A DNA stretch of 64,000 bases from positions 1,457,703 to 1,521,702 of the forward strand of contig NC_049988.1 in the NCBI RefSeq assembly GCF_000003815.2, written 5' to 3'. This document shows positions 1 through 64,000 of the stretch, in pieces. The translations under genes and the position numbers were made by a program. The stretch comes from Branchiostoma floridae. Lineage: Eukaryota; Chordata; Leptocardii; Amphioxiformes; Branchiostomatidae. The notes below the pieces were generated by a model that saw only the letters and a program-made list of their open reading frames with translations, did no database searches and was not told where the DNA came from. The number at the start of each line of letters is the position of its first letter. Position 1 is the stretch's first letter.

Positions 1-808
1 ATTCTTGGTCTTTGCCTTTGTACCAAACTCAACTATGTCTATGGATCCACTTCTCAAGCCTTGCAGCAGGCTGCCAAATGCACATTTCCCTGTCAAGCAA
101 TTCAATGGCTTGAAGATGGTCTTTTGACCTGCCCAAAGCACTGACCTGACGACCACTTGGACATAATGACGAGGGCCTCCAGGTAGCACCTTGGGCTCAA
201 GGTTGCTACAGTGACGTATGTTTTAACACAATCCCCACATTCATTGGATTGTGAACTTACCCCTTCTTCTGATCAAGATGACAGGTTATCTCTACAACAA
301 ACCCTGCATGGTTTGGGGTGGGTAGAAAAGACTTAATTACCTGTCTTAGATTACACACAAAAGACGAGTGAAAATAGGATGGCTGGCTGCTTATCCGTAC
401 CTTGTTGGGAAGTTTCTGAACTGTCGCTGACTCAAACCATCTATCAGTTCCTAAGTACAAATGATAACACGTAAAATGAGACAATTGATAAGTTGAAAGA
501 TCCTGTAGTCAGATGTAGACAGAAGTATAGTAAACTGATGTTCCATGTTAGATCTTGTTCAGATCAGATGTTTTGTCTGGTTTACCTGTAACTTCTTGGC
601 CATACCTGCTCCGAGTAGGTAGGCTCTGTCGGTACGCTTCCCAATGTCGGAGGATGGATGGAAACCGGAACTTCGACTGGTGGTAGAAAATATGGACATT
701 CCTATATGCTTGAACAGGGGAAAAGTTCTTGAGATTCTGACTTCAGAGATGAGGTTTGCAAAACTGACAAGATTGTTCCCAGCTGGGTACGTCCCAAAAA
801 TTAGCTCA
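1..808 (-). CDS. Unidentified multi-exon gene, internal part, runs off the left edge
   Basis: Three minus-strand exons form one open chain: 808-586, 450-401 and 205-1. The acceptors are tctctccag, tttgtacttag and cactgtag; the donors are CAG|gtaaac and AAG|gtacgg. The phases agree (2 in/0 out, 0 in/2 out, 2 in and open to the edge). The first exon reads ELIFGTYPAGNN near its start and ends AGMAKKLQ, the second reads ELIDGLSQRQF, and the third reads NLEPKVLPGGPRHYVQ and later SIDIVEFGTKAK. I do not recognise the family. The compatible phases across three exons, with no stop in about 158 codons, are the main support. No start codon or upstream exon was found, so the N-terminus is missing. The plus-strand reading over 644-958 is a shadow of the first exon. 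Confidence 0.5.
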
Positions 809-2330
809 CTGGAGAGAAAGGGGCTTGAACTTTTTGCATCTTTTGTCAATCTCCCTTTTGTCTTTAACTTTCCACTTGCCCTTACTCACTTCTTCTACAT
901 CCAAGTTGTTTGCAAAGACAAACAGCAGCAGGACATACTTATGGTCCTCTTTTTTTAGGGGTTATAAACTGGCAGGCTGCCATGGTTGAGGGGGCAGGGT
1001 GGATAAAGTCCACCCTCAATTTCCGAGACAGCACCTTGATCACTCGGCCTGGATACCACTCCCCGGGAGCAGTGGGCCCATTACCTTCATACCAAACAGC
1101 CACATCTTGCTAACATAAAAAAATGTTAGCAAGATCACCACGGCCACGTTGGCATTAATGTATGTAAGGAGAATAGAGGGTTGGATATAGATACGAAAGC
1201 CTGATTGTTGGGTTTGTTTGCATTACCCTTTGAAATATTTAGTTGAATTCTTGTCGGCGCAGATGCGTCCTAACTGATGTGGGAAGGTATAGAGTAGGGT
1301 GGATAGTTGGCGAGGGGCAGATGTCGTGTGCAATGTTCAAAGCAGTTAATATCCATGTGTTGTAGTTTGCTTTTAAGTAGCATGTTGACGTCGCGCCAAG
1401 GTCAGGTGTCGGCCGATGCAGTTGGCGCATGTATCTTGCTATTGAAGTAGGTTTTCGAGGCGGCGACGGAACGGTGGGGTCGTAACGTTTTGCAGAACTT
1501 TTTCGGCAAAGAATGGTTGGAAAACTAATGTATGAAAAGAGGCACATTAGACGTGTTGTAGTGTGTTAAGAGGATGATTGGGCCGACGCAACACGTGATG
1601 TAGGAAAATAAGGACTGGTTTATCCGTGAGGTGATGGGTGGGGGTGACAGAACAGTTGCGATGGGGAGCGTTTTCAGGACACCGTTTTGGAGTTTGTAGT
1701 CAGTTGTGGGTTGCGACATTGCGCCGGGGTCATTAATGTCAGTCTTATTCGCATCATGTCGCCAAACACAACGGTAATATCTCAACAGCATTGTCTGGTA
1801 TTACATTTTACTGTTAGGTTCGTGCAGTCATGGTACAGGTGACTATTGAATAATCTGTTTGTATACATTTTGTAGCGAGAGTTAATTCAATCATGGTTTT
1901 CATATGTGTTCGTATATATTATTGTTAACTTTGATATCATTTTCCTGAGTTGTCGGGTTTTGTTGAAAACCTATTACTATAGCGAAAAGAAATGCTAGGT
2001 AAAATGGTTATACATCGTTTATTGTGTACATTGAAGGAAGTTTGGTCATGTCGGGCAATGGACAATGCTTAGAGTATATCACTAAGTTGTGTGTAGCTGT
2101 GTGTAAGAACAAAGCTAAATCTACATGCAACACTTCACATGCAAAAATAGGAAAAACATCTGTGATGGTTTAATAAACAATTATGAACAAAATGTGAAAC
2201 TATATGGAAAACATGTCATAAAAGTAATCACAGTACAATGCTATATTTTCGTTCAACAGAAAGGAAGACATGAAGGAAAAATAAATGTGTTGTTATACCA
2301 CAGGACTGAAGTTCCAGGCTTCTCATGCTT
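809..2330. other. Non-coding stretch, no gene seen
   Basis: AT-rich DNA with only short open frames that lack splice or codon support. The one structured item is a short perfect hairpin, atcttgctaacat at 1104-1116 facing atgttagcaagat at 1123-1135, separated by an A run. Upstream exons of the left-edge gene could lie here but I could not identify them. Confidence 0.5.
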
Positions 2331-2339
2331 GGTACACCT

Positions 2340-2850
2340 TCACAAATTGAAAATAAGCATAGTTTGTACAATGTTGCAACATCTCTGTTAAATTCCCTGA
2401 GTTTTTACAGTGTGTAGATACCCTGAACAACAATACTTATTTTTCATATGTCATGTAATCTTTCACAAATGTTACATATCCTGAGTTACTGTATTTCAAA
2501 ATAAGATATAGTTGTGTTTACAGACATAAGACTTGCACATGTCATGTAGTATTTTACAAGTATATAGAACCTTAGTTTTACAGTATAGTTGTGTATGCAA
2601 GAAATGTCATGTCTAGTGTTAAAAGAGATAAATTCTCTGAGTTTAACAGTGTTTACATACCCTGAACAAAAATACTTATGTTTCACATGTCATGTTAACT
2701 CTCAAATGTTCTCAAATGTTACGTATCCTCAGTTATTATAGGTTTCAAAATGAGATATAGCTGTAGTTTTTTCTGTGTTTTAATATGAGATATAGCTGTA
2801 GTTACAAGAACAATACTGTAACATGCTATGTAACCTTTCAGAAATGATAA
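2340..2850. repeat. Degenerate tandem repeat with ATATAG/CATGTCATGT motifs
   Basis: Phrases such as 'atgagatatagctgtag', 'catgtcatgt' followed by a T-rich stretch, and 'ccctgaacaa' then 'aatactta' recur three to four times in irregular order. The spacing suggests an old, diverged unit of about 100-240 bp. No coding potential was seen. Confidence 0.45.
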
Positions 2851-3186
2851 TTACTAAAAACATACTGTCAGGTGTCACTAGTGCCTGATTCTAAATGGTG
2901 TACATAGTTCTATCTATTCTGTCCCTAATAGATGCCTAGTATTACCACATACATTTCATCATGGGTATATAAAAATAAAGGTTTTTGGAACATGTCATCA
3001 TGTATATATAAATATATGTTTTGTGAAAGGATAATATACAAAAATAACTCTATATCTCTCTCTATATATAGATATGGGGTACCTGGTGCTTGGTTGTTGA
3101 GAAGAGTTAAGATGTTGTCTGCTGTTTGGTCATCATGGTGCTGTCTGGAGTCAAGATGGTGTCTGTAGCTAAAGTGTCTTCCTTCA

Positions 3187-3800
3187 TAGCAACAAAATTG
3201 ATAGGTGACGTAGATTGTTTTAGAAGTTTGGTGACATTGTGGTTACGTCCTTTGCTATTCTGTTGACTTCCTTTGTTATAAGGACAGTTTAGCCATGTTT
3301 GTTTCATGTCATACTCATACTGACCTTGTGTTCGGTGTCATGTGTTAATCCTGTCTGGGTACATGAGTCTGTCAATGTGCTTGCTGTAGTTAGAGTCTCT
3401 TCCTGTATTGTGTGTAAGGGAAGATGATATAGAAAGATTTCAGATATAGTAATGTTAGGTTCTGGTGTTGTCAAAGTACCGCAGTGGGTCCTGTTAATTG
3501 TTGTAAGTAGATTATTCAGCAGCATCAGGTAGCAACAAAATTGATAGCTGACCAGTTGTACATTGTTTTAGAAGTTTGGTGGCAAGGTGATATAGGAAGA
3601 TTTCAGATATAGGAAGATTTCAGATATAGTAATGTTAGGTTCTTGTGTGGTCAATGTACCACAGTGGGTCCTGTTGTTTGTTGTAAATAGATAAATCAGC
3701 ATCATGAGGCAGGACCAAAATTGATAGCTGACCAGTTGTACATTGTTTTAGAAGTTTGGTGACATTGTGGTTATGTACTTTGCTATTCTGTTGACTTCAA
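3187..3800. repeat. Local tandem duplication, unit of roughly 190 bp
   Basis: The block 'agatttcagatatagtaatg' through 'cagtgggtcctgtt' to 'gaccagttgtacattg' and 'ttttagaagtttggtg' occurs twice in full (from about 3433 and about 3611). The tail, from 'caaaattgatag' to 'gctattctgttgacttc', occurs once more near 3190-3275. The short open frames here are repeat translations. Confidence 0.6.
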
Positions 3801-4263
3801 TTGTTATGCGATTCGGTAAACAATTGATAGAATTATGTGACAATATGACAACTACGGAATCCTTTTGTTTTCTCCCCAACAAGACTAAACGTCTACACCA
3901 TTCTGTTTTCCACGCAGGACTGTACATTTCTGTTTTATGTTTTGCACACAGTGAAGACTTTTATTAATTGTAACATGTTCACTCTTGTGTCAGGTGCACA
4001 CCAGAATGTACTGGCCAAACAGAACCTTTGTGTACAGGTTCTTCATCCTAATAGTAGTAACGTATCTTCGAAGACACTGTAACAAAATAATGAACTTGTC
4101 TACAGGTTTTACATCCTACTAACTTCAAGTTATAACGTTAGAATTACCTAAACCAGATACAAAATATTCAAGTTAAGAGTATAGCTTGTACATTACACTT
4201 AATTCTGTCTGGGACGTCCTCGATAATTTAATCTTTGACTTGTGCTTTTTTTTGGAGACACCT

Positions 4264-5460
4264 GCGGCTGATCCGGACTGTCTTCACCCTATTGGCAAAC
4301 ATTTGCTGCATCACCGCCCACGTCTTCCCTTTCTTCGCCAGGTAGTCTACGGCTACTGGTATGGACAGGTTGCCATCCAAGCTATGCAACAACACGACGT
4401 GGGGCTTTTGACACGATGTTATCCTGCAGCACATGTAGGTCCCCACACAGTGAAGATTGGGAAAACCTTCTGTGAGGATGCACTGTCCTTGCGTTCTACT
4501 GCATCACTGGTGCCGTGCTCTCCCATGCTGTGCTCTCCTGCAATGGTGCACCCGCATCAAGGGTTTTGAGCTCTCCCGCATCAATGGTGCTGTGCTCTCC
4601 CGCATCACATGTTGTCTCTACGACTGAAGCGATGCGCGGCGCGCGGGGGGTGGTCGAGGAAGGGGGCGAAAGCTCTTGCATTTACTTTTTTGAAATACAA
4701 ATGGAGGCCATTTCCTGGGAGTTAGCCTTTCTGCGTAGGAAGAGAAATCCAAACTATAAAATCACACTCAAAAATAATGTTTATTGAAACAAAAATCTCA
4801 GATAAAGAAACAAGCCATGTCATGACATATCACAATTACAAGTCATGTCACAGATAAGTTATCCTACTCATAAATCCTACTTACTGAATGGTTACGGTTC
4901 CTCAGCCTCGCCAACTTAATCACCGCCCCACCAAATTCAAAGTCATAGACATGTGGTACGTCAATGCTAATAGTCAGCAGATAATTCAGAACGGAGTTGC
5001 TGAGACGGCTGTCAGTTCCGGAATGCAGCGTCTGAACACAGACAAAAACAACAGGCTACACACTAAATCCGGAAAACAAAATGTATTGCAAATTTGCATA
5101 AAATATTAACATTTATAACGTTATATTTAATCATAACTTAAACTTATATATATTTTTTAATTTTAGATCATACCCTCCTTCAAGTCATTATGCAGGATCC
5201 TTGCGGCGTGCAAACAGGCAAGACCTTTTGCCACCTACTAGTATCTCCACAAACTGGTACGTCTTGAGGAGGAGCATGGCTGGATCGTTCATGGCGGTCA
5301 GCAGTGTCACGGCGTTCACTGAGCCTGCCTTAAGCTTACAGGAGACGAACTCCTGGACTAGATAGGGCGCTGCCACATCCAGGTTCACCCCCGAAAATAA
5401 AGGGGAATCACTGCTTACTCTAGCCCCGAGAGTCGCCTCCTGCTGAAGGGCAGATGCGAG
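4264..5460 (-). other. Two weak coding-like segments, unidentified
   Basis: Minus-strand 4423-4264 has an acceptor (gctgcag) and a donor (CGCAG|gtgtct) around an open stretch containing LSIPVAVDYLAKKGKTW. Minus-strand 5460-5190 is open to a TGA-free end at TAA and contains LVQEFVSCKLKAGS and KTYQFVEIL, the last followed by a possible donor gtaggt. They cannot be joined cleanly. Between them, 4510-4615 holds degenerate repeats of 'gctctcccgcatca'. These may be remnants of one gene or chance open frames. Confidence 0.2.
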
Positions 5461-5680
5461 CCGTAGGTAGCACCTCCTTTACTGCCACCTAGCTGTTGTT
5501 GGCGCCTACAAACACATGAAGTGTCAGATGTATTAGTGAGCGAATAATAACTTATCAAAGATGATACCTATATCATAAACAACCAATTCAGATTAATTTG
5601 TACTGCATGTACCTTTGAAGATCTTTAAATTTCGAAGACTGACAAGCACAATTTTGCTAATATTTTACAGGTGTAGGATA

Positions 5681-5780
5681 NNNNNNNNNNNNNNNNNNNN
5701 NNNNNNNNNNNNNNNNNNNNNNNNNNNNNNNNNNNNNNNNNNNNNNNNNNNNNNNNNNNNNNNNNNNNNNNNNNNNNNNN
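5681..5780. other. Assembly gap, 100 N
   Basis: A run of exactly 100 N, the usual placeholder for a gap of unknown size. Open frames that cross it are artefacts. Confidence 0.99.
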
Positions 5781-5787
5781 GACCTGA

Positions 5788-7085
5788 TATTTGGTATAGA
5801 TAGGCATGAGATACTTGGTAAGAAGATTCAAGTAGAATTTTGGACATGAAGAACTAGAAAATGATTAATGGTGGCACTTTGCTGAGCGTGATCTTTGTGT
5901 TCTCTAGGCCTCCTGACGTGACCTTCCGTGACCCCGCACAGAGCCACACCTGTGCGCGTCAGCCGGAGAGTTAATTGAATCAAAGACCTAGCCAATCAGC
6001 GAAGAGGAGGCCAAAGGCTAATTAATATTCATAAGCGGGGCCTCATGATCCCGTATATAGCAGTGTTCCCGCCAGGGGGAGCAAAGCCCGCCTAAGGCTC
6101 TCGCATTTTAGACTATTCAGAAGGCTTTATATTGTATCAGTTCTTAGGGGCATATCTATGATAATCGCAGCAGTCACTTAACTTCTCTTCAGGAGTTTAG
6201 CGTAACACTGTTTCAGGTCAAACCGTCAAAGGCAACTAAAAACAAACTTTAACGTTACTGAGTTCAACAGTACTTATAACTTGTTATCCGAAGTTGAAAC
6301 GCTAGCGATGGTATTTTCGCTGCGCTGTTAGCTCCGTGCGACTGTTGTTGACGGTCTTATAACGGTATATTTTGCACCCCTGTACCCTGGTATGAGTAAC
6401 ATTTGGTATAGATAGGCATAATATAGTTGGTAAAATGATCCAAGTAAAATTTTTGGCATAAAGTACTGTAAAAGGCTTAATTACAGCACTTTTTTTAGGG
6501 GAAATTGGTTTTCTTTCGTTCTCCATGCCGTGACCTTTCGGACGTTCACCCCACAGAGCCGACATCTGCACCTGCGTCTAGCCGGAAGGAAGAGTTAATT
6601 CAATTAATGGTTCAGCCAATCAGCGAAGAGGAAAGCGAAGGCTAATTAATATTCATAAGCGGGACCACACAACACGTTAACTTGAAGACTCAGGCCGTAC
6701 AGACTTCTCGCCAGGATTTTTTCAAAGCGTCGGACAGGGGTCCGGGGGCCGCCGAATGTCCCTGGCGGGGTCCAGGGGCAGGGCCACTGTGGGGGGGACC
6801 CAGGTGGGCGAAGCCCCTCCGGAAGCTCTTGCATTTTAGGCTATTGAGAAGGCTTCTTTTATCAGTTTTTTTTAGGGCCATATCTACGATAATCGTAGCA
6901 GTCACTTACTTCTCTTCAGCAGTTTGACTTTAAAATATTTCGGGTCAAAGCTTCAAAGACAACTAAAACCTCATAAACAACAAACTTTACTTAGCTCAAC
7001 AGTATACAAAAATATTGTACGGGTTGCCATCCTTAGTTGAAGCGCTTATTTATAGCGCTAGTATCTTCGCTGCGCCGTTAGCCGC
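5788..7085. repeat. Direct duplication of a roughly 600-bp promoter-like block
   Basis: Two diverged copies, about 5788-6345 and about 6399-7085, align throughout. Both begin 'atttggtatagataggcat', then share 'gttaatt', 'gccaatcagcgaagagga', 'ggctaattaatattcataag', a GC-rich core, 'gcattttag' before an 'agaaggctt' phrase, and finally 'gttgacggtct'. Each carries a CCAAT box (ccaatcagcg). The first also has a TATA-like cgtatatag near 6052. The second has an extra GC-rich insert at about 6715-6820. No protein is supported. The block could be a duplicated promoter, a non-coding RNA unit or an unclassified repeat. Confidence 0.55.
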
Positions 7086-7408
7086 CGTGCGACTTTTGTT
7101 GACGGTCTGATATCCCTACGTCGCCGCCTCGCTGATATTCCCACGGACATGTTTAAAAAAAAATACCCAGCAAAAAACGCTGTTCTGCGTCAAATTCTAT
7201 TCTATAAAACTCAGTGTTACAGTCTAAATATTTTGTAGAAGCACCGCTGTAGGAAAGAAGGTCCAAGCAATGTAAAACATCACGTAGCATGAAGTTCGCT
7301 GTCAACTGGCACACAGCACATGACTGTTTGAAACTCTAAGTCTAAATCACAGCCCGTGTTGATTGATAGCCGGCGGTCCTATGATGAAGTCGGCGAAAGG
7401 TGCGTTAG

Positions 7409-8009
7409 NNNNNNNNNNNNNNNNNNNNNNNNNNNNNNNNNNNNNNNNNNNNNNNNNNNNNNNNNNNNNNNNNNNNNNNNNNNNNNNNNNNNNNNNNNNN
7501 NNNNNNNNNNNNNNNNNNNNNNNNNNNNNNNNNNNNNNNNNNNNNNNNNNNNNNNNNNNNNNNNNNNNNNNNNNNNNNNNNNNNNNNNNNNNNNNNNNNN
7601 NNNNNNNNNNNNNNNNNNNNNNNNNNNNNNNNNNNNNNNNNNNNNNNNNNNNNNNNNNNNNNNNNNNNNNNNNNNNNNNNNNNNNNNNNNNNNNNNNNNN
7701 NNNNNNNNNNNNNNNNNNNNNNNNNNNNNNNNNNNNNNNNNNNNNNNNNNNNNNNNNNNNNNNNNNNNNNNNNNNNNNNNNNNNNNNNNNNNNNNNNNNN
7801 NNNNNNNNNNNNNNNNNNNNNNNNNNNNNNNNNNNNNNNNNNNNNNNNNNNNNNNNNNNNNNNNNNNNNNNNNNNNNNNNNNNNNNNNNNNNNNNNNNNN
7901 NNNNNNNNNNNNNNNNNNNNNNNNNNNNNNNNNNNNNNNNNNNNNNNNNNNNNNNNNNNNNNNNNNNNNNNNNNNNNNNNNNNNNNNNNNNNNNNNNNNN
8001 NNNNNNNNN
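7409..8009. other. Assembly gap, 601 N
   Basis: A run of 601 N. The long open frames spanning it come only from the masked bases. Confidence 0.99.
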
Positions 8010-8324
8010 ACTTTTTTAAACTTACACCTAGTTATCGTACTGAAAATTGTTAATGACATTACATGAAGTCATTCAACAATTTTCAGTCATGATGAAAATT
8101 TTCTGAATGGAAGGTGTGATTATTGTCATTTTCTGAAAAATAGAAGCAAGCTCTGTTTTTACCTGGAGTCAATTCACAATACCAGTCCACATTGGGGGAT
8201 AATGTACTGTTAAGAGGATGTTCCATTTTTGCGCAGGGGTGATTTGGAACAGTCCAATGTTGCGTGGGAAGGGGTATGGCTGAAATATGCTGTATTTGCT
8301 CTTAAGCAAATGTCGGCCTTTCTA

Positions 8325-9944
8325 GTTCAAAACTTTTTTTTCACGTTCTAACACTTTTATAAGGTGAAATACACTTAGTAGACATGTTTAGAATCAAAAA
8401 GAAAAATCTTTGATCAATTAACGACTTGTAATGTAAAAGTTCGTAGTAAGCGTAGAACGGCTGAAAAGGGCCTAAATCTTATGTTTTGAGCGAAATTAAC
8501 GTGTCCCATGCATTATCAATGGTATTTTTTCAAAACTTTTTTTTCACGTTCTAACACTTTTATAAGGTGAAATACACTTAGTAGACATGTTTAGAATCAA
8601 AAAGAAAAATCTTTGATCAAAACTCGATTTTTAATGACAAAGTTCGTAGTAAGCGTAGAACGGCTGAAAAGGGCCTAAATCTTAGGTTTTGAGCGAAATG
8701 AACGTGTCCCATGCATTATCAATGGTATTTTTTCAAAACTTTTTTTTTCACGTTCTAACACTTTTATAAGGTGAAATACACTTAGTAGACATGTTTAGAA
8801 TCAAAAAGAAAAATCTTTGATCAAACCTCGATTTTTAATGACAAAGTTCGTAGTAAGCGTAGAACGGCTGAAAAGGGCCTAAGTCTTATGTTTTGAGCGA
8901 AATTAACGTGTCCCATGCATTATCAATGGTATTTTTTCAAAACTTTTTTTTTCACGTTCTAACACTTTTATAAGGTGAAATACACTTAGTAGACATGTTT
9001 AAAATCAAAAAGAAAAAAACTTTGATCAAAACTCGATTTTTAATGACAAAGTTCGTAGTAAGCGTAGAACGGCTAAAAAGGGCCTAAATCTTAGGTTTTG
9101 AGCGAAATTAACGTGTCCCATGCATTATAAATGGTATTTTTTCAAAACTTTTTTTTTCACGTTCTAACACTTTTATAAGGTGAAATACACTTAGTAGACA
9201 TGTTTAGAATCAAAAAGAAAAATCTTTGATCAATTAACGATTTGTAATGGAAAAGTTCGTAGTAAGCGCAGAACGGCTGAAAAGGGCCTAAATCTTAGGT
9301 TTTGAGCGAAATGAACGTGTCCCATGCATTATCAATGGCATTTTTTCAAAACTTTTTTTTCACGTTTTGACACTTTTATAAGGTGAAATACACTTAGTAG
9401 ACATGTTTAGAATCAAGAAGAAAAATCTTTGATCAATTAACGACTTGTAATGGAAAAGTTCGTAGTAAGCGCAGAACGGCTGAAAAGGGCCTAAATCTTA
9501 GGGTTTTGAGCGAAATGAACGTGTCGCCATGCATTAATCAATGGCAGTTTTTCAAAACTTTTTTTTTCACGTTTTGACACTTTTATAAGGTGAAATACAC
9601 TTAGTAGACATGTTTAGAATTAAAAAGAAAAATCTTTGATCAAAACTCGATTTTTAATGACAAAGTTCGTAGTAAGCGTAGAACGGCTGAAAAGGGCCTA
9701 AATCTTATGTTTTGAGCGAAATTAACGTGTCCCATGCATTATCAATGGCATTTTTTCAAAACTTTTTTTTTCACGTTCTAACACTTTGATTAAAACTCGA
9801 TTTTTAATGACAAAGTTCGTAGTAAGCGTAGAACGGCTGAAAAGGGCCTAAATCTTATGTTTTGAGCGAAATAGGAACATGTCGCTCATGCATTATCAAT
9901 GGTATTTTTTCAAAACTTTTTTTCACGTTCTAACACTTTTATAA
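8325..9944. repeat. Satellite array, about 204-bp unit
   Basis: The anchor cacgttctaacac (or cacgttttgacac) followed by ttttataaggtgaaataca recurs at 8342, 8545, 8749, 8953, 9158, 9361, 9568, 9772 and 9924. Spacings are 203-207 bp, except the last (152 bp), which reflects an internal deletion. Each unit also has 'aagttcgtagtaagcg', 'agaacggctgaaaagggcct' and 'gtgtcccatgcattat'. Copies are highly similar, so the array is young or homogenised. It stops at a 100-N gap and is probably longer in the genome. Confidence 0.95.
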
Positions 9945-10044
9945 NNNNNNNNNNNNNNNNNNNNNNNNNNNNNNNNNNNNNNNNNNNNNNNNNNNNNNNN
10001 NNNNNNNNNNNNNNNNNNNNNNNNNNNNNNNNNNNNNNNNNNNN
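9945..10044. other. Assembly gap, 100 N
   Basis: A run of exactly 100 N between the satellite array and the LINE fragment. It hides the true array length and the 5' part of the LINE. Confidence 0.99.
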
Positions 10045-12710
10045 ATCACACTGTGGGGTTGACTAATAGGATCAAGGTGAACTGTAAAATAGACAAGGCA
10101 AGCACAAACAACGGACCAAATTGGATGTCGGCCTTGCTGAAAAACCTGATCCACAGGAGACAACAGGCACACAACAAAGGTCACATGACACTTTACCGTT
10201 TCCTAAGGAACAAGATTGGCCGGGATTGCAAACGTGCAAAGAAAGAGTATTACAGAGACCATGTGGAGAGGTTGAAGAGATCAGACCCGTCCGAGTGGCA
10301 CAAACAGGTACGACGCCTAGCAAATCTCTCCAAACCTACTTACACAGTTCATGTGCCAGGCGTGGATCCGACTGACATGAGCGCCATCGCTGGAGCCATT
10401 AACAACCACCTAGCTACCATCTGCCAGGCTCTGCCTCCGCTTGACTGGGACCAGCTCCCAGCATTCCTGCCAGCCACTCCACCGCCGCAGATTGACCCAT
10501 GGCAGATGTACCACCGTCTGAAAAGGGTTAAGGTGCCCAAGGCTCCAGGTCCTGATGCCATCCCGCCTACCCTCATCAAGGAGTTCGCGTGTGAACTTGC
10601 CACCCCGCTAACCGACATCACCAACGCATCCCTACGACAGGGCAGAGTACCACCTGAGTGGCGGGATGCGATCGTTATCCCCGTCCCGAAGGAACAACCA
10701 GCAGACTTGGACAAAATCAGACCTGTGTCACTAACATCACAGTTTGCTAAAGTAGTGGAGGGTTTTGTCCTCTCGTGGCTTCTCCGCGACATCTTACCGG
10801 AGGTAGACACCAGGCAGTTCGGGAACCTCAAAGGCATCTCCACTACCCACTGTCTGATAGAGATCCTGGACTTCTTCTACAAAGGGGCAGAGAGGAAGCA
10901 ATCTGTCAGTAGCCTTGTACTGACCGATTCCAGCAAGGCATTTGACAGAGTGTGCCATACGACAGCCATCACAAAACTCGCACAGACGGGTGCACGACCC
11001 TCTCTTCTCCCGTGGGTGTGTAGTTTTGTATCGTGCCGTAGACAGCGCGTCCGTTACCAGCATACACTGTCACTAGGGCTGGGTACCGGTACGGTGTACC
11101 GGTACAAAACCGTTTTTTCTTATTGGACCGGTCCAGAAAAACCGGACCTGAAAAAAATCTGTGGACCGGATGTTGGACCTATTGGAAAATGAACATATTA
11201 TATGAACAGGCATTCACACGTTTTGGGGCTTACCGGTCGGGGAAACCTGTTAAATAAAATAACAAGAGCGAAGTAGGGTAGAGTCTATAGTCATTTCTAT
11301 CAAGTTTTACAGTCAATCGTACAAAGGCACTTAGCTTTGTAGGATTTCAAAACGCCAGTGGGAGTCAAATATTTGACAAAACAGATTTCTTTGTAACGAA
11401 ATGGACCATTGTTTTGAGCATCGTTCATTCACAAGTTTTCTCATACTGAATCAGGTCCAGGTTCAGATCCGGACCTGGACCTGGACCTAATCCTCTGGTC
11501 CTGAACCGGACCTGGACCTGAAATTTTTGTACCGGTACCGAGCCCTAACTGTCACAATGGGAGTCATTCTCTTGTGGGGTGGCTCAAGGAACTTTGCTGG
11601 GACCTCTGATCTTCTTGGCCATGATCAACGATGCTGGGACACCGAACAGCGAGTACTGGAAGTACGTCGACGACCTTAACCTGGGAGAAAACCGCCCGAC
11701 TGACTCACTTTCATCCATGCAGGATGAGTTAGACAGCTTGCAGAACTGGTCTGACAGAAACCACATGCTGCTGAACCCCAAAAAGTGTTTAGTTATGCAG
11801 ATTTGCTTCATGCGTCGACCCCCACCAGCCCCAGTCCTTACACTGGGAGGTAAGGTGCTCACTGTGGTGACACAAGCAAGACTACTTGGTCTCCAGATTC
11901 AGTCGGACCTTGGGTGGGACGCACAAGTGGACAGTATGGTGACAAAGGGGAGCAGACGGCTGTTTCTACTGTGCAGACTGCGACGGGCCGGTCTCCCAAC
12001 AGCTGACCTCACTGCCATCTACTGCGGGTACGTTCGACCGTTGCTTGAGTACGCAGCTCCAGTCAGTGGAACGCCGCCCTCAACAACAAGCAAATCAACC
12101 TGCTTGAACGCGTTCAGAAACGTGCCTGTAGGATTATGTTGGGTCGGCAGTACGTTTCATATCCTGACGCCTTGCAAACATTGACTCTACAATCACTTTC
12201 TGAACGCAGACACGACCTCTCCTTGAACTTTGCCAAGAAAGTCCAACAGTCGCCACGCTTCTGTTCCTGGCTGCCTCCAACTCGAGGAGAACAGCATGGC
12301 AGACAACTCAGAAGCTCATGTCTGTACCCCCAACCCAGGGGCACTAGTCGATACACGACGATCGCTAAGCCTACACTGGCTAAACTACTCAGTGATGACC
12401 TAAAGAACTGATCTGCAATTTGTACAGGACAGTAAACTTGTTCATGACAACAGTTCGAACAGAGACCGACTTGTACATGAATTGTAATTGTAATACATTT
12501 TCTAGTCCGAAACTGTCATATTTATATGAATGGTAATTGTCAATTAATGAGTAGATGTCATTTGTAAATATTGTAATTTTGTGAACAGTTATATGTAATA
12601 TTGATGACGTTCCGTAGTTTTACTGTGTGAGTCGGCGCAATTCAGTTCTTGCTGCAAAGCCGATGTTTTTTTTATCAATAATAAACCATTACTACTTCTA
12701 CTACTACTAA
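10045..12710 (+). mobile_element. 5'-truncated non-LTR retrotransposon (CR1/Jockey-type RT), split by a hAT insertion
   Basis: Reverse transcriptase reads from about 10059 to 11073 and resumes after 11547. Visible RT landmarks are APGPDAIPP, KIRPVSLTS, the first catalytic block LTDSSKAFDRV, AQGTLLGPLIF, and the second catalytic block YVDDL near 11665. The C-terminal part (RACRIMLGRQYVSYPDALQ, about 12126-12182) ends at a stop near 12411. About 300 bp of 3' UTR follows, closing with 'aataataaacc' and a short TAC/TTC-rich tail near 12710. The endonuclease half is absent, either truncated or lost in the gap. A frameshift lies near 12070. Two frames are needed, so the copy is dead. CR1-like is my best guess at the clade. 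Confidence 0.9.
11074..11547. mobile_element. Non-autonomous hAT element (GGTACCGGTAC family), copy 1
   Basis: The termini are TAGGGCTGGGTACCGGTAC and its near-complement ending GTACCGAGCCCTA. They are flanked by a perfect 8-bp duplication, actgtcac (11066-11073 and 11548-11555). An 8-bp duplication and TAGGG-type ends are hallmarks of the hAT superfamily. The 474-bp body has no ORF and is rich in GGTCC/GGACC palindromic motifs. Removing the element plus one duplication copy leaves the LINE reverse transcriptase frame uninterrupted. Confidence 0.92.
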
Positions 12711-12799
12711 AATATACTAATGTTTCGAAAACCACAGCGTCCACTTTCAGTTTGCAATGCACGAAATATCTGCCTAGTTGTAGTGAAAGATGTCCTCCC

Positions 12800-12915
12800 C
12801 GACCAAAGTCACGTACCCATTTTTTACACCTGGGTGGAGTGAGGAAGGTCGTGTAAAGGGCACAACGTTGGGGGCACGGCGGGGATCGAACTCAGGACCT
12901 ACAGATCCCGAGCCG
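12800..12915 (-). mobile_element. tRNA-derived SINE fragment
   Basis: The reverse complement carries a box-B-like gagttcgatcc and the body phrase gttgtgcccttt then ctccacccaggtgtaaaa. The same body is present in the fuller copy at 26640. It is a partial copy in reverse orientation, between the LINE tail and the pentraxin exons. Confidence 0.75.
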
Positions 12916-13040
12916 ACGCCACATGCGGTTTGACTGTACCTCCACCCACCTGCCTTCCCATCATGCAGTATTTCCTAACCTCCCCGACCTGCCTTCCCAT
13001 CATGCAGTGTTTCCTTACCTCCACTCACCTGCCTACCCAT
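12916..13040 (+). repeat. Short tandem repeat (CTGCCTTCCCATCATGCAGT)
   Basis: Three diverged copies of 'ctgccttcccatcatgcagt' plus a 'tttcctaacctcca' spacer. The preceding DNA (from about 12716, 'ccacagcgt', 'tttgcaatgcac') is also shared with the 14395-14620 region, so both belong to one larger duplicated segment. Confidence 0.7.
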
Positions 13041-13225
13041 CATACAGAATAATGGTCAGCGTCTATAGAAATCTGTCGTACACCCGGCTTATACATGCTA
13101 TATTTGCGAATTCACAGAAGTCTTAGCGTTCGGTAAAGTACCATTGTAGTGCTGTTGACATACATGCAGATCCACAGAATAGCCACTACACTTGGCGAAG
13201 GTAATACGTTGGGAACGGTACTTAC

Positions 13226-13961
13226 CGCAGCGATATTCAGCACTAGTGGCCAGTCCAAAAACCTCGATGTCCGCGGTTTCCCAGTCAATCACGTTGCCAT
13301 GTTGACCACAGGAGTCTGGCCCCACCTCAGCTGGAGTCAGCACGCGGTCCCAGAGGTTCACCTGTGACAGTTCTCCGCTGAACGCTTGATTGACGTCGAA
13401 CCCTCCCCCAACTGTGTCTTGCTCCTGTCCAAGGATCCATGTCCCACCACTGCGCACTTTTCCTCCTACGTTCAGCCCAAAACCGGACTTCTTTAGAGTG
13501 CCGTCCATGTACATCTGCCAGGCTCCACCGGTGCTGCGCCAGGTGACACATACTTCATGCCTCTCGCCGTCCCAAACAGGCAAGGCACCAAAGGCAATCT
13601 TCTTACCTCCAACCCAATACTGGAAAATATATTTCATGGCCACTGGCTGTTATCTTTGAAATTACAGCATATAATGCTAGATAAGTGTTGACAAATAAAA
13701 TATGAGTGGGGAGTTAGATAGCAGGGGTTTGTGATTGACTACTTACATGGAATTCGCTCCCTCCATTAGTAAAGACGAGTAGCTCATTGGCTTGTCCTTG
13801 TACAGCATAGCTGACCAGACCTGCTTTAGTCGTGGAGCTCATGTCGGTGCGCATTTGCAGACATAAAGTAAAACTTCCCAAGTCCTGAGCCAATGTTGTC
13901 CCCAGCTTGGCGTAGTTACTGGCGCTTCGTGGAGCCGGAAAGGTTATCTTTTGCAGATAAC
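13226..13961 (-). CDS. Pentraxin-domain protein, two exons visible (partial)
   Basis: Exon 13961-13747 (acceptor ctacggcag, donor CAT|gtaagt, phase 1 in/0 out) encodes YLQKITFPAPRSASNY and FTLCLQMRT. Exon 13619-13226 (acceptor ttttccag, donor G|gtaagt, phase 0 in/1 out) encodes YWVGGKKIAFG, EVCVTWRSTGG, GGTWILGQEQD, FSGELSQVNLWDRVLT and later GNVIDWETADIEVFG. This is the pentraxin (LamG-like) jelly roll, a secreted calcium-dependent ligand-binding fold. The two cysteines of the conserved disulfide are present. The family signature H-x-C-x-[ST]-W-x-[ST] reads E-V-C-V-T-W-R-S, with Glu in place of His. The phase-1 donor shows that more exons lie downstream, but I could not place them, nor an N-terminal exon. 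It may be one module of a larger protein. Confidence 0.88.
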
Positions 13962-14609
13962 CTGCCGTAGTTGAAATAAAAACGATGCATCTTTGTTAAG
14001 AGTTTATTCAGTTCCATCAAATACTTTCCTCTGAATGTCAGGTTGCAGGAGTTCATAAAAGTAAGGGATCAGGTCTTGCCGTCTCTTTTATGAAACCGTT
14101 TAGAATAGGACGGGTATCATCCAGAAGCAGGAACAAGTTCGATTTCCTGTGCAAGTACTTTGTCTGGGTTTTGTCAAGTATAGAGAAATGTCAGTGTGTT
14201 CGGTTTCTCATTGGAAAAAAGACGCCGGAAAATTTGACATGTTGTTATATAAATTCCCTTTGCTCATGAAATTAACCCGGGGACTTTGGTATCAATTTCA
14301 AGTCGTCAGGAAAAGGCCTATCACTCTGTGAGGTTAATTAATGTGATCAAAGTGAACTGTATCAAAAGATCAACACAGATAAATTAACACAAAATGACGT
14401 GTTTTCAAAGCCACAGCGTTTGCTGTCACTTTGCAATGCACTAGATACCTACAGAGTTGTAGTGGGCAAAACTGGCAGGTGTGAAAACGCATAAACATTA
14501 TGCAGGTCTGAGGTCAGTTTTATTGAACAACAGACAGTTGCCACCTATGCAACAGCGTCAAATCCTGACGCAGCGCACATCGTATCTAAGAGCATAAGGC
14601 GTTCTACAA

Positions 14610-14760
14610 TCATCTGCGGTTTGACTGTACCTACACTCACCTGCCTTCCCATCATGCAGTGTTTCCTAACCTCCACCCACCTGCCTTCCCATCATGCAGT
14701 GTTTCCTAACCTCCACCCACCTGCCTTCCCAGCATGCAGTGTTTCCTTGAATAAGCGTCA
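14610..14760 (+). repeat. Second copy of the CTGCCTTCCCATCATGCAGT repeat
   Basis: Three units, nearly identical to those at 12916-13040 and preceded by the same 'gcggtttgactgtacct' lead-in. The two blocks bracket the pentraxin exons in direct orientation. Confidence 0.75.
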
Positions 14761-14833
14761 CCCCGTCATGTATGTTGGGTTATGTGTTGTTACAGTTTAC
14801 GCCCTTCCTCTATCCTGTTTACATTGCAATTAG

Positions 14834-15290
14834 CACTACAAGGTGCATAAATGTGAAAATTATGTGAATTTAGTGCACGATGCCAAGAAAATGTGATTTA
14901 ATGTGACTTCCTTTGGAAAAATGTGAAACCCAAAATGTGATTTATTTTCAAAATGTGAATCGTCAAATGTTATTCTATGTGAATTAATCTGACCCTTCGA
15001 AAAATGTGAATCGATTATGTGAAATCGCACAACCCAAAGACGTGACCGAAAAAATGTGAATGTGAAATGTGACAAAATGTGAAGGGATGTGAAACGGTTT
15101 TACTCCGCAAACTGGACGGAGGCGAATGTGAAATTATGTGAAGTTGAAATCACATTTTTTCACATGACAGATCAAAATGTTATTTTATGTGAAAGTGTTT
15201 CACATAATGTCACATTAGCCGGTGTCCTAGCTAAGAATGTGATTATATGTGAAAAAGTTACAACATGTAACAGATAGGTTTCCACGTGTT
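14834..15290 (+). repeat. Left subterminal repeats, ATGTGAA motif
   Basis: About twenty copies of atgtgaa/atgtgat, mostly in direct orientation, are packed into 460 bp, with a few ttcacat inversions near 15150-15215. By analogy with En/Spm, such motifs are transposase-binding sites; that role is inferred. Confidence 0.85.
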
Positions 15291-16013
15291 TCAAAAATAT
15301 GCATTCAGCATGCAAACACTTTTCAAAGATTTTAAGTATGTATTCCATACATGCTTGTCTTGTCATAAACCACAGACTTCGTACGCGGTCAAGACAAAGG
15401 CTGTCTTTTTTTTAATTCCACGTCGCTCATGTATGGGTTAAATATTTGTGGACTGTTCTCCAAAATATGCGTTGTAAGCGATACAAAGCTTGCGCAAAGT
15501 TATTCTACTGTGTAGTCAAAATAAAAAGTGTGAAAAACTCCCCCTCCCCTCGAGTGCCGCTACTATTCTGCCGATTCTAGTCCTCCCGACTGAAAGCACC
15601 GAATTCATTCACATATATGGTTTGACGGCTACGCCCAACTCCTCCTTTATGTACCACCTAAGAGTTAAGAAGATTCAAGGAGTTTGTGATCTGTTAGTTG
15701 AACATATCGGCCCAGTTGTAAAAACAGTCTGTTCAAAAGATCTTGTAACATTATGGTCAATTAGAATTAGAAATCTTAGTTGGTACTTTGAAGAACCAAA
15801 TCGATGTGTCACGAAGTGACCCTACTGGACAGACAGCAAAGGAAATGGTGGACCCGTCATTATGTGACCATAGTTGTGTCTGTGCCGAGGACGGATTTAA
15901 CTTAAATAGATAACTCTCATCCATATTCACAACACACAAGCCTGCTATAAGATCAACAAGGACGCGCTTTATTTTTTTACGTCAACTCCGGATCCAAAGA
16001 AGCGAACAAACAG

Positions 16014-16169
16014 TAGCCTGAGTATCATCCTCCGTAGCAAGGAGCTTTTATCAAGTAAAGCTCCTTGTCCGTAGTAACCGCTGGCTCACGACTGTCGCTT
16101 GCTAACCACGGTGGTTAGCAAGCGAAAGTCGTGAGCCAGCGGTTACTACGGAGGATGATACTCAGGCTA
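16014..16169. mobile_element. Hairpin MITE with 9-bp target duplication (Mutator-like)
   Basis: A 156-bp near-complete hairpin. The ends are TAGCCTGAGTATCATCCTCC and its complement ending CTCAGGCTA. The direct repeat aacaaacag flanks it (16005-16013 and 16170-16178). A 9-bp duplication is typical of Mutator-like elements. The left arm carries an extra smaller hairpin (caaggagcttt ... aaagctccttg, 16038-16067). It sits inside the CACTA element, so it is a later insertion. Confidence 0.8.
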
Positions 16170-17190
16170 AACAAACAGTGGACTGACTGGAGTTTAGAAA
16201 AGATTCTCTTATTTATCTGACATGGACATGCTAATTGCCTCCTGTAGAGGCTTAGAGAAATATGCTTAGCATACTCCTATAAAGTATAAAATACAAAACA
16301 AGGGGCTGATTGGACAACATAAAAGGGATAAGATTCATTGTTGTTCGTACAAAATATACAGGTGTTTACTTTGCACATTGGCTGGGCTTTTGTACTGCCA
16401 CCCATAAGACTTACTTGTATATGTACATATAGATAATTTGACGATGTCAACATTGAAGTGCAAAATGCTTGAAGGCTTACTGATTCGAGGAGACTCGTTT
16501 TACCACTCAGAGGTCACAATCCAAATTATATGAAATCATATTTACAAATCTTCACTCTATGTATAGTATTTCATTTTACAGTGCTTATACAACACGAAAC
16601 ATTTATAAGCCCGTAAACTGAAGCGACGACTATTTCCGGCATGTATACAATCATTGTCAAATCATAATCTAAACAACGCAAGCTGCCAACAGGAACAGGC
16701 CAATATGAAAAAATGTAAAAGGGAGTCTATAGCAAATGATTATAGAACTTACGTACAAAAGACAGGACAGGGTTTACCCAAATTTTTCAACCTCCTTGCC
16801 CAAACACATCTCATCTGACTTGTACAAAGTCTGGCTTCACTTGACTGCAGACTGGGATGTGTATTGGGCACTACGAACACGGAATGGTTACAAACGGACA
16901 TTTTTGGTTACAATTCTGGGGCAATTTATTTAGTTTAGATTGACCCTTTTGGCGACATTTTTCGTTTTTGGCAACATTTTTCGTTTATGGACCCTGGCCA
17001 AGATTTATAAACGTGGAAAGGCGACGATTTCTGGGATAACGGCGAAAAATGCGGTTTATGGTCCCTCCGGGCGGTCTAATGCGCGCGGTCAAAGTGCGTT
17101 TCACACCTACATTCTTTCCCTCTCGCCCATAATCCCCATTGTTTTCTCATTAGGGAGACGAATCTATGCCCCAGCTGTTTTTTGACGAAT

Positions 17191-17320
17191 TTTTAGTCGC
17201 TTTTATAAAAGCTCCTTGCTTTTATCGGGCTTTCTATTTTGTCATTTTTCTTGAACTCTGCCAGCCAATACAAGATACAATACAAAATAGAAAGCTCGCT
17301 TTACAACGACTAAAAAAACG
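17191..17320. repeat. Imperfect inverted repeat
   Basis: The segment from 'tttttagtcg' to 'gctttctattttgt' on the left faces 'acaaaatagaaagc' to 'cgactaaaaaa' on the right, with a 40-bp loop. It may be a small MITE or a fold-back element. No target duplication was identified. Confidence 0.5.
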
Positions 17321-17372
17321 TAAAAAAAAAGCCGGAGTTTAACTTCTCCTTGGAGAAAATATCAGGTCTACA

Positions 17373-20300
17373 TGGAAACACTTGAAAACTTTGTCGGCAA
17401 CCTTCCTGTTTGAACGTTCTTTTAGAGCTGTACAAGTTACCCGTAGGTAATAGTGCTAGACCAGAATCCTATATATCTTATAATCTTAAAACAGGACTTG
17501 TCAGTTATTTACAGCATTCTTAACTTTAGAAGACAACAAGATTCCATCCATTTTCCCGTCGGCCACGGTTTAGGGTAAAGTCTATTACTAGTATTAGGCT
17601 TGCTTTGAAATACTCCAAATTGCGTAGTCAACATTTCTGTTTGGGCGTCCCTTCAAAGCTGTACAAGTAACCCGTAGGTAATAATGCTAGACCAGAATCC
17701 TATATATCTTGTAATCTTAAAACAGGTATTTTTAGTGTTTTGCAACATTCCTTGCTTTAGAAAACAACAAGAATCCATCCATTTTCCCGTCGGACACAAT
17801 TTAGGGTAAAGTCTATTAGTTCTGCATTGAAACACTCCAAAATGCGTGGTCAACACTCTTGTTCGGGCGTGATTATAAAGCTGTACAAGTTACCCGTAGG
17901 TATTAATAATGCTAGACCAGAATCCTATGTGTCTTACAATCTTAAAACAGGATTTGTCAATGTTCTACCGCATTCCTAACTTAAGAAAACAACAAGAATC
18001 TATCCATTTCCCGTCGGCCACAGTTTAGGGTAAAGTCTATCAGGCCTGCATTGAAACACTTCAAAAGACGTGGTCAACATTCCTGTTTGGGCGTCCCTTC
18101 AAAGCTGTACAAGTTACCCGTAGGTAATAATGCTAGACCAGAATCCTATATATCTTGTAATCTTAAAACCGGTATTTTCAGTGTTTTGCAACATTCCTTA
18201 CTTTAGAAAACAACAAGAATTCATTCATTTTCCCGTCGGCCACAGTTTAGGGTAAAGTCTATTAGTCCTGCATTGAAACACTCCAAATTGCGTGGTCAAC
18301 ATTCATGTTCGGGCGTGATTATAAAGCTGTACAAGTTACCCGTAGGTATTAATAATGCTAGACCAGAATCCTATGTGTCTTACAATCTTAAAACAGGATT
18401 TGTCAATGTTCTACCGCATTCCTAACTTAAGAAAACAACAAGAATCTATCCATTTCCCGTCGGCCACAGTTTAGGGTAAAGTCTATCAGGCCTGCATTGA
18501 AACACTTCAAAAGACGTGGTCAACATTCCTGTTTGGGCGTCCCTTCAAAGCTGTACAAGTTACCCGTAGGTAATAATGCTAGACCAGAATCCTATATATC
18601 TTGTAATCTTAAAACCGGTATTTTCAGTGTTTTGCAACATTCCTTACTTTAGAAAACAACAAGAATTCATTCATTTTCCCGTCGGCCACAGTTTAGGGTA
18701 AAGTCTATTAGTCCTGCATTGAAACACTCCAAATTGCGTGGTCAACATTCATGTTCGGGCGTGCCTTTAAAGCTGTACAAGTTACCCGTAGGTATTAATA
18801 ATGCTAGACCAGAATCCTATATGTCTTACAATCTTAAAACAGAACTTCTAAATGTTCTACCGCATTCCTAACTTTAGAAAACAACAAGAATCCATCCATT
18901 TTCCCGTCGGCCATCGTTTCGGGTAAAGTCTATCAGGCCTGCATTGAAAAACTCCAAAATGCATGGTAAACATTTCTGTTTGGGCGTCCCTTCAAAGCTG
19001 TACAAGTTACCCGTAGGTAATAATGATAGACCAGAATCCTATATATCTTATAACAACAAAACAGGACTTTTCAATGCTCTACACCATTCTTAACGTTAGA
19101 AAAAGAACAAGAATCCATACATTTCCCGTGGGCCACTGTTTAGGGTAAAGTCTATCAGGCCTGCATTCAAATACTCCAAATTGCGTGGTCAACATTTCTT
19201 TTTGGGCGTCCCATCAAAGCTGTACAAGTTACCCGAAGGTAATAATGATAGACCAGAATCCTATATATCTTGTAATCTAAAACAGGTCTTTTCAGTGTTT
19301 TATAACATTCTTTACTTTAGAAAACAACAAGAATCCGTCCATTTTCCCGTTGGCCACAATTTAAGGTACGGGTAACGTCAATTAGTCCTGCATTGAATAA
19401 CTTCCAATTTTGTGGTCAAATATTCATGTTTGGGCGTCCTTTTAAATCTGTTCAAGTTACCCGTAGGTATTTATAATGCTAGACCAGAATTCTATATGTC
19501 TTACAATCTTAAAACAGGACTTGTCAATGTTCTACCGCATTCCTAACTTAAGAAAACAACAAGAATCCATCCATTTTCCCGTCGGCCACAGTTTAGGGTA
19601 AAGTCTATCAGGCCTGCATTAGAATACTGCAAAATGCGTGGTCAACATTTGTGTTTGGGTGTCCCTTCAAAGCTGTACAAGCTACCCGTAGTTAATAATG
19701 ATAGACCAGAATCCTAAATACCTTATAACAACAAAACAGGACTTTTCAATGCTCTACAGCATTCCTAACGTTAGAAAACGACAAGAATCCATCCATTTTC
19801 CCGTGGGCCACGGTTTAGAGTAAAGGCTATAAGGCTTGCATTGAAATACTCCAAATTGCGTAGTCAACATTTCTGTTTGGGCGTCCCTTCAAAGCTGTAC
19901 AAATTACCCGTAGGTGATAATAATAGACCAGAATTCTACATATCTTGTAATCTTAAAACAGGTCTTTTCAGTGTTTTACAACATTCCTAACTTTAGAAAA
20001 CGACAAGAATCCATCCATTTTCCCGTCGGCCACAATTTAGGGTAACGTCAATTAGTCCTGCATTGAAACACTTCAAAATGCGTCGTCAACATTCCTGTTT
20101 GGGTGTCGTTTTAAGTTAAATCTGTACAAGTTACCCATAGGTAATAATGCTAGACCAGAATCCCACATGTCTTATAATCTTATAACAGGACTTGTCAATG
20201 TTCTAGAGCATTTCTTACTTTAAAAAACAACAAGAATCCATCCATTTTCCCGTCGGCCACAGTTTAGTCTATGAGGCCTGCATTGAAACACTTCAAACAT

Positions 20301-22173
20301 TCATGTTTGGGCGTCCCTTTTAAGCTGTACAAGTTAGCCGTAGTCAATATTGCTAGACACGAATCTTATATATCTTATAATCTTAAAACAGGAGTTTCAA
20401 TGCTCTACAGCATTCCTAACGTTAGAAAACAACAAGAATCCATCCATTACCCACGTCGGCCATAGTTTTGGGTAAAGTCTATCAGGCTTGCATTGGAACA
20501 GTCCAAAATGCTTGGTCAACCTTCCTGTTTGGGCGTCCCTTCAAAGCTGTACAAGTTATCCGTAGTTAATAATGATAGACCAGAATCCTATATATCTTAT
20601 AATCTTAAAACAGGTCTTTTCAGTGTTTTGCAACATTCCTTACTTAAGAAAACAACAAGAATCCATCCATTTTCCCGTCGGCCACAATTTAGGGTAACGT
20701 CAATTAGTCCTGCATTGAAACACTTCAAAGTTTGTGGTCAACATTCCTGTTTGGGCGTCCCTTCAAAGCTGTATAAGTTAACCGTAGTCAATAATAATAG
20801 ACCAGAATCCTAAATATCTTATAACATCAAAACAGGACTTTTCAAGGCTCTACACCATTCCTAACTTTAGAAAACGACAAGAATCTATTCATTTTCCCCT
20901 TGGACACGGTTTGGGTAAAGTCTATCAGGCCTGCATTGAAACACCTAAAAATGCGAAATCAACATTTCTGTTTAGGCGTCCCTTCAAAGCTGTACAAGTT
21001 ACCCGTAAGTAATAATGATAGACCAGAATGCTATATGTCTAATAATCTTCAAACAGGTATTTTCAGTGGTTTACAACATTCCTTACTTTAGAGAACAACA
21101 AGAATCCATCCATTTTTCCGTCCGCCACAATTTAGAGTAAAGTCCATTAGTTCTGCATTGAAACACTCCAAAATGCGTGGTCAACATTCATGTTCGGGCG
21201 TGCTTTTAAAGCTGTACAAGTTACCCGTAGGTATTAATAATGCTAGACCAGAATCTCATATGTCTTATAACAACAAAACAGGACTTGTAAATGTTCTACA
21301 GCATTTCTAACTTTAGAAAACAACAAGAATCTATTCATTTCCCCGTCGGCCATCGTTTCGGATAAAGTCTATCAGGCCTGCATTGGAACAGTCCAAAATG
21401 TGTGGTCAACTTTCCTATTCGGGCGTACCTTCAAAGCTGCACAAGTTGCCCGTAGTCAATAATGCTAGACCAGAATCCTAAATATCTTATAACATCAAAA
21501 CAAGATTTTTCAAGGCTCTGCCGCATTCCTAACTTTTAAAAACAACAAGAATCCATCCATTTTCCCGTTTGCCACATGCACAGTTTAGTGTAAAGTCTAT
21601 CAGGCTTGCATTGGAACACTCCAAAATGCGTGGTCAACATTCCTGTTTGGGCGACCCTTCAAAGCTGTACAAGTTACCCGTAGTTAATAATGATAGACCA
21701 GAATCCTATATATCTTATAATCTTAATATAGGTCTTTTCAGTGTTTTGCAACATTCCTTACTTAAGAAAACAACAAGAATCCATCGGATTCCATTTTCCC
21801 GTCGGCCACAATTTAGGGTAAAGTCGATCTATAAGTCCTGCATTGAAACACTTCAAAGTTTGTGGTCTACATTCCTGTTTGGGCGTCCTTTTAAAGCTGT
21901 ACAAGTTACCCGTAGGTATTAATAATGCTAGACCAGAATCCCATATGTCTTACAATCTTAAAACAGGACTTGTCAATGTTCTACAGCATTTCTTAGACTT
22001 TAGAAAACAACAAGAATCTATCCATTTTGCCGTTGGCCATCTTTTCAGGTAAAGTCTATCAGGACTGCATTGAAACACTTCAAACACAAGTTGCCTGACA
22101 GTAATAATAATGCTAGACCAGAATCCTATGTCTTGTAATCCTTAAACAAGACTTTCCAATGTTCTACAGCCTC
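17373..22173 (+). repeat. Tandem array, 21-22 copies of a roughly 223-bp unit
   Basis: The anchor gctgtacaagttacccgtag recurs at 17427, 17658, 17880, 18104, 18326, 18550 and onward to about 22100, with spacings of 222-231 bp. Units also share 'gaccagaatcctatat', 'aacaacaagaatcc' and 'cccgtcggccac'. A higher-order period of 446 bp is visible: the two-unit block 18005-18240 recurs almost unchanged at 18451-18686. The short 'LYKL...NDRPESYISYNL' readings are by-products, because a 223-bp period does not keep a frame. The array fills half of the CACTA element. Confidence 0.95.
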
Positions 22174-22696
22174 ATTTAGTTCAAATTAGGGGATACAGCA
22201 TAACTTTAGTAATACGTGTGCAAATAATATCCAACATAGTGAAAGTCACAATCGGCAGGAGCTCGAGAGTTTTCCTTTTCAGATCCGTGGAAGTGGAACT
22301 TGTTCTAAAAGGCCACCTCACCAACTCACTTATGTCTTACATAACGCCCTCGATCTAAGATACTATGTTCCTCTATGTACATGTGTTGTCGTCACATTGA
22401 TTTAGAGGCATTTAGAAACTTCACTGTTTTCGTATTGATGAACTGAAATTATTATTACGGATTTCTTTGTGTTTCTTACACGGAATGAGTCAGAAACAAA
22501 TCTTGCCGGTTTTGGATTACGATTTGTTTAGACAAATTACCGGCATTGTTTGTTCCGGCACCTGCTGTTGCATACATTTTTGTGTGTTAATTTTTGCTAT
22601 TGTCTTTATGACGCCCCGAACACCCAGGTTGACCATGGACAATAGACCTCGGAATTTTTGTTGTTGGCTGCAACAAAGAGGAGATACTTTACTGAT

Positions 22697-23040
22697 AATT
22701 GAATGAAGACCTTTATTGTACAATTTTGCCCAACCGAGCTAAGTACAGGTCACAATAAGTCAGGATGTATACATATAAAAGTGTCACACTAGTACACAGT
22801 GGTGCCACACAAGCAAACTGGCACTCAAGCCGAGCCACCAGACAATGTCCACCCGCTGCGCTCATAAAACGCCCCCATCAGCGCTTGACTAGCTCTCCTT
22901 CCTAGAAAAATCACGCTCCGCTCGCTGGTCGCCTAGGGCGACCTTCTGGTTTGATCGCCTTCGGCGACCTTCGGGTGCCTTCGCTCGAGATCGGAACTCG
23001 CCGACGTTCGACACCCGCTCGGACGGTCGATCCCGAGTAC
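22697..23040 (-). other. Possible 3' end of a retroelement, GC-rich
   Basis: On the minus strand this reads a GC-rich stretch ('cgaccagcgagcgg', 'gaaggtcgccgaaggcg') and ends 'ttgtacaataaaggtcttc', with an AATAAA signal near its 3' end. It looks like a transcript tail, possibly from a LINE. No ORF or family could be assigned. Confidence 0.3.
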
Positions 23041-23224
23041 GTACATGAACTAGTTGACCTCAATTACCATATTAGTGACGCCTGTCCATATACATGTACT
23101 TGATTCATTAGCTTTCTTAGAGGCGTTTAGCATGTCCATGTTAGAAAAAAAATTATTCCAAACTCAAGTGTATGTCCGCTTCTGCTTAAATATAAAGCAC
23201 GTTCTTGTTGATTTCGTTGCTGGC

Positions 23225-23272
23225 TTGTGTGCCGTTCGCTTGTAATTGCAAATACAAGCGAACGGCACACAA
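23225..23272. repeat. Perfect 20-bp hairpin
   Basis: ttgtgtgccgttcgcttgta at 23225-23244 faces its exact complement at 23253-23272 across an 8-bp loop. It lies in the right part of the CACTA element, just before the subterminal repeats. No function is inferred. Confidence 0.85.
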
Positions 23273-23354
23273 ATCAATAAGGCTTTATACATCAACTTTA
23301 GCACACTTACCTTTACATAGCCTGCCAAATCAAATTACTTCATATCTTATATAA

Positions 23355-23966
23355 GTGGAAATCACATTAGTTTCACAAATAAAAAATGTGATATCCTGTC
23401 ACATTTTTTTCACATCTTGCAAGTTTGTGAACATCACATAAAATTCACATTTCTCAGCATGCCAGTTGTCTTCACATGTTTTCACATTTCGTAGCTGGCC
23501 GCATTTCACATAAGTTTAACATGAAGTCACATTTCATAGAATGTGATTCAATTTAACATTATTTCACATTTTCATCAAGAGCCCTTTTCACATAAAAATC
23601 ACATAAGTATAGCCGGTCGAGACGTGTATCGACAGTTACATTATTTCACATAATGGCTGCACAACCAATGTCACATTAGGTAACATATTTTTACATTTCA
23701 GAATGTGATTCTTCAAGACCGTTTTGGGGAAATGTGAAAAAATGTGATGTAAACTTATAACATTTTTTTCACATAAAGCTCAATTTCTGTGCCACCCCTC
23801 AGAAATGTGACGTGAATGTTATTTTATGTGATTATATGTCAACTTATGTGATAAAATGTGATGCTATTGAACCTCAAAATGTTTCACATAATATCACATC
23901 ATATCACATTTTCATAGAATTTTCCAGAAAATTCACATAATTTTCACATTTATGCACCTTGTAGTG
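23355..23966 (+). repeat. Right subterminal repeats, TTCACAT motif
   Basis: More than twenty copies of ttcacat/atcacat, mostly inverted relative to the left end, with a patch of opposite orientation at about 23700-23870. The layout mirrors 14834-15290, as expected for the two ends of one transposon. Confidence 0.85.
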
Positions 23967-24290
23967 TAGGCAGCCTTTCCACTAGACAGCGACCGCGATG
24001 TGCTCTCACTGCGACCTAAATATGATTTGCGTGTACCATACAAAACATAAAAGTGTCACTGAGAAGACAACAGATCACAAAAACTGTAAAAAAATATTCG
24101 TTTTTTTTCTATACAATTCGTTGAGCGACATGTCAAAATTGAGGTCGCTGCGAGAGCACCTACCGTCCTAGTGTATAGGTGATATTAGTCTTTATGCCTA
24201 GGCCCCAGTTCGTAGTAATTGTTTCCTTGTGATGTTTTATCATCAGCGGTTGCTCTTGAATCTTTTGGGCGAACTTTTCTTGTTTTCAAG

Positions 24291-24464
24291 ACTACCTGGA
24301 AGAAACGGAGATATGTTACAAATGTGATGATGAAGTGACCAGGCTGAAGGAGATCATCGCCAACCAGTCCGTACTACTAGCATAACAGGCCGGACTCCTC
24401 TCAACTCTCCAGACTCGCCTGGACAGTGTTGTCGCACGAGTGGACTGTGCAGAGCAGTTCATGG
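24291..24464 (+). pseudogene. Coiled-coil exon with an in-frame stop
   Basis: This looks like an internal exon (acceptor gttttcaag, donor ATGG|gtatgt). It reads YLEETEICYKCDDEVTRLKE and later LLSTLQTRLDSVVARVD, leucine-rich heptads typical of a coiled-coil stalk. A TAA at 24383-24385 interrupts the frame, and the coiled coil continues in the same frame after it. It is either a dead exon or an assembly substitution. It precedes the collagenous membrane protein gene by 1.9 kb and could be a relic of a related gene. Confidence 0.45.
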
Positions 24465-24780
24465 GTATGTCGATACGAAATACCAGTCTCGCCAGTCCTA
24501 GCTTGATAACTTATCTCTTTTCGCCTGATTTGTGCATCAGTTTCCCTGGTTACTATGTGGAGCCTTTCAACAACTGTATCACCGGTTTGATAGCTCACTT
24601 TTAACTGCGCCTGTCTATAGCTGCCAATCATCTGTACAGAACGTCTTGGATGGTAGCAATTGTTTTTTTTAACAATTGTTTCCGTCATAAGGAGTCCTTT
24701 CTGGCCTGTCTGAGGGCGAACCGATCTGCAGCGATGTCGGGACGTGGTACAACAGCCCTGGTTCCTGAGTTCTGTGACCG

Positions 24781-24845
24781 ATCCATGCATCCATCCATCC
24801 ATCCATCCATCCATCCATGCATGCATCCATGCATGCATGCATCCA
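24781..24845. repeat. (ATCC/ATGC)n microsatellite
   Basis: A run of catc/atcc tetramers turning into atgc tetramers over 65 bp. The short MH-rich and SIHP-rich open frames on both strands are translations of this repeat. Confidence 0.9.
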
Positions 24846-24971
24846 AAACACCCGCTTCTCCTGTCTCAGAGCAAAAATTTCAGAAGGACATAGTACTGCA
24901 AGTATTACATTAAAGAAATGCTATGAAATTCCTATCTCGTTAAGAAAACGTGTACTTTTTTGTCATCCCTG

Positions 24972-25871
24972 GACCGGTGGGGGGGGCTTTTGAGGCCCTC
25001 CACTTCTAAGTACTATAACTCTAAAACGACGTGCCGTAGGGCCACCAAATTTTCAGGACATGATGTCGACGTAATATTTAACAATTATGTGACGTTTGAC
25101 GTTACGTTGACGTAAGATGACGTAAAAATGACGTCATCAATTTGATTATATTGGCCGGACCCATGAAAAAAGGGTATTCTCAGAAAACTTCAAGTTATGC
25201 TACAAAAATGTAACAAGTGCAGATAACAGAATAATAATGTTTATAACGACTTGCGTTGCCAATAGCAACATCAATGACGTAAAAATGACTTCATAAAATA
25301 ACGTCATGCACATCTAAGATACGAGTTGGGCTCCGCCATATTATGTCCACCACCTTGAATTTCTAAAAATACCTTTTTTGCAACAAATAATCAAAAAGGG
25401 CAATGGAAATAGACTAAATACATTCATTTAGATGGTTTTTGATGAAAAAATACCAGGTAGTTACAATTTTTAAGGGAAAATTAGCTTGTTTTTCTTGATC
25501 TGGCTATGCGGTCCGCCATCTTGGATTTTGGGCTGATGACGTCATCAAATTAGCATAATTTATGCATATATAATTATGAAAGATATGCTAAATGATATAA
25601 TATTTTATTTATGTAACAAAATAGCAGTAATGTAGCAAATAAATGTGAAAAATACATTGTTAGAACCAAAAATTGTGATTTTGGGCAAAACTGCCTGTCA
25701 ACAAACGGTTGCCATGGCAACACGAAAAAATCGAAAATTTGTCAAACTTCGTGAAATTGTTGCCAACAATACTTTAGGAAAACTCACCAAATTTGGTGGC
25801 TCTAGCGTAAGCCGTTCTGCGTTATAGGACATCAAAGTTAGCGCAGGCCTCAAAGGCCCCCCCCCCCGTCT
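24972..25871. mobile_element. Dispersed element with GACGTCA motifs, copy 1
   Basis: The roughly 900-bp unit starts 'ggtggggggggcttttgagg' and ends 'ggcctcaaaggccccccccc'. The ends form an imperfect inverted repeat of about 85 bp that includes 'gccaccaaatttt' facing 'aaatttggtggc'. The interior repeats tgacgtaa/tgacgtca and 'gccatcttgg'-like phrases. Related pieces lie at 34880-35310 and 60290-61060. No ORF is present. A superfamily could not be assigned. Confidence 0.55.
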
Positions 25872-26335
25872 GAATAGGGTTAAGGAACACTTCTTGACAC
25901 GCATTTCGAGATTTCCTTCCTACCTTTTCTGCCCACACTTTCTGACATGAACCTTTTGTTTGAAGTCAGAGGCTTGAGACACAAAGTAACGCCAGCATAG
26001 GTACGTCACCAGTTAAATGGTTGGTCAAGTTTGTTTTCGATAGCTTGGGAAACCACCTATGATGTCATCCCTCAAAATAAACGTGTGACCACATAGACAC
26101 AACGGTCTTTTGCATTCACAAACATGACGTATGAGGAAACAGCAGTTGTTAACAACCCATAAGGGGTAGCGTTAAAGGTACAAACAAATTTAGGGGTTTC
26201 CGAGTTTTTTGTCCATATCAAGCGTTCTCTCTGAGAAAAATTTAGTTGTTTCGGGGCTAGACCGTAGTGTCTGGCATTGAAGGTTTTCCTCGAGACAACT
26301 TAGCAGTGTTTTCTTTACTACAAACTGTACAAAAT

Positions 26336-28152
26336 ATGAGCTCCGACAAGCTCAAGAACGGTGACATGGCCTTTGGTAGGCCCGTACATGTCGACCGACG
26401 GTCTCGTATTCGCTCGGCGGGAGTTCAGGCCGCCTGCACCGCCGCGGTGATCTTCAGCGTGGCGGCTCTTGTGGCAGTCCTGGTGCAGAACTGGTACATC
26501 AAGGAGCTTCATGATCGTGTCACCTCACTGGAGACCCTTACTAGAGACATGTCGTCTGTGATCAACAGCCAAATGGCGAATATTGGGGTATGTACATCAC
26601 ATGTTGTCACATATATTTACCTGTACAACTAATGTTAGTATCGGGCGTTGCTTACTAGAGTGTTCGGCTCGGAATATAGGTCCTGAGTTCGATCCCCACC
26701 ATGCCCCCGACGTTGTGCCCTCGGGAAAGGCACTTAACACGACTTTCTTCACTTCACCCAGGTGTAAAAATGGGTACCTGGGTACCTTCTGCCTGTACCG
26801 TGTATGTGGCTCTCGTAATATAAATTACAAAACTTGTGCAGTGCCACATTGTCCTTTCCTGTACATGTAAAAAAGCAAATAGAAAAAAAAATGTTAATGT
26901 CTTGTTACGTCAAATTTCAACGTTTTCAGCCTAAAATTTTCTGAGAATCGAATTCATCTTAAAAGAAGTTCTCTCCCAGGTCTTGAATGTTTTCCTTGCT
27001 TTCTGACAGACTACACTATATGGGCGTTTTCGGACAGCCATTTTTTAAACGCATGGTCACGTATCACAAGTTAATCAAGTGGAATAGTTAGACAATGAGT
27101 ATTCGGCTTAGTAGAACTAAGTGTTGCCCATCCCATATATCATGTACAGAGACCGTCGCTCCCATTATTATCATGTTTATTTTATTGGGAGACTGGTGTT
27201 GTCAGTTTTTCCATCCATAGTAACGTTGTTATTTTCAGATACGTAAATCACTTACACTGGGAGAAGGAATCTTAGCAATAAGAAGAAATATACATAAAAA
27301 TCAGATGCCAAGAGGCAAAGATAGGTTTAAAATCTCTGTTATTGGGGTGGATTTGTATTCACTTTTTGTATTTGCATGTGTTTTCCAGTCAACTGACGCT
27401 GTATTTGGCCCCGAGGACATGTCACCCACTGAAAATGGCGCTGAGATGAAGAACAAATACCAGCCGTCTCCCTCAGCTGATACTACCGACCACGGGCACA
27501 GGGCGAGGAGAGCGGCCAACTCTGTAACCCTTCCGTTTGGAGGTACGCAACTAAATACCTCTGAGTCAGTAAAAAAATTGACGTATTGTTTTTGGTGTGC
27601 GTATTTGTTTGTTTCTTTGTGTGTCCGTGAGTGTCTGTCTTTCTGGGCATTCGTGGCCATAGCGAAATAATCTCTGACTGGATTGTTCTGATATTTGGTA
27701 TGTAAGTTAGATGAACGGAAGTCAGGGTTGATGATGGACTTCCTGGAGCTATTTTCTCAGTGTTGATATCTTAGATACTATTACCACTTTGAATAGACTG
27801 TATGCAGGGGCCTCCCGGTAGAGATGGCCGTGATGGTATGCCAGGCCGAGACGTAGGGAAGGACCCACTGGACCGCCTGGACAGAGCGGGGCAGATGGCC
27901 GTGACGGCCGGGATGGTGTTCCTGGTACTCCAGGCATCGGGAACTGTTGCTGTAACTATACCAACTCTGAAGGTACTTTTTGTAGAAGTTTTATAGTCAT
28001 GTTGATTTGATTATATAAAAATTTAGATGGCATTCTCTAAAACCACAAACCCGATGCGAGTGTGTGAAAAACAAATGTTTGACCAAAAAAGTGACTTGAG
28101 ATGACTGAAAACACAGAGCAACAATAGATTCTTCGTTTTTTTCCTTCACATC

Positions 28153-28187
<35 letters not shown>

Positions 28188-31100
28188 CCTCTCTCTCTCT
28201 CTCTATATATATATATTCATATATATATATATATATGATCTTGGAATTGACATTGCCATTCTATTACATTAGTAGATACTTTACGAATCATTTTCGTCTA
28301 TGGCATATCTTTTTCTGGAAGCAACCGAAAATTAATGCGCAAGTGGATGTCATCCATATAATCAAATCAACATGGCCTTAGTCATGTCACGGTGTAGGTC
28401 AGAACCATATTACATAGGTATACTTTGCACAATAAAGAAATTTGTATATAGTGTTGTACATGTATCTGACATGATACATTCACACTTGTAACGTGCGTAA
28501 CTTGTGCAGACACAAACATGACAAAACCTACGTACATAATGATATAGGCAATTTATGGTATCCACTAGGTCATCATCACCATTATATTGTGCTGTGTAAT
28601 TCCATCAGTTTAGCCGACATGTCAGATACGATATGTTCAAATTTGATTTGTCTACATCCTATATTCTCCTACCCTGATGAAACTATTTTCATGTAATGTA
28701 TATTACTCATTTCGATAGTTTACGTCGAGGAAAATTCGTTACAGGTCATAGTACCTAAATGGTACTTAACTACAGACACCTGTTTTACATTGAATCCAAG
28801 GTAGGGAAGGACCCGTTGGACCACCTGGACCGCCGGGACAGAGCGGAACGGCCGGGACGGCCGCGATGGTGTTCCTGGTTCCCCCGGCCCTGCCGGTCCA
28901 CCCGGGAACTGCAGCTGTAGCAGTAACGACACCGAAGGTACAGATTTTTGTTTAGCAATTTTATAGTCCTTAGCCATGTCACCTCGTTTGAGAGAAGCAT
29001 AAATAGATCTGCTCTGCACAATAAGGAAAACCATACTCTACAACATAGGTTTGTACATGTATCTTAAGATATCTTCACACCTGTAACGTAACTTGGGTAT
29101 AGAAAAAACATCGCTAACACGTCAGATACGACGTGTACAACTTTTAAAGAAAAACTGTATGCCATAAACCCCTCAAAGACATACACTACAGACACTTTCT
29201 CTACATGACTCAAAGCCTATCATTTACATGCGAAAATGGTATTAACTCACCGCTTAAACCGATATGATCCCTTTCAGGCTACAAGACTATTACTGAGTAC
29301 GGATCGGTGTGGGAGAGGTTCTGGTGGTGGAAGGCTAAATCAAGCTGGTCATCATCAATCACAGATGTGCTCCAACAAAGGTACGGGAGATCACGTTATT
29401 AATGTTTATCATGTAGCTTAGATTATAACCCAGCGTTAGTTGAATTGTTCGCAGAAAACAGATTTATGGATACCCATGCTAGATACGAAGTGAAGTATGA
29501 GAATCTAACTTTGGACGCCATTTTGAAATGTGCTCTCGCGAGAGAATATCAAAGTGATCGCGAGAGGGCCACGAAAGCTCGCGCGGAAACTACGGCTTGT
29601 ATCTTGTTCAGCCTGGCACTCACAGTCATACAGAGTCCACTTGATAAAGTGTATAGTCCACGTGTGTCTTTAGAAAAGCTGCTTTGTGAAAAGTTTTTGA
29701 GGGAATTCTTTCCTACGACTACATTTCGTACTAAGTTCAGGCCGACTAAATGGTCTACTGAGACATAGAGCTATGGTTTTGCATGACAACTTACCAGTTC
29801 AACCTTCCAGCATGGCGGACAATATTTATATCGCAGTCACGTGGGTTCAAAGCCCCCATTATTGGTAAATTGACAAAATTTGGAATGCTTGACCGTTGAC
29901 ATTTGACTCTTTCCAGTTACGGAACATGCGACCCAGGAAGTGACTACTGTATGGGAAGGTTGCCGAGCGTGCTACAAGAGGACGGGACCGAGCTACTGGC
30001 CAAGGACAGCCGCGGGAACGTCTACAAGTGGGGGTTCGACTCCACCAACCCCACCGCTCACGCCGCCTGGCTGGCTTTCTACGGTCATCAGGAGACCCCT
30101 AGCGGACAGATTTATAACAACATGGCCTGGATGCCGTCTGTAGGTTGATGTTTGCCTATTAGGACGTCTATTATTTTTCCCTAGCAATCCCAACTAGACT
30201 CACATTTTAACGTCCAACAGTGAGATGTTGAACAAAAGCGATTTTTTTACTTGTCCCGTCCAATAGTTGTGGTCACAGGAAGGTTATGATATCCGCATCC
30301 AACCCCTGCTTTTCAGGCAGTGCTGTCTAATCTTTACATTCGGCCCCTTGTCTGAGCAGAGAAGGAGCCGAACTGCTCACATTTTCAGATGACGTCCACA
30401 CTTCATTAATAAGAATAAGTCCTTTTTCTCTTATGTGTCAGAACAGTATTGAGCCTGTATCGTTTTTTTTTCTTCTCGACACCCCTAAGACGTATCGCTG
30501 GGGCAATTTCTTGTAATCACTTGTAGGTTCTTGCTGGAACTGGTCCATCACAACCTCAGGTCAGCTTCATGTACCGTACCGAGAACGGAGTCAAGTCGCT
30601 GCTGTTGGGCGATGACAACTGTGACTGCTACTCAACGTTGAACATTGGCCATGGGATGTGTGATGCCGGCCACGACGCTAGATATGGGTAAGATTGGCGT
30701 TTGCATGTACTTACCCATTCATATGTTTTTATGCTGTTGGTGTGAATATGTGCGGTGTATGCGTATCTATGTGTATTATGCATTGTGTGTGCATATGTGT
30801 GTTTGTGTGCGCTCGAATATATGTGTCTGTGTGTGTATGTACCACGAATATGTGTGTGCATGTGCGGGCGTATATTTTGTGCATGTGCGTTTATGCATGT
30901 GCGTGGGGCATGACGTCAATTGTATAAAGCATATAAAGATCATATCGAAAACAATTAATATCAGACGAGATGAATAATTTCATCAGAAATATATGCCTTG
31001 TGGAACTTTTTATATAAATTTACATCGTTGTTTATTTGTCTCCAGACCACGGGGCCAGTACGGAGTGGACGCCTTGTATGACCCACACTGCAATGTACCA

Positions 31101-31678
31101 GTGCCCTCTATCGGACTGGAGCTGTACTTCAACAGGTTAAAATGTTGCTTCATCACATACCTTTCCTCTTTGTTCTCTGCCAGATCGATAGAAATGGAAA
31201 AATGCTATGCTTCTTGTTTCAGCACAAAACAATGGTCAATTAATAATGGCCTTTTGATGCTATGATGATTAAATCTAAGAGAAACAACAAAAAATATTCG
31301 GATTCTCTGCTGCCATTGCCATGGATAAAACAAATTATAAATTAGAATATGTAGAATCTAAGACGCAAATTCATCACAATTTTTACTTATTTACTAATCA
31401 CTAGAGTTATCAATCTCTCATTTCAGTAGAATAGAAGATTGTATTTTTTTCTATTACGCCTTGTGTGTGGTTTATGCGCGATTTACAGTTTATTGAATTT
31501 CAAACATGAATTGGAAATATAGTTACTAGCGATTTGAAAAAAAATGGATTGGTCTAAATTATACAAAGACGCTTAGGAGTGGGCCTAATGTTCATGTTGC
31601 TATCACGTCATGCTCACTATACATCTTTTATCTACTGACAATTGTTTTATTTTTTTCTTTCTGTTCAAAAGGACCTGA
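26336..31678 (+). CDS. Type II membrane collagenous protein with an unrecognised C-terminal region
   Basis: Exons are 26336-26587, 27389-27542, 27808-27972, 28801-28937, 29278-29380, 29917-30139, 30527-30687, 31046-31135 and 31672-31678, all with GT/AG borders; about 430 residues. ATG 26336 is chosen over an in-frame GTG at 26267. Order: short basic cytoplasmic tail, one hydrophobic segment (about residues 28-51, AACTAAVIFSVAALVAVL), a short coiled coil (LHDRVTSLETL), a furin-like RARR in exon 2, and two Gly-X-Y exons (GRDGRDGMPG, GPTGPPGQSG; then GPVGPPGPPG). The Cys-containing C-terminal part has GTCDPGSDYCMG, NCDCYSTLNIGHGMCDAG and SIGLELYFNRT. The layout recalls gliomedin, ectodysplasin or MARCO, but the C-terminus matches no domain I know. 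Oddities: exon 3 switches frame internally and exon 4 is one base short. Exon 5 is the least certain. Confidence 0.75.
26640..26890 (+). mobile_element. tRNA-derived SINE
   Basis: A tRNA-like head with an A-box-like tgcttactagag and a B-box-like gagttcgatcc is followed by a body ('gccctcgggaaaggcactta', 'cacccaggtgtaaaaatggg') and an A-rich tail near 26880. It sits in intron 1 of the collagenous gene. A reversed partial copy lies at 12800-12915. Confidence 0.8.
27996..28380. mobile_element. Possible MITE with CATGTTGATTTGATTATAT ends
   Basis: catgttgatttgattatat near 27998 faces its complement atataatcaaatcaacatg near 28356. The right arm, including the preceding 'atgtcatcc', recurs at about 54762-54794. 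The enclosed DNA is intronic and includes the CT/AT microsatellite. The target duplication is unclear. Confidence 0.4.
28157..28236. repeat. (CT)n then (AT)n microsatellite
   Basis: A nearly pure ct run followed by tatata runs, in intron 3 of the collagenous gene. Confidence 0.95.
30735..30905. repeat. GT-rich degenerate microsatellite
   Basis: Interspersed gtgtgt/gcatgtg repeats in the intron after exon 7 of the collagenous gene. The Cys/Val-rich open frames here are repeat translations. Confidence 0.85.
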
Positions 31679-32702
31679 TGAAACCATCAGAACAAGAATG
31701 AAGATCAAGAAGCTTTCTACTGAAAGTGTGTCAGTCTCAAAATCACAACAGTCAAAAATTTATAGCATTATGATACATTGTATTTGATAATCATAAGTAG
31801 TGGGAAAGTGCTGAAAACTAGAAATCTCCATTTAAACTTTTGGCATTGGTGTAAAATAAGACAAAACTATTCATCATCATCACCATATAACAATACAAAA
31901 TGATTATGTAGTACTATTGTTAATACTCAATTTGCGTAGTAAACTAACCTAACAAGTTTCAAAACCGCATTATGTATAGTGTTACAGATGTTTACTAGTA
32001 CGTAACCGGGTGTTGTAGATCAAACAGACACGTTCTGTTATTCTTTGTTTGGGAGAGTCTCGGTCATAGGTGAAATGTGTTATACCGACTGGAAACTATG
32101 AAACTCACGAGCAATAAACAACCTTTGTTCTATAGAACGTTGACTAATCAATATTTCGGGTACAAAAATTCACTATGGGGGCCTAAACCTACATCACTTA
32201 CTCATCGGATAAGAGATGATAGAGAGATATCAACCACTCAAGATCATAGCCGTAGCATGTCCAGAACACGAGATATCAAACCTGAAAGTTCCACTGTAGC
32301 ACCGTAACAAGCCGCTAGGGGGAAAATCGAATCGTTTGCAGCTCTCGTCAAGACCTATCCGCATGCAGAATATCAATACAATTAATTTAGGCGTTCTCTT
32401 GATATGCTGGTCTGCTACACACACACACATACACACATACAAGTACTATCAAAAGCATAACATTCTCGGTGAAGGTAATAACAGTAAAATATAATATCGA
32501 AGGGACGACACCTTTTTGCTTGTGTATTTGTATATATTGTATGTCTTATTTGTACGAGCCCTGGAAGTCTGAGCTAAAGGGTTTGTCAATAAACACCAAG
32601 GCCCTCACAGTCAATCATCGGCATGTTATCCTGTTGTCTTGGAAACGCATACGTCATACATCAAATATTGCAGACTGATCTGATTAAGCTGTAGCAGTCG
32701 GT

Positions 32703-35700
32703 ATGGCGAGAATATTTCAGAGTTTCTGTGTTCTAGTTCTGGTCTTGGTCCTTAATCATGAGGGGCAGACTGCAGGAGCCGATGATTTTACACATCATGA
32801 GACTCTTGACGAGGAGGGTAAGTTTCACCTGTTGAGTGTTTTGATGACGAACAGATCGAGTTCGAAGCCCACGTGCAGACGACAGGGTGGTTCGGCATGG
32901 GTCTGTCCCCGAACGGTGGCATGCCGGGATCCGACATCGTCATCGGCTGGGTAAAAGACGGGACTGCGTACCTAACGGTAAGTACCACAGCGTTAAGCTA
33001 CTAAGTTTGGCATCAATCTGTTCATGCTGAACAACTATATAAGCGTTTCAGTAATGCAGATAATGATCATACGCAAGTGACCTAGGTCTGGCAGTTTCTT
33101 CCAGGGAACATTTGCCGAGTAATCAACATAAGAGCTTTCTAGGCGAAAATACATAATGCTGCATCAAGGAGGTTGAAAAGAGCCTTTTATAACACTTGAG
33201 AGTATTATGTTCTAGGTTTTTTTTTTGGTTTTGTAATTGTCGATTGTTCGAATTTAAGAACAAAATTAATTAATTAAAAAAAATATTTGTCGAATTCTGG
33301 CCAGGACACTGTAGTTCAAATCTGTTATTATGAATAAAAGATGACAATAGAAAGATGCATTATGGGTTTATAAGTGATGAAATGCATTTTAATGGATGAC
33401 CTATATAAAAACAGACATTCTACTCTAAAAAGCAGACAAACAACCCTAAATGACCTACCAAATATCTGGTCAACGTCCTGTAGGCTTATTTGTACACACT
33501 ACACAAAAACCTGCGTCAGCCAGTCCTTCACAGCATGTAAATATACATTAACTACAACGGTCAGTAAACTGTCACAGATTACTGTATGTCAATGATTTAC
33601 TAACAAATCACGGGGTGCTTTCTCACCCATTCACCAGTTAGTGAAATTCATAATTCTATCTTCTAGTGAAAAAAATAGATAGAGGGGCTATATTTTAATA
33701 CTTAACTGGTTAAATGCAGTGTCAATGAATGTTATGTTAACAGTAAAATGATATACCCTAGTACCCCTCTATCCCTTTTTTATCACTAGTCTTTTATTAT
33801 TGCGATAAAGAACTTTTGAATTACCACGTTCTTCGTCCTTTATCTCTTTTGAGAACTTAACAAATATGACAAGTAGTCAAAAAACATTCTGTATTCTATT
33901 CCAGGACCGGTATGCTGACGCTAAGGCAGAACCCTCTGTGGACGAGAGTCAGGACTGGGAGCTAGTGTCTGGGTACGAGAACGGGACTCACACCGTCCTG
34001 AGGTTCAACAGGAAGCTGACGACGTGTGACGAGAATGATCGTGTAATCACTGTGAGTAGGAAATCAGATTTGAAGAAACTAGGGGCGGGTACCGGTACAG
34101 AAAATTCAGGTTCTGGTACGCTCCAGATGCAGAGGACTAGGTCCAGGTCCGGACCTGAACCAGGACCTGATTGTGAGTTGGCAATACTCAATAACAACAT
34201 CTCGATACAAAGGAACCTGTTTTGTGAAGTATACAATATTTCCGTAAACAAGTGCCTCTATTAACTGTAGAAACTTGATAAAATGACTCTCAACTCTACT
34301 CTTCTTCGCTCTTGCTATTTTCTTGGACTAATTGGCCTCAAAACACGTGATGGCCTGTCGCCGGAGTGCGTTTATTTTCTAATCGGTCCGATTTGGCTAA
34401 CATCAGATCTACTGATTTTTTTTTTCAGGTCCGGTTTTTCTAGACTGGTCCGACAAGAAAAAACGATTTGGTACCTGTACACCGTACCGGTAGCACCCCT
34501 AGAAGAAACAGCTTCAAATATATTATGTATCAATAGCAGTATCGTGAGTAGATAACATGTGTAAATACATACATGTGGACTAATGTTTGCCATATCCAGG
34601 AGGACACCTTGCGGGTGATATGGGCGTGGCATGACCAGGATCCTGAAGACGAGTCTGGGGTGAGCGGCCCCTCCTACCATGGGTCCAACAGGGGAGCCAG
34701 AGCCACACGTCTTCTAAGTAGGAAATACCCAGATCAGACAAACTCTGCAGGAACAACCTACACTGTTGATTTCATCATGAACAAAGTAAGGATTCTGTTT
34801 TTGCATGTTCCTCTGATATGTCTGAAATTTATGCAAAGCCCATTAATCACAACCCTATTAATAATGACAACAATGTCTGATGCGATTTCTGTTCTCAATC
34901 CATTCATCAATTGTCAATTCGTCAATAGCAATGCCAAAGACGTAAAAATGACGTCGTCCAAATTCAAAATATGCAACTTAAATTTTTAAAAATGTTTTTA
35001 ACAAACATTTCCAAAAGACATTAAACGTTGACTAAAACTATCACTTCAGTTTTTTTAATGAAAATGTAGTGAAACCGAAATAAGTAATTTTTGTCAAAAT
35101 TGCATTTCAGCAAATGGCTACTATAGCAACCAGAAAAGTATGAAAACGCTTTAAACTTTGTAAACGTATTGCCAAATAATTTTCTGGAAAAGTCACCGAA
35201 TTCGGTGGCTCTAGCGTAAGCCTTCCAGACGTTATTAACATTCGACATTAAATTTGGCGTTGACCTCAAAAGTGACCACCCCCCTCCCTCGCCCCGTCGG
35301 AACATGGTTAACCTCTGGCGGCGGAATGGCGGCTAAGTTGCTTATAGTATCCCCCAAACACACACTTATTTGTTGTTCTAAAGTCCACTTGTTCGTGTCA
35401 ACATTGCCACTAACGTCCATATTCTTAGAGACTTTCAGCAAACTATTGGAGATTACATGGATACATTATATGGAATACCAGCATTTTCGAACGTGTCTAT
35501 TACACTTGACATATTTACAATTTTGTGTTTTCCCAGGTAAATGTTCCTGATTATCAAGACACGACGTACTGGTGCCAGGTGTTTGAGATGCCCAAACTGG
35601 TCGGTAAACACCACGTGATAAAGGTACATTCGTCCTATATTTCAACATGTTGGCAAAGGTGTGTTGTATGGTGTGCTTTAATCGATAACGTCTCATGCCT

Positions 35701-38700
35701 GTATTACTCAGGGTGTGCACTATCAATGAGCATCTTCCAAAATGTAATTTGATCCCCCCCAAAGCGTGTTTTAATGTAGATCATTTATTTATTTACTTTA
35801 TTTGATTATCTATTTATCTATCCATTTATTTATCTATCTATTGATAAGTTCCCCTTTTCACGCCCTCCTGTTTCAGATGAAAGCTTGTGGAATTCTGACA
35901 GGATTGAGTGAGAAATTTTCGGCATCAGCGTGCTTTTCGGACCTGTCGTTATCCTGGGTAATCCGTAATATATCTATCTTACTTTTCATCAATTTATATA
36001 TCTTTCTGACTTTAGGCTGAACCAATCATCCAGCCTGGGAACGAGGGTATGGTTCACCATTTTCTGGTCTACAACTGTAAGAAGAACCCGAACATGACCA
36101 TTTGCCAGAGGAACATCCGGGACATGAGTGTTTTACTCCCAACATGCCTCGCGACTGGGGAGAATGTTATCAGGGAAGCATCCTTGTGGCATGGGCCATC
36201 GGTGGTGGGGTAAGAACCATTTTTCTTTTAAATTTTGTTTCGTAATGAGTGATTCAAGTCACCGATACATATTGTGACGACAGTGACAAGTCTTCAGTAG
36301 CTAGTGCAATTGCAAGCACTTGCTTAAATCAGATCCTGAATACATTCAGTTTACATGGCAACATTGGTAACGAACTAGGCAACCTGTTAACTGCGTTACC
36401 CTTTTTTTGCGCACCCATGCAGGTATATGTTACTTCCTGTTTAACAAATTATGGTCACTTCTATTTCGTTTTCAGAGTATCGTTTACCCAGAGCAGGTTG
36501 GTTACCCCATCGGTGGCGAGGACGACAGTGGCTTTGTGCTGATGGAAATGCACTACGACAACCCTATGTTGGTTTCAGGTCAGAGAGTTTAATAGAATGT
36601 TGTAAATTAATCGCCTCTTGGAAACGTTTCCAGGTCACATTTATCATTTCTCCTTCTATGAATACAACATCTTTGAAGTAACGTAACTGTGACATAAAAA
36701 ACTATCCCCTTGTAGAATGATTACTTGCATCTCTACACTAAAAAGCATGATCTTTGCGACTACTGTTTTTCGTAATATGTGTCACACTAACATTTGAATT
36801 CCATGGCTTAGGCACCCATGACAGTTCAGGCATCAGGCTGATATACACGCCGGAAGTGAGGGAGAACGACATAGGAACCTTGGAGGTGGGAATGTTGGTA
36901 AACAAATACCACTTCATCCCACCGCACGTCAAGGAGTTTACATCGGCGGCATTCTGTAGCTCGCAGTGTATGAACGCGGTCAGTACACACGGAGAACACT
37001 ACGGCTTTTGTCATGAGTTTTGTCATGAGTTTAAGCAATTCGCATACGGCATCTGACACCATTTGCAGTTTTGTTCTAAGAAAATATGTGAACTTTGAGT
37101 TACACGACAGTTCTCGATGTCTAAATAGTACGGACAAATTTACTTTCTTTTTTTCACTTAGAAACACCATGTATTTTATGCTCTATTTGCCCTTACACGT
37201 GAAACTGTCTAACAAAGCGAGGAGAAGTTGTACCTGTACATACGAAGTACTCATTAGACTTTGTATATGTAGTTAAGAATTCATATAACCTTTTGTACTT
37301 AGAACTAATTTATCATCTTGGCCTGTACTTAGCTTATAAGAACATAAAGGCATGCACAACAAATGTCTTCATTATATTCATGAGTGCTTTTCTCTAGTTC
37401 CTGGAGGAGCAGGGACAGCCCATCCACATCATAGGTGCAAGCCTCCATGCTCACTTACTGGGGGTTAAGCTGCACGCCAGGCTGATCCGTGACGGCGTGG
37501 AGACTGACATCGTACGGGACGACAATTACGACTTCGACCTGCAGTACATGATGATGTTGAAGGAGGAACTCACAATATACCCCGTGAGTTGCTCTAAAAT
37601 TGCAAAAAAAAAAAGGAAAGTGATCTCTTTGACATTTTCACAAGAGGTTGCACAAGTAACCTACAAGTGCTGAGCCTTAACATACTCGTGCCGCCTTAGT
37701 TGTTTTCCTTGCACTTCTAGCAAAAGAACCAGTCTTAGTGATTAGAAGAAACGTCATTTTCTCATTTCAGATGTATTAGCTTGTTTTCGTCGCAACAAAC
37801 TGTAAACCCACGACTACTCGTTCACTTTTGTCCTCTATGATTTACCCCCAAGGGAGACATTCTAATTACAGAGTGCGTCTACGATTCGTCACACAAAGAT
37901 TCCATCGTGTATGTAAGTAGACATTTCCGTCTTCACCTCTTTTCTGCTGTTGTTCCTTGCTTGATCAAGGTGGTTACAAGAATCTTGAATCTAACCACCT
38001 TTAAAATGGATAAGCTTTTGCCAAAAAGAAAGATAAACAACAGATTTTAACAACAAATTCCAATACAAAGTTGCCTTAAGTTTCACACAAAGTTGTGGAT
38101 CAACACTATGTAAGCCAACAGTTTATGTTTTTGGTTTGGCTATGGTGGGGAAATTGTGAATATAGATGGCATAAATGTTAAAATGTGAAAATCAGGACCA
38201 TAAGTTGCATATTTGAAAATAACCTACTTGGTGCTAAGAGATGGGGGGAGGGGGCAGATGATCTACGAAAACCTGACCTAGTCTCGTGCTCTCTCGCGAG
38301 ATCGAGACTAGTTCACTCTAAGTGAACAAGATGGACTGTCAGACATCGCAAATTTGGAGGTATGTACCTTGCCTTAAAAAACAGTCACTGTTGGAAGAAA
38401 ATTTGTAGTCACTTTATTCATACTTGGCTGATGAACCTTTTAACGACTTGTGAATCAAGATCATAAAATAGTATTAATCAATTTCAAGTGAGGGCCATAT
38501 ATTATCAATAAGAAACAAAAAGACTTATATGATACTTTATCCATAATGTTTAGTGTTGAACTTTTTTTTTTCTTTTTCAGGGCGGTATCGGTACACCACA
38601 GGAGATGTGTGAGACCTTCTTCTGGTACTACCCGAGGTTCAACCTGAGTAGGTGCGATAGCATGGTAAACGTGATCAACACTGTCAGCTACGCGGGAGTT

Positions 38701-39978
38701 CAAGACTTCAAATTGTACGTATAAAGAATCAGCATTGCTCATCAACACGCTGTAGAGATAAATAGAAAATCATCATAGCTTTGCTTTTGATGCATACTGG
38801 ACGTGTATTTTCTATTGCATTTAACTATGTAGTAGAGTTAACTATTGTGTGTGTTCACTCTCTCAATGTTGTAGTCAACAATTGTTTTTATCTTTTTTCT
38901 CTGCTGCCCTGGTTGGTTTCTGTGCCATGCCTATAAATGCATTACAGAGCTTAAACAAGTTTTCAATGCAATATTGCATCCTTTGTCTATCCGTACGGTT
39001 TTTCAATATATACGTCTAAATGTTTTGCCCATTTTGTGTTTACAGTGACGAAGTTTATGATATCGAAATAACGGCACCTGCACACATGGTCAACATGTCC
39101 TATGAGGAGGTCATGGAGGCCGTGCCCTGGACGAACGAGAACGGGAAGATTTTTTCTGACTACCTGATTAATTCAACCTTCTACTCGACTTGTCAGGGCA
39201 ACCATCTTACTAAAATCGACACTGTAAGATCAACTATCTTTAAGAAATATTGAATATCAATTTATAGTGAACTACATTTTCATTAATAGACGATAACTAA
39301 ATATCACATTTGTTTACTACTTTTGCGTGAATAACTTGCAGTCAAACCTGCCCAAGCGGCCACATCTTCTTAGAGACCACCTGGCCATTATGACCGATTT
39401 TTCTCGGTCCCGAAAATTTCCCCTTTGACGTAAGAATTAAACAACCTCTTTACAGCTACCACCTGGCCAACACGACAGCGACCGCCAAATATTGGGACCG
39501 AATCCCTGCCCGTAGCGACCGTCTTATTTTAAAATCTTGAGGTATCATCGATTTTCAATGATAAGTAGCGCGATTTTGTGCCGAATTCGGCCACAAGACC
39601 AAATCGACCGCTTTTGCCCGGTCCCCAGGGTGGACGTCTTGGACAGGTTTGACTTTACCATTGATTTTATGTATAACGTTACCTTTATGGAATATTTGGT
39701 TTTGTATCTAACATCTTATGAGACCCTACTTGAATTTCTTCTTCGTGATATCAGATTATCCTAACGTCTTTATCTTCTGGAATTGGGAAATACAGAATGC
39801 TTTGATTGGACGGGCCGACCGGTTTCCACGTGGAGTCAGGCGGCCTACAGAAGACATCTGCAGCCGGAGTTCCTCACCAACCTCTGACCCTGTTGGGGGC
39901 TCCACAGCATTACGGCCACGACTCGCTGCAGTTTATGCTTTCATCATTTACCTTTTGTCTCATGTAATTATGGGGTAA
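32703..39978 (+). CDS. MOXD1: DOMON / copper type II ascorbate-dependent monooxygenase (DBH/MOXD1 family)
   Basis: Twelve exons: 32703-32977, 33905-34051, 34600-34785, 35537-35623, 36016-36209, 36476-36578, 36812-36978, 37398-37583, 37853-37912, 38581-38714, 39046-39223 and 39796-39978; about 633 residues, against about 613 for human MOXD1. Order: signal peptide (VLVLVLVLNHEG), DOMON domain (TTGWFGMGLSPNGGMPG), then the PHM-like copper core. Copper ligands visible: KHHVIK (exon 4), VHHFLVYNC (exon 5), HAHLLG (exon 8) and the methionine of PQEMC (exon 10). Family phrases YPEQVGYPIGG and MHYDNP are present. The family hydroxylates small substrates using Cu and ascorbate in the secretory pathway or outside the cell. 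The C-terminus is hydrophobic (VYAFIIYLLSHVIMG), suggesting a membrane or GPI anchor. Exons 1 and 5 each lack one base, breaking the frame near 32835 and 36122. DBH versus MOXD1 orthology is not settled. Confidence 0.93.
34080..34501. mobile_element. Non-autonomous hAT element, copy 2 (in an intron)
   Basis: The ends TAGGGGCGGGTACCGGTAC and GTACCGGTAGCACCCCTA flank 422 bp. A perfect 8-bp duplication, gaagaaac, lies at 34072-34079 and 34502-34509. Same family as 11074-11547. It lies in intron 2 of the monooxygenase gene, opposite in relative orientation to copy 1. Confidence 0.92.
34880..35310. repeat. Dispersed GACGTCA-type element, partial copy 2
   Basis: It shares 'gacgtaaaaatgacgtc', 'ggtggctctagcgtaagcc' and a C-rich end with the right half of 24972-25871. 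It lies in intron 3 of the monooxygenase gene. Confidence 0.6.
39339..39654. mobile_element. Pogo/Tigger-like MITE, copy A (intronic)
   Basis: Left end CAGTCAAACCTGCCCAAG, right end cttggacaggtttgact. The interior phrases 'gccgaattcggc'-like and 'gaccgcttttgcccgg' match copy B at 45955-46407 in reverse. The right terminus is slightly eroded and the TA duplication is not clean. It is in the last intron of the monooxygenase gene. Confidence 0.75.
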
Positions 39979-40073
39979 AAGTAGACCAATTTTGGCTGTG
40001 GACTCCATGTACGTTGGCCGTCAAATGGAAAACTATCAGTCCACGGGTATATTATGAAACAGTGGTCAAAAGA

Positions 40074-40079
40074 AATAAA
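40074..40079 (+). promoter_or_regulatory. Poly(A) signal of the monooxygenase gene
   Basis: AATAAA about 95 bp after the stop codon at 39976-39978, the first such signal downstream. Confidence 0.6.
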
Positions 40080-41030
40080 GAATTTGCAATCTGACATGCA
40101 TCAATGTTGTTATACATAAGTAGTTAAAGAACAGAAGCCACCTAAAGGTAGGTAAAATAGGTACAGATATGAAAAATATAGTACGTAGAGTACAGTACAA
40201 TTGTGTCTAAAGTGGGAAAACCGTGTCGATAATCTGTAAACGCATAGACTTTCTGAATAATAATAATATTGGTACATACAATAAGACTGTAGTCTTGGAG
40301 TGACTTCTGTTCTGCTTGAAAGGAACACTAGCGTATCTAGCTACACGACATTTTGCAAGTTTTCAATAAAAAATTCTTCATTGGCAAAAGGGCAAGTTAA
40401 CAAATTGAAACAATTACGCTCCCCGCCAACTACGTACTAGATTCTATAAACGTCACGGACAGAAAGACTTGACAGAAGGCAAACAGGAAAGAGAAGGAGA
40501 GATAAATCTGATATAATCTATCTCAAGATCTCACTGAATCTATTTAATAAATGACGTGCGTACCTCAATTTAAAAAAAAAAGTAGATACAGCCGATCGGA
40601 ATTAAAGGTAAATATTTACCCGTGACAATACATCATTTTAATGAATCGATGTTTTGCATCAGTTGTTGATGGTTTCCAGTTTGCCATCCTTACAATAAAG
40701 GCTCCTGTGGAAAATATTGTTCACATGGAGTAATGGGAAATCTTTCCCAAATTATGAAGTGAAAAAATATTTGAACGGTTCTTTTAAAGCTCGTGTTCAA
40801 AGAAAAACAACCAGGCATAAAAAAGAAGAAAGAAAAGCTTATTTCTTTTTTAAAAAGGGTATTGAAAAGGAAAACACCTATTTCCAGTTCATAGTAGGGT
40901 CCCCCCTACAAAACATTTTGTTTATACCATGTTTACCATTGTTGTTTCTGTTATATAATTCTAAGTTCAGCAATCACCAAAAAAACGCTCTTCATGCAAA
41001 CAAATGAAACGTGCATTTCTTTGAAATTGA
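40080..41030. other. Intergenic stretch, no gene seen
   Basis: AT-rich DNA between the convergent 3' ends of the monooxygenase and lipocalin genes. A minus-strand AATAAA at 41041-41036 probably ends the lipocalin transcript. The Lys-rich open frame at 40717-41007 has no supporting features. Confidence 0.6.
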
Positions 41031-41175
41031 TTACTTTTATTTTTCCCTTGATCAGAACATTTCACCTGTGGCAACGTTTTATCGGTGTCGTACGGTTTAG
41101 TAAACCGTTGCTGTTAATACATAACATATTATAAACGTATTACGAACTATTTATGACGTACGGCAATTGACGTGA

Positions 41176-44100
41176 TTACAGATCACATTTGTCTTCGTCT
41201 TGCACCGTATCAACCATCTTCGTAGCGTCAATCTTAAAATTATCTAACATTTGCAGGATTTTATCCTTGGTCTCTTCTTCAACTGTGCGTTCGCGTCCGA
41301 GAATCCACAGGAACTCTACCTTGTTGATGACGTAGTAGGAGCAGGAGTACACTACGGTGTAACTGTCGTAGTCTGTGTCCAACACCCAGTACTTACCCCA
41401 GGGTTGCCCTGGTAAATAAAAAAAAATTAGCCATAAATAAGAGGAACCTTTCAAGAGTGCTTATCTGATAATTAAGGGTTAATGACCCGCCCCGTGGTGT
41501 ATATGATGTCATAACGCCTGGTCCTTTGCTATAACCACCGAATAAAACCACCAAGCTTTAACTTTTTGTTCTTGAGATGATTGCATATTTGTTTCCTCAA
41601 CTCTTCCTTTGGATTACATAATTAAGGGTTAATGACCCGGCCCGAGGTGTATATAGTTCGCTCACTCGGTGGATTTATTCGGTGGTTATAGCAAAGGACC
41701 AGAGGACCAGGCGTTATGACACCATATATATACCGAGGAACAGGCGGGTCATTAACCCTATTATCAAACTGACCCATTTAACTGACAAATTCCTTTATAA
41801 AACATGCATCTTTTATTCAGTACATTGGATAAATTTGAACAGTGAATTTGAACAACATAAAACTTGTACGTGAAATGTCTTTCAGTTCCAAGGCTGGAAA
41901 TAATAACAAAGTCGATTCATTATGTTACAAACGGTTGCACGCTCCGTACACTCGCCGAATCTCCAGTTCGTCGGGTTCGTTCGTATCAGGCGGTAAATTT
42001 CTGCCGGCTTTCCTGAGGCATTCCGGGATCCCTGTGCTTCACAGCTCTTGAGAATCTCGTTCACAACGAACTCAGACACGTCTTCCCCGAAGGAAGGTAG
42101 CATTTTGGTCCTCAAGCGCCATGACCGCTACTGGGGTTTACTGGTTCGAAAATGGCGGACCTTGTTGTCGTCTGCGGACCTTTTAACTTGACAGGGCGGG
42201 GGGTGCAAATAATTTTATTTTTCAATTTTCAGTGTAAGTTGTACATGATTTGGAATTGGATTTATTGTTTTAAATATTATAGGTAATTTAAGGTTGTTTT
42301 AAGTCGGAAAATGTTTTCCATGAACAAAGAAATGCGCACTACTGATGTTAATAGAGGGAGCCATCCTCCCTGCCATGGCTGTACTTATTCAGCTATCTTG
42401 GCAGATGGGCTATTCCTGGATATCTTATTCTGATTGGCTAGCGTCCTGTTTGTTTGTCCTTTTGATAGGTTGAAACTTTCAAAAGTCATTAATGCACACG
42501 TGCATTAATGAAAACAATTAATTCACGGCTGTTGATGATTTTCCATCTGTTGCGGCGTCATAACCATCATAAACTGGCCTTCTGATTGGTCCACGTCCCC
42601 TGGCTATATGATAATAAGTTATACAATACAAGCGATCGCGATGATGTCACGGTGACGCAGTGGTAGGCAAAGAACAGGTGCTTGGTAAATATTGAGCTTC
42701 CGTATTAACCAGTAATTTGATCTACTAATTTAAATGTAAATTTACTGACGTCCTCGTAGGCACGAGCCGTCGAATACCCCGGATATAAACAACAACAGTG
42801 ATCGTACAGGAATCCAATAACGCATAGGTCTGATTGTTTGTGCTTTTTGGCCCTGCTACGTGTTTTTCCTTAATTGTTAGTTTACATTGAAGACCACGGC
42901 AAGGTGGGTGCCGGCTCCCCTAGCAACACGTAGCGACCGCTATTGATCCAAAGTTTCCTAAAATTTCCCAACATAGTTCGTTAACTGCATTATATACATA
43001 CAACATTTGTGTCAAAATTATGTTCAAAAATATACGCCTAAATAATATAATCGTCAAAATTTAGCTGTGCTTATAATTCTTTTATCTTAATATCGGTGAG
43101 CTTTTTTTTTAATCCGTATTTCATGAAAATATCTCATGGGTTCGGAGCTCCATTTCCTGTTGAGACTTTTGCAAAATACTCTATACTGTAACTATATACT
43201 GCACATCACATCTGCTCGGAGATAAGAAACTGAACGCATTTCGTGATTCAGTCTACTGTCTATAGGCTGAAATGACGATAAAAAGGAGAACACTATTGAC
43301 AAAGCCATTATAATCGTCGCTGAAACGGTACTCTTATAAAAAACACATAGTGAAACTTACATGAGGAGAACCTGACTTGTAAATGAGCGGGTACGTCGGA
43401 GTTGGGGTCGTCTCGGACCTCACCAATAACTGTATCGATAACGCCACCCTCCCTAAAGGGAAATAAAATAGTGTTGAAACATAATTTTACAAATACATGT
43501 AATATATCTTCTAAAACCCATCGTAGTGTACATATGCATATTACAGTGTTACTGATACTGTGTTACAGTGTTGTAATCACAAATAACAGTATTGTAGTTA
43601 CAACTGTACATGTGACATAGTGGACAATGCCTACGAATGAATGAAACAGTCATGTTATGAATAACCTGGCATTCAGTACATTCTAACGTTGATCGACCAG
43701 AGTTTTTTTCGGGGAAGGAGAAGTGCTCCCCGCTAGGGTAGCTATAGTTGTAGCCTGATTCAGGTGGTAGGTGATTTTGACAAACCTTCTACAGTGTATA
43801 ACTACTATCGGGCACTAAGAAATACCCCGGCGGCTGAAAGCTTCTCCTGCCCAGGAAAAAGTCTGAATATTCCACGGCAGATTGAATCCCAGGTTCCACG
43901 GAAAGTTGATCATAACATTTGGTTGTCTGCAAAACTAACTGTCAAACAAATATCAATTTCCTCACATCTTTTCCCCAAAATATCTAGAATCGGACAAAAA
44001 CTTACTTTAACTGTGTATTGTTGACCCTGACGGTATTGTCGTCCTGTAGTGTGTACTGGGCAGTGCCACATTCCCCGTTCTGAAAACTGTTGGGATATTT

Positions 44101-44630
44101 GGAGATTTCGTACCAACGGCCCATGTACTGCAAGAAAATGGAAAAAAAAATCGGTTATCTGTTAGGTGATTAAAAAGACACATTGAAATAGAAGGAACTT
44201 CTCTGCGACGAGTACTTCATGTTCGTCATTGGTATCAAAGAAAATGTCATATCATTTCTAAACATGGCCTTTTCATTTATATCTTACTTTAATATGGCAG
44301 AATAGTAAGGTATGTACAAGTCTTATATATATATTTTTTTTTCTATTTGGAAAACACGTAGTTAATTCTTCACTAACGTCTGCTTAAATTGCCGACTTGT
44401 AAAAGAACATATCTACAGGCCAGGCGGTACTATCAAGCTCCTTTGTGAAAAATTAAATAAAACCAAACAGCACGTTTTAAGCATATAATAAAAGCCACTT
44501 ACCGGTAGTAGTTGGAAGTTTTCCTTTGTTGTGACGTCTGGACACGGTCCGCCGAACCATGTGATAATCTGTGCTTCAGCCAGAGTTATACAGGCTATGG
44601 TTGTTAGGACGAGGGGAATCATCTTGTCGT
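41176..44630 (-). CDS. APOD: Apolipoprotein D-like lipocalin
   Basis: Four coding exons: 44630-44503 (ATG 44622), 44127-44006, 43452-43361 and 41408-41176, with matching phases (0, 2, 1); 188 residues, the usual ApoD size (189 in human). Order: signal peptide MIPLVLTTIACITLAEA; CPDV; the GxW lipocalin block GRWYEISKYP; CGTAQYTLQDDNTVRVNN; the TDY block LDTDYDSYTVVYSCSYY; the third conserved region WILGRERT; and a C-terminal cysteine (EDKCDL). All three lipocalin signature regions are present, so it should fold as a secreted beta-barrel carrying small hydrophobic ligands. Intron 3 is about 1.95 kb and holds a hairpin element and a possible unrelated exon. No frame damage was seen. Confidence 0.95.
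41475..41759. mobile_element. Hairpin element with AGGGTTAATGACCCG ends
   Basis: The left arm (41475-41549) and right arm (about 41669-41759) are inverted copies with ends AGGGTTAATGACCCG and its complement. The loop contains a second, direct copy of the left end at about 41625-41655, so two related elements may be nested or rearranged. It lies in intron 3 of the lipocalin gene. The target duplication is ambiguous. Confidence 0.7.
41882..42115 (-). other. Candidate short coding exon, unidentified
   Basis: An open frame from ATG at about 42103 reads MLPSFGEDVSEFVVNEILKS, then AEIYRLIRTNPTNWRFGE. The composition looks protein-like, and a CpG-rich segment with 'aaaatggcgga' just upstream resembles a YY1-type promoter. 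It is on the same strand as the lipocalin and inside its intron 3. No convincing donor or partner exon was found. It could be a first exon or a retrocopy remnant. Confidence 0.3.
42486..42511. repeat. Palindrome with 11-bp arms
   Basis: tcattaatgca at 42486-42496 faces its complement at 42501-42511 around cacg. It might be a homeodomain or E-box type site, but no function is shown. Confidence 0.6.
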
Positions 44631-45632
44631 CTGTGGAACATGAGAAACTGTTCAGACATGTAACAGCAATGTTTGCTCTCCATTTTGTGCAGTACCTTGG
44701 CGAAATTCCCCTGCGTCGGACTTTGTCCATTAGAGTGTAGGCTGAAGTACCCACCAATACGTATTATAACACCGATGAAAACCTCAATATAACTAGAAAT
44801 TTAACAACACAATCCACCTACGGGAGTTTCTGTTTTGTACAACACCTGTCCGATTTAGACATCATTTTCGGAGTCATTTTGAACCGAGTCGGCCCCAAGG
44901 TAACTTAAATCCATGGAGTCGACTTAGGGTTCTGTAAACACCTTTTTTTAGGATAATAGAGTACATTTTCCAAGCGTCAAGAAGTGACTCATATCGCTCA
45001 GTGTGGCCAAGTTGCGCCTTTTACTATGTGTTTAGTATAAACACACACGTAGGCGACTCCAAATTGACTAGTATGCTTCACTCAAGGGTCTTACGCCAAT
45101 AACCGAAGTTATTTCGCGTCATCTTAGAAGATTGATATCGATAGTGCAATTTTCAGTTGCCTCAGCCTCAGAAAGCAGCAAATGATATTATTTTTGTTTT
45201 TTTCTGCAAGCATTTTCTGATTTGCACGGTTAGCCATAGTCACCGATCATTGCGGTTCAAAAGAGCTATGGAAATTTCCCCAAATATTGGACCTATAAAT
45301 CTACATTGTCTGTCTTCCCTGTTACGAGCAGTGGAAGAATACATCTTCACTAAGCTTAATATTTGGTTCTATATATCTTTCTCGTAAAACACATTTCAAT
45401 CATGTGACCAAACCTAGCCTAATGCGTTTCGGCTCTCTGTATACTAGAGATGCTTAACCTTTTAAAAACAAAATAACGTTCCGTATGAATGCTCAAATAC
45501 TGAATTGCATTTAGCTTGCGTCTACAAATTAATCTAACCATGCAATAAGGGTTATTCTATAGTCTTTACAAAAGGAACGCAATGTAGTCAATAAGAGGAG
45601 TATTAAAAACATATTTGGAAGATTTCTCTTAC

Positions 45633-45701
45633 CTGATGTGTCTGCTGACGAGGTTTAGGACGTAGCTAGAGTGAAGTGGTCTGCTTTATCTTACTTATAT
45701 A
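45633..45701 (-). promoter_or_regulatory. TATA box and 5' UTR exon of the lipocalin gene
   Basis: On the minus strand TATATAA (45701-45695) lies about 30 bp upstream of a short exon ending CATCAG|gtaaga at 45633. The acceptor ttccacag before 44630 joins it to the ATG exon. The exon start (about 45665-45672) is inferred from TATA spacing. Confidence 0.6.
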
Positions 45702-45954
45702 GCTAAGAATTACGAAACATTGCTGTTATCAGCTTTACATAATCAGATTGTTACGTAACTTGTTCTTTAGTTGTGTAAGGCGATGGGAAGGAACATCTGT
45801 TATATCTATTTACTTTCTTCAAACTGATAGGATATGCATATCCGTATTGACATATTTAAGCACGCGGAGGCACACGTTTGACCCAATTCTCTGAATAATA
45901 CTGCGTGAACTGACCTGAACTGAACTATACTGCGTTTTTATTCATTCAAAACTA

Positions 45955-46407
45955 CAGTCAAACCTGTCCAAGACGACCACCCTGTGCACCGGGCAAAAGC
46001 GGTCGATTTGGTTAGGTGGTTGGATAGAAGAGTATCGACTCACGACATGCCCGATGCATAGTTTGAATGGTTTCCGTTGTGTTTAATGGAAAATAGCAAG
46101 CGCACGCACGTGCATCCGCCGCCATCTTTATTTTGAACATAACATCGTAATGGAAGTCAAAATCCGACGCAAACTGGCCGAATTCGGCACAAAATCGCGC
46201 TAGTTATCATAGAAAATCGATGACACCTCAAGGTTTAAAAATGACGTGGGCAGGGAATTGGTCCTCGTCACGGTCGCATTGGCCAGGTAGTCGTTGTGAA
46301 GAGGTCCCTTAATGGGGAAAATTTTTGGGACCGAGAAAAAGAGGTCGTATTGTCGTATTGGCCAGGTGGTCGATAAGAAGAGGTAGTCGCTTTGGCAGGT
46401 TTGACTG
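45955..46407. mobile_element. Pogo/Tigger-like MITE, copy B
   Basis: The ends CAGTCAAACCTGTCCAAG and its approximate inverse ending CAGGTTTGACTG are bounded by TA on both sides (45953-45954 and 46408-46409). The TA duplication and CAG ends fit the Tc1/mariner-pogo group. There is no ORF. Confidence 0.85.
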
Positions 46408-46625
46408 TATTTTTTTTTATTCAAATTTGCTGTATTCAAATTTGTTTTGAAATTTGCTGTATTCTCGCCACAGATTAATGATAAAAATTACTACTTCTAC
46501 CCAGTGACAAAATTAAAATCCAGACCCATAATGGGCACAGCTACTTGGCATTTACAACGCTATTTTCTTATGAGAACATTGCTGAAGATCCAGCTCAAGT
46601 TTGGGGCAAAGCAAGAAGAGTAGTA

Positions 46626-47193
46626 CAGTAAAACCTGTATTAGCGGTCACCTTTGCATAGCGACCACCTGGCAATTGCTGTCACTTTTTTTCCGCCCCTT
46701 GGATTTTTGCCATTAACCTTAGCTTTAAGAAATAGTCTATGGCGGCCACATGTCCAACGTGACGATGGCCACACGATTGCCGGTCCAGTAGATACAGAAA
46801 CACTGCATGGCGACCATACAACGGTCGCATGTCACCCTGCACCGACTTTAAAATTGTAGTTTGTGAGGATATGGAGTTCCTGACACGGTCATTATGGCTG
46901 TATGGAAGGTAGGATTGTCTTGAAAGTTATAGCGCAAGTCTTTGTTGGCGAATTTACCGATATTGCTCATGATAATATCAATCATTTTCGGTAGATTTGA
47001 CTTTGCCAGGGTCAGTTAAATTTTGAAACGATCTAGACAATGTTATTTGTTGTGAAAGTTTGCTGGGTATTGAAATCATGTGTAAATTATTGCTAGTGGT
47101 CAATTGATCAGCATTCTCTCTATAGTGGCCACCAGTCTTTAGTGGCTATATTTCTCCAGTCCCTTGAGTGCCCGCTATAGACAGGTTTGACTG
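46626..47193. mobile_element. Pogo/Tigger-like MITE, related family, copy C
   Basis: The ends CAGTAAAACCTGTATTAGCG and the inverse ending acaggtttgactg are bounded by TA (46624-46625 and 47194-47195). The 568-bp interior uses repeated 'ggccac'/'cgaccac' phrases like the other two copies but is otherwise different. Confidence 0.8.
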
Positions 47194-47516
47194 TAGATTG
47201 CTACGGCTGATATTTATGTACACTTTTTCAGACATACATTATTTTCGACATTATCTCTTGGTTTTCTAACATCACTTCCACTTTTTGAGCATAGGGAATA
47301 ATGTAACATGGTCTTGAAGCTTTGTCTTTCCATCGATTCTATGTACTCCCTGCATGCATTCTGTTAATATTATTCCAGCATACGAAAATAGCACGTTTGT
47401 TTTAGCATATTAGCATATAAGTATCGTCATTTCATACTTTGGGAGTCCAAATGTGCACAGAAGCTAGCCGCAAGAAGATCCCTTTCTCTACTCGTAAATC
47501 ATTATTATCATCTTTC

Positions 47517-47570
47517 TCTTTATCTATCTATCTCTTTATCTATCGATCGATCTATCTATATCTATGTGAG
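47517..47570. repeat. (ATCT)n microsatellite
   Basis: Tetramer run of atct/atcg. The Ser/Tyr-rich open frame over it is a repeat translation. Confidence 0.85.
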
Positions 47571-48000
47571 TGTATGTGTGTATATTGTTGCCACCAATGT
47601 ATCGGCACACAAATTTTCTTCGTAAAACTCTACATTGTGAGTGGTAATTGACAGTGCAGTGGATTCAGACTATCTTGTATAATTTTTTGTTCTGCTCCAC
47701 ACAACGCAAACCACACACTTAGTTCCGTAATGTATTTACGAGTAAAACATTGATACACCAGTTCACTTCCTCACGATTCCGTATCCTCCTACCATTACGT
47801 AAGTATATTAGAGACGGAATGGGCACGTGTGCTTTCGCTGATAAAATGAGAATTTAGCCATATGTGGTTTGCTCTTAACAGGATGAAACAACATGATAAG
47901 AAATATGTGCTTGCAAGTCTTAACGTGATTGAAGAATCGGTTGTCTTTTTTTTTTTTTTGTACTTTATTACATGTCACAGAAAGCTGTACAATATGTAGC

Positions 48001-51000
48001 TTATATCATATTTCTAAGAATACATTCTGATTTGAAAATTTTCAGAATGATTTCTGCATCTTGACATAGTGAATTCGGGGATGACACTGTAGACTTATAT
48101 TTTACAATGGATAGTTTCGCAACTAGCAGCAGTTCATTGATGTACCGAAACTTGTTTGACATATGAGGGTTGTATCCAAAAATAATGTCCTGTACAGTGA
48201 GAGATATGGAATAACTAAACAAACTTTCCACATAATCCCATAATGGTTTAACAATTTTACAGTCAAAGAAAAAATGCTCTATATATTCTATAATATCGCA
48301 AAAAATACACTTATTATTTTCTACAATTCTCATCTTATGCAACAATATTTTGGTCGGATAAATATTATGCAAGATCTTCCATTGCAAACTAATAAGTTTG
48401 GGTTCTTTAGTGGTCAAGAAGGGAGATTTCCATAGTACATGCCAAGAAATGGAACGAAAATCGTACATAGGAAATCGTTTCTCCCAGAAATTCTGTGAGA
48501 CTGGGACTGCTTGGTATTGCATGATACAGAAATTCTTAAAGAAGATAGAGTCTAGTAAGCGGATGTCTTTACCACAAAGTTTGATACTAGGAGATTCTTC
48601 GTTGTCTAATCGAGAAAAACCTTTCCATTGTTTGGGAATTGAATTGATTAAAGCATGATACTGTAGTAATACATGTGCATCATTACCAACAATAGCTTTT
48701 ACATCATCAAAAGATATAAAGTTACCCTGATCATCCACAATATCATTTACATAAAGAATATGTCGTCTAATCCATTTCTTAAAATAAAGCATGTTGCCCT
48801 TGTAACTTATACAAGCATTGTTCCATAACAATTGCCAATTTACTTGATTTACCTCAATATCATTGACATTCTGTACAGGTTTCATTTCATACCAAGTAAG
48901 TATGAGTTTACGGTAATAGAGAGGTAAGGGCAACAGTGAATCTTTAGATGACACATGGACTGCCGAGCAGTTATGTCTCAATATACAAAGATCAGGTCCT
49001 AACTTCTTAAAATAATACAGTTGTATCTTCTTCCATGTAGGAGTAGGAGTTTCACTACCGGATAACAATTTTTTTATCGATCGTAATAAACAACATTTGT
49101 GCATTATTCTTATATCTATCATTTTCAATCCTCCCTTTGAATAGTCTTGAACCATCACATTACGCTTTACTCTATCTCTTTTCCAGATAAATCTGTAAAA
49201 CATCAAATTAACATCCTTTAAGAAGCTATCCGGTGGTATAAGTGCACCAAAACTGTAAGACAGTTGTGAAGCTACAAGGTTTTTGAGCACTGTTATTTTT
49301 CCTATAAGACTAAGGTTGCGTGAAGCCCAAGATGATAAAATATTTTTCATCTTACAGTATTTTTTGCTCCAATTTACTTCTACTTCAGAGGCACAACATG
49401 CAGATGAGAAAACAATCCCTAAACATTTTGCTGTGGTGCACCATTTTAGCCCACTAGCTTGTTCAGAGCAGTGTCTCCAAGGGCCTAGCCACATGGCTAC
49501 TGTTTTTTCTTTATTCAAAACTAGACCAGAAAAAACGGAAAAATGTCTAATAATATCTAAACTTCTATCAATAGAAATTTTGTCACCAAGTATCAGTTCA
49601 GTATCATCTGCATATTGAAAAATTCGAGATTCAACATCGGAGTCGCTAAGCCCAGATAATGTAATACCTTTGATTTCGGAAGACTGGCGGACTTTAAGAG
49701 CAAAGAGCTCTGTGGCTAGAATAAACAGAAGAGAAGACAGGGGACATCCTTGACGTACACCTCTTCCTAGGTCAAACCATTCAGAGATATGACCACAATG
49801 ATTGATACAACTACGGGCATTATTAGTGTATACCTTTACCCACTGAACAAAATCTGAACCGAAATTGAACTTTTCAAGAACATTTATAATGAGGTCTTTG
49901 GAAATAGTATCAAAGGCTTTGCTGTAATCTAAGAAGAGAATGGCACCTGGAACATTAGAATCTCTAGTAAAGCAAATTATGTCATCTATGGCTCGTATGT
50001 TATTCAAAATACTACGTCCCTTGATATATCCAACTTGGTCTGGTCCAACAATGTGAGAAATAATGTTCTGTAATCTATTTGCTAATATCTTTGCACCTAT
50101 TTTGTAATCCGTATTTGTGATTGAGATAGGTCGCCAGTTAGACAGCTGGTCTCTACTTAAATCTTGGTGTTCACCCCCTTTAAAGAGTAAGGATATAACC
50201 CCTTTACGTTGAGTGGAAGAAAGCTGGTTCTTCGTGTAGCCCTCATTTAGTGAGTTCAAAACCATAGATCCTATTCTGCTCCAAAAGACTTTATAAAAGT
50301 CAGTAGTAAGGCCATCTAGGCCGGGACTGCAATTTGTCATGTTACGTAGAGCAGATGTACATTCCGTCATAGTAAACAACCCTTCACAAGATTTACTTTG
50401 CATGTCAGACAACGTCGGAAAATTTACGTCTGTAATAAAGTCATCAAAGCTTTCTATGTCGAAATCGTCGTTTTTACTGTATAGTTTTCTATAGTAATCA
50501 ACTTGTTGTTCCAATAATTTATTTTGATCTGTTATTATGTGACCGTCAGGTGTTCTGAGGCTTGTAATAACATTGTGTATGGCACGTGACTTCTCAAGTC
50601 GAAGAAAGTAGGCTGTGTTTTTTTCTCCTTCCTCAATCCATTTAACTTTTGAGCGGATTTGTGCACCATGCGCCTCGTGAAGGGCTAATGCTTCAAACTC
50701 AGCTTTTGTGTTGTGCACCTGTTGCTGTAATGTTAAATTCTTTGGATCGGAAGCTAATTGTTTTTCCAGCCGTTCTAATTTTTCATCAATTATGTTGTGT
50801 TTGGATCGTTTTTCAAGAGCCTTTTGTTTCCCGTAACTAATTGAGAAAGTTTTTATCTTACTCTTACAGATGTCCCATATTAACTGTTTATCTTCGATCA
50901 CAGAGTCACTAAGGCCTTCTTGGATGTTTCCTATGATTTCATTAACACGATCAACAAACACCTTATCTTTTAGAAATGAATTATTGAATTTCCAATATGA

Positions 51001-51735
51001 AGGTCCTTTGTCAAACTGTGTTACAGACATATCCAATACAACAGCTCTATGATCACTGCAGGGGAAAGAGATGATTTCACATGCAGTAGTTTTATCAAAC
51101 AAAAAGTCATTAATCAGGAGATAATCTAGTCTCCTGGCTGTAAAAGGGTTTCTCTTAGACCATGTGTAATCCTTGTCTTCACTATGGAAGACTCTCCAGA
51201 TGTCAAGTAGTTCAAGGTTGTCTGTTAAATTATTAAAACATTTAACCTCTGCTTTATCATGCTCTTTCCCTGCTACATTGTCGAGATCACGATTGAGTAC
51301 TGTATTGAAATCACCAGCTAACATAAAATATTCACCGTCACAACAATGTTCTTGCAGTTGAGTTAGAACCTGTTTGTAGAACAGTTTCTTACTCACTACA
51401 TTGTTAGGAGCATATACATTGAAACAAACAAATTTCTCACCATGGTGTATGAATTTTATACCAATGACCCTCTCAGATATATCTATAAATTCCACATTTT
51501 TAATGTTGGAACCTTTAGATATCAAAATAACTTGTCCTTTGCTATGACAGGTACCAGGGTGTGCGTAAAGCATCCCTCCCCATTCTGTCTTCCATGTCTC
51601 TATATCAGCACTGCTGATGTAAGTTTCTTGCATAAAAGCAATGTCTATCTTCTTATCTTTAAGGTATTGAAAAACAGTTCGCCGTACCGTTCGTTTCCTT
51701 AAGCCTCGCGTGTTGATGGTGAGTAGTCGAACCAT
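48001..51735 (-). CDS. LINE ORF2: APE endonuclease, reverse transcriptase, C-terminal zinc motif
   Basis: 1244 residues. Residues 1-235 are an APE-like endonuclease (NTRG, MQETYI, AGDFNTVLNRD, CSDHRAVV), which nicks the target DNA. The reverse transcriptase lies at about 490-770: SNWRPISITNTDYKI, the first catalytic block FLDYSKAFDTI, RGVRQGCPLSSLLF and the second catalytic block FQYADDTELIL. The C-terminal CIFCDIIEYIEHFFFDC is the Cys/His motif common in L1/Tx1 ORF2. It primes reverse transcription at the nicked target. All catalytic residues are present, with no stop or frameshift. Confidence 0.97.
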   Translation of the reverse strand: MVRLLTINTRGLRKRTVRRTVFQYLKDKKIDIAFMQETYISSADIETWKTEWGGMLYAHPGTCHSKGQVILISKGSNIKNVEFIDISERVIGIKFIHHGEKFVCFNVYAPNNVVSKKLFYKQVLTQLQEHCCDGEYFMLAGDFNTVLNRDLDNVAGKEHDKAEVKCFNNLTDNLELLDIWRVFHSEDKDYTWSKRNPFTARRLDYLLINDFLFDKTTACEIISFPCSDHRAVVLDMSVTQFDKGPSYWKFNNSFLKDKVFVDRVNEIIGNIQEGLSDSVIEDKQLIWDICKSKIKTFSISYGKQKALEKRSKHNIIDEKLERLEKQLASDPKNLTLQQQVHNTKAEFEALALHEAHGAQIRSKVKWIEEGEKNTAYFLRLEKSRAIHNVITSLRTPDGHIITDQNKLLEQQVDYYRKLYSKNDDFDIESFDDFITDVNFPTLSDMQSKSCEGLFTMTECTSALRNMTNCSPGLDGLTTDFYKVFWSRIGSMVLNSLNEGYTKNQLSSTQRKGVISLLFKGGEHQDLSRDQLSNWRPISITNTDYKIGAKILANRLQNIISHIVGPDQVGYIKGRSILNNIRAIDDIICFTRDSNVPGAILFLDYSKAFDTISKDLIINVLEKFNFGSDFVQWVKVYTNNARSCINHCGHISEWFDLGRGVRQGCPLSSLLFILATELFALKVRQSSEIKGITLSGLSDSDVESRIFQYADDTELILGDKISIDRSLDIIRHFSVFSGLVLNKEKTVAMWLGPWRHCSEQASGLKWCTTAKCLGIVFSSACCASEVEVNWSKKYCKMKNILSSWASRNLSLIGKITVLKNLVASQLSYSFGALIPPDSFLKDVNLMFYRFIWKRDRVKRNVMVQDYSKGGLKMIDIRIMHKCCLLRSIKKLLSGSETPTPTWKKIQLYYFKKLGPDLCILRHNCSAVHVSSKDSLLPLPLYYRKLILTWYEMKPVQNVNDIEVNQVNWQLLWNNACISYKGNMLYFKKWIRRHILYVNDIVDDQGNFISFDDVKAIVGNDAHVLLQYHALINSIPKQWKGFSRLDNEESPSIKLCGKDIRLLDSIFFKNFCIMQYQAVPVSQNFWEKRFPMYDFRSISWHVLWKSPFLTTKEPKLISLQWKILHNIYPTKILLHKMRIVENNKCIFCDIIEYIEHFFFDCKIVKPLWDYVESLFSYSISLTVQDIIFGYNPHMSNKFRYINELLLVAKLSIVKYKSTVSSPNSLCQDAEIILKIFKSECILRNMI

Positions 51736-51763
51736 GGGTGTTGATGGAAGATAGACCTAAGTC

Positions 51764-53011
51764 CTACCCATTGTCTTTGTTTCTCCTCTGATCGTTGTGG
51801 CGACCGTCGTCTTTGTACAGTTTGTCCGGCTTCGACTTGTCAAGCGGAGTCAGAACATTCTTTCTCTTCCTAGTTGACCTTGATGTCCCAGGTTGACGCC
51901 GTTGACCTTGATCTCTAGTGTCCTCAGTGCTGGTGGGCGCTGGGCGCGTTGAACGTGTAAGTCTTCTCTGATTGGTTCCACTAGAGAGACCGGCTTGTTC
52001 CTGATGTGGGGGGTTTGCAATTGACTCTGTCTCACACCGAGTGTTCTCTGCGCCATCACTGTCCCCTGTAACTAGACTCTCGGCTGTCTCATCGGGATCA
52101 CCAGAAGCCCAGTCTGTCCAGTCTTGATCTTCTCCACTATTTTTGTTATTAACGACTGCTCTCGAAGCACTAGTCGATCGAGAGTTGGACGCCTCCCGGG
52201 CAGCTCTGAGTCCTTGCTGAACTTTCTGCTCAACATCTCTTCTTTCTCTTGATGGATTACTTCTTTCGGCCCTGCACCACTTTTTTGTGTGACCTTTTTT
52301 TCCGCAGTTGTGGCAAGTGATGCGATGAGGGCATTCGTGGAATGCATGGTCCTCTGACTTGCAAGATTTGCAGTTGATATGCTGGCCATCGTGGAAAACT
52401 GTCACTTCAATGTCAATCAGAGAACCTGTATCCGTAGGGTCAGGTATGCTGTAGGTACCGTACCGCTGGAATGGGTTGGTGATCTTCGACGCATAACAGA
52501 ATCTGTGGCCCGAGTACAGGTGCTGAAAGGGGGAGTCCGCATTCCTGTTCTTCTTCTGATGTCTCAGGACTTCTGTCGTCCTTTCAGCTCTCGAGTCCAC
52601 CCATTGTGCAACCTCATCATCCGATACACTATGCGGAATACCATGGATAGAAATCCTGATTTCGGTTTTCCTTAAACCCGTTTTCTGGAAATCCAGGATT
52701 CCGTAGGATTTTGAACCGACAACCACTCGACCTACGCTGATTGCTTTCGCCTTAGCATCCAGGCATGTAAAATTAATTACCCAGGTGCGCTTCTGGCTCA
52801 GGTACTGTGCGCCTAGGATTTCTTCTGGTTTTATGGAATCATCCAGCTCAGTCTGAACAGTATTGTACAGTGCTTCAACTATATCAAATTCAGACAACTT
52901 GGGCATACCGACCGCGTCGATTTTGATCCAAAGATTGGTGTCTTGGAGCCTTGAAATGTCGTCACGTGCCGCCATCTTTCCTGTCGGAGTAGCCCTCCCA
53001 CTGGTCTTCAA
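51764..53011 (-). CDS. LINE ORF1: nucleic-acid-binding protein with two zinc knuckles
   Basis: 415 residues. The N-terminal half has IKIDAVGMPKLSEFDIVEAL and IRISIHGIPHSVSDDEVAQW, resembling an RNA-recognition-like fold. Two CCHC knuckles follow: CKSCKSEDHAFHEC and CHNCGKKGHTKKWC, both with C-x2-C-x4-H-x4-C spacing. The tail is basic, Ser/Arg-rich and probably disordered. The product should bind the element RNA and package it with ORF2. An internal ATG (MAARDD) in good context could also serve as the start. ORF2 begins 28 bp after the stop. Confidence 0.93.
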   Translation of the reverse strand: MKTSGRATPTGKMAARDDISRLQDTNLWIKIDAVGMPKLSEFDIVEALYNTVQTELDDSIKPEEILGAQYLSQKRTWVINFTCLDAKAKAISVGRVVVGSKSYGILDFQKTGLRKTEIRISIHGIPHSVSDDEVAQWVDSRAERTTEVLRHQKKNRNADSPFQHLYSGHRFCYASKITNPFQRYGTYSIPDPTDTGSLIDIEVTVFHDGQHINCKSCKSEDHAFHECPHRITCHNCGKKGHTKKWCRAERSNPSRERRDVEQKVQQGLRAAREASNSRSTSASRAVVNNKNSGEDQDWTDWASGDPDETAESLVTGDSDGAENTRCETESIANPPHQEQAGLSSGTNQRRLTRSTRPAPTSTEDTRDQGQRRQPGTSRSTRKRKNVLTPLDKSKPDKLYKDDGRHNDQRRNKDNG

Positions 53012-54333
53012 AAGACGGGCACAAAGTCTTCCAAAGATTGAAAGAAAGTAATTCCAAGGCAGCGACGAAAGTCAGCACACACTTATGTATCACTACTGAC
53101 TCAAAAAGAACGGTTAGCACCGCTCGAGAGCTTCCAGAACGCGAATTCTGGAGAGCTCACACAAAACACGTCAGATGACAACACCTGACCTTTGACCTCT
53201 CCCTAAATCGAATCGGTTGTCTTATTTACAGATAAATGACGTAAGTGGGTCAAGACGTGTCAATTACTTTGTGTATCCCTATCGCTAATAAGACATTATC
53301 TTTTTTTCACTCGTCTCATTCAACTGCGATTATTTAATAGATTTCAATTATGCAACTTCCAGCGTCATGATATGGAATCCAAATGACCTGGAATTTAGTA
53401 TAGGGCCTAGTTATCACATATAATATGGAATAATGAATAATATGTGGAAGAGTACGGGAATGTTGGGAATGGTTCCAATCTTGTACAGAGGTAAAAAAAA
53501 ATCTATTTTTGTATAGGTGTATTTTGGATGGTCTATTATTGTGAAAGGTTTACATAGAAGGCCATAGCCCACTAAAACAGTCTCCTAGTCATTTATATAA
53601 GAGAGAGAGAGAGACAGAGTGAAAAAGAGAGAGAAAGAAATAGTTTATTTCTTTTACATCTAAGTCGCGGCCCGAGAGCCGAATTAGTAGGCTTGTTTAC
53701 ACTGCAATTCTGCACATTGTTACTAACTATATTGTAACATAAACAATACAAATTAGACGTATATTGCCAATAATACAAGGAATAAACAATATAAATACGA
53801 GGAGTACCGGTGCAATGTCTAAAATACAAATTGAAAAAAACTTTAAAACTGCAAAATTTAGAAGTCTGATTATGATAAATGTAATTAATTTGTTTTGCAA
53901 ACTTTGCTGAAAACTGATTGTCCAATCTGGTATCATAGAGTCTACGGGTCATTTAATGAACTGATCATTGTTGCTATTGCACTGGTTAGGCTTAGGTCAC
54001 ATTTCCAAACCGGGGCCCGGCCGGGCTGTTTGTGGAAACGAAACATAGAAAATGTATACGTAAAAATATACACAAATAATGCCCACGACTATTCTCTTTA
54101 CGTTCTGTGTATTTCTACGTTTTTGCTGGTGCGTAGCACCAGCTTTAATAGAGACAGCAGAAGCGGGTCTTTGGATGCATGGATAGATGGATGCATGGTT
54201 CGGTGAGCACAAATAGTCCGTAGATTGAAAAAAAGTATCAGAAAACAGATAACTAATGCCATAGAATGCCAAAATAAATCTAAAGTCAAAGAATAAGATG
54301 TGAAAGTACAAAAAGAAAAAAATCTATTGTTGG

Positions 54334-54614
54334 TAGGAGGAAGTACCAGTACAGAAAATTAAGGTATAGGTCCCGTTCAGGTCCAGAGAATCATTTCCAG
54401 GTCCGGACCTGAACCTGGACCTGATTGTCTTCGCTCTTGTGTCTTCTTGGCCCCTGGTAAGACCCCAAATGCCTGCCAACATAGTGTGTCCATTTTGTAA
54501 TTGGCGAAACCTGTTCCTCTAATATTTTTTTTTCAGGTCTGTTTTTTTTTCGAATTGGTCCAAGAAGAAAAAAAAATGTTTTGCACCCGTATGATGTACT
54601 GGACCCTACACCTA
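54334..54614. mobile_element. Non-autonomous hAT element, copy 3 (diverged)
   Basis: The ends TAGGAGGAAGTACCAGTAC and GGACCCTACACCTA are flanked by attgttgg (54326-54333) and actgttgg (54615-54622), an 8-bp duplication with one mismatch. The interior carries the same ggtccggacctgaacctgg motif as the other copies. Confidence 0.8.
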
Positions 54615-55003
54615 ACTGTTGGTATACCATACTATGTGTTTTTAGTCCTATGTTCAACCTTCCTGGCCACTTTGCTTTCATACTGAAAGAAACTTTTTTT
54701 TTGCCAAACTTTTTTTTTTTATTCGCTCGCTCGCATCAGTTTTGGAGTTCCCAGAGCATGTCATCCATATAATCAAATCAACATGGCCTTAGACAAATCT
54801 CATGTAGTGTTTTTTAATAGAAGACAGACCAATTCAGTAATTCGATGTTTAAAAACTCTTTTTTCGTGTGATTTTGTTTAACATCCAGGCTTTTTCCAAA
54901 ATACGCACCGGCCAGCTTTTTTCAGAAGCTTTCTTGTTTATATAATGCTTTTCGTTCTCGACAGCTGCTCGACTAGGCCCAGTTTGGAAATGTGACGTAA
55001 GCC

Positions 55004-55303
55004 TTAGTTACCGATTAGTCCCAGTAGGCTGTTGTCAGCGTGCATTGTTGCGGAGTTGCCTCCCATGTTGTTGTCCACGGTTTGGGGGCAGCCACACAGA
55101 GGTGACCTTTCAACTCTCACAGCAAAGTCAGTGCGTAGTCTTCGTCTACGGGTTGAAAGGCGAGCAAGTTCTAGATGTTGGAGAGCTACGCTGTACGAGG
55201 TGAACTGTCGTCCCAACATCATCCTGAAGGCCCTTCTCTGCACCCGCTCTTAGGCGGCCGACTGCCTCTGGGTCAGCGCCGAGGCCCAGCATGGTGCAGC
55301 GTA
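55004..55303 (-). mobile_element. LINE 3' fragment related to the 10045-12710 element
   Basis: Minus-strand translation contains RAFRMMLGRQFTSYSVALQH and ARLSTRRRRLRTDFAVRVE, which aligns with the C-terminus of the LINE at 12126-12260. It ends at a stop near 55004. The copy has an internal stop, is cut by the neighbouring inverted-repeat element, and is dead. Confidence 0.8.
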
Positions 55304-55839
55304 CCCACCCCCTAGTGGTTACATATTAGGCCACAGCAAGTAAATTTTATGGATGACATCCTCTGCAGACTGCAAAAATAATGAGATAGGGCGAAAAAAA
55401 AACAAGATGGTTAAAAAAAATAAGACGGCTAAATTTTCAAAATAGACACCATAAACGTCGTAACAAGAGTTTAAGTGACAAAACATGGTAGCACTGACAA
55501 CAAATCATTCATTCCTGTCTTCAAGAAGTGAACTTGTGTTGTTAAAGTGACACTATTGTGGTAGACTGGTATTACTTACCAAGTTGCCAACTACACTCGT
55601 GACTTCCATAGTGGTGCCACTTTTACAGCTATTCAGCTGGTTTCGCTTCTATAACTACAGACATCATAGGCTACCTCGCTAGTGTGACTTCTACAAGTAC
55701 AATCATTAGGCTAAAACACAACATACTGTCCCATTTTGGTACTTTTTTGTCATGTTGATCATGTACAAGGAAGAAAAAAATTCTTGTCATCCATAAAATT
55801 TACTTGTTGTGGCTTAATATGTAACCACTAGGGGGTGGG
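55304..55839. mobile_element. Inverted-repeat element, 536 bp
   Basis: About 55 bp starting cccaccccctagtggttaca at 55304 is inverted at the right end (55785-55839), allowing a few mismatches. The interior is AT-rich without an ORF. It abuts the LINE fragment on the left and a poly-G run at 55842-55859 on the right. The superfamily is unknown. Confidence 0.7.
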
Positions 55840-55861
55840 ATGGGGGGGGGGGGGGGGGGAG

Positions 55862-56283
55862 GTGGTACCGGTACAGAATATTCAGTTCCAGGTCGTTCAG
55901 GTCCAGGTCCGGACCTCGACCTGGACCTGATTCTGTATGTGGGAACTTGTAAAAGGGCGATAGTCAAAACAATGATCCATTTCGCTACAAGGTAAGCTGT
56001 TATGTGAAGTATTCGACTCCCACTGGTGTTTCATAATCTAACTGCCTTCGTACGATAGACTGTAAAACTTGATAGAAATGACTATACATTCTATGCTACT
56101 TCGGTCTTGTTATTTTCCTCGACCGGTAAGCCCCATAACGTGTGAATCCCTGATCATATAATCTGTTCATTTTCCAATAGGTCCAACATCCTGTCACCGA
56201 ATTTTGTCAGGTCCGCTTTTTCTGGACCGGTCCAATAAGAAAAATCGGTTTTGTACCGGTACACCGTATCGGTACATAGCCCC
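55862..56283. mobile_element. Non-autonomous hAT element, copy 4 (eroded ends)
   Basis: The left end ggtggtaccggtacagaat and the right end tgtaccggtacaccgtatcg, with the ggtccggacct core between, match copies 1 and 2. The outermost bases and the target duplication are not recoverable next to the poly-G run. Confidence 0.75.
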
Positions 56284-58734
56284 AGTAACCACAGTATAGA
56301 AAACGTGTAAGAAAAAGGCTGCCAAATGTCACCTGCCTAAGGTTTAGTCGATGAAAAATTGTAGTCTGACTTCTTCATTGTCCACCTATAGAGCACATCA
56401 GCCGACACTCAACAGAGACGGGGGCCGATATCGTCTGCCAGGCATTTGTGATTCGTTACTCGAATCACGTGTCTCTAAGTCACGTGATCAGAGTAACTGA
56501 ATCGTCACTCCTGAAGAAGGTCGACGGAAGTGCGACTGAAAATTCGAGGTGAGAATAATTTGTGTTGTATGACAGTTGAAAAATTTCAATATAAAAATCT
56601 GTTACCTCCTATAACTGAACAACGTAGAATTCACCGTCTGTCTATTCTTACGAAAATATAAGCAGATTTCTATTTTAAGGTAGTTAACTCATCTCTTCAC
56701 ACCACCATTTTGTCGCCCACATGATTATTTAAAAAAAAAGAATGATTTGAAGTACAATAACATCAGCAGTTAGTTGTAATAAATACTTATAATTGTAGAA
56801 CCGAAAAATGTATCTGGGAATTTCTAACGATATGTAGCAAACTGTCATTAACGTTACGACTGGTTTTGAAACAAAAATGTACAGTAGTATATCAAAATAA
56901 TGATTTTATGTAACCTAGAGCATAATACAGACATCCAGTAGGCATTTGTCTGTAAATATGCATTATCCATACTTATTTCTTATTTCATACTTATTTTTTT
57001 TGTATAATTTGTATACTTCCTTGTTATTTCTGGCAACGTTAACTTTCAATTTATACTCATATCCATTTATTATTTCCTAAGTTACGTTTAATTATTTTGA
57101 GTAATATATTTTCCATTCCATTGTGTCCGATAATTATTATTCATACTTATCTAGGTTAGGTTGAATTGAATTGAGATAATATAGGAAGGCCTTCTTATAA
57201 GCTCTATGCTTTTGGCCTACCTTGCACTATTCATGTATAAGAATTCACTCATCTGTACTTTTTATTTGTTTTAAAGTGCGAACAAATGAACAAATAAAAA
57301 AAAAATACTGTGGTACGGAATAAGACAGGCATGTACGAAGAGTAATTTACATATCCTATTCCAATATTTTAGAATTAACCATGATCTCAAAGTTGCGAGC
57401 GTGCATATGCTGTGGTGATGTGGTCAGTAATCGCCTTGTGCGGCCATAGGTTTCTAACCTTTAACTCATTGCCAAACGCAGAAAAAAGGAATTGGTTAAA
57501 AGGAAGAATGAATAAATCTACGAATGGATATATCGATGAATGAATAAATCAATGAATGAGCAAATGAACGAATACATAAGAAAGAAAGAATAAGAAAGGT
57601 AATAACTATAAAAAAGAAGGAAGAAAAGAAAGAGAAACAAGATAACGAAATGGAAAGAAAAGTAAAAGAAAAAAAGGAAAAAGACAGACGAAAATCCAAA
57701 AAGGCAGTCACACCATGGTTCTGAGGACAAATTTCTATCATGTAATCTGCCTATTATATACAGATAGAAATATTGGGTACCTCACCAATAGTGTAGGCGG
57801 AACGTACTGAACAATAATGGGTAAGCAGGAGTCGAATGACCTTTCACCCTACAGTGTCCGTCATTTTTGACCGCCTGCTGCTGCTCCAGACAGACGCTTG
57901 CAGGAGGATTGTGCGAAGGTAATAATCAACACCGGAAGCAGGTAAGAACAAGATATACATACAACATGACTGCATTATTATGAAGTATAGGGGTTAGAGG
58001 TCATTTGTATGGTATGCGGGCGACATTAGGCAGAAATGTAAGACTTTTCGGGGTGACGAAAATAGTGGTGGTGGGGAGGGGGGCATTTTTACCTTCATGG
58101 AATTCCGGAAACAAAGGGGAAAAAAAAAACAGTCCTCCATTTCTTCTACTTACCATTGTCCTTTTTTTCGAAACAAATAATGAACTGGTCAGACCGCTAT
58201 CATCATGGTTACAGGAGGTGTAGCAAGCATCCTGTAATGTACGGTTACATGTAGCAAGTATCAGGAGAAAGCTCGAGGGGCTAGATTATGACTGTGTTTG
58301 TGTAAGACCAAACAGATCTTGTCTACCCGACAGGCGACCGATAAGTGTACTGAAGATGCCGCTGGGGTCATTGAGGTCGTTGGGAGAGTCTACTGTAAAA
58401 TGGGTGGCGCTTTCATGACGGGTGATTTGTTATGAGCTGTAGCTAATCACAAAAGGCCTGGAGCTAAAATGACCGAACTGTACTTTTTTTGCGCAAGAAA
58501 AGGAAAAACAAAATACTACTTTTGGAAATGAATTGGTATCATCTTTATGGCTGCAATTACACCAGATATTATTATTATTATCACTTCCTGTCACTTAAGG
58601 TGAAGGTAACTAGTATATCGGAAACAAATGCATTTTAAGAAAATAAAACAAAACCTAATTGTAAATAGCTTGTTAGGCTTGATAATATAAAGGTTAACAT
58701 TATTTGTTTGCTTGAAACTAGTTTAAATGGGGCT
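56284..58734. other. Intergenic stretch, possible upstream exons of the zinc-finger gene
   Basis: No clear protein is seen. Possible untranslated exons end at 56549 (attcgag|gtgaga) and 57919 (gcgaag|gtaata), both unproven. 56447-56510 contains nested inverted repeats around two cacgtg/tcacgtga boxes. 57485-57700 is a purine-rich tract whose reverse reads as Phe/Ser-rich low-complexity peptide. Confidence 0.35.
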
Positions 58735-59025
58735 ATTTCTTCTTTTCTTATATTTTCTATTGCACTAGGTTCAACATATTTCCTCTTTTCTTTTATTTTC
58801 TATTGCATTAGGTTCAACATATTTCTTCTTTTCTGATATTTTCTATTGCATTAGGCTCAACATATTTCTTCTTTTCTTATATTTTCTATTGTCAACATAT
58901 TTCTTCTTTTCTGATATTTTCTATTCCATTAGGTTCAACATATTTCTTCTTTTCTGATATTTTCTATTCCATTAGGTTCAACATATTTCTTCTTTTCTGA
59001 TATTTTCTATTCCATTAGGTTCAAC
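58735..59025 (+). repeat. Seven tandem 43-bp units, each ending in a splice-acceptor-like sequence
   Basis: The unit is 'catatttcttcttttc' then 'atattttctattccattagg' then 'ttcaa', repeated seven times with small changes (the fourth lacks the ag). Each unit is a pyrimidine-rich tract followed by ttag|g, a usable 3' splice site. The last unit ends in caacATGG and supplies the start codon of the zinc-finger ORF. Confidence 0.9.
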
Positions 59026-59874
59026 ATGGCAGAGGCAGGTAAATGGTCTCTTACTGCTGCTTCCAAGAACCTCGGTGATGGGTCTCCTACAGGATTTCTA
59101 GGTGACCGGAATGAAAGTAAAACCAAAGACCAGCCAACAGTGAGCACAACCATAGCGGTCAGTCAACCGAAACCAAACACTGATGAGAAACCCTACATGT
59201 GTGGGGAGTGTGGATACACGGCAGCATGTCAGTCTCACGTATCCCAACATATGAGAACACACACAGGAGAAAAACCATTCAAGTGTGACCAGTGTGACTA
59301 TTCTGCTGCACGAAAATACAGTTTGAAACAGCATCTAGCCAAACACACAGGTAATAAACCCTACATGTGTGGGGAGTGTGGGTATAGAGCAACTCAAAAG
59401 TGTCACTTATCCAAACATATGAGAACTCATACCGGCGACAAACCATTCAAGTGTGACCAGTGTGACCATTCTTCTGCACATAAGTCCAACTTGAACCAAC
59501 ATTTAGCCATGCACACTGGCTATAAGCCCTACATGTGTGGGGAGTGTGGGTACAGGACAGCTCTGAAATCTGATTTATCCAAACATATGAGAACTCATAC
59601 TGGTGAAAAACCATTCAAGTGTGACCAGTGTGACTATTCTGCTGCACATAAGTCCAACTTGAACCAACATCTAGCCATGCACACTGGTGATAAGCCCTAC
59701 ATGTGTGGGGAGTGTGGGTACCGGACAACTCAGAAGTCTCATTTAGTGGAACATATGAGGACTCATACAGCTGAAAAACCCTACAAGTGTGATCATTGTG
59801 ACTTTTCTACTGCACATAAGTCCAACTTGAACCGACATTTAGCCATACACACCGGTGAGAAGCCATACATGTAG
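59026..59874 (+). CDS. C2H2 zinc-finger protein, eight fingers
   Basis: 282 residues. A 50-residue leader ([15 protein letters not shown]) is followed by eight C-x2-C-x12-H-x3-H fingers joined by TGEKP-type linkers. Two finger types alternate strictly: YMCGECGYR...HMRTHT and FKCDQCDYS...HLAMHT. The array therefore grew by duplication of a two-finger, 168-bp unit. It should bind DNA in the nucleus; the target is unknown. The ATG is preceded by a splice-acceptor-like ttag|gttcaac, so an upstream untranslated exon is likely. The frame ends at TAG 59872-59874, inside what should be the first cysteine of a ninth finger. No KRAB, SCAN or other effector domain is visible. Confidence 0.9.
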
Positions 59875-60080
59875 GGAGTGCTGGTACAGGACATCTTACA
59901 AGTCTCACTTATCCCAACACATGAGAACTCATACTGGTGAAAACCCCGACAAATCTGGGCAATTCGGCTATTCTGCTGCACTGAGATCTACATTGGACAA
60001 CCCTGGTAAAACACACCTGTAAAAACACTACAAGTGTGATTTCGGGACATATAAAAAGACTCCCTTATCCGAACTGGTAG
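59875..60080 (+). pseudogene. Fossil fingers 9 and 10 beyond the stop
   Basis: In a frame shifted by two bases, the DNA after the stop reads a further finger ([13 protein letters not shown]) and then a decayed one whose cysteines are replaced (KSGQFGYSAALRST). A 2-bp loss at about 59871 relative to earlier units explains the premature stop. Confidence 0.8.
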
Positions 60081-60289
60081 CTTACCAGTTTTTATGTTAT
60101 CTAGCTATAGTAAAAAACAAATGTACAACAGAGGTCATCTACTTGTAGCAAATATATCATGTTGTGTATGCATTATGCAACAGTCATGTAAGAAGAACAC
60201 TTAACGTGTCCTATTCCAATATTGAGAATAAGCCTCCTTACAGTTACGACCTTACATATGCTGTAATGATGTCACGTATTTTTAAAGTT

Positions 60290-61060
60290 CTGTATCCTTT
60301 TCTTCTTTCTATTGAGGCGAGTGCATATGGCGGGAGTGGGTAAAAGTGCCCGCGTCTACTTTGACGTCCTATAGCTCCCAAACAGCTGGTGCTAGAACAA
60401 CCAAACTTGGTGACTTTAGCTGGCAACAATTTACAAAAAACAGCGTTAGTTTATGATTTTTTGTGTTTCCATGGCAACGGGTTTCTAAAAGGCAAATTTT
60501 ACAAAAATCACTAATTTTGGTTTAAACAATGGGAGTTTTAGATTTTCTTGCTAAACTATACTTCTTTTTATATATCTTTCATATTTTAGTGTGACATTTA
60601 TAATTAGATATTCACAGATTATGCTAATGCGATGACGTAATCGGTAAAAGTCCAAGATGGCCGACAATATCATGATGAAAAATATAACCAGCTTATTTTC
60701 ACTCGGATTTCATCACTACTTGTTATTTTCTTACAGAAAACATTCATGTGAACGTTTTAAATCCATCTTCAAGGCATTTTAGAATTATATGTTGAAAAGA
60801 TGTATCTTAAGACATTTAAAGTTGATAATCCAAGATGGCGGATAGCTAAAAACAGAGGACGTCATTTTATAACGTCATATTTGACGTCGTTGCGTCGGCT
60901 TTTGACAGAAGAAGTCTTATAAGACCTAAATATTGATACAAAACCTTTATTGTTAACTTTTGGTTTGAAATATTTAGGTATTATGAGAATTCCGCGTTTC
61001 AGACAAAAATTCATAACGTCATAATTACGTCATATTACGTCATAATGATAGAAAAATAAA
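60290..61060. repeat. Dispersed GACGTCA-type element, copy 3
   Basis: The left end ('gggagtgggtaaaagtgccc', 'tgacgtcctatagctcc', 'accaaacttggtgac') and the interior ('tccaagatggc', repeated acgtcat boxes near 60860-60895 and 61010-61050) match the 24972-25871 family. It lies between the finger gene and the Kelch gene. Confidence 0.55.
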
Positions 61061-61431
61061 ATAAAGGTACAGACAGGCATAGTCTTAGCTTAAATGAAGC
61101 TATCAACAAGCCCAACATCTTATCAATGCATAGCGATAACGTGAGAAGAATTAGTATACTCTGTCAGCCAGACCGGTGCTACCTTACTAAAAGATTGCAA
61201 AAACTCCTTGTGATCAATACCGAACTGAAACACAACTTAACGGCAGGAAAAAATCAACAGATCATTACTGTCTGATCATTACAAATATTGTTACTGGTTA
61301 TCTGTATGTATAAAAAAAGATAATCCTTCCATCGAAAGGAATGGTGATTGCATCCTTACCGCTTCGTTATTTGGGTAATCAGTGCGTGTCTACCTACCCT
61401 TTGACCCTGGGGTCATGCCATCATCATCAAC

Positions 61432-64000
61432 ATGGCTGCCGCAGACCAAGAACCCCACGTCAGCGCAGTTCGTCCTCGTTCCTACCAAAACGAGAGCTAT
61501 CTACACGGGTTTCTTGGAACTGTGGGTGACCTACAGACGGCTGGGGTACTGCAGGATGTCGTCCTTGAAGTCGAGGACCGGCGGTTTCCCTGCCATCGGC
61601 TTGTTCTGTCCGCGGCCAGCCCCTACTTCAGGGCCATGTTTACAAGTGACATGGCGGAAAGTCGTCAGAAGACGGTTGTTTTACAGGTAGGGTTGGCGTG
61701 ACGTGCCTGTAGAATAGAGCGAATGACGAATATTTCAAAGATGCTACGTATCATAGAGAGCATGTAAAACAGGTGTGATTAGTTGTTCCCGCACTATGCC
61801 CCCTCCCCACTTACGTCTTTGGCGTTAGGGGTTAAATGTCAACTTCGTGAGCCACATATTATCATTGTGCCTCTATTTTTAGCTATAAGAAATATTTTAC
61901 AGTGATTAGAAACATATAACTATATGAACAATAGCAAATTGATATGATTCAATAGCAAATTGGCATGGAAATTTTAACTTTTTTTAAAGAAATAAAGACA
62001 GTTGTGATATATATTTACCCTGTATATAACATTACATGAATGAATCATGATATTAATAACATTACATGAATGAATCATGATATTAATAGTAATAATATGT
62101 AATGTGGTAAATGTTTTTGTTAACGTTATATTGTTTAACAGGGTTTGGATGCAGGCATGTTTGGGGAGATCCTGACTTACATCTACTCTGGAACCCTCCA
62201 TGTGTCCCTGGACAAAGTGCAGCCCCTGTACCAGGCAGCCGACCTCCTCCAACTGGACTATGTGAGAGACACCTGCAGCGGCTACATGGCCATGAATGTG
62301 AATCACTCCAACTGTGTGGACCTATACAAGTTTGCTGATGTTTTCTCTGTGGACAGTGTTCTCAAATGTTGTCTGCAGTGGATCGATAGAAATTTTGCTG
62401 AGGTGGGTCTGATCATGATGTTTTGATATTAGTTTACTTCCTGACTTTCTAGTCCCACTGTTCTCCGTCCCATGCAAGAGTGACCACAAAGTGTCATGAA
62501 TTCTAGAAAAATAACTTTTTCTTTTAGGAAGATAATGCCAAACATTTATTATGTATTATTTAACAGATATTGTGTAAATTACAGTTCTTTGCATTTCTTG
62601 TAAGTAGAGAGACTATCACATTAAATGATGTTATCTACAAATTTAGATTTAGATTATTAACCTCCATAGTTGTCCTATTAATGATATAAAGGAATGGCAT
62701 CCACTATTCATTGGAAATTGTTAATTTTCAATATGCCTTTGCCAAAAGAAGGCTGTTTTCCACACTACCTTTCATGTGCATGTACTCTACATCTGAACAG
62801 GTTGCCTCCAGTGAGACGTTTTGCAGCCTGAGTGTGAATCAGCTGACTGAAATCATCAGCCACGATGAGCTGGATGTTAAAGAGGAGACAACAGTGTGGG
62901 AGGCTGTGGTGAGATGGGTACAACACTGTAGGGAGGACAGGTGGGTATGACTATGAATGTTCTGCAACTAAATAGTGTGGTTTTAGCAATAAGCATAGAA
63001 ATAAAAGATGCTGCATTACAAAGAAATCAGTTGAATCAACCCCTGCCCTCTACCCTACAGACTGCATCAGCTACCCAGCATCCTCCCTCACATCCGCTAC
63101 AACCTGCTGACCTCAGATGACACGGCAGCCATCATGGAACACCCCCTAGTCAGGGAGGAACCTGGGAGTTCTGAGGTCATCAGGAATGTGGTGCAGAGAG
63201 GTGCCTCCAACATGAAGCCAAGATTTGGGACGGGTGCAGAGGAAATGGCCCTTTTCTTTGAAACCAGGTCTGAACCTAGCTAACTGAAGCATTATATGGA
63301 GGATATACTCGGGTATTTCTTATTGCATTTGTGGACCAATCTGGTAACTGGTAACGTACGATGTTGGTTGTGAGTGACCTCAATCTTATTTATTCCCCAT
63401 ATAAGAATGAAGCTAGATTTGTGCATTAAGTAAAGCAAGTTTCTGTCTTTTCCAGTCCCAACAACATGCAGGGGATAAATCCAAGATTAGGGAAGTTCTT
63501 CCGCTGCAGTTTCTCTGAAATCCCTCCTATCGTCAGTGCTACGGTCACCAGTGACAACGACATCTACGTCCTGGCTGAGGAATCAGAGGTTCAGATGTCC
63601 CTCCTGTTCTATAATCAAATGAAGGCTGTCTGGGAACGTAAGTCGTTAGTTAAAAAGCTTCCAAGGCCACCAACAGACGAGCATCTTTTGGCTGTTGATG
63701 GAAATCTTTATTACCTTGCTTGTCATTGGAACCATCCGTTACAATCACAGACCATTACACTGATGAAGCATGACTGGAACACAAAGGAATGGCATGACTG
63801 TTCCCCGCTGAAAGATGACATTTCTCGCATGGAACCATCAGTGTCAAATGGTTGCCTCTATTTGTTAAGCACAGAAGAACTGCACTGTTACAGCCCAAAG
63901 AAGGACTGCTGGTTCATGGCAGCCTCACCAACTTTTCTTATCGATGAGTTCTGGACCAGTATTGCCCTGGGTACTGAGATCTTCTGCTCGGACATAGACT
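61432..64000 (+). CDS. BTB-BACK-Kelch protein (KLHL family), 5' part
   Basis: Exons are 61432-61686, 62142-62402, 62801-62940, 63061-63267 and 63456 to the window end, with phases 0, 0, 2, 2. ATG 61432 sits in a good context (caacATGG). Order: BTB domain ([54 protein letters not shown]), BACK domain (LIDRNF-like [37 protein letters not shown]), then Kelch beta-propeller blades starting near 63500 ([40 protein letters not shown]). Family members are Cullin-3 ubiquitin-ligase adaptors: BTB binds CUL3 and the Kelch propeller holds the substrate. The propeller is cut by the window end. No frame damage was seen. The specific KLHL member was not assigned. Confidence 0.95.
62027..62088. repeat. Tandem duplication of a 30-bp unit
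   Basis: 'acattacatgaatgaatcat' plus 'gatattaata' occurs twice in a row, in intron 1 of the Kelch gene. Confidence 0.85.

What the first reader, a model, noticed from the sequence alone, without database searches (positions are those of the whole stretch)
14834..23966. A 9.1-kb CACTA element with perfect 38-bp termini and a giant internal satellite
The two ends are exact inverses for 38 bp, start CACTAC, and are bounded by tag on both sides. Dense ATGTGAA/TTCACAT arrays lie just inside. This is a textbook CACTA/EnSpm outline, but half of the element is a 223-bp tandem array and no transposase is visible. Perfect ends suggest recent movement by a transposase in trans. A mobile element carrying about 21 satellite copies is a plausible way to seed new satellites.
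Basis: partly seen in the sequence, partly recalled or inferred. Interest (0 to 1): 0.85.

Follow-up and report, generated by a model that had tools for sequence, protein, structure and literature searches.

The report
Jumping gene carrying its own satellite
This is a cut-and-paste transposon of an animal genome (probably amphioxus) whose middle is a block of tandem repeats, and related copies on other chromosomes show that the whole package, repeats included, has been moved and inherited as one piece.

Summary
In detail: a 9,133-bp element (14834-23966) with 38-bp perfect CACTA ends, a TAG duplication and a 21-monomer, 222-bp array.

Nineteen loci, own included, have a 93-bp end at 96% or better. 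Seven of nine copies read at both ends have perfect 3-bp duplications at different sites. An 18.2-kb copy (C1) has the same left end, the satellite, and Transposase_21 and DUF4218 matches; its joined flanks match a diverged uninterrupted repeat.

The array belongs to the family. Ten of 11 fetched copies with this left end hold it. Of 117 monomers from nine copies, 95 are closer to a window monomer than to any in their own array, and 82 of 101 neighbours keep the window's order. Window and copy C5 share a nested MITE absent from five other copies but sit at different sites, so an array-bearing element moved.

All 24 satellite loci listed lie near CACTA arms; no free-standing array was seen, so "seeding" is not shown. 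Satellites inside CACTA elements are published for quinoa (PMC8978399). This is an animal counterpart.

The parts
14834..23966 (+). Non-autonomous CACTA/EnSpm element, 9,133 bp
   Evidence: 38-bp perfect inverted ends and TAG duplication; 19 loci, own included, with an end at 96% or better
14831..14833 (.). Target-site duplication TAG, left
23967..23969 (.). Target-site duplication TAG, right
14834..14871 (+). Left terminal inverted repeat, 38 bp, CACTACAAGGTGCAT...
23929..23966 (-). Right terminal inverted repeat, 38 bp
14834..15260 (+). Left subterminal region: 24 ATGTGA/TCACAT motifs, 20 of them in + orientation, many 10-11 bp apart
   Evidence: conservation test
23340..23966 (-). Right subterminal region: 29 motifs, 20 in the mirrored orientation
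15261..17359 (+). Left interior, shared with other copies
   Evidence: no Pfam domain
17360..22084 (+). 222-bp satellite-like array, 21 monomers; my class order C A B A B A B C A B C A B C A C A B C A B
   Evidence: homologous monomers in the same order in other copies
17860..18763 (+). Tandem duplication of a monomer pair: 17860-18317 identical at 458 of 458 to the stretch 446 bp on; copy C5 has one pair fewer
16014..16169 (.). Nested palindromic MITE with 9-bp duplication AACAAACAG (16005-16013, 16170-16178); also in copy C5, which has a gap inside it; empty in C242, C19, C3, C7a, C6
22120..23339 (+). Right interior; compared with C1 the roughly 10 kb that hold the transposase matches are missing here
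   Evidence: no Pfam domain

Best explanation
It is a non-autonomous member of an animal CACTA/EnSpm family. A transposase encoded elsewhere (the 18.2-kb C1 copy is the best candidate kin) recognises the 38-bp ends and the dense subterminal ATGTGA motifs, many spaced one helical turn apart so that bound subunits would face the same way, and moves the whole element with a 3-bp target duplication. The array was gained by an ancestor of the C1 and window lineages, changed by gain and loss of whole monomers, probably through unequal exchange, took on a partly trimeric order, and was carried along at each transposition. Shown: family, duplications, an empty site for C1, inheritance of monomer order, movement of an array-bearing element. 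Inferred: transposase in trans, motif binding, unequal exchange, and that C1 or its like supplied the enzyme.
For: Ends and TSD. Ten left ends at 100% over 93 bp, own included; twelve right ends at 100%, at 11 loci, own included. TSDs GTA, ATT, AGG, AAA, TTA, GGT, TAG in 7 of 9 both-ended copies. C1: Transposase_21 in three pieces, one over the curated cut-off (E 7.3e-10), and DUF4218 (6.7e-7), with the same left end and the satellite. Empty site for C1, 70% over 647 columns, no gap at the join. Motif density, and 17 of 51 neighbour spacings at 10-11 bp against a mean of 5.15, 0 of 20000 random placements reaching 17. Motif columns 93% against 75-76% conserved in left ends C18a and C3d, no other of 387 mask positions scoring as high. 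Monomers: 117 from nine copies, median 96.5% to their best window match and 91.1% to their best match in their own array, 95 of 117 closer to the window; 82 of 101 adjacent pairs consecutive, shuffle mean 8.2, maximum 18. MITE shared with C5 at a different site.
Against: C1's right end differs from the window's by 6.4% and its left interior by 8.1%, though its left end differs by 1.6%, so C1 is not the direct parent. Two of its three Transposase_21 pieces are under the cut-off, one genome-search piece holds a TGA, and exons were not told from decay. Apart from C1, the best genome matches to its two tested open frames are 78-79% for the one and 52% or (short) 63% identical for the other, so no closer coding copy was found. 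Two of nine both-ended copies lack matching TSDs. Four copies with 100% left ends (C7a, C6, C12, C16) showed no right end in the 10 kb fetched. C18a and C3d left ends are 97.4% alike, so the conservation test is in effect one comparison; of the other five left ends C1, second subfamily and C3b point the same way more weakly, C10b hardly, and C230 the other way (66% against 72%). The spacing null ignores local duplication of motif pairs.
Confidence: 0.93

Rival explanations
1. The array is a functional part of the element, kept by selection, for example as a spacer, a chromatin-nucleating segment or a source of small RNAs.
For: Held by 10 of 11 fetched copies with this left end, including C1.
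Against: Unit number varies. Identity between copies in the array (median best match 96.5%) is about that of the interiors, while the ends are the most alike. C18a, a both-ended copy with TSD GGT, has no array. Shared descent alone explains retention.
Confidence: 0.12
2. A pre-existing genomic satellite was captured by the element, rather than arising inside it.
For: The monomer consensus gave no match at E<=0.1 to the non-array parts of C1 or the window tested; the one match was 110 bp at 62.7%, E 0.002, in C18a.
Against: No array away from CACTA arms among the 24 places listed, so no donor is seen; the list was cut.
Confidence: 0.35
3. Copies spread by segmental or assembly duplication, not by transposition.
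For: C6 and C16 share 925 bp of flank at 98.5%; C18b and C19 share 298 bp at 100%; two C3 copies share flanks at about 98%.
Against: Among the 24 flanks compared, the only other similarity over 80 bp was a diverged repeat shared by C1 and C7a. Seven copies have perfect TSDs at different sites.
Confidence: 0.03
4. The perfect ends reflect gene conversion or constraint rather than recent movement.
For: Young copies differ by 0-2.5% at the ends and 0.5-5.1% in interiors; C1's left end is far closer than its right end.
Against: Does not explain different sites with TSDs or the MITE shared by window and C5. Constraint on ends and recent movement can both hold.
Confidence: 0.15

Closest known systems
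CACTA-like element Jozin with a 171-bp satellite array, Chenopodium quinoa (PMC8978399; passages and the section on tandem repeats read)
   Same: A 16.5-kb CACTA element with Transposase_21 holds a 5.55-kb array of 32.5 monomers; three further elements carry the array.
   Different: Plant; array close to the 3' end of elements with coding sequence. Here also half of a copy without detectable coding domains, with monomer order shared between copies.
CficCl-61-40 satellite from Jozin tnp2 (PMC7320549; abstract read)
   Same: Link between CACTA elements and satellite DNA.
   Different: There a transposase fragment became the monomer of a major satellite; here no free satellite was seen and the monomer has no match to C1 outside its array.
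Cg170 arrays in oyster Helitron-like elements (PMC5139131; passages read)
   Same: Animal mobile elements differing in the number of internal monomers.
   Different: Different superfamily.
SmTRC1 of Schistosoma mansoni (PMC1636069; passages read)
   Same: Animal relative of CACTA with Transposase_21 and a region of tandem repeats.
   Different: CCC core and 2-bp duplication there; CACTA core and 3-bp duplication here.

Membership tests
CACTA/EnSpm | Terminal inverted repeats starting CACTA | tested here: met
   38-bp perfect ends; all nine both-ended copies start CACTAC at both ends. The core is named in PMC8978399 and PMC1636069. C2 and C7b of the second subfamily lack the first C
CACTA/EnSpm | 3-bp target-site duplication (recalled as the rule for the superfamily) | tested here: met
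   7 of 9 both-ended copies; the two others look like assembly chimeras
[quoted passage not shown]
   definition from PMC8978399
CACTA/EnSpm | Transposase with Transposase_21 domain in the family | tested here: met
   Not in the window copy; in the C1 relative, whose coding state is unresolved
CACTA/EnSpm | Mobilisation by that transposase | not testable with these tools
   The empty site for C1 shows past insertion, not which enzyme acted
Satellite DNA (classical) | Free-standing long arrays | tested here: not met
   All 24 places listed lie near CACTA arms; the listing was cut and arrays hold gaps
Satellite DNA (classical) | Concerted evolution, monomers most alike within one array | tested here: not met
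   95 of 117 monomers closer to a window monomer than to any in their own array

The most novel reading that the evidence does not exclude
The satellite is a resident organ of this animal CACTA family. It formed a higher-order repeat while riding in a transposon rather than in heterochromatin, and it has begun to escape: in an older set of loci (monomers mostly 70-78% like the window's) the array is joined to an outward-pointing left arm without its tip, with the same arm breakpoint in four loci, and has been spread as part of a different, larger unit.
Probability: 0.2. Interest if true: 0.7.

Novelty: new member of a known kind. Interest (0 to 1): 0.5.

Why it matters
How new satellites arise and spread is an open question. 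Here a family of sited copies carries the same array, so each gain or loss of a monomer could be placed on a tree of element copies. That gives a natural experiment on satellite growth where copies keep separate histories. The helically spaced subterminal motifs also give a testable binding site for an animal CACTA transposase.

Tried and rejected
Perfect ends as proof of recent movement: too weak; replaced by comparison of copies. Hidden transposase in the window copy: none at E<=0.1 in six frames of each interior, stops as X. Rfam: matches to microRNA families, all below the curated thresholds, four of five families on both strands, read as matches to palindromes. Empty site of the window copy by joined flanks: the two halves at the own locus, repeats, and a 66-bp copy of the left flank that ends at an assembly gap, inconclusive. 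Origin of the monomer: one weak match in C18a, not pursued. Edges of the second subfamily: a 216-bp edge shared by five loci on one side. On the other side the first apparent edge did not hold, because two of the three loci go on alike beyond it (by eye); the carrier is unidentified. My first comparison of monomers (best window match against neighbours' mean) was unfair; one search replaced it. Precedents were sought (listings, some cut) and in passages of PMC5802833 (no EnSpm or CACTA) and PMC12628747 (a review). None of what I saw reports a CACTA satellite in amphioxus; Repbase was not searchable, so a library entry for this family is possible.

Full report
What was checked. The ends 14834 and 23966 are identical inverses for exactly 38 bp, begin CACTAC and are flanked by TAG. 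The array is 17360-22084, 222-bp period, 21.1 copies. The subterminal regions hold 24 and 29 copies of ATGTGA/TCACAT against 45 in the rest of the window.

The genome. The window lies at C10:1457703-1521702 of a 513-Mb assembly in 431 contigs.

The family. The first 93 bp of the left end match 40 scored places of 56 candidates, ten of them, own included, at 100%. The right end gives 40 scored of 58, twelve at 100% at 11 loci, own included. Together 19 loci, own included, have a full 93-bp end at 96% or better; they are not all independent insertions, see below. Nine copies could be read at both ends. Seven have perfect 3-bp duplications at different sites: GTA, ATT, AGG, AAA, TTA, GGT and the window's TAG. 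C19 and C169 do not. C19's left flank is identical to C18b's over 298 bp and then runs into Ns, and C169 has two right halves with gaps between, so both look like assembly chimeras, which I cannot prove. C6 and C16 share 925 bp of flank at 98.5%, and two C3 copies share flanks at about 98%. Four copies with 100% left ends (C7a, C6, C12, C16) showed no right end in the 10 kb fetched.

The transposase-bearing relative. Pfam Transposase_21 has 28 matches in the genome. Two lie within the 18,229-bp copy C1:32660343-32678571, which has a 100% left end over 93 bp, TTA duplications and the satellite, 14.2 copies by TRF. Its open stretches match Transposase_21 in three pieces, one over the curated cut-off (E 7.3e-10), and DUF4218 (6.7e-7). 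One genome-search piece contains a TGA, and exons were not told from decay. Two of its open frames were sought in the genome: beyond C1 the best identities were 78-79% for the one (pieces of a degraded place on C140) and 52% (63% over 43 residues) for the other. Joining C1's flanks with one TTA removed gives an alignment over 647 columns, 70% identical, to a repeat beside copy C7a, with no gap at the join: a diverged paralogous empty site. The window copy lacks the roughly 10 kb of C1 that holds the matches.

The subterminal code. Of 51 neighbouring motif spacings 17 are 10 or 11 bp, against a mean of 5.15 from random placement, none of 20000 placements reaching 17; that null does not allow for local duplication of motif pairs. 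In two left ends 83% like the window's (C18a and C3d) motif columns are 93% and other columns 75-76% conserved, and no other of 387 mask positions scores as high. These two ends are 97.4% alike, so they are in effect one comparison. Of the five other left ends, C1, the second subfamily and C3b show the same direction more weakly (27, 5 and 14 of 389 mask positions as high), C10b hardly (84 of 389), and C230, with six motifs left, the reverse (254 of 290). I read this as binding sites kept while elements were mobile and lost after decay. The binding itself is inferred.

The array's order. Class A is firm (tree support 0.978). The split of the rest into B and C is mine: a tree clade of five of six C monomers has support 0.715, Ward linkage recovers the split in part, average and complete linkage do not. 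It gives the order C A B A B A B C A B C A B C A C A B C A B, a trimer with slips. Within monomers 8-15, a stretch chosen after seeing the order, identity peaks at lag 3 (88.3% against 82.0-83.9%); over the whole array lag 3 is barely ahead of lag 2 (86.2 against 85.9%). Lag 3 is the highest of lags 1-7 in C5, C7a and C19 but not in C1. So a trimeric order is likely, not certain.

The array rides with the element. From nine other copies 117 monomers were cut out. Their best match in the window array has a median of 96.5%, their best match in their own array 91.1%, and 95 of 117 are closer to the window. Of 101 adjacent pairs 82 match consecutive window monomers (shuffle mean 8.2, maximum 18). 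So monomers are inherited largely by position. Monomers of C1 (82-93%) and of the second subfamily (73-78%) are further off and were not in this count. Copy C5 has the window's order with one pair fewer; the window's extra pair lies in a stretch repeated at 458 of 458 bases, so it is very young or an assembly fault. Ten of eleven fetched copies with this left end hold the array; C16, with two gaps, shows none in the 10 kb fetched.

Movement of an array-bearing element. The nested palindromic MITE at 16014-16169, with duplication AACAAACAG, is at the same place in C5 (its middle is a gap there) and absent, with a single AACAAACAG, from C242, C19, C3, C7a and C6. Window and C5 are on different contigs with different TSDs. 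Hence an element that already held both MITE and array was moved at least once. Among young copies the ends differ by 0-2.5% (0 being C19 and C18b, probably one locus) and interiors by 0.5-5.1%. Amphioxus heterozygosity is 3.2-4.2% and the B. floridae mutation rate 5.89e-9 per base per generation (abstract of PMC12862219). Window and C5 differ by 1.15% in the right interior, 2.54% in one and 4.10% in another part of the left interior, which would put their separation at about 1.0 to 3.5 million generations: of the order of, or below, the age of a pair of alleles. The spread shows how rough this is; conversion is ignored.

Does it seed satellites? A dimer query gave 211 pieces, listed only in part, at 24 places. 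Seventeen were read in fetched sequence and lie beside CACTA arms; the other seven have a right-end hit within about 7.6 kb in the expected orientation. C18a, an older both-ended copy, has no array. In a second set of loci the array (mostly 70-78% like the window's) lies against the left arm pointing outwards, the arm starting at base 14 in four loci (C7, C15, C9, C2); the monomer match ends 15 bp away in three and 59 bp away in C7. In a fifth, C19, the arm match starts at base 46. This set extends beyond the CACTA ends into sequence shared between loci, so it was spread as part of something else that I could not identify. It is the nearest thing to escape that I saw.

Standing. Satellite arrays inside CACTA elements are published for quinoa (PMC8978399, section read), and a CACTA origin of a satellite for Chenopodium (PMC7320549, abstract). 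What seems new, as far as the searches named in Tried and rejected show, is an animal case with monomer order inherited between copies, a probable trimeric order, and helically spaced subterminal motifs.

Noticed in passing
window 16038-16068: A 31-bp hairpin insert inside the nested MITE, with CCGTAG on both sides, absent from the MITE of copy C5, which has CCGTAG once there (by eye).
   Followed up: partly
C7:21.66M, C2:1.67M, C15:17.49M, C9:1.03M, C19:4.06M: Second subfamily: array lying against an outward-pointing left arm without its tip (first 13 bp missing in four loci, 45 bp unmatched in C19), inside a larger shared unit of unknown kind.
   Followed up: partly
L052:7188-8585: The C1 copy holds a second tandem array, 110-bp period, 12.7 copies; no such array is listed in the window element.
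   Followed up: no
window 23249-23340: Copies C242, C19, C3, C169 and C12 have about 570 bp here that is an inverted, roughly 72% copy of the left interior; window, C5 and C18b lack it. The family may once have had long diverged inverted arms.
   Followed up: partly
window 22610-22755: In copy C18b this stretch is repeated on both sides of about 1.1 kb of other sequence, half of it Ns, so it may be a solo terminal repeat of a nested retroelement.
   Followed up: no
window 48001-53071, minus strand: LINE-like pair of long open frames, 1251 and 435 aa, with the look of endonuclease and reverse transcriptase, and of a zinc knuckle (function by eye only).
   Followed up: no
window 8326-9787: A 204-bp tandem array, 7.2 copies at 94%, between two assembly gaps.
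   Followed up: no
window 58734-59943: A 43-bp minisatellite directly upstream of, and partly inside, a C2H2 zinc-finger open frame.
   Followed up: no
copy C1, left versus right end: Left end 1.6% but right end 6.4% from the window copy, suggesting a mosaic or conversion at one end.
   Followed up: no
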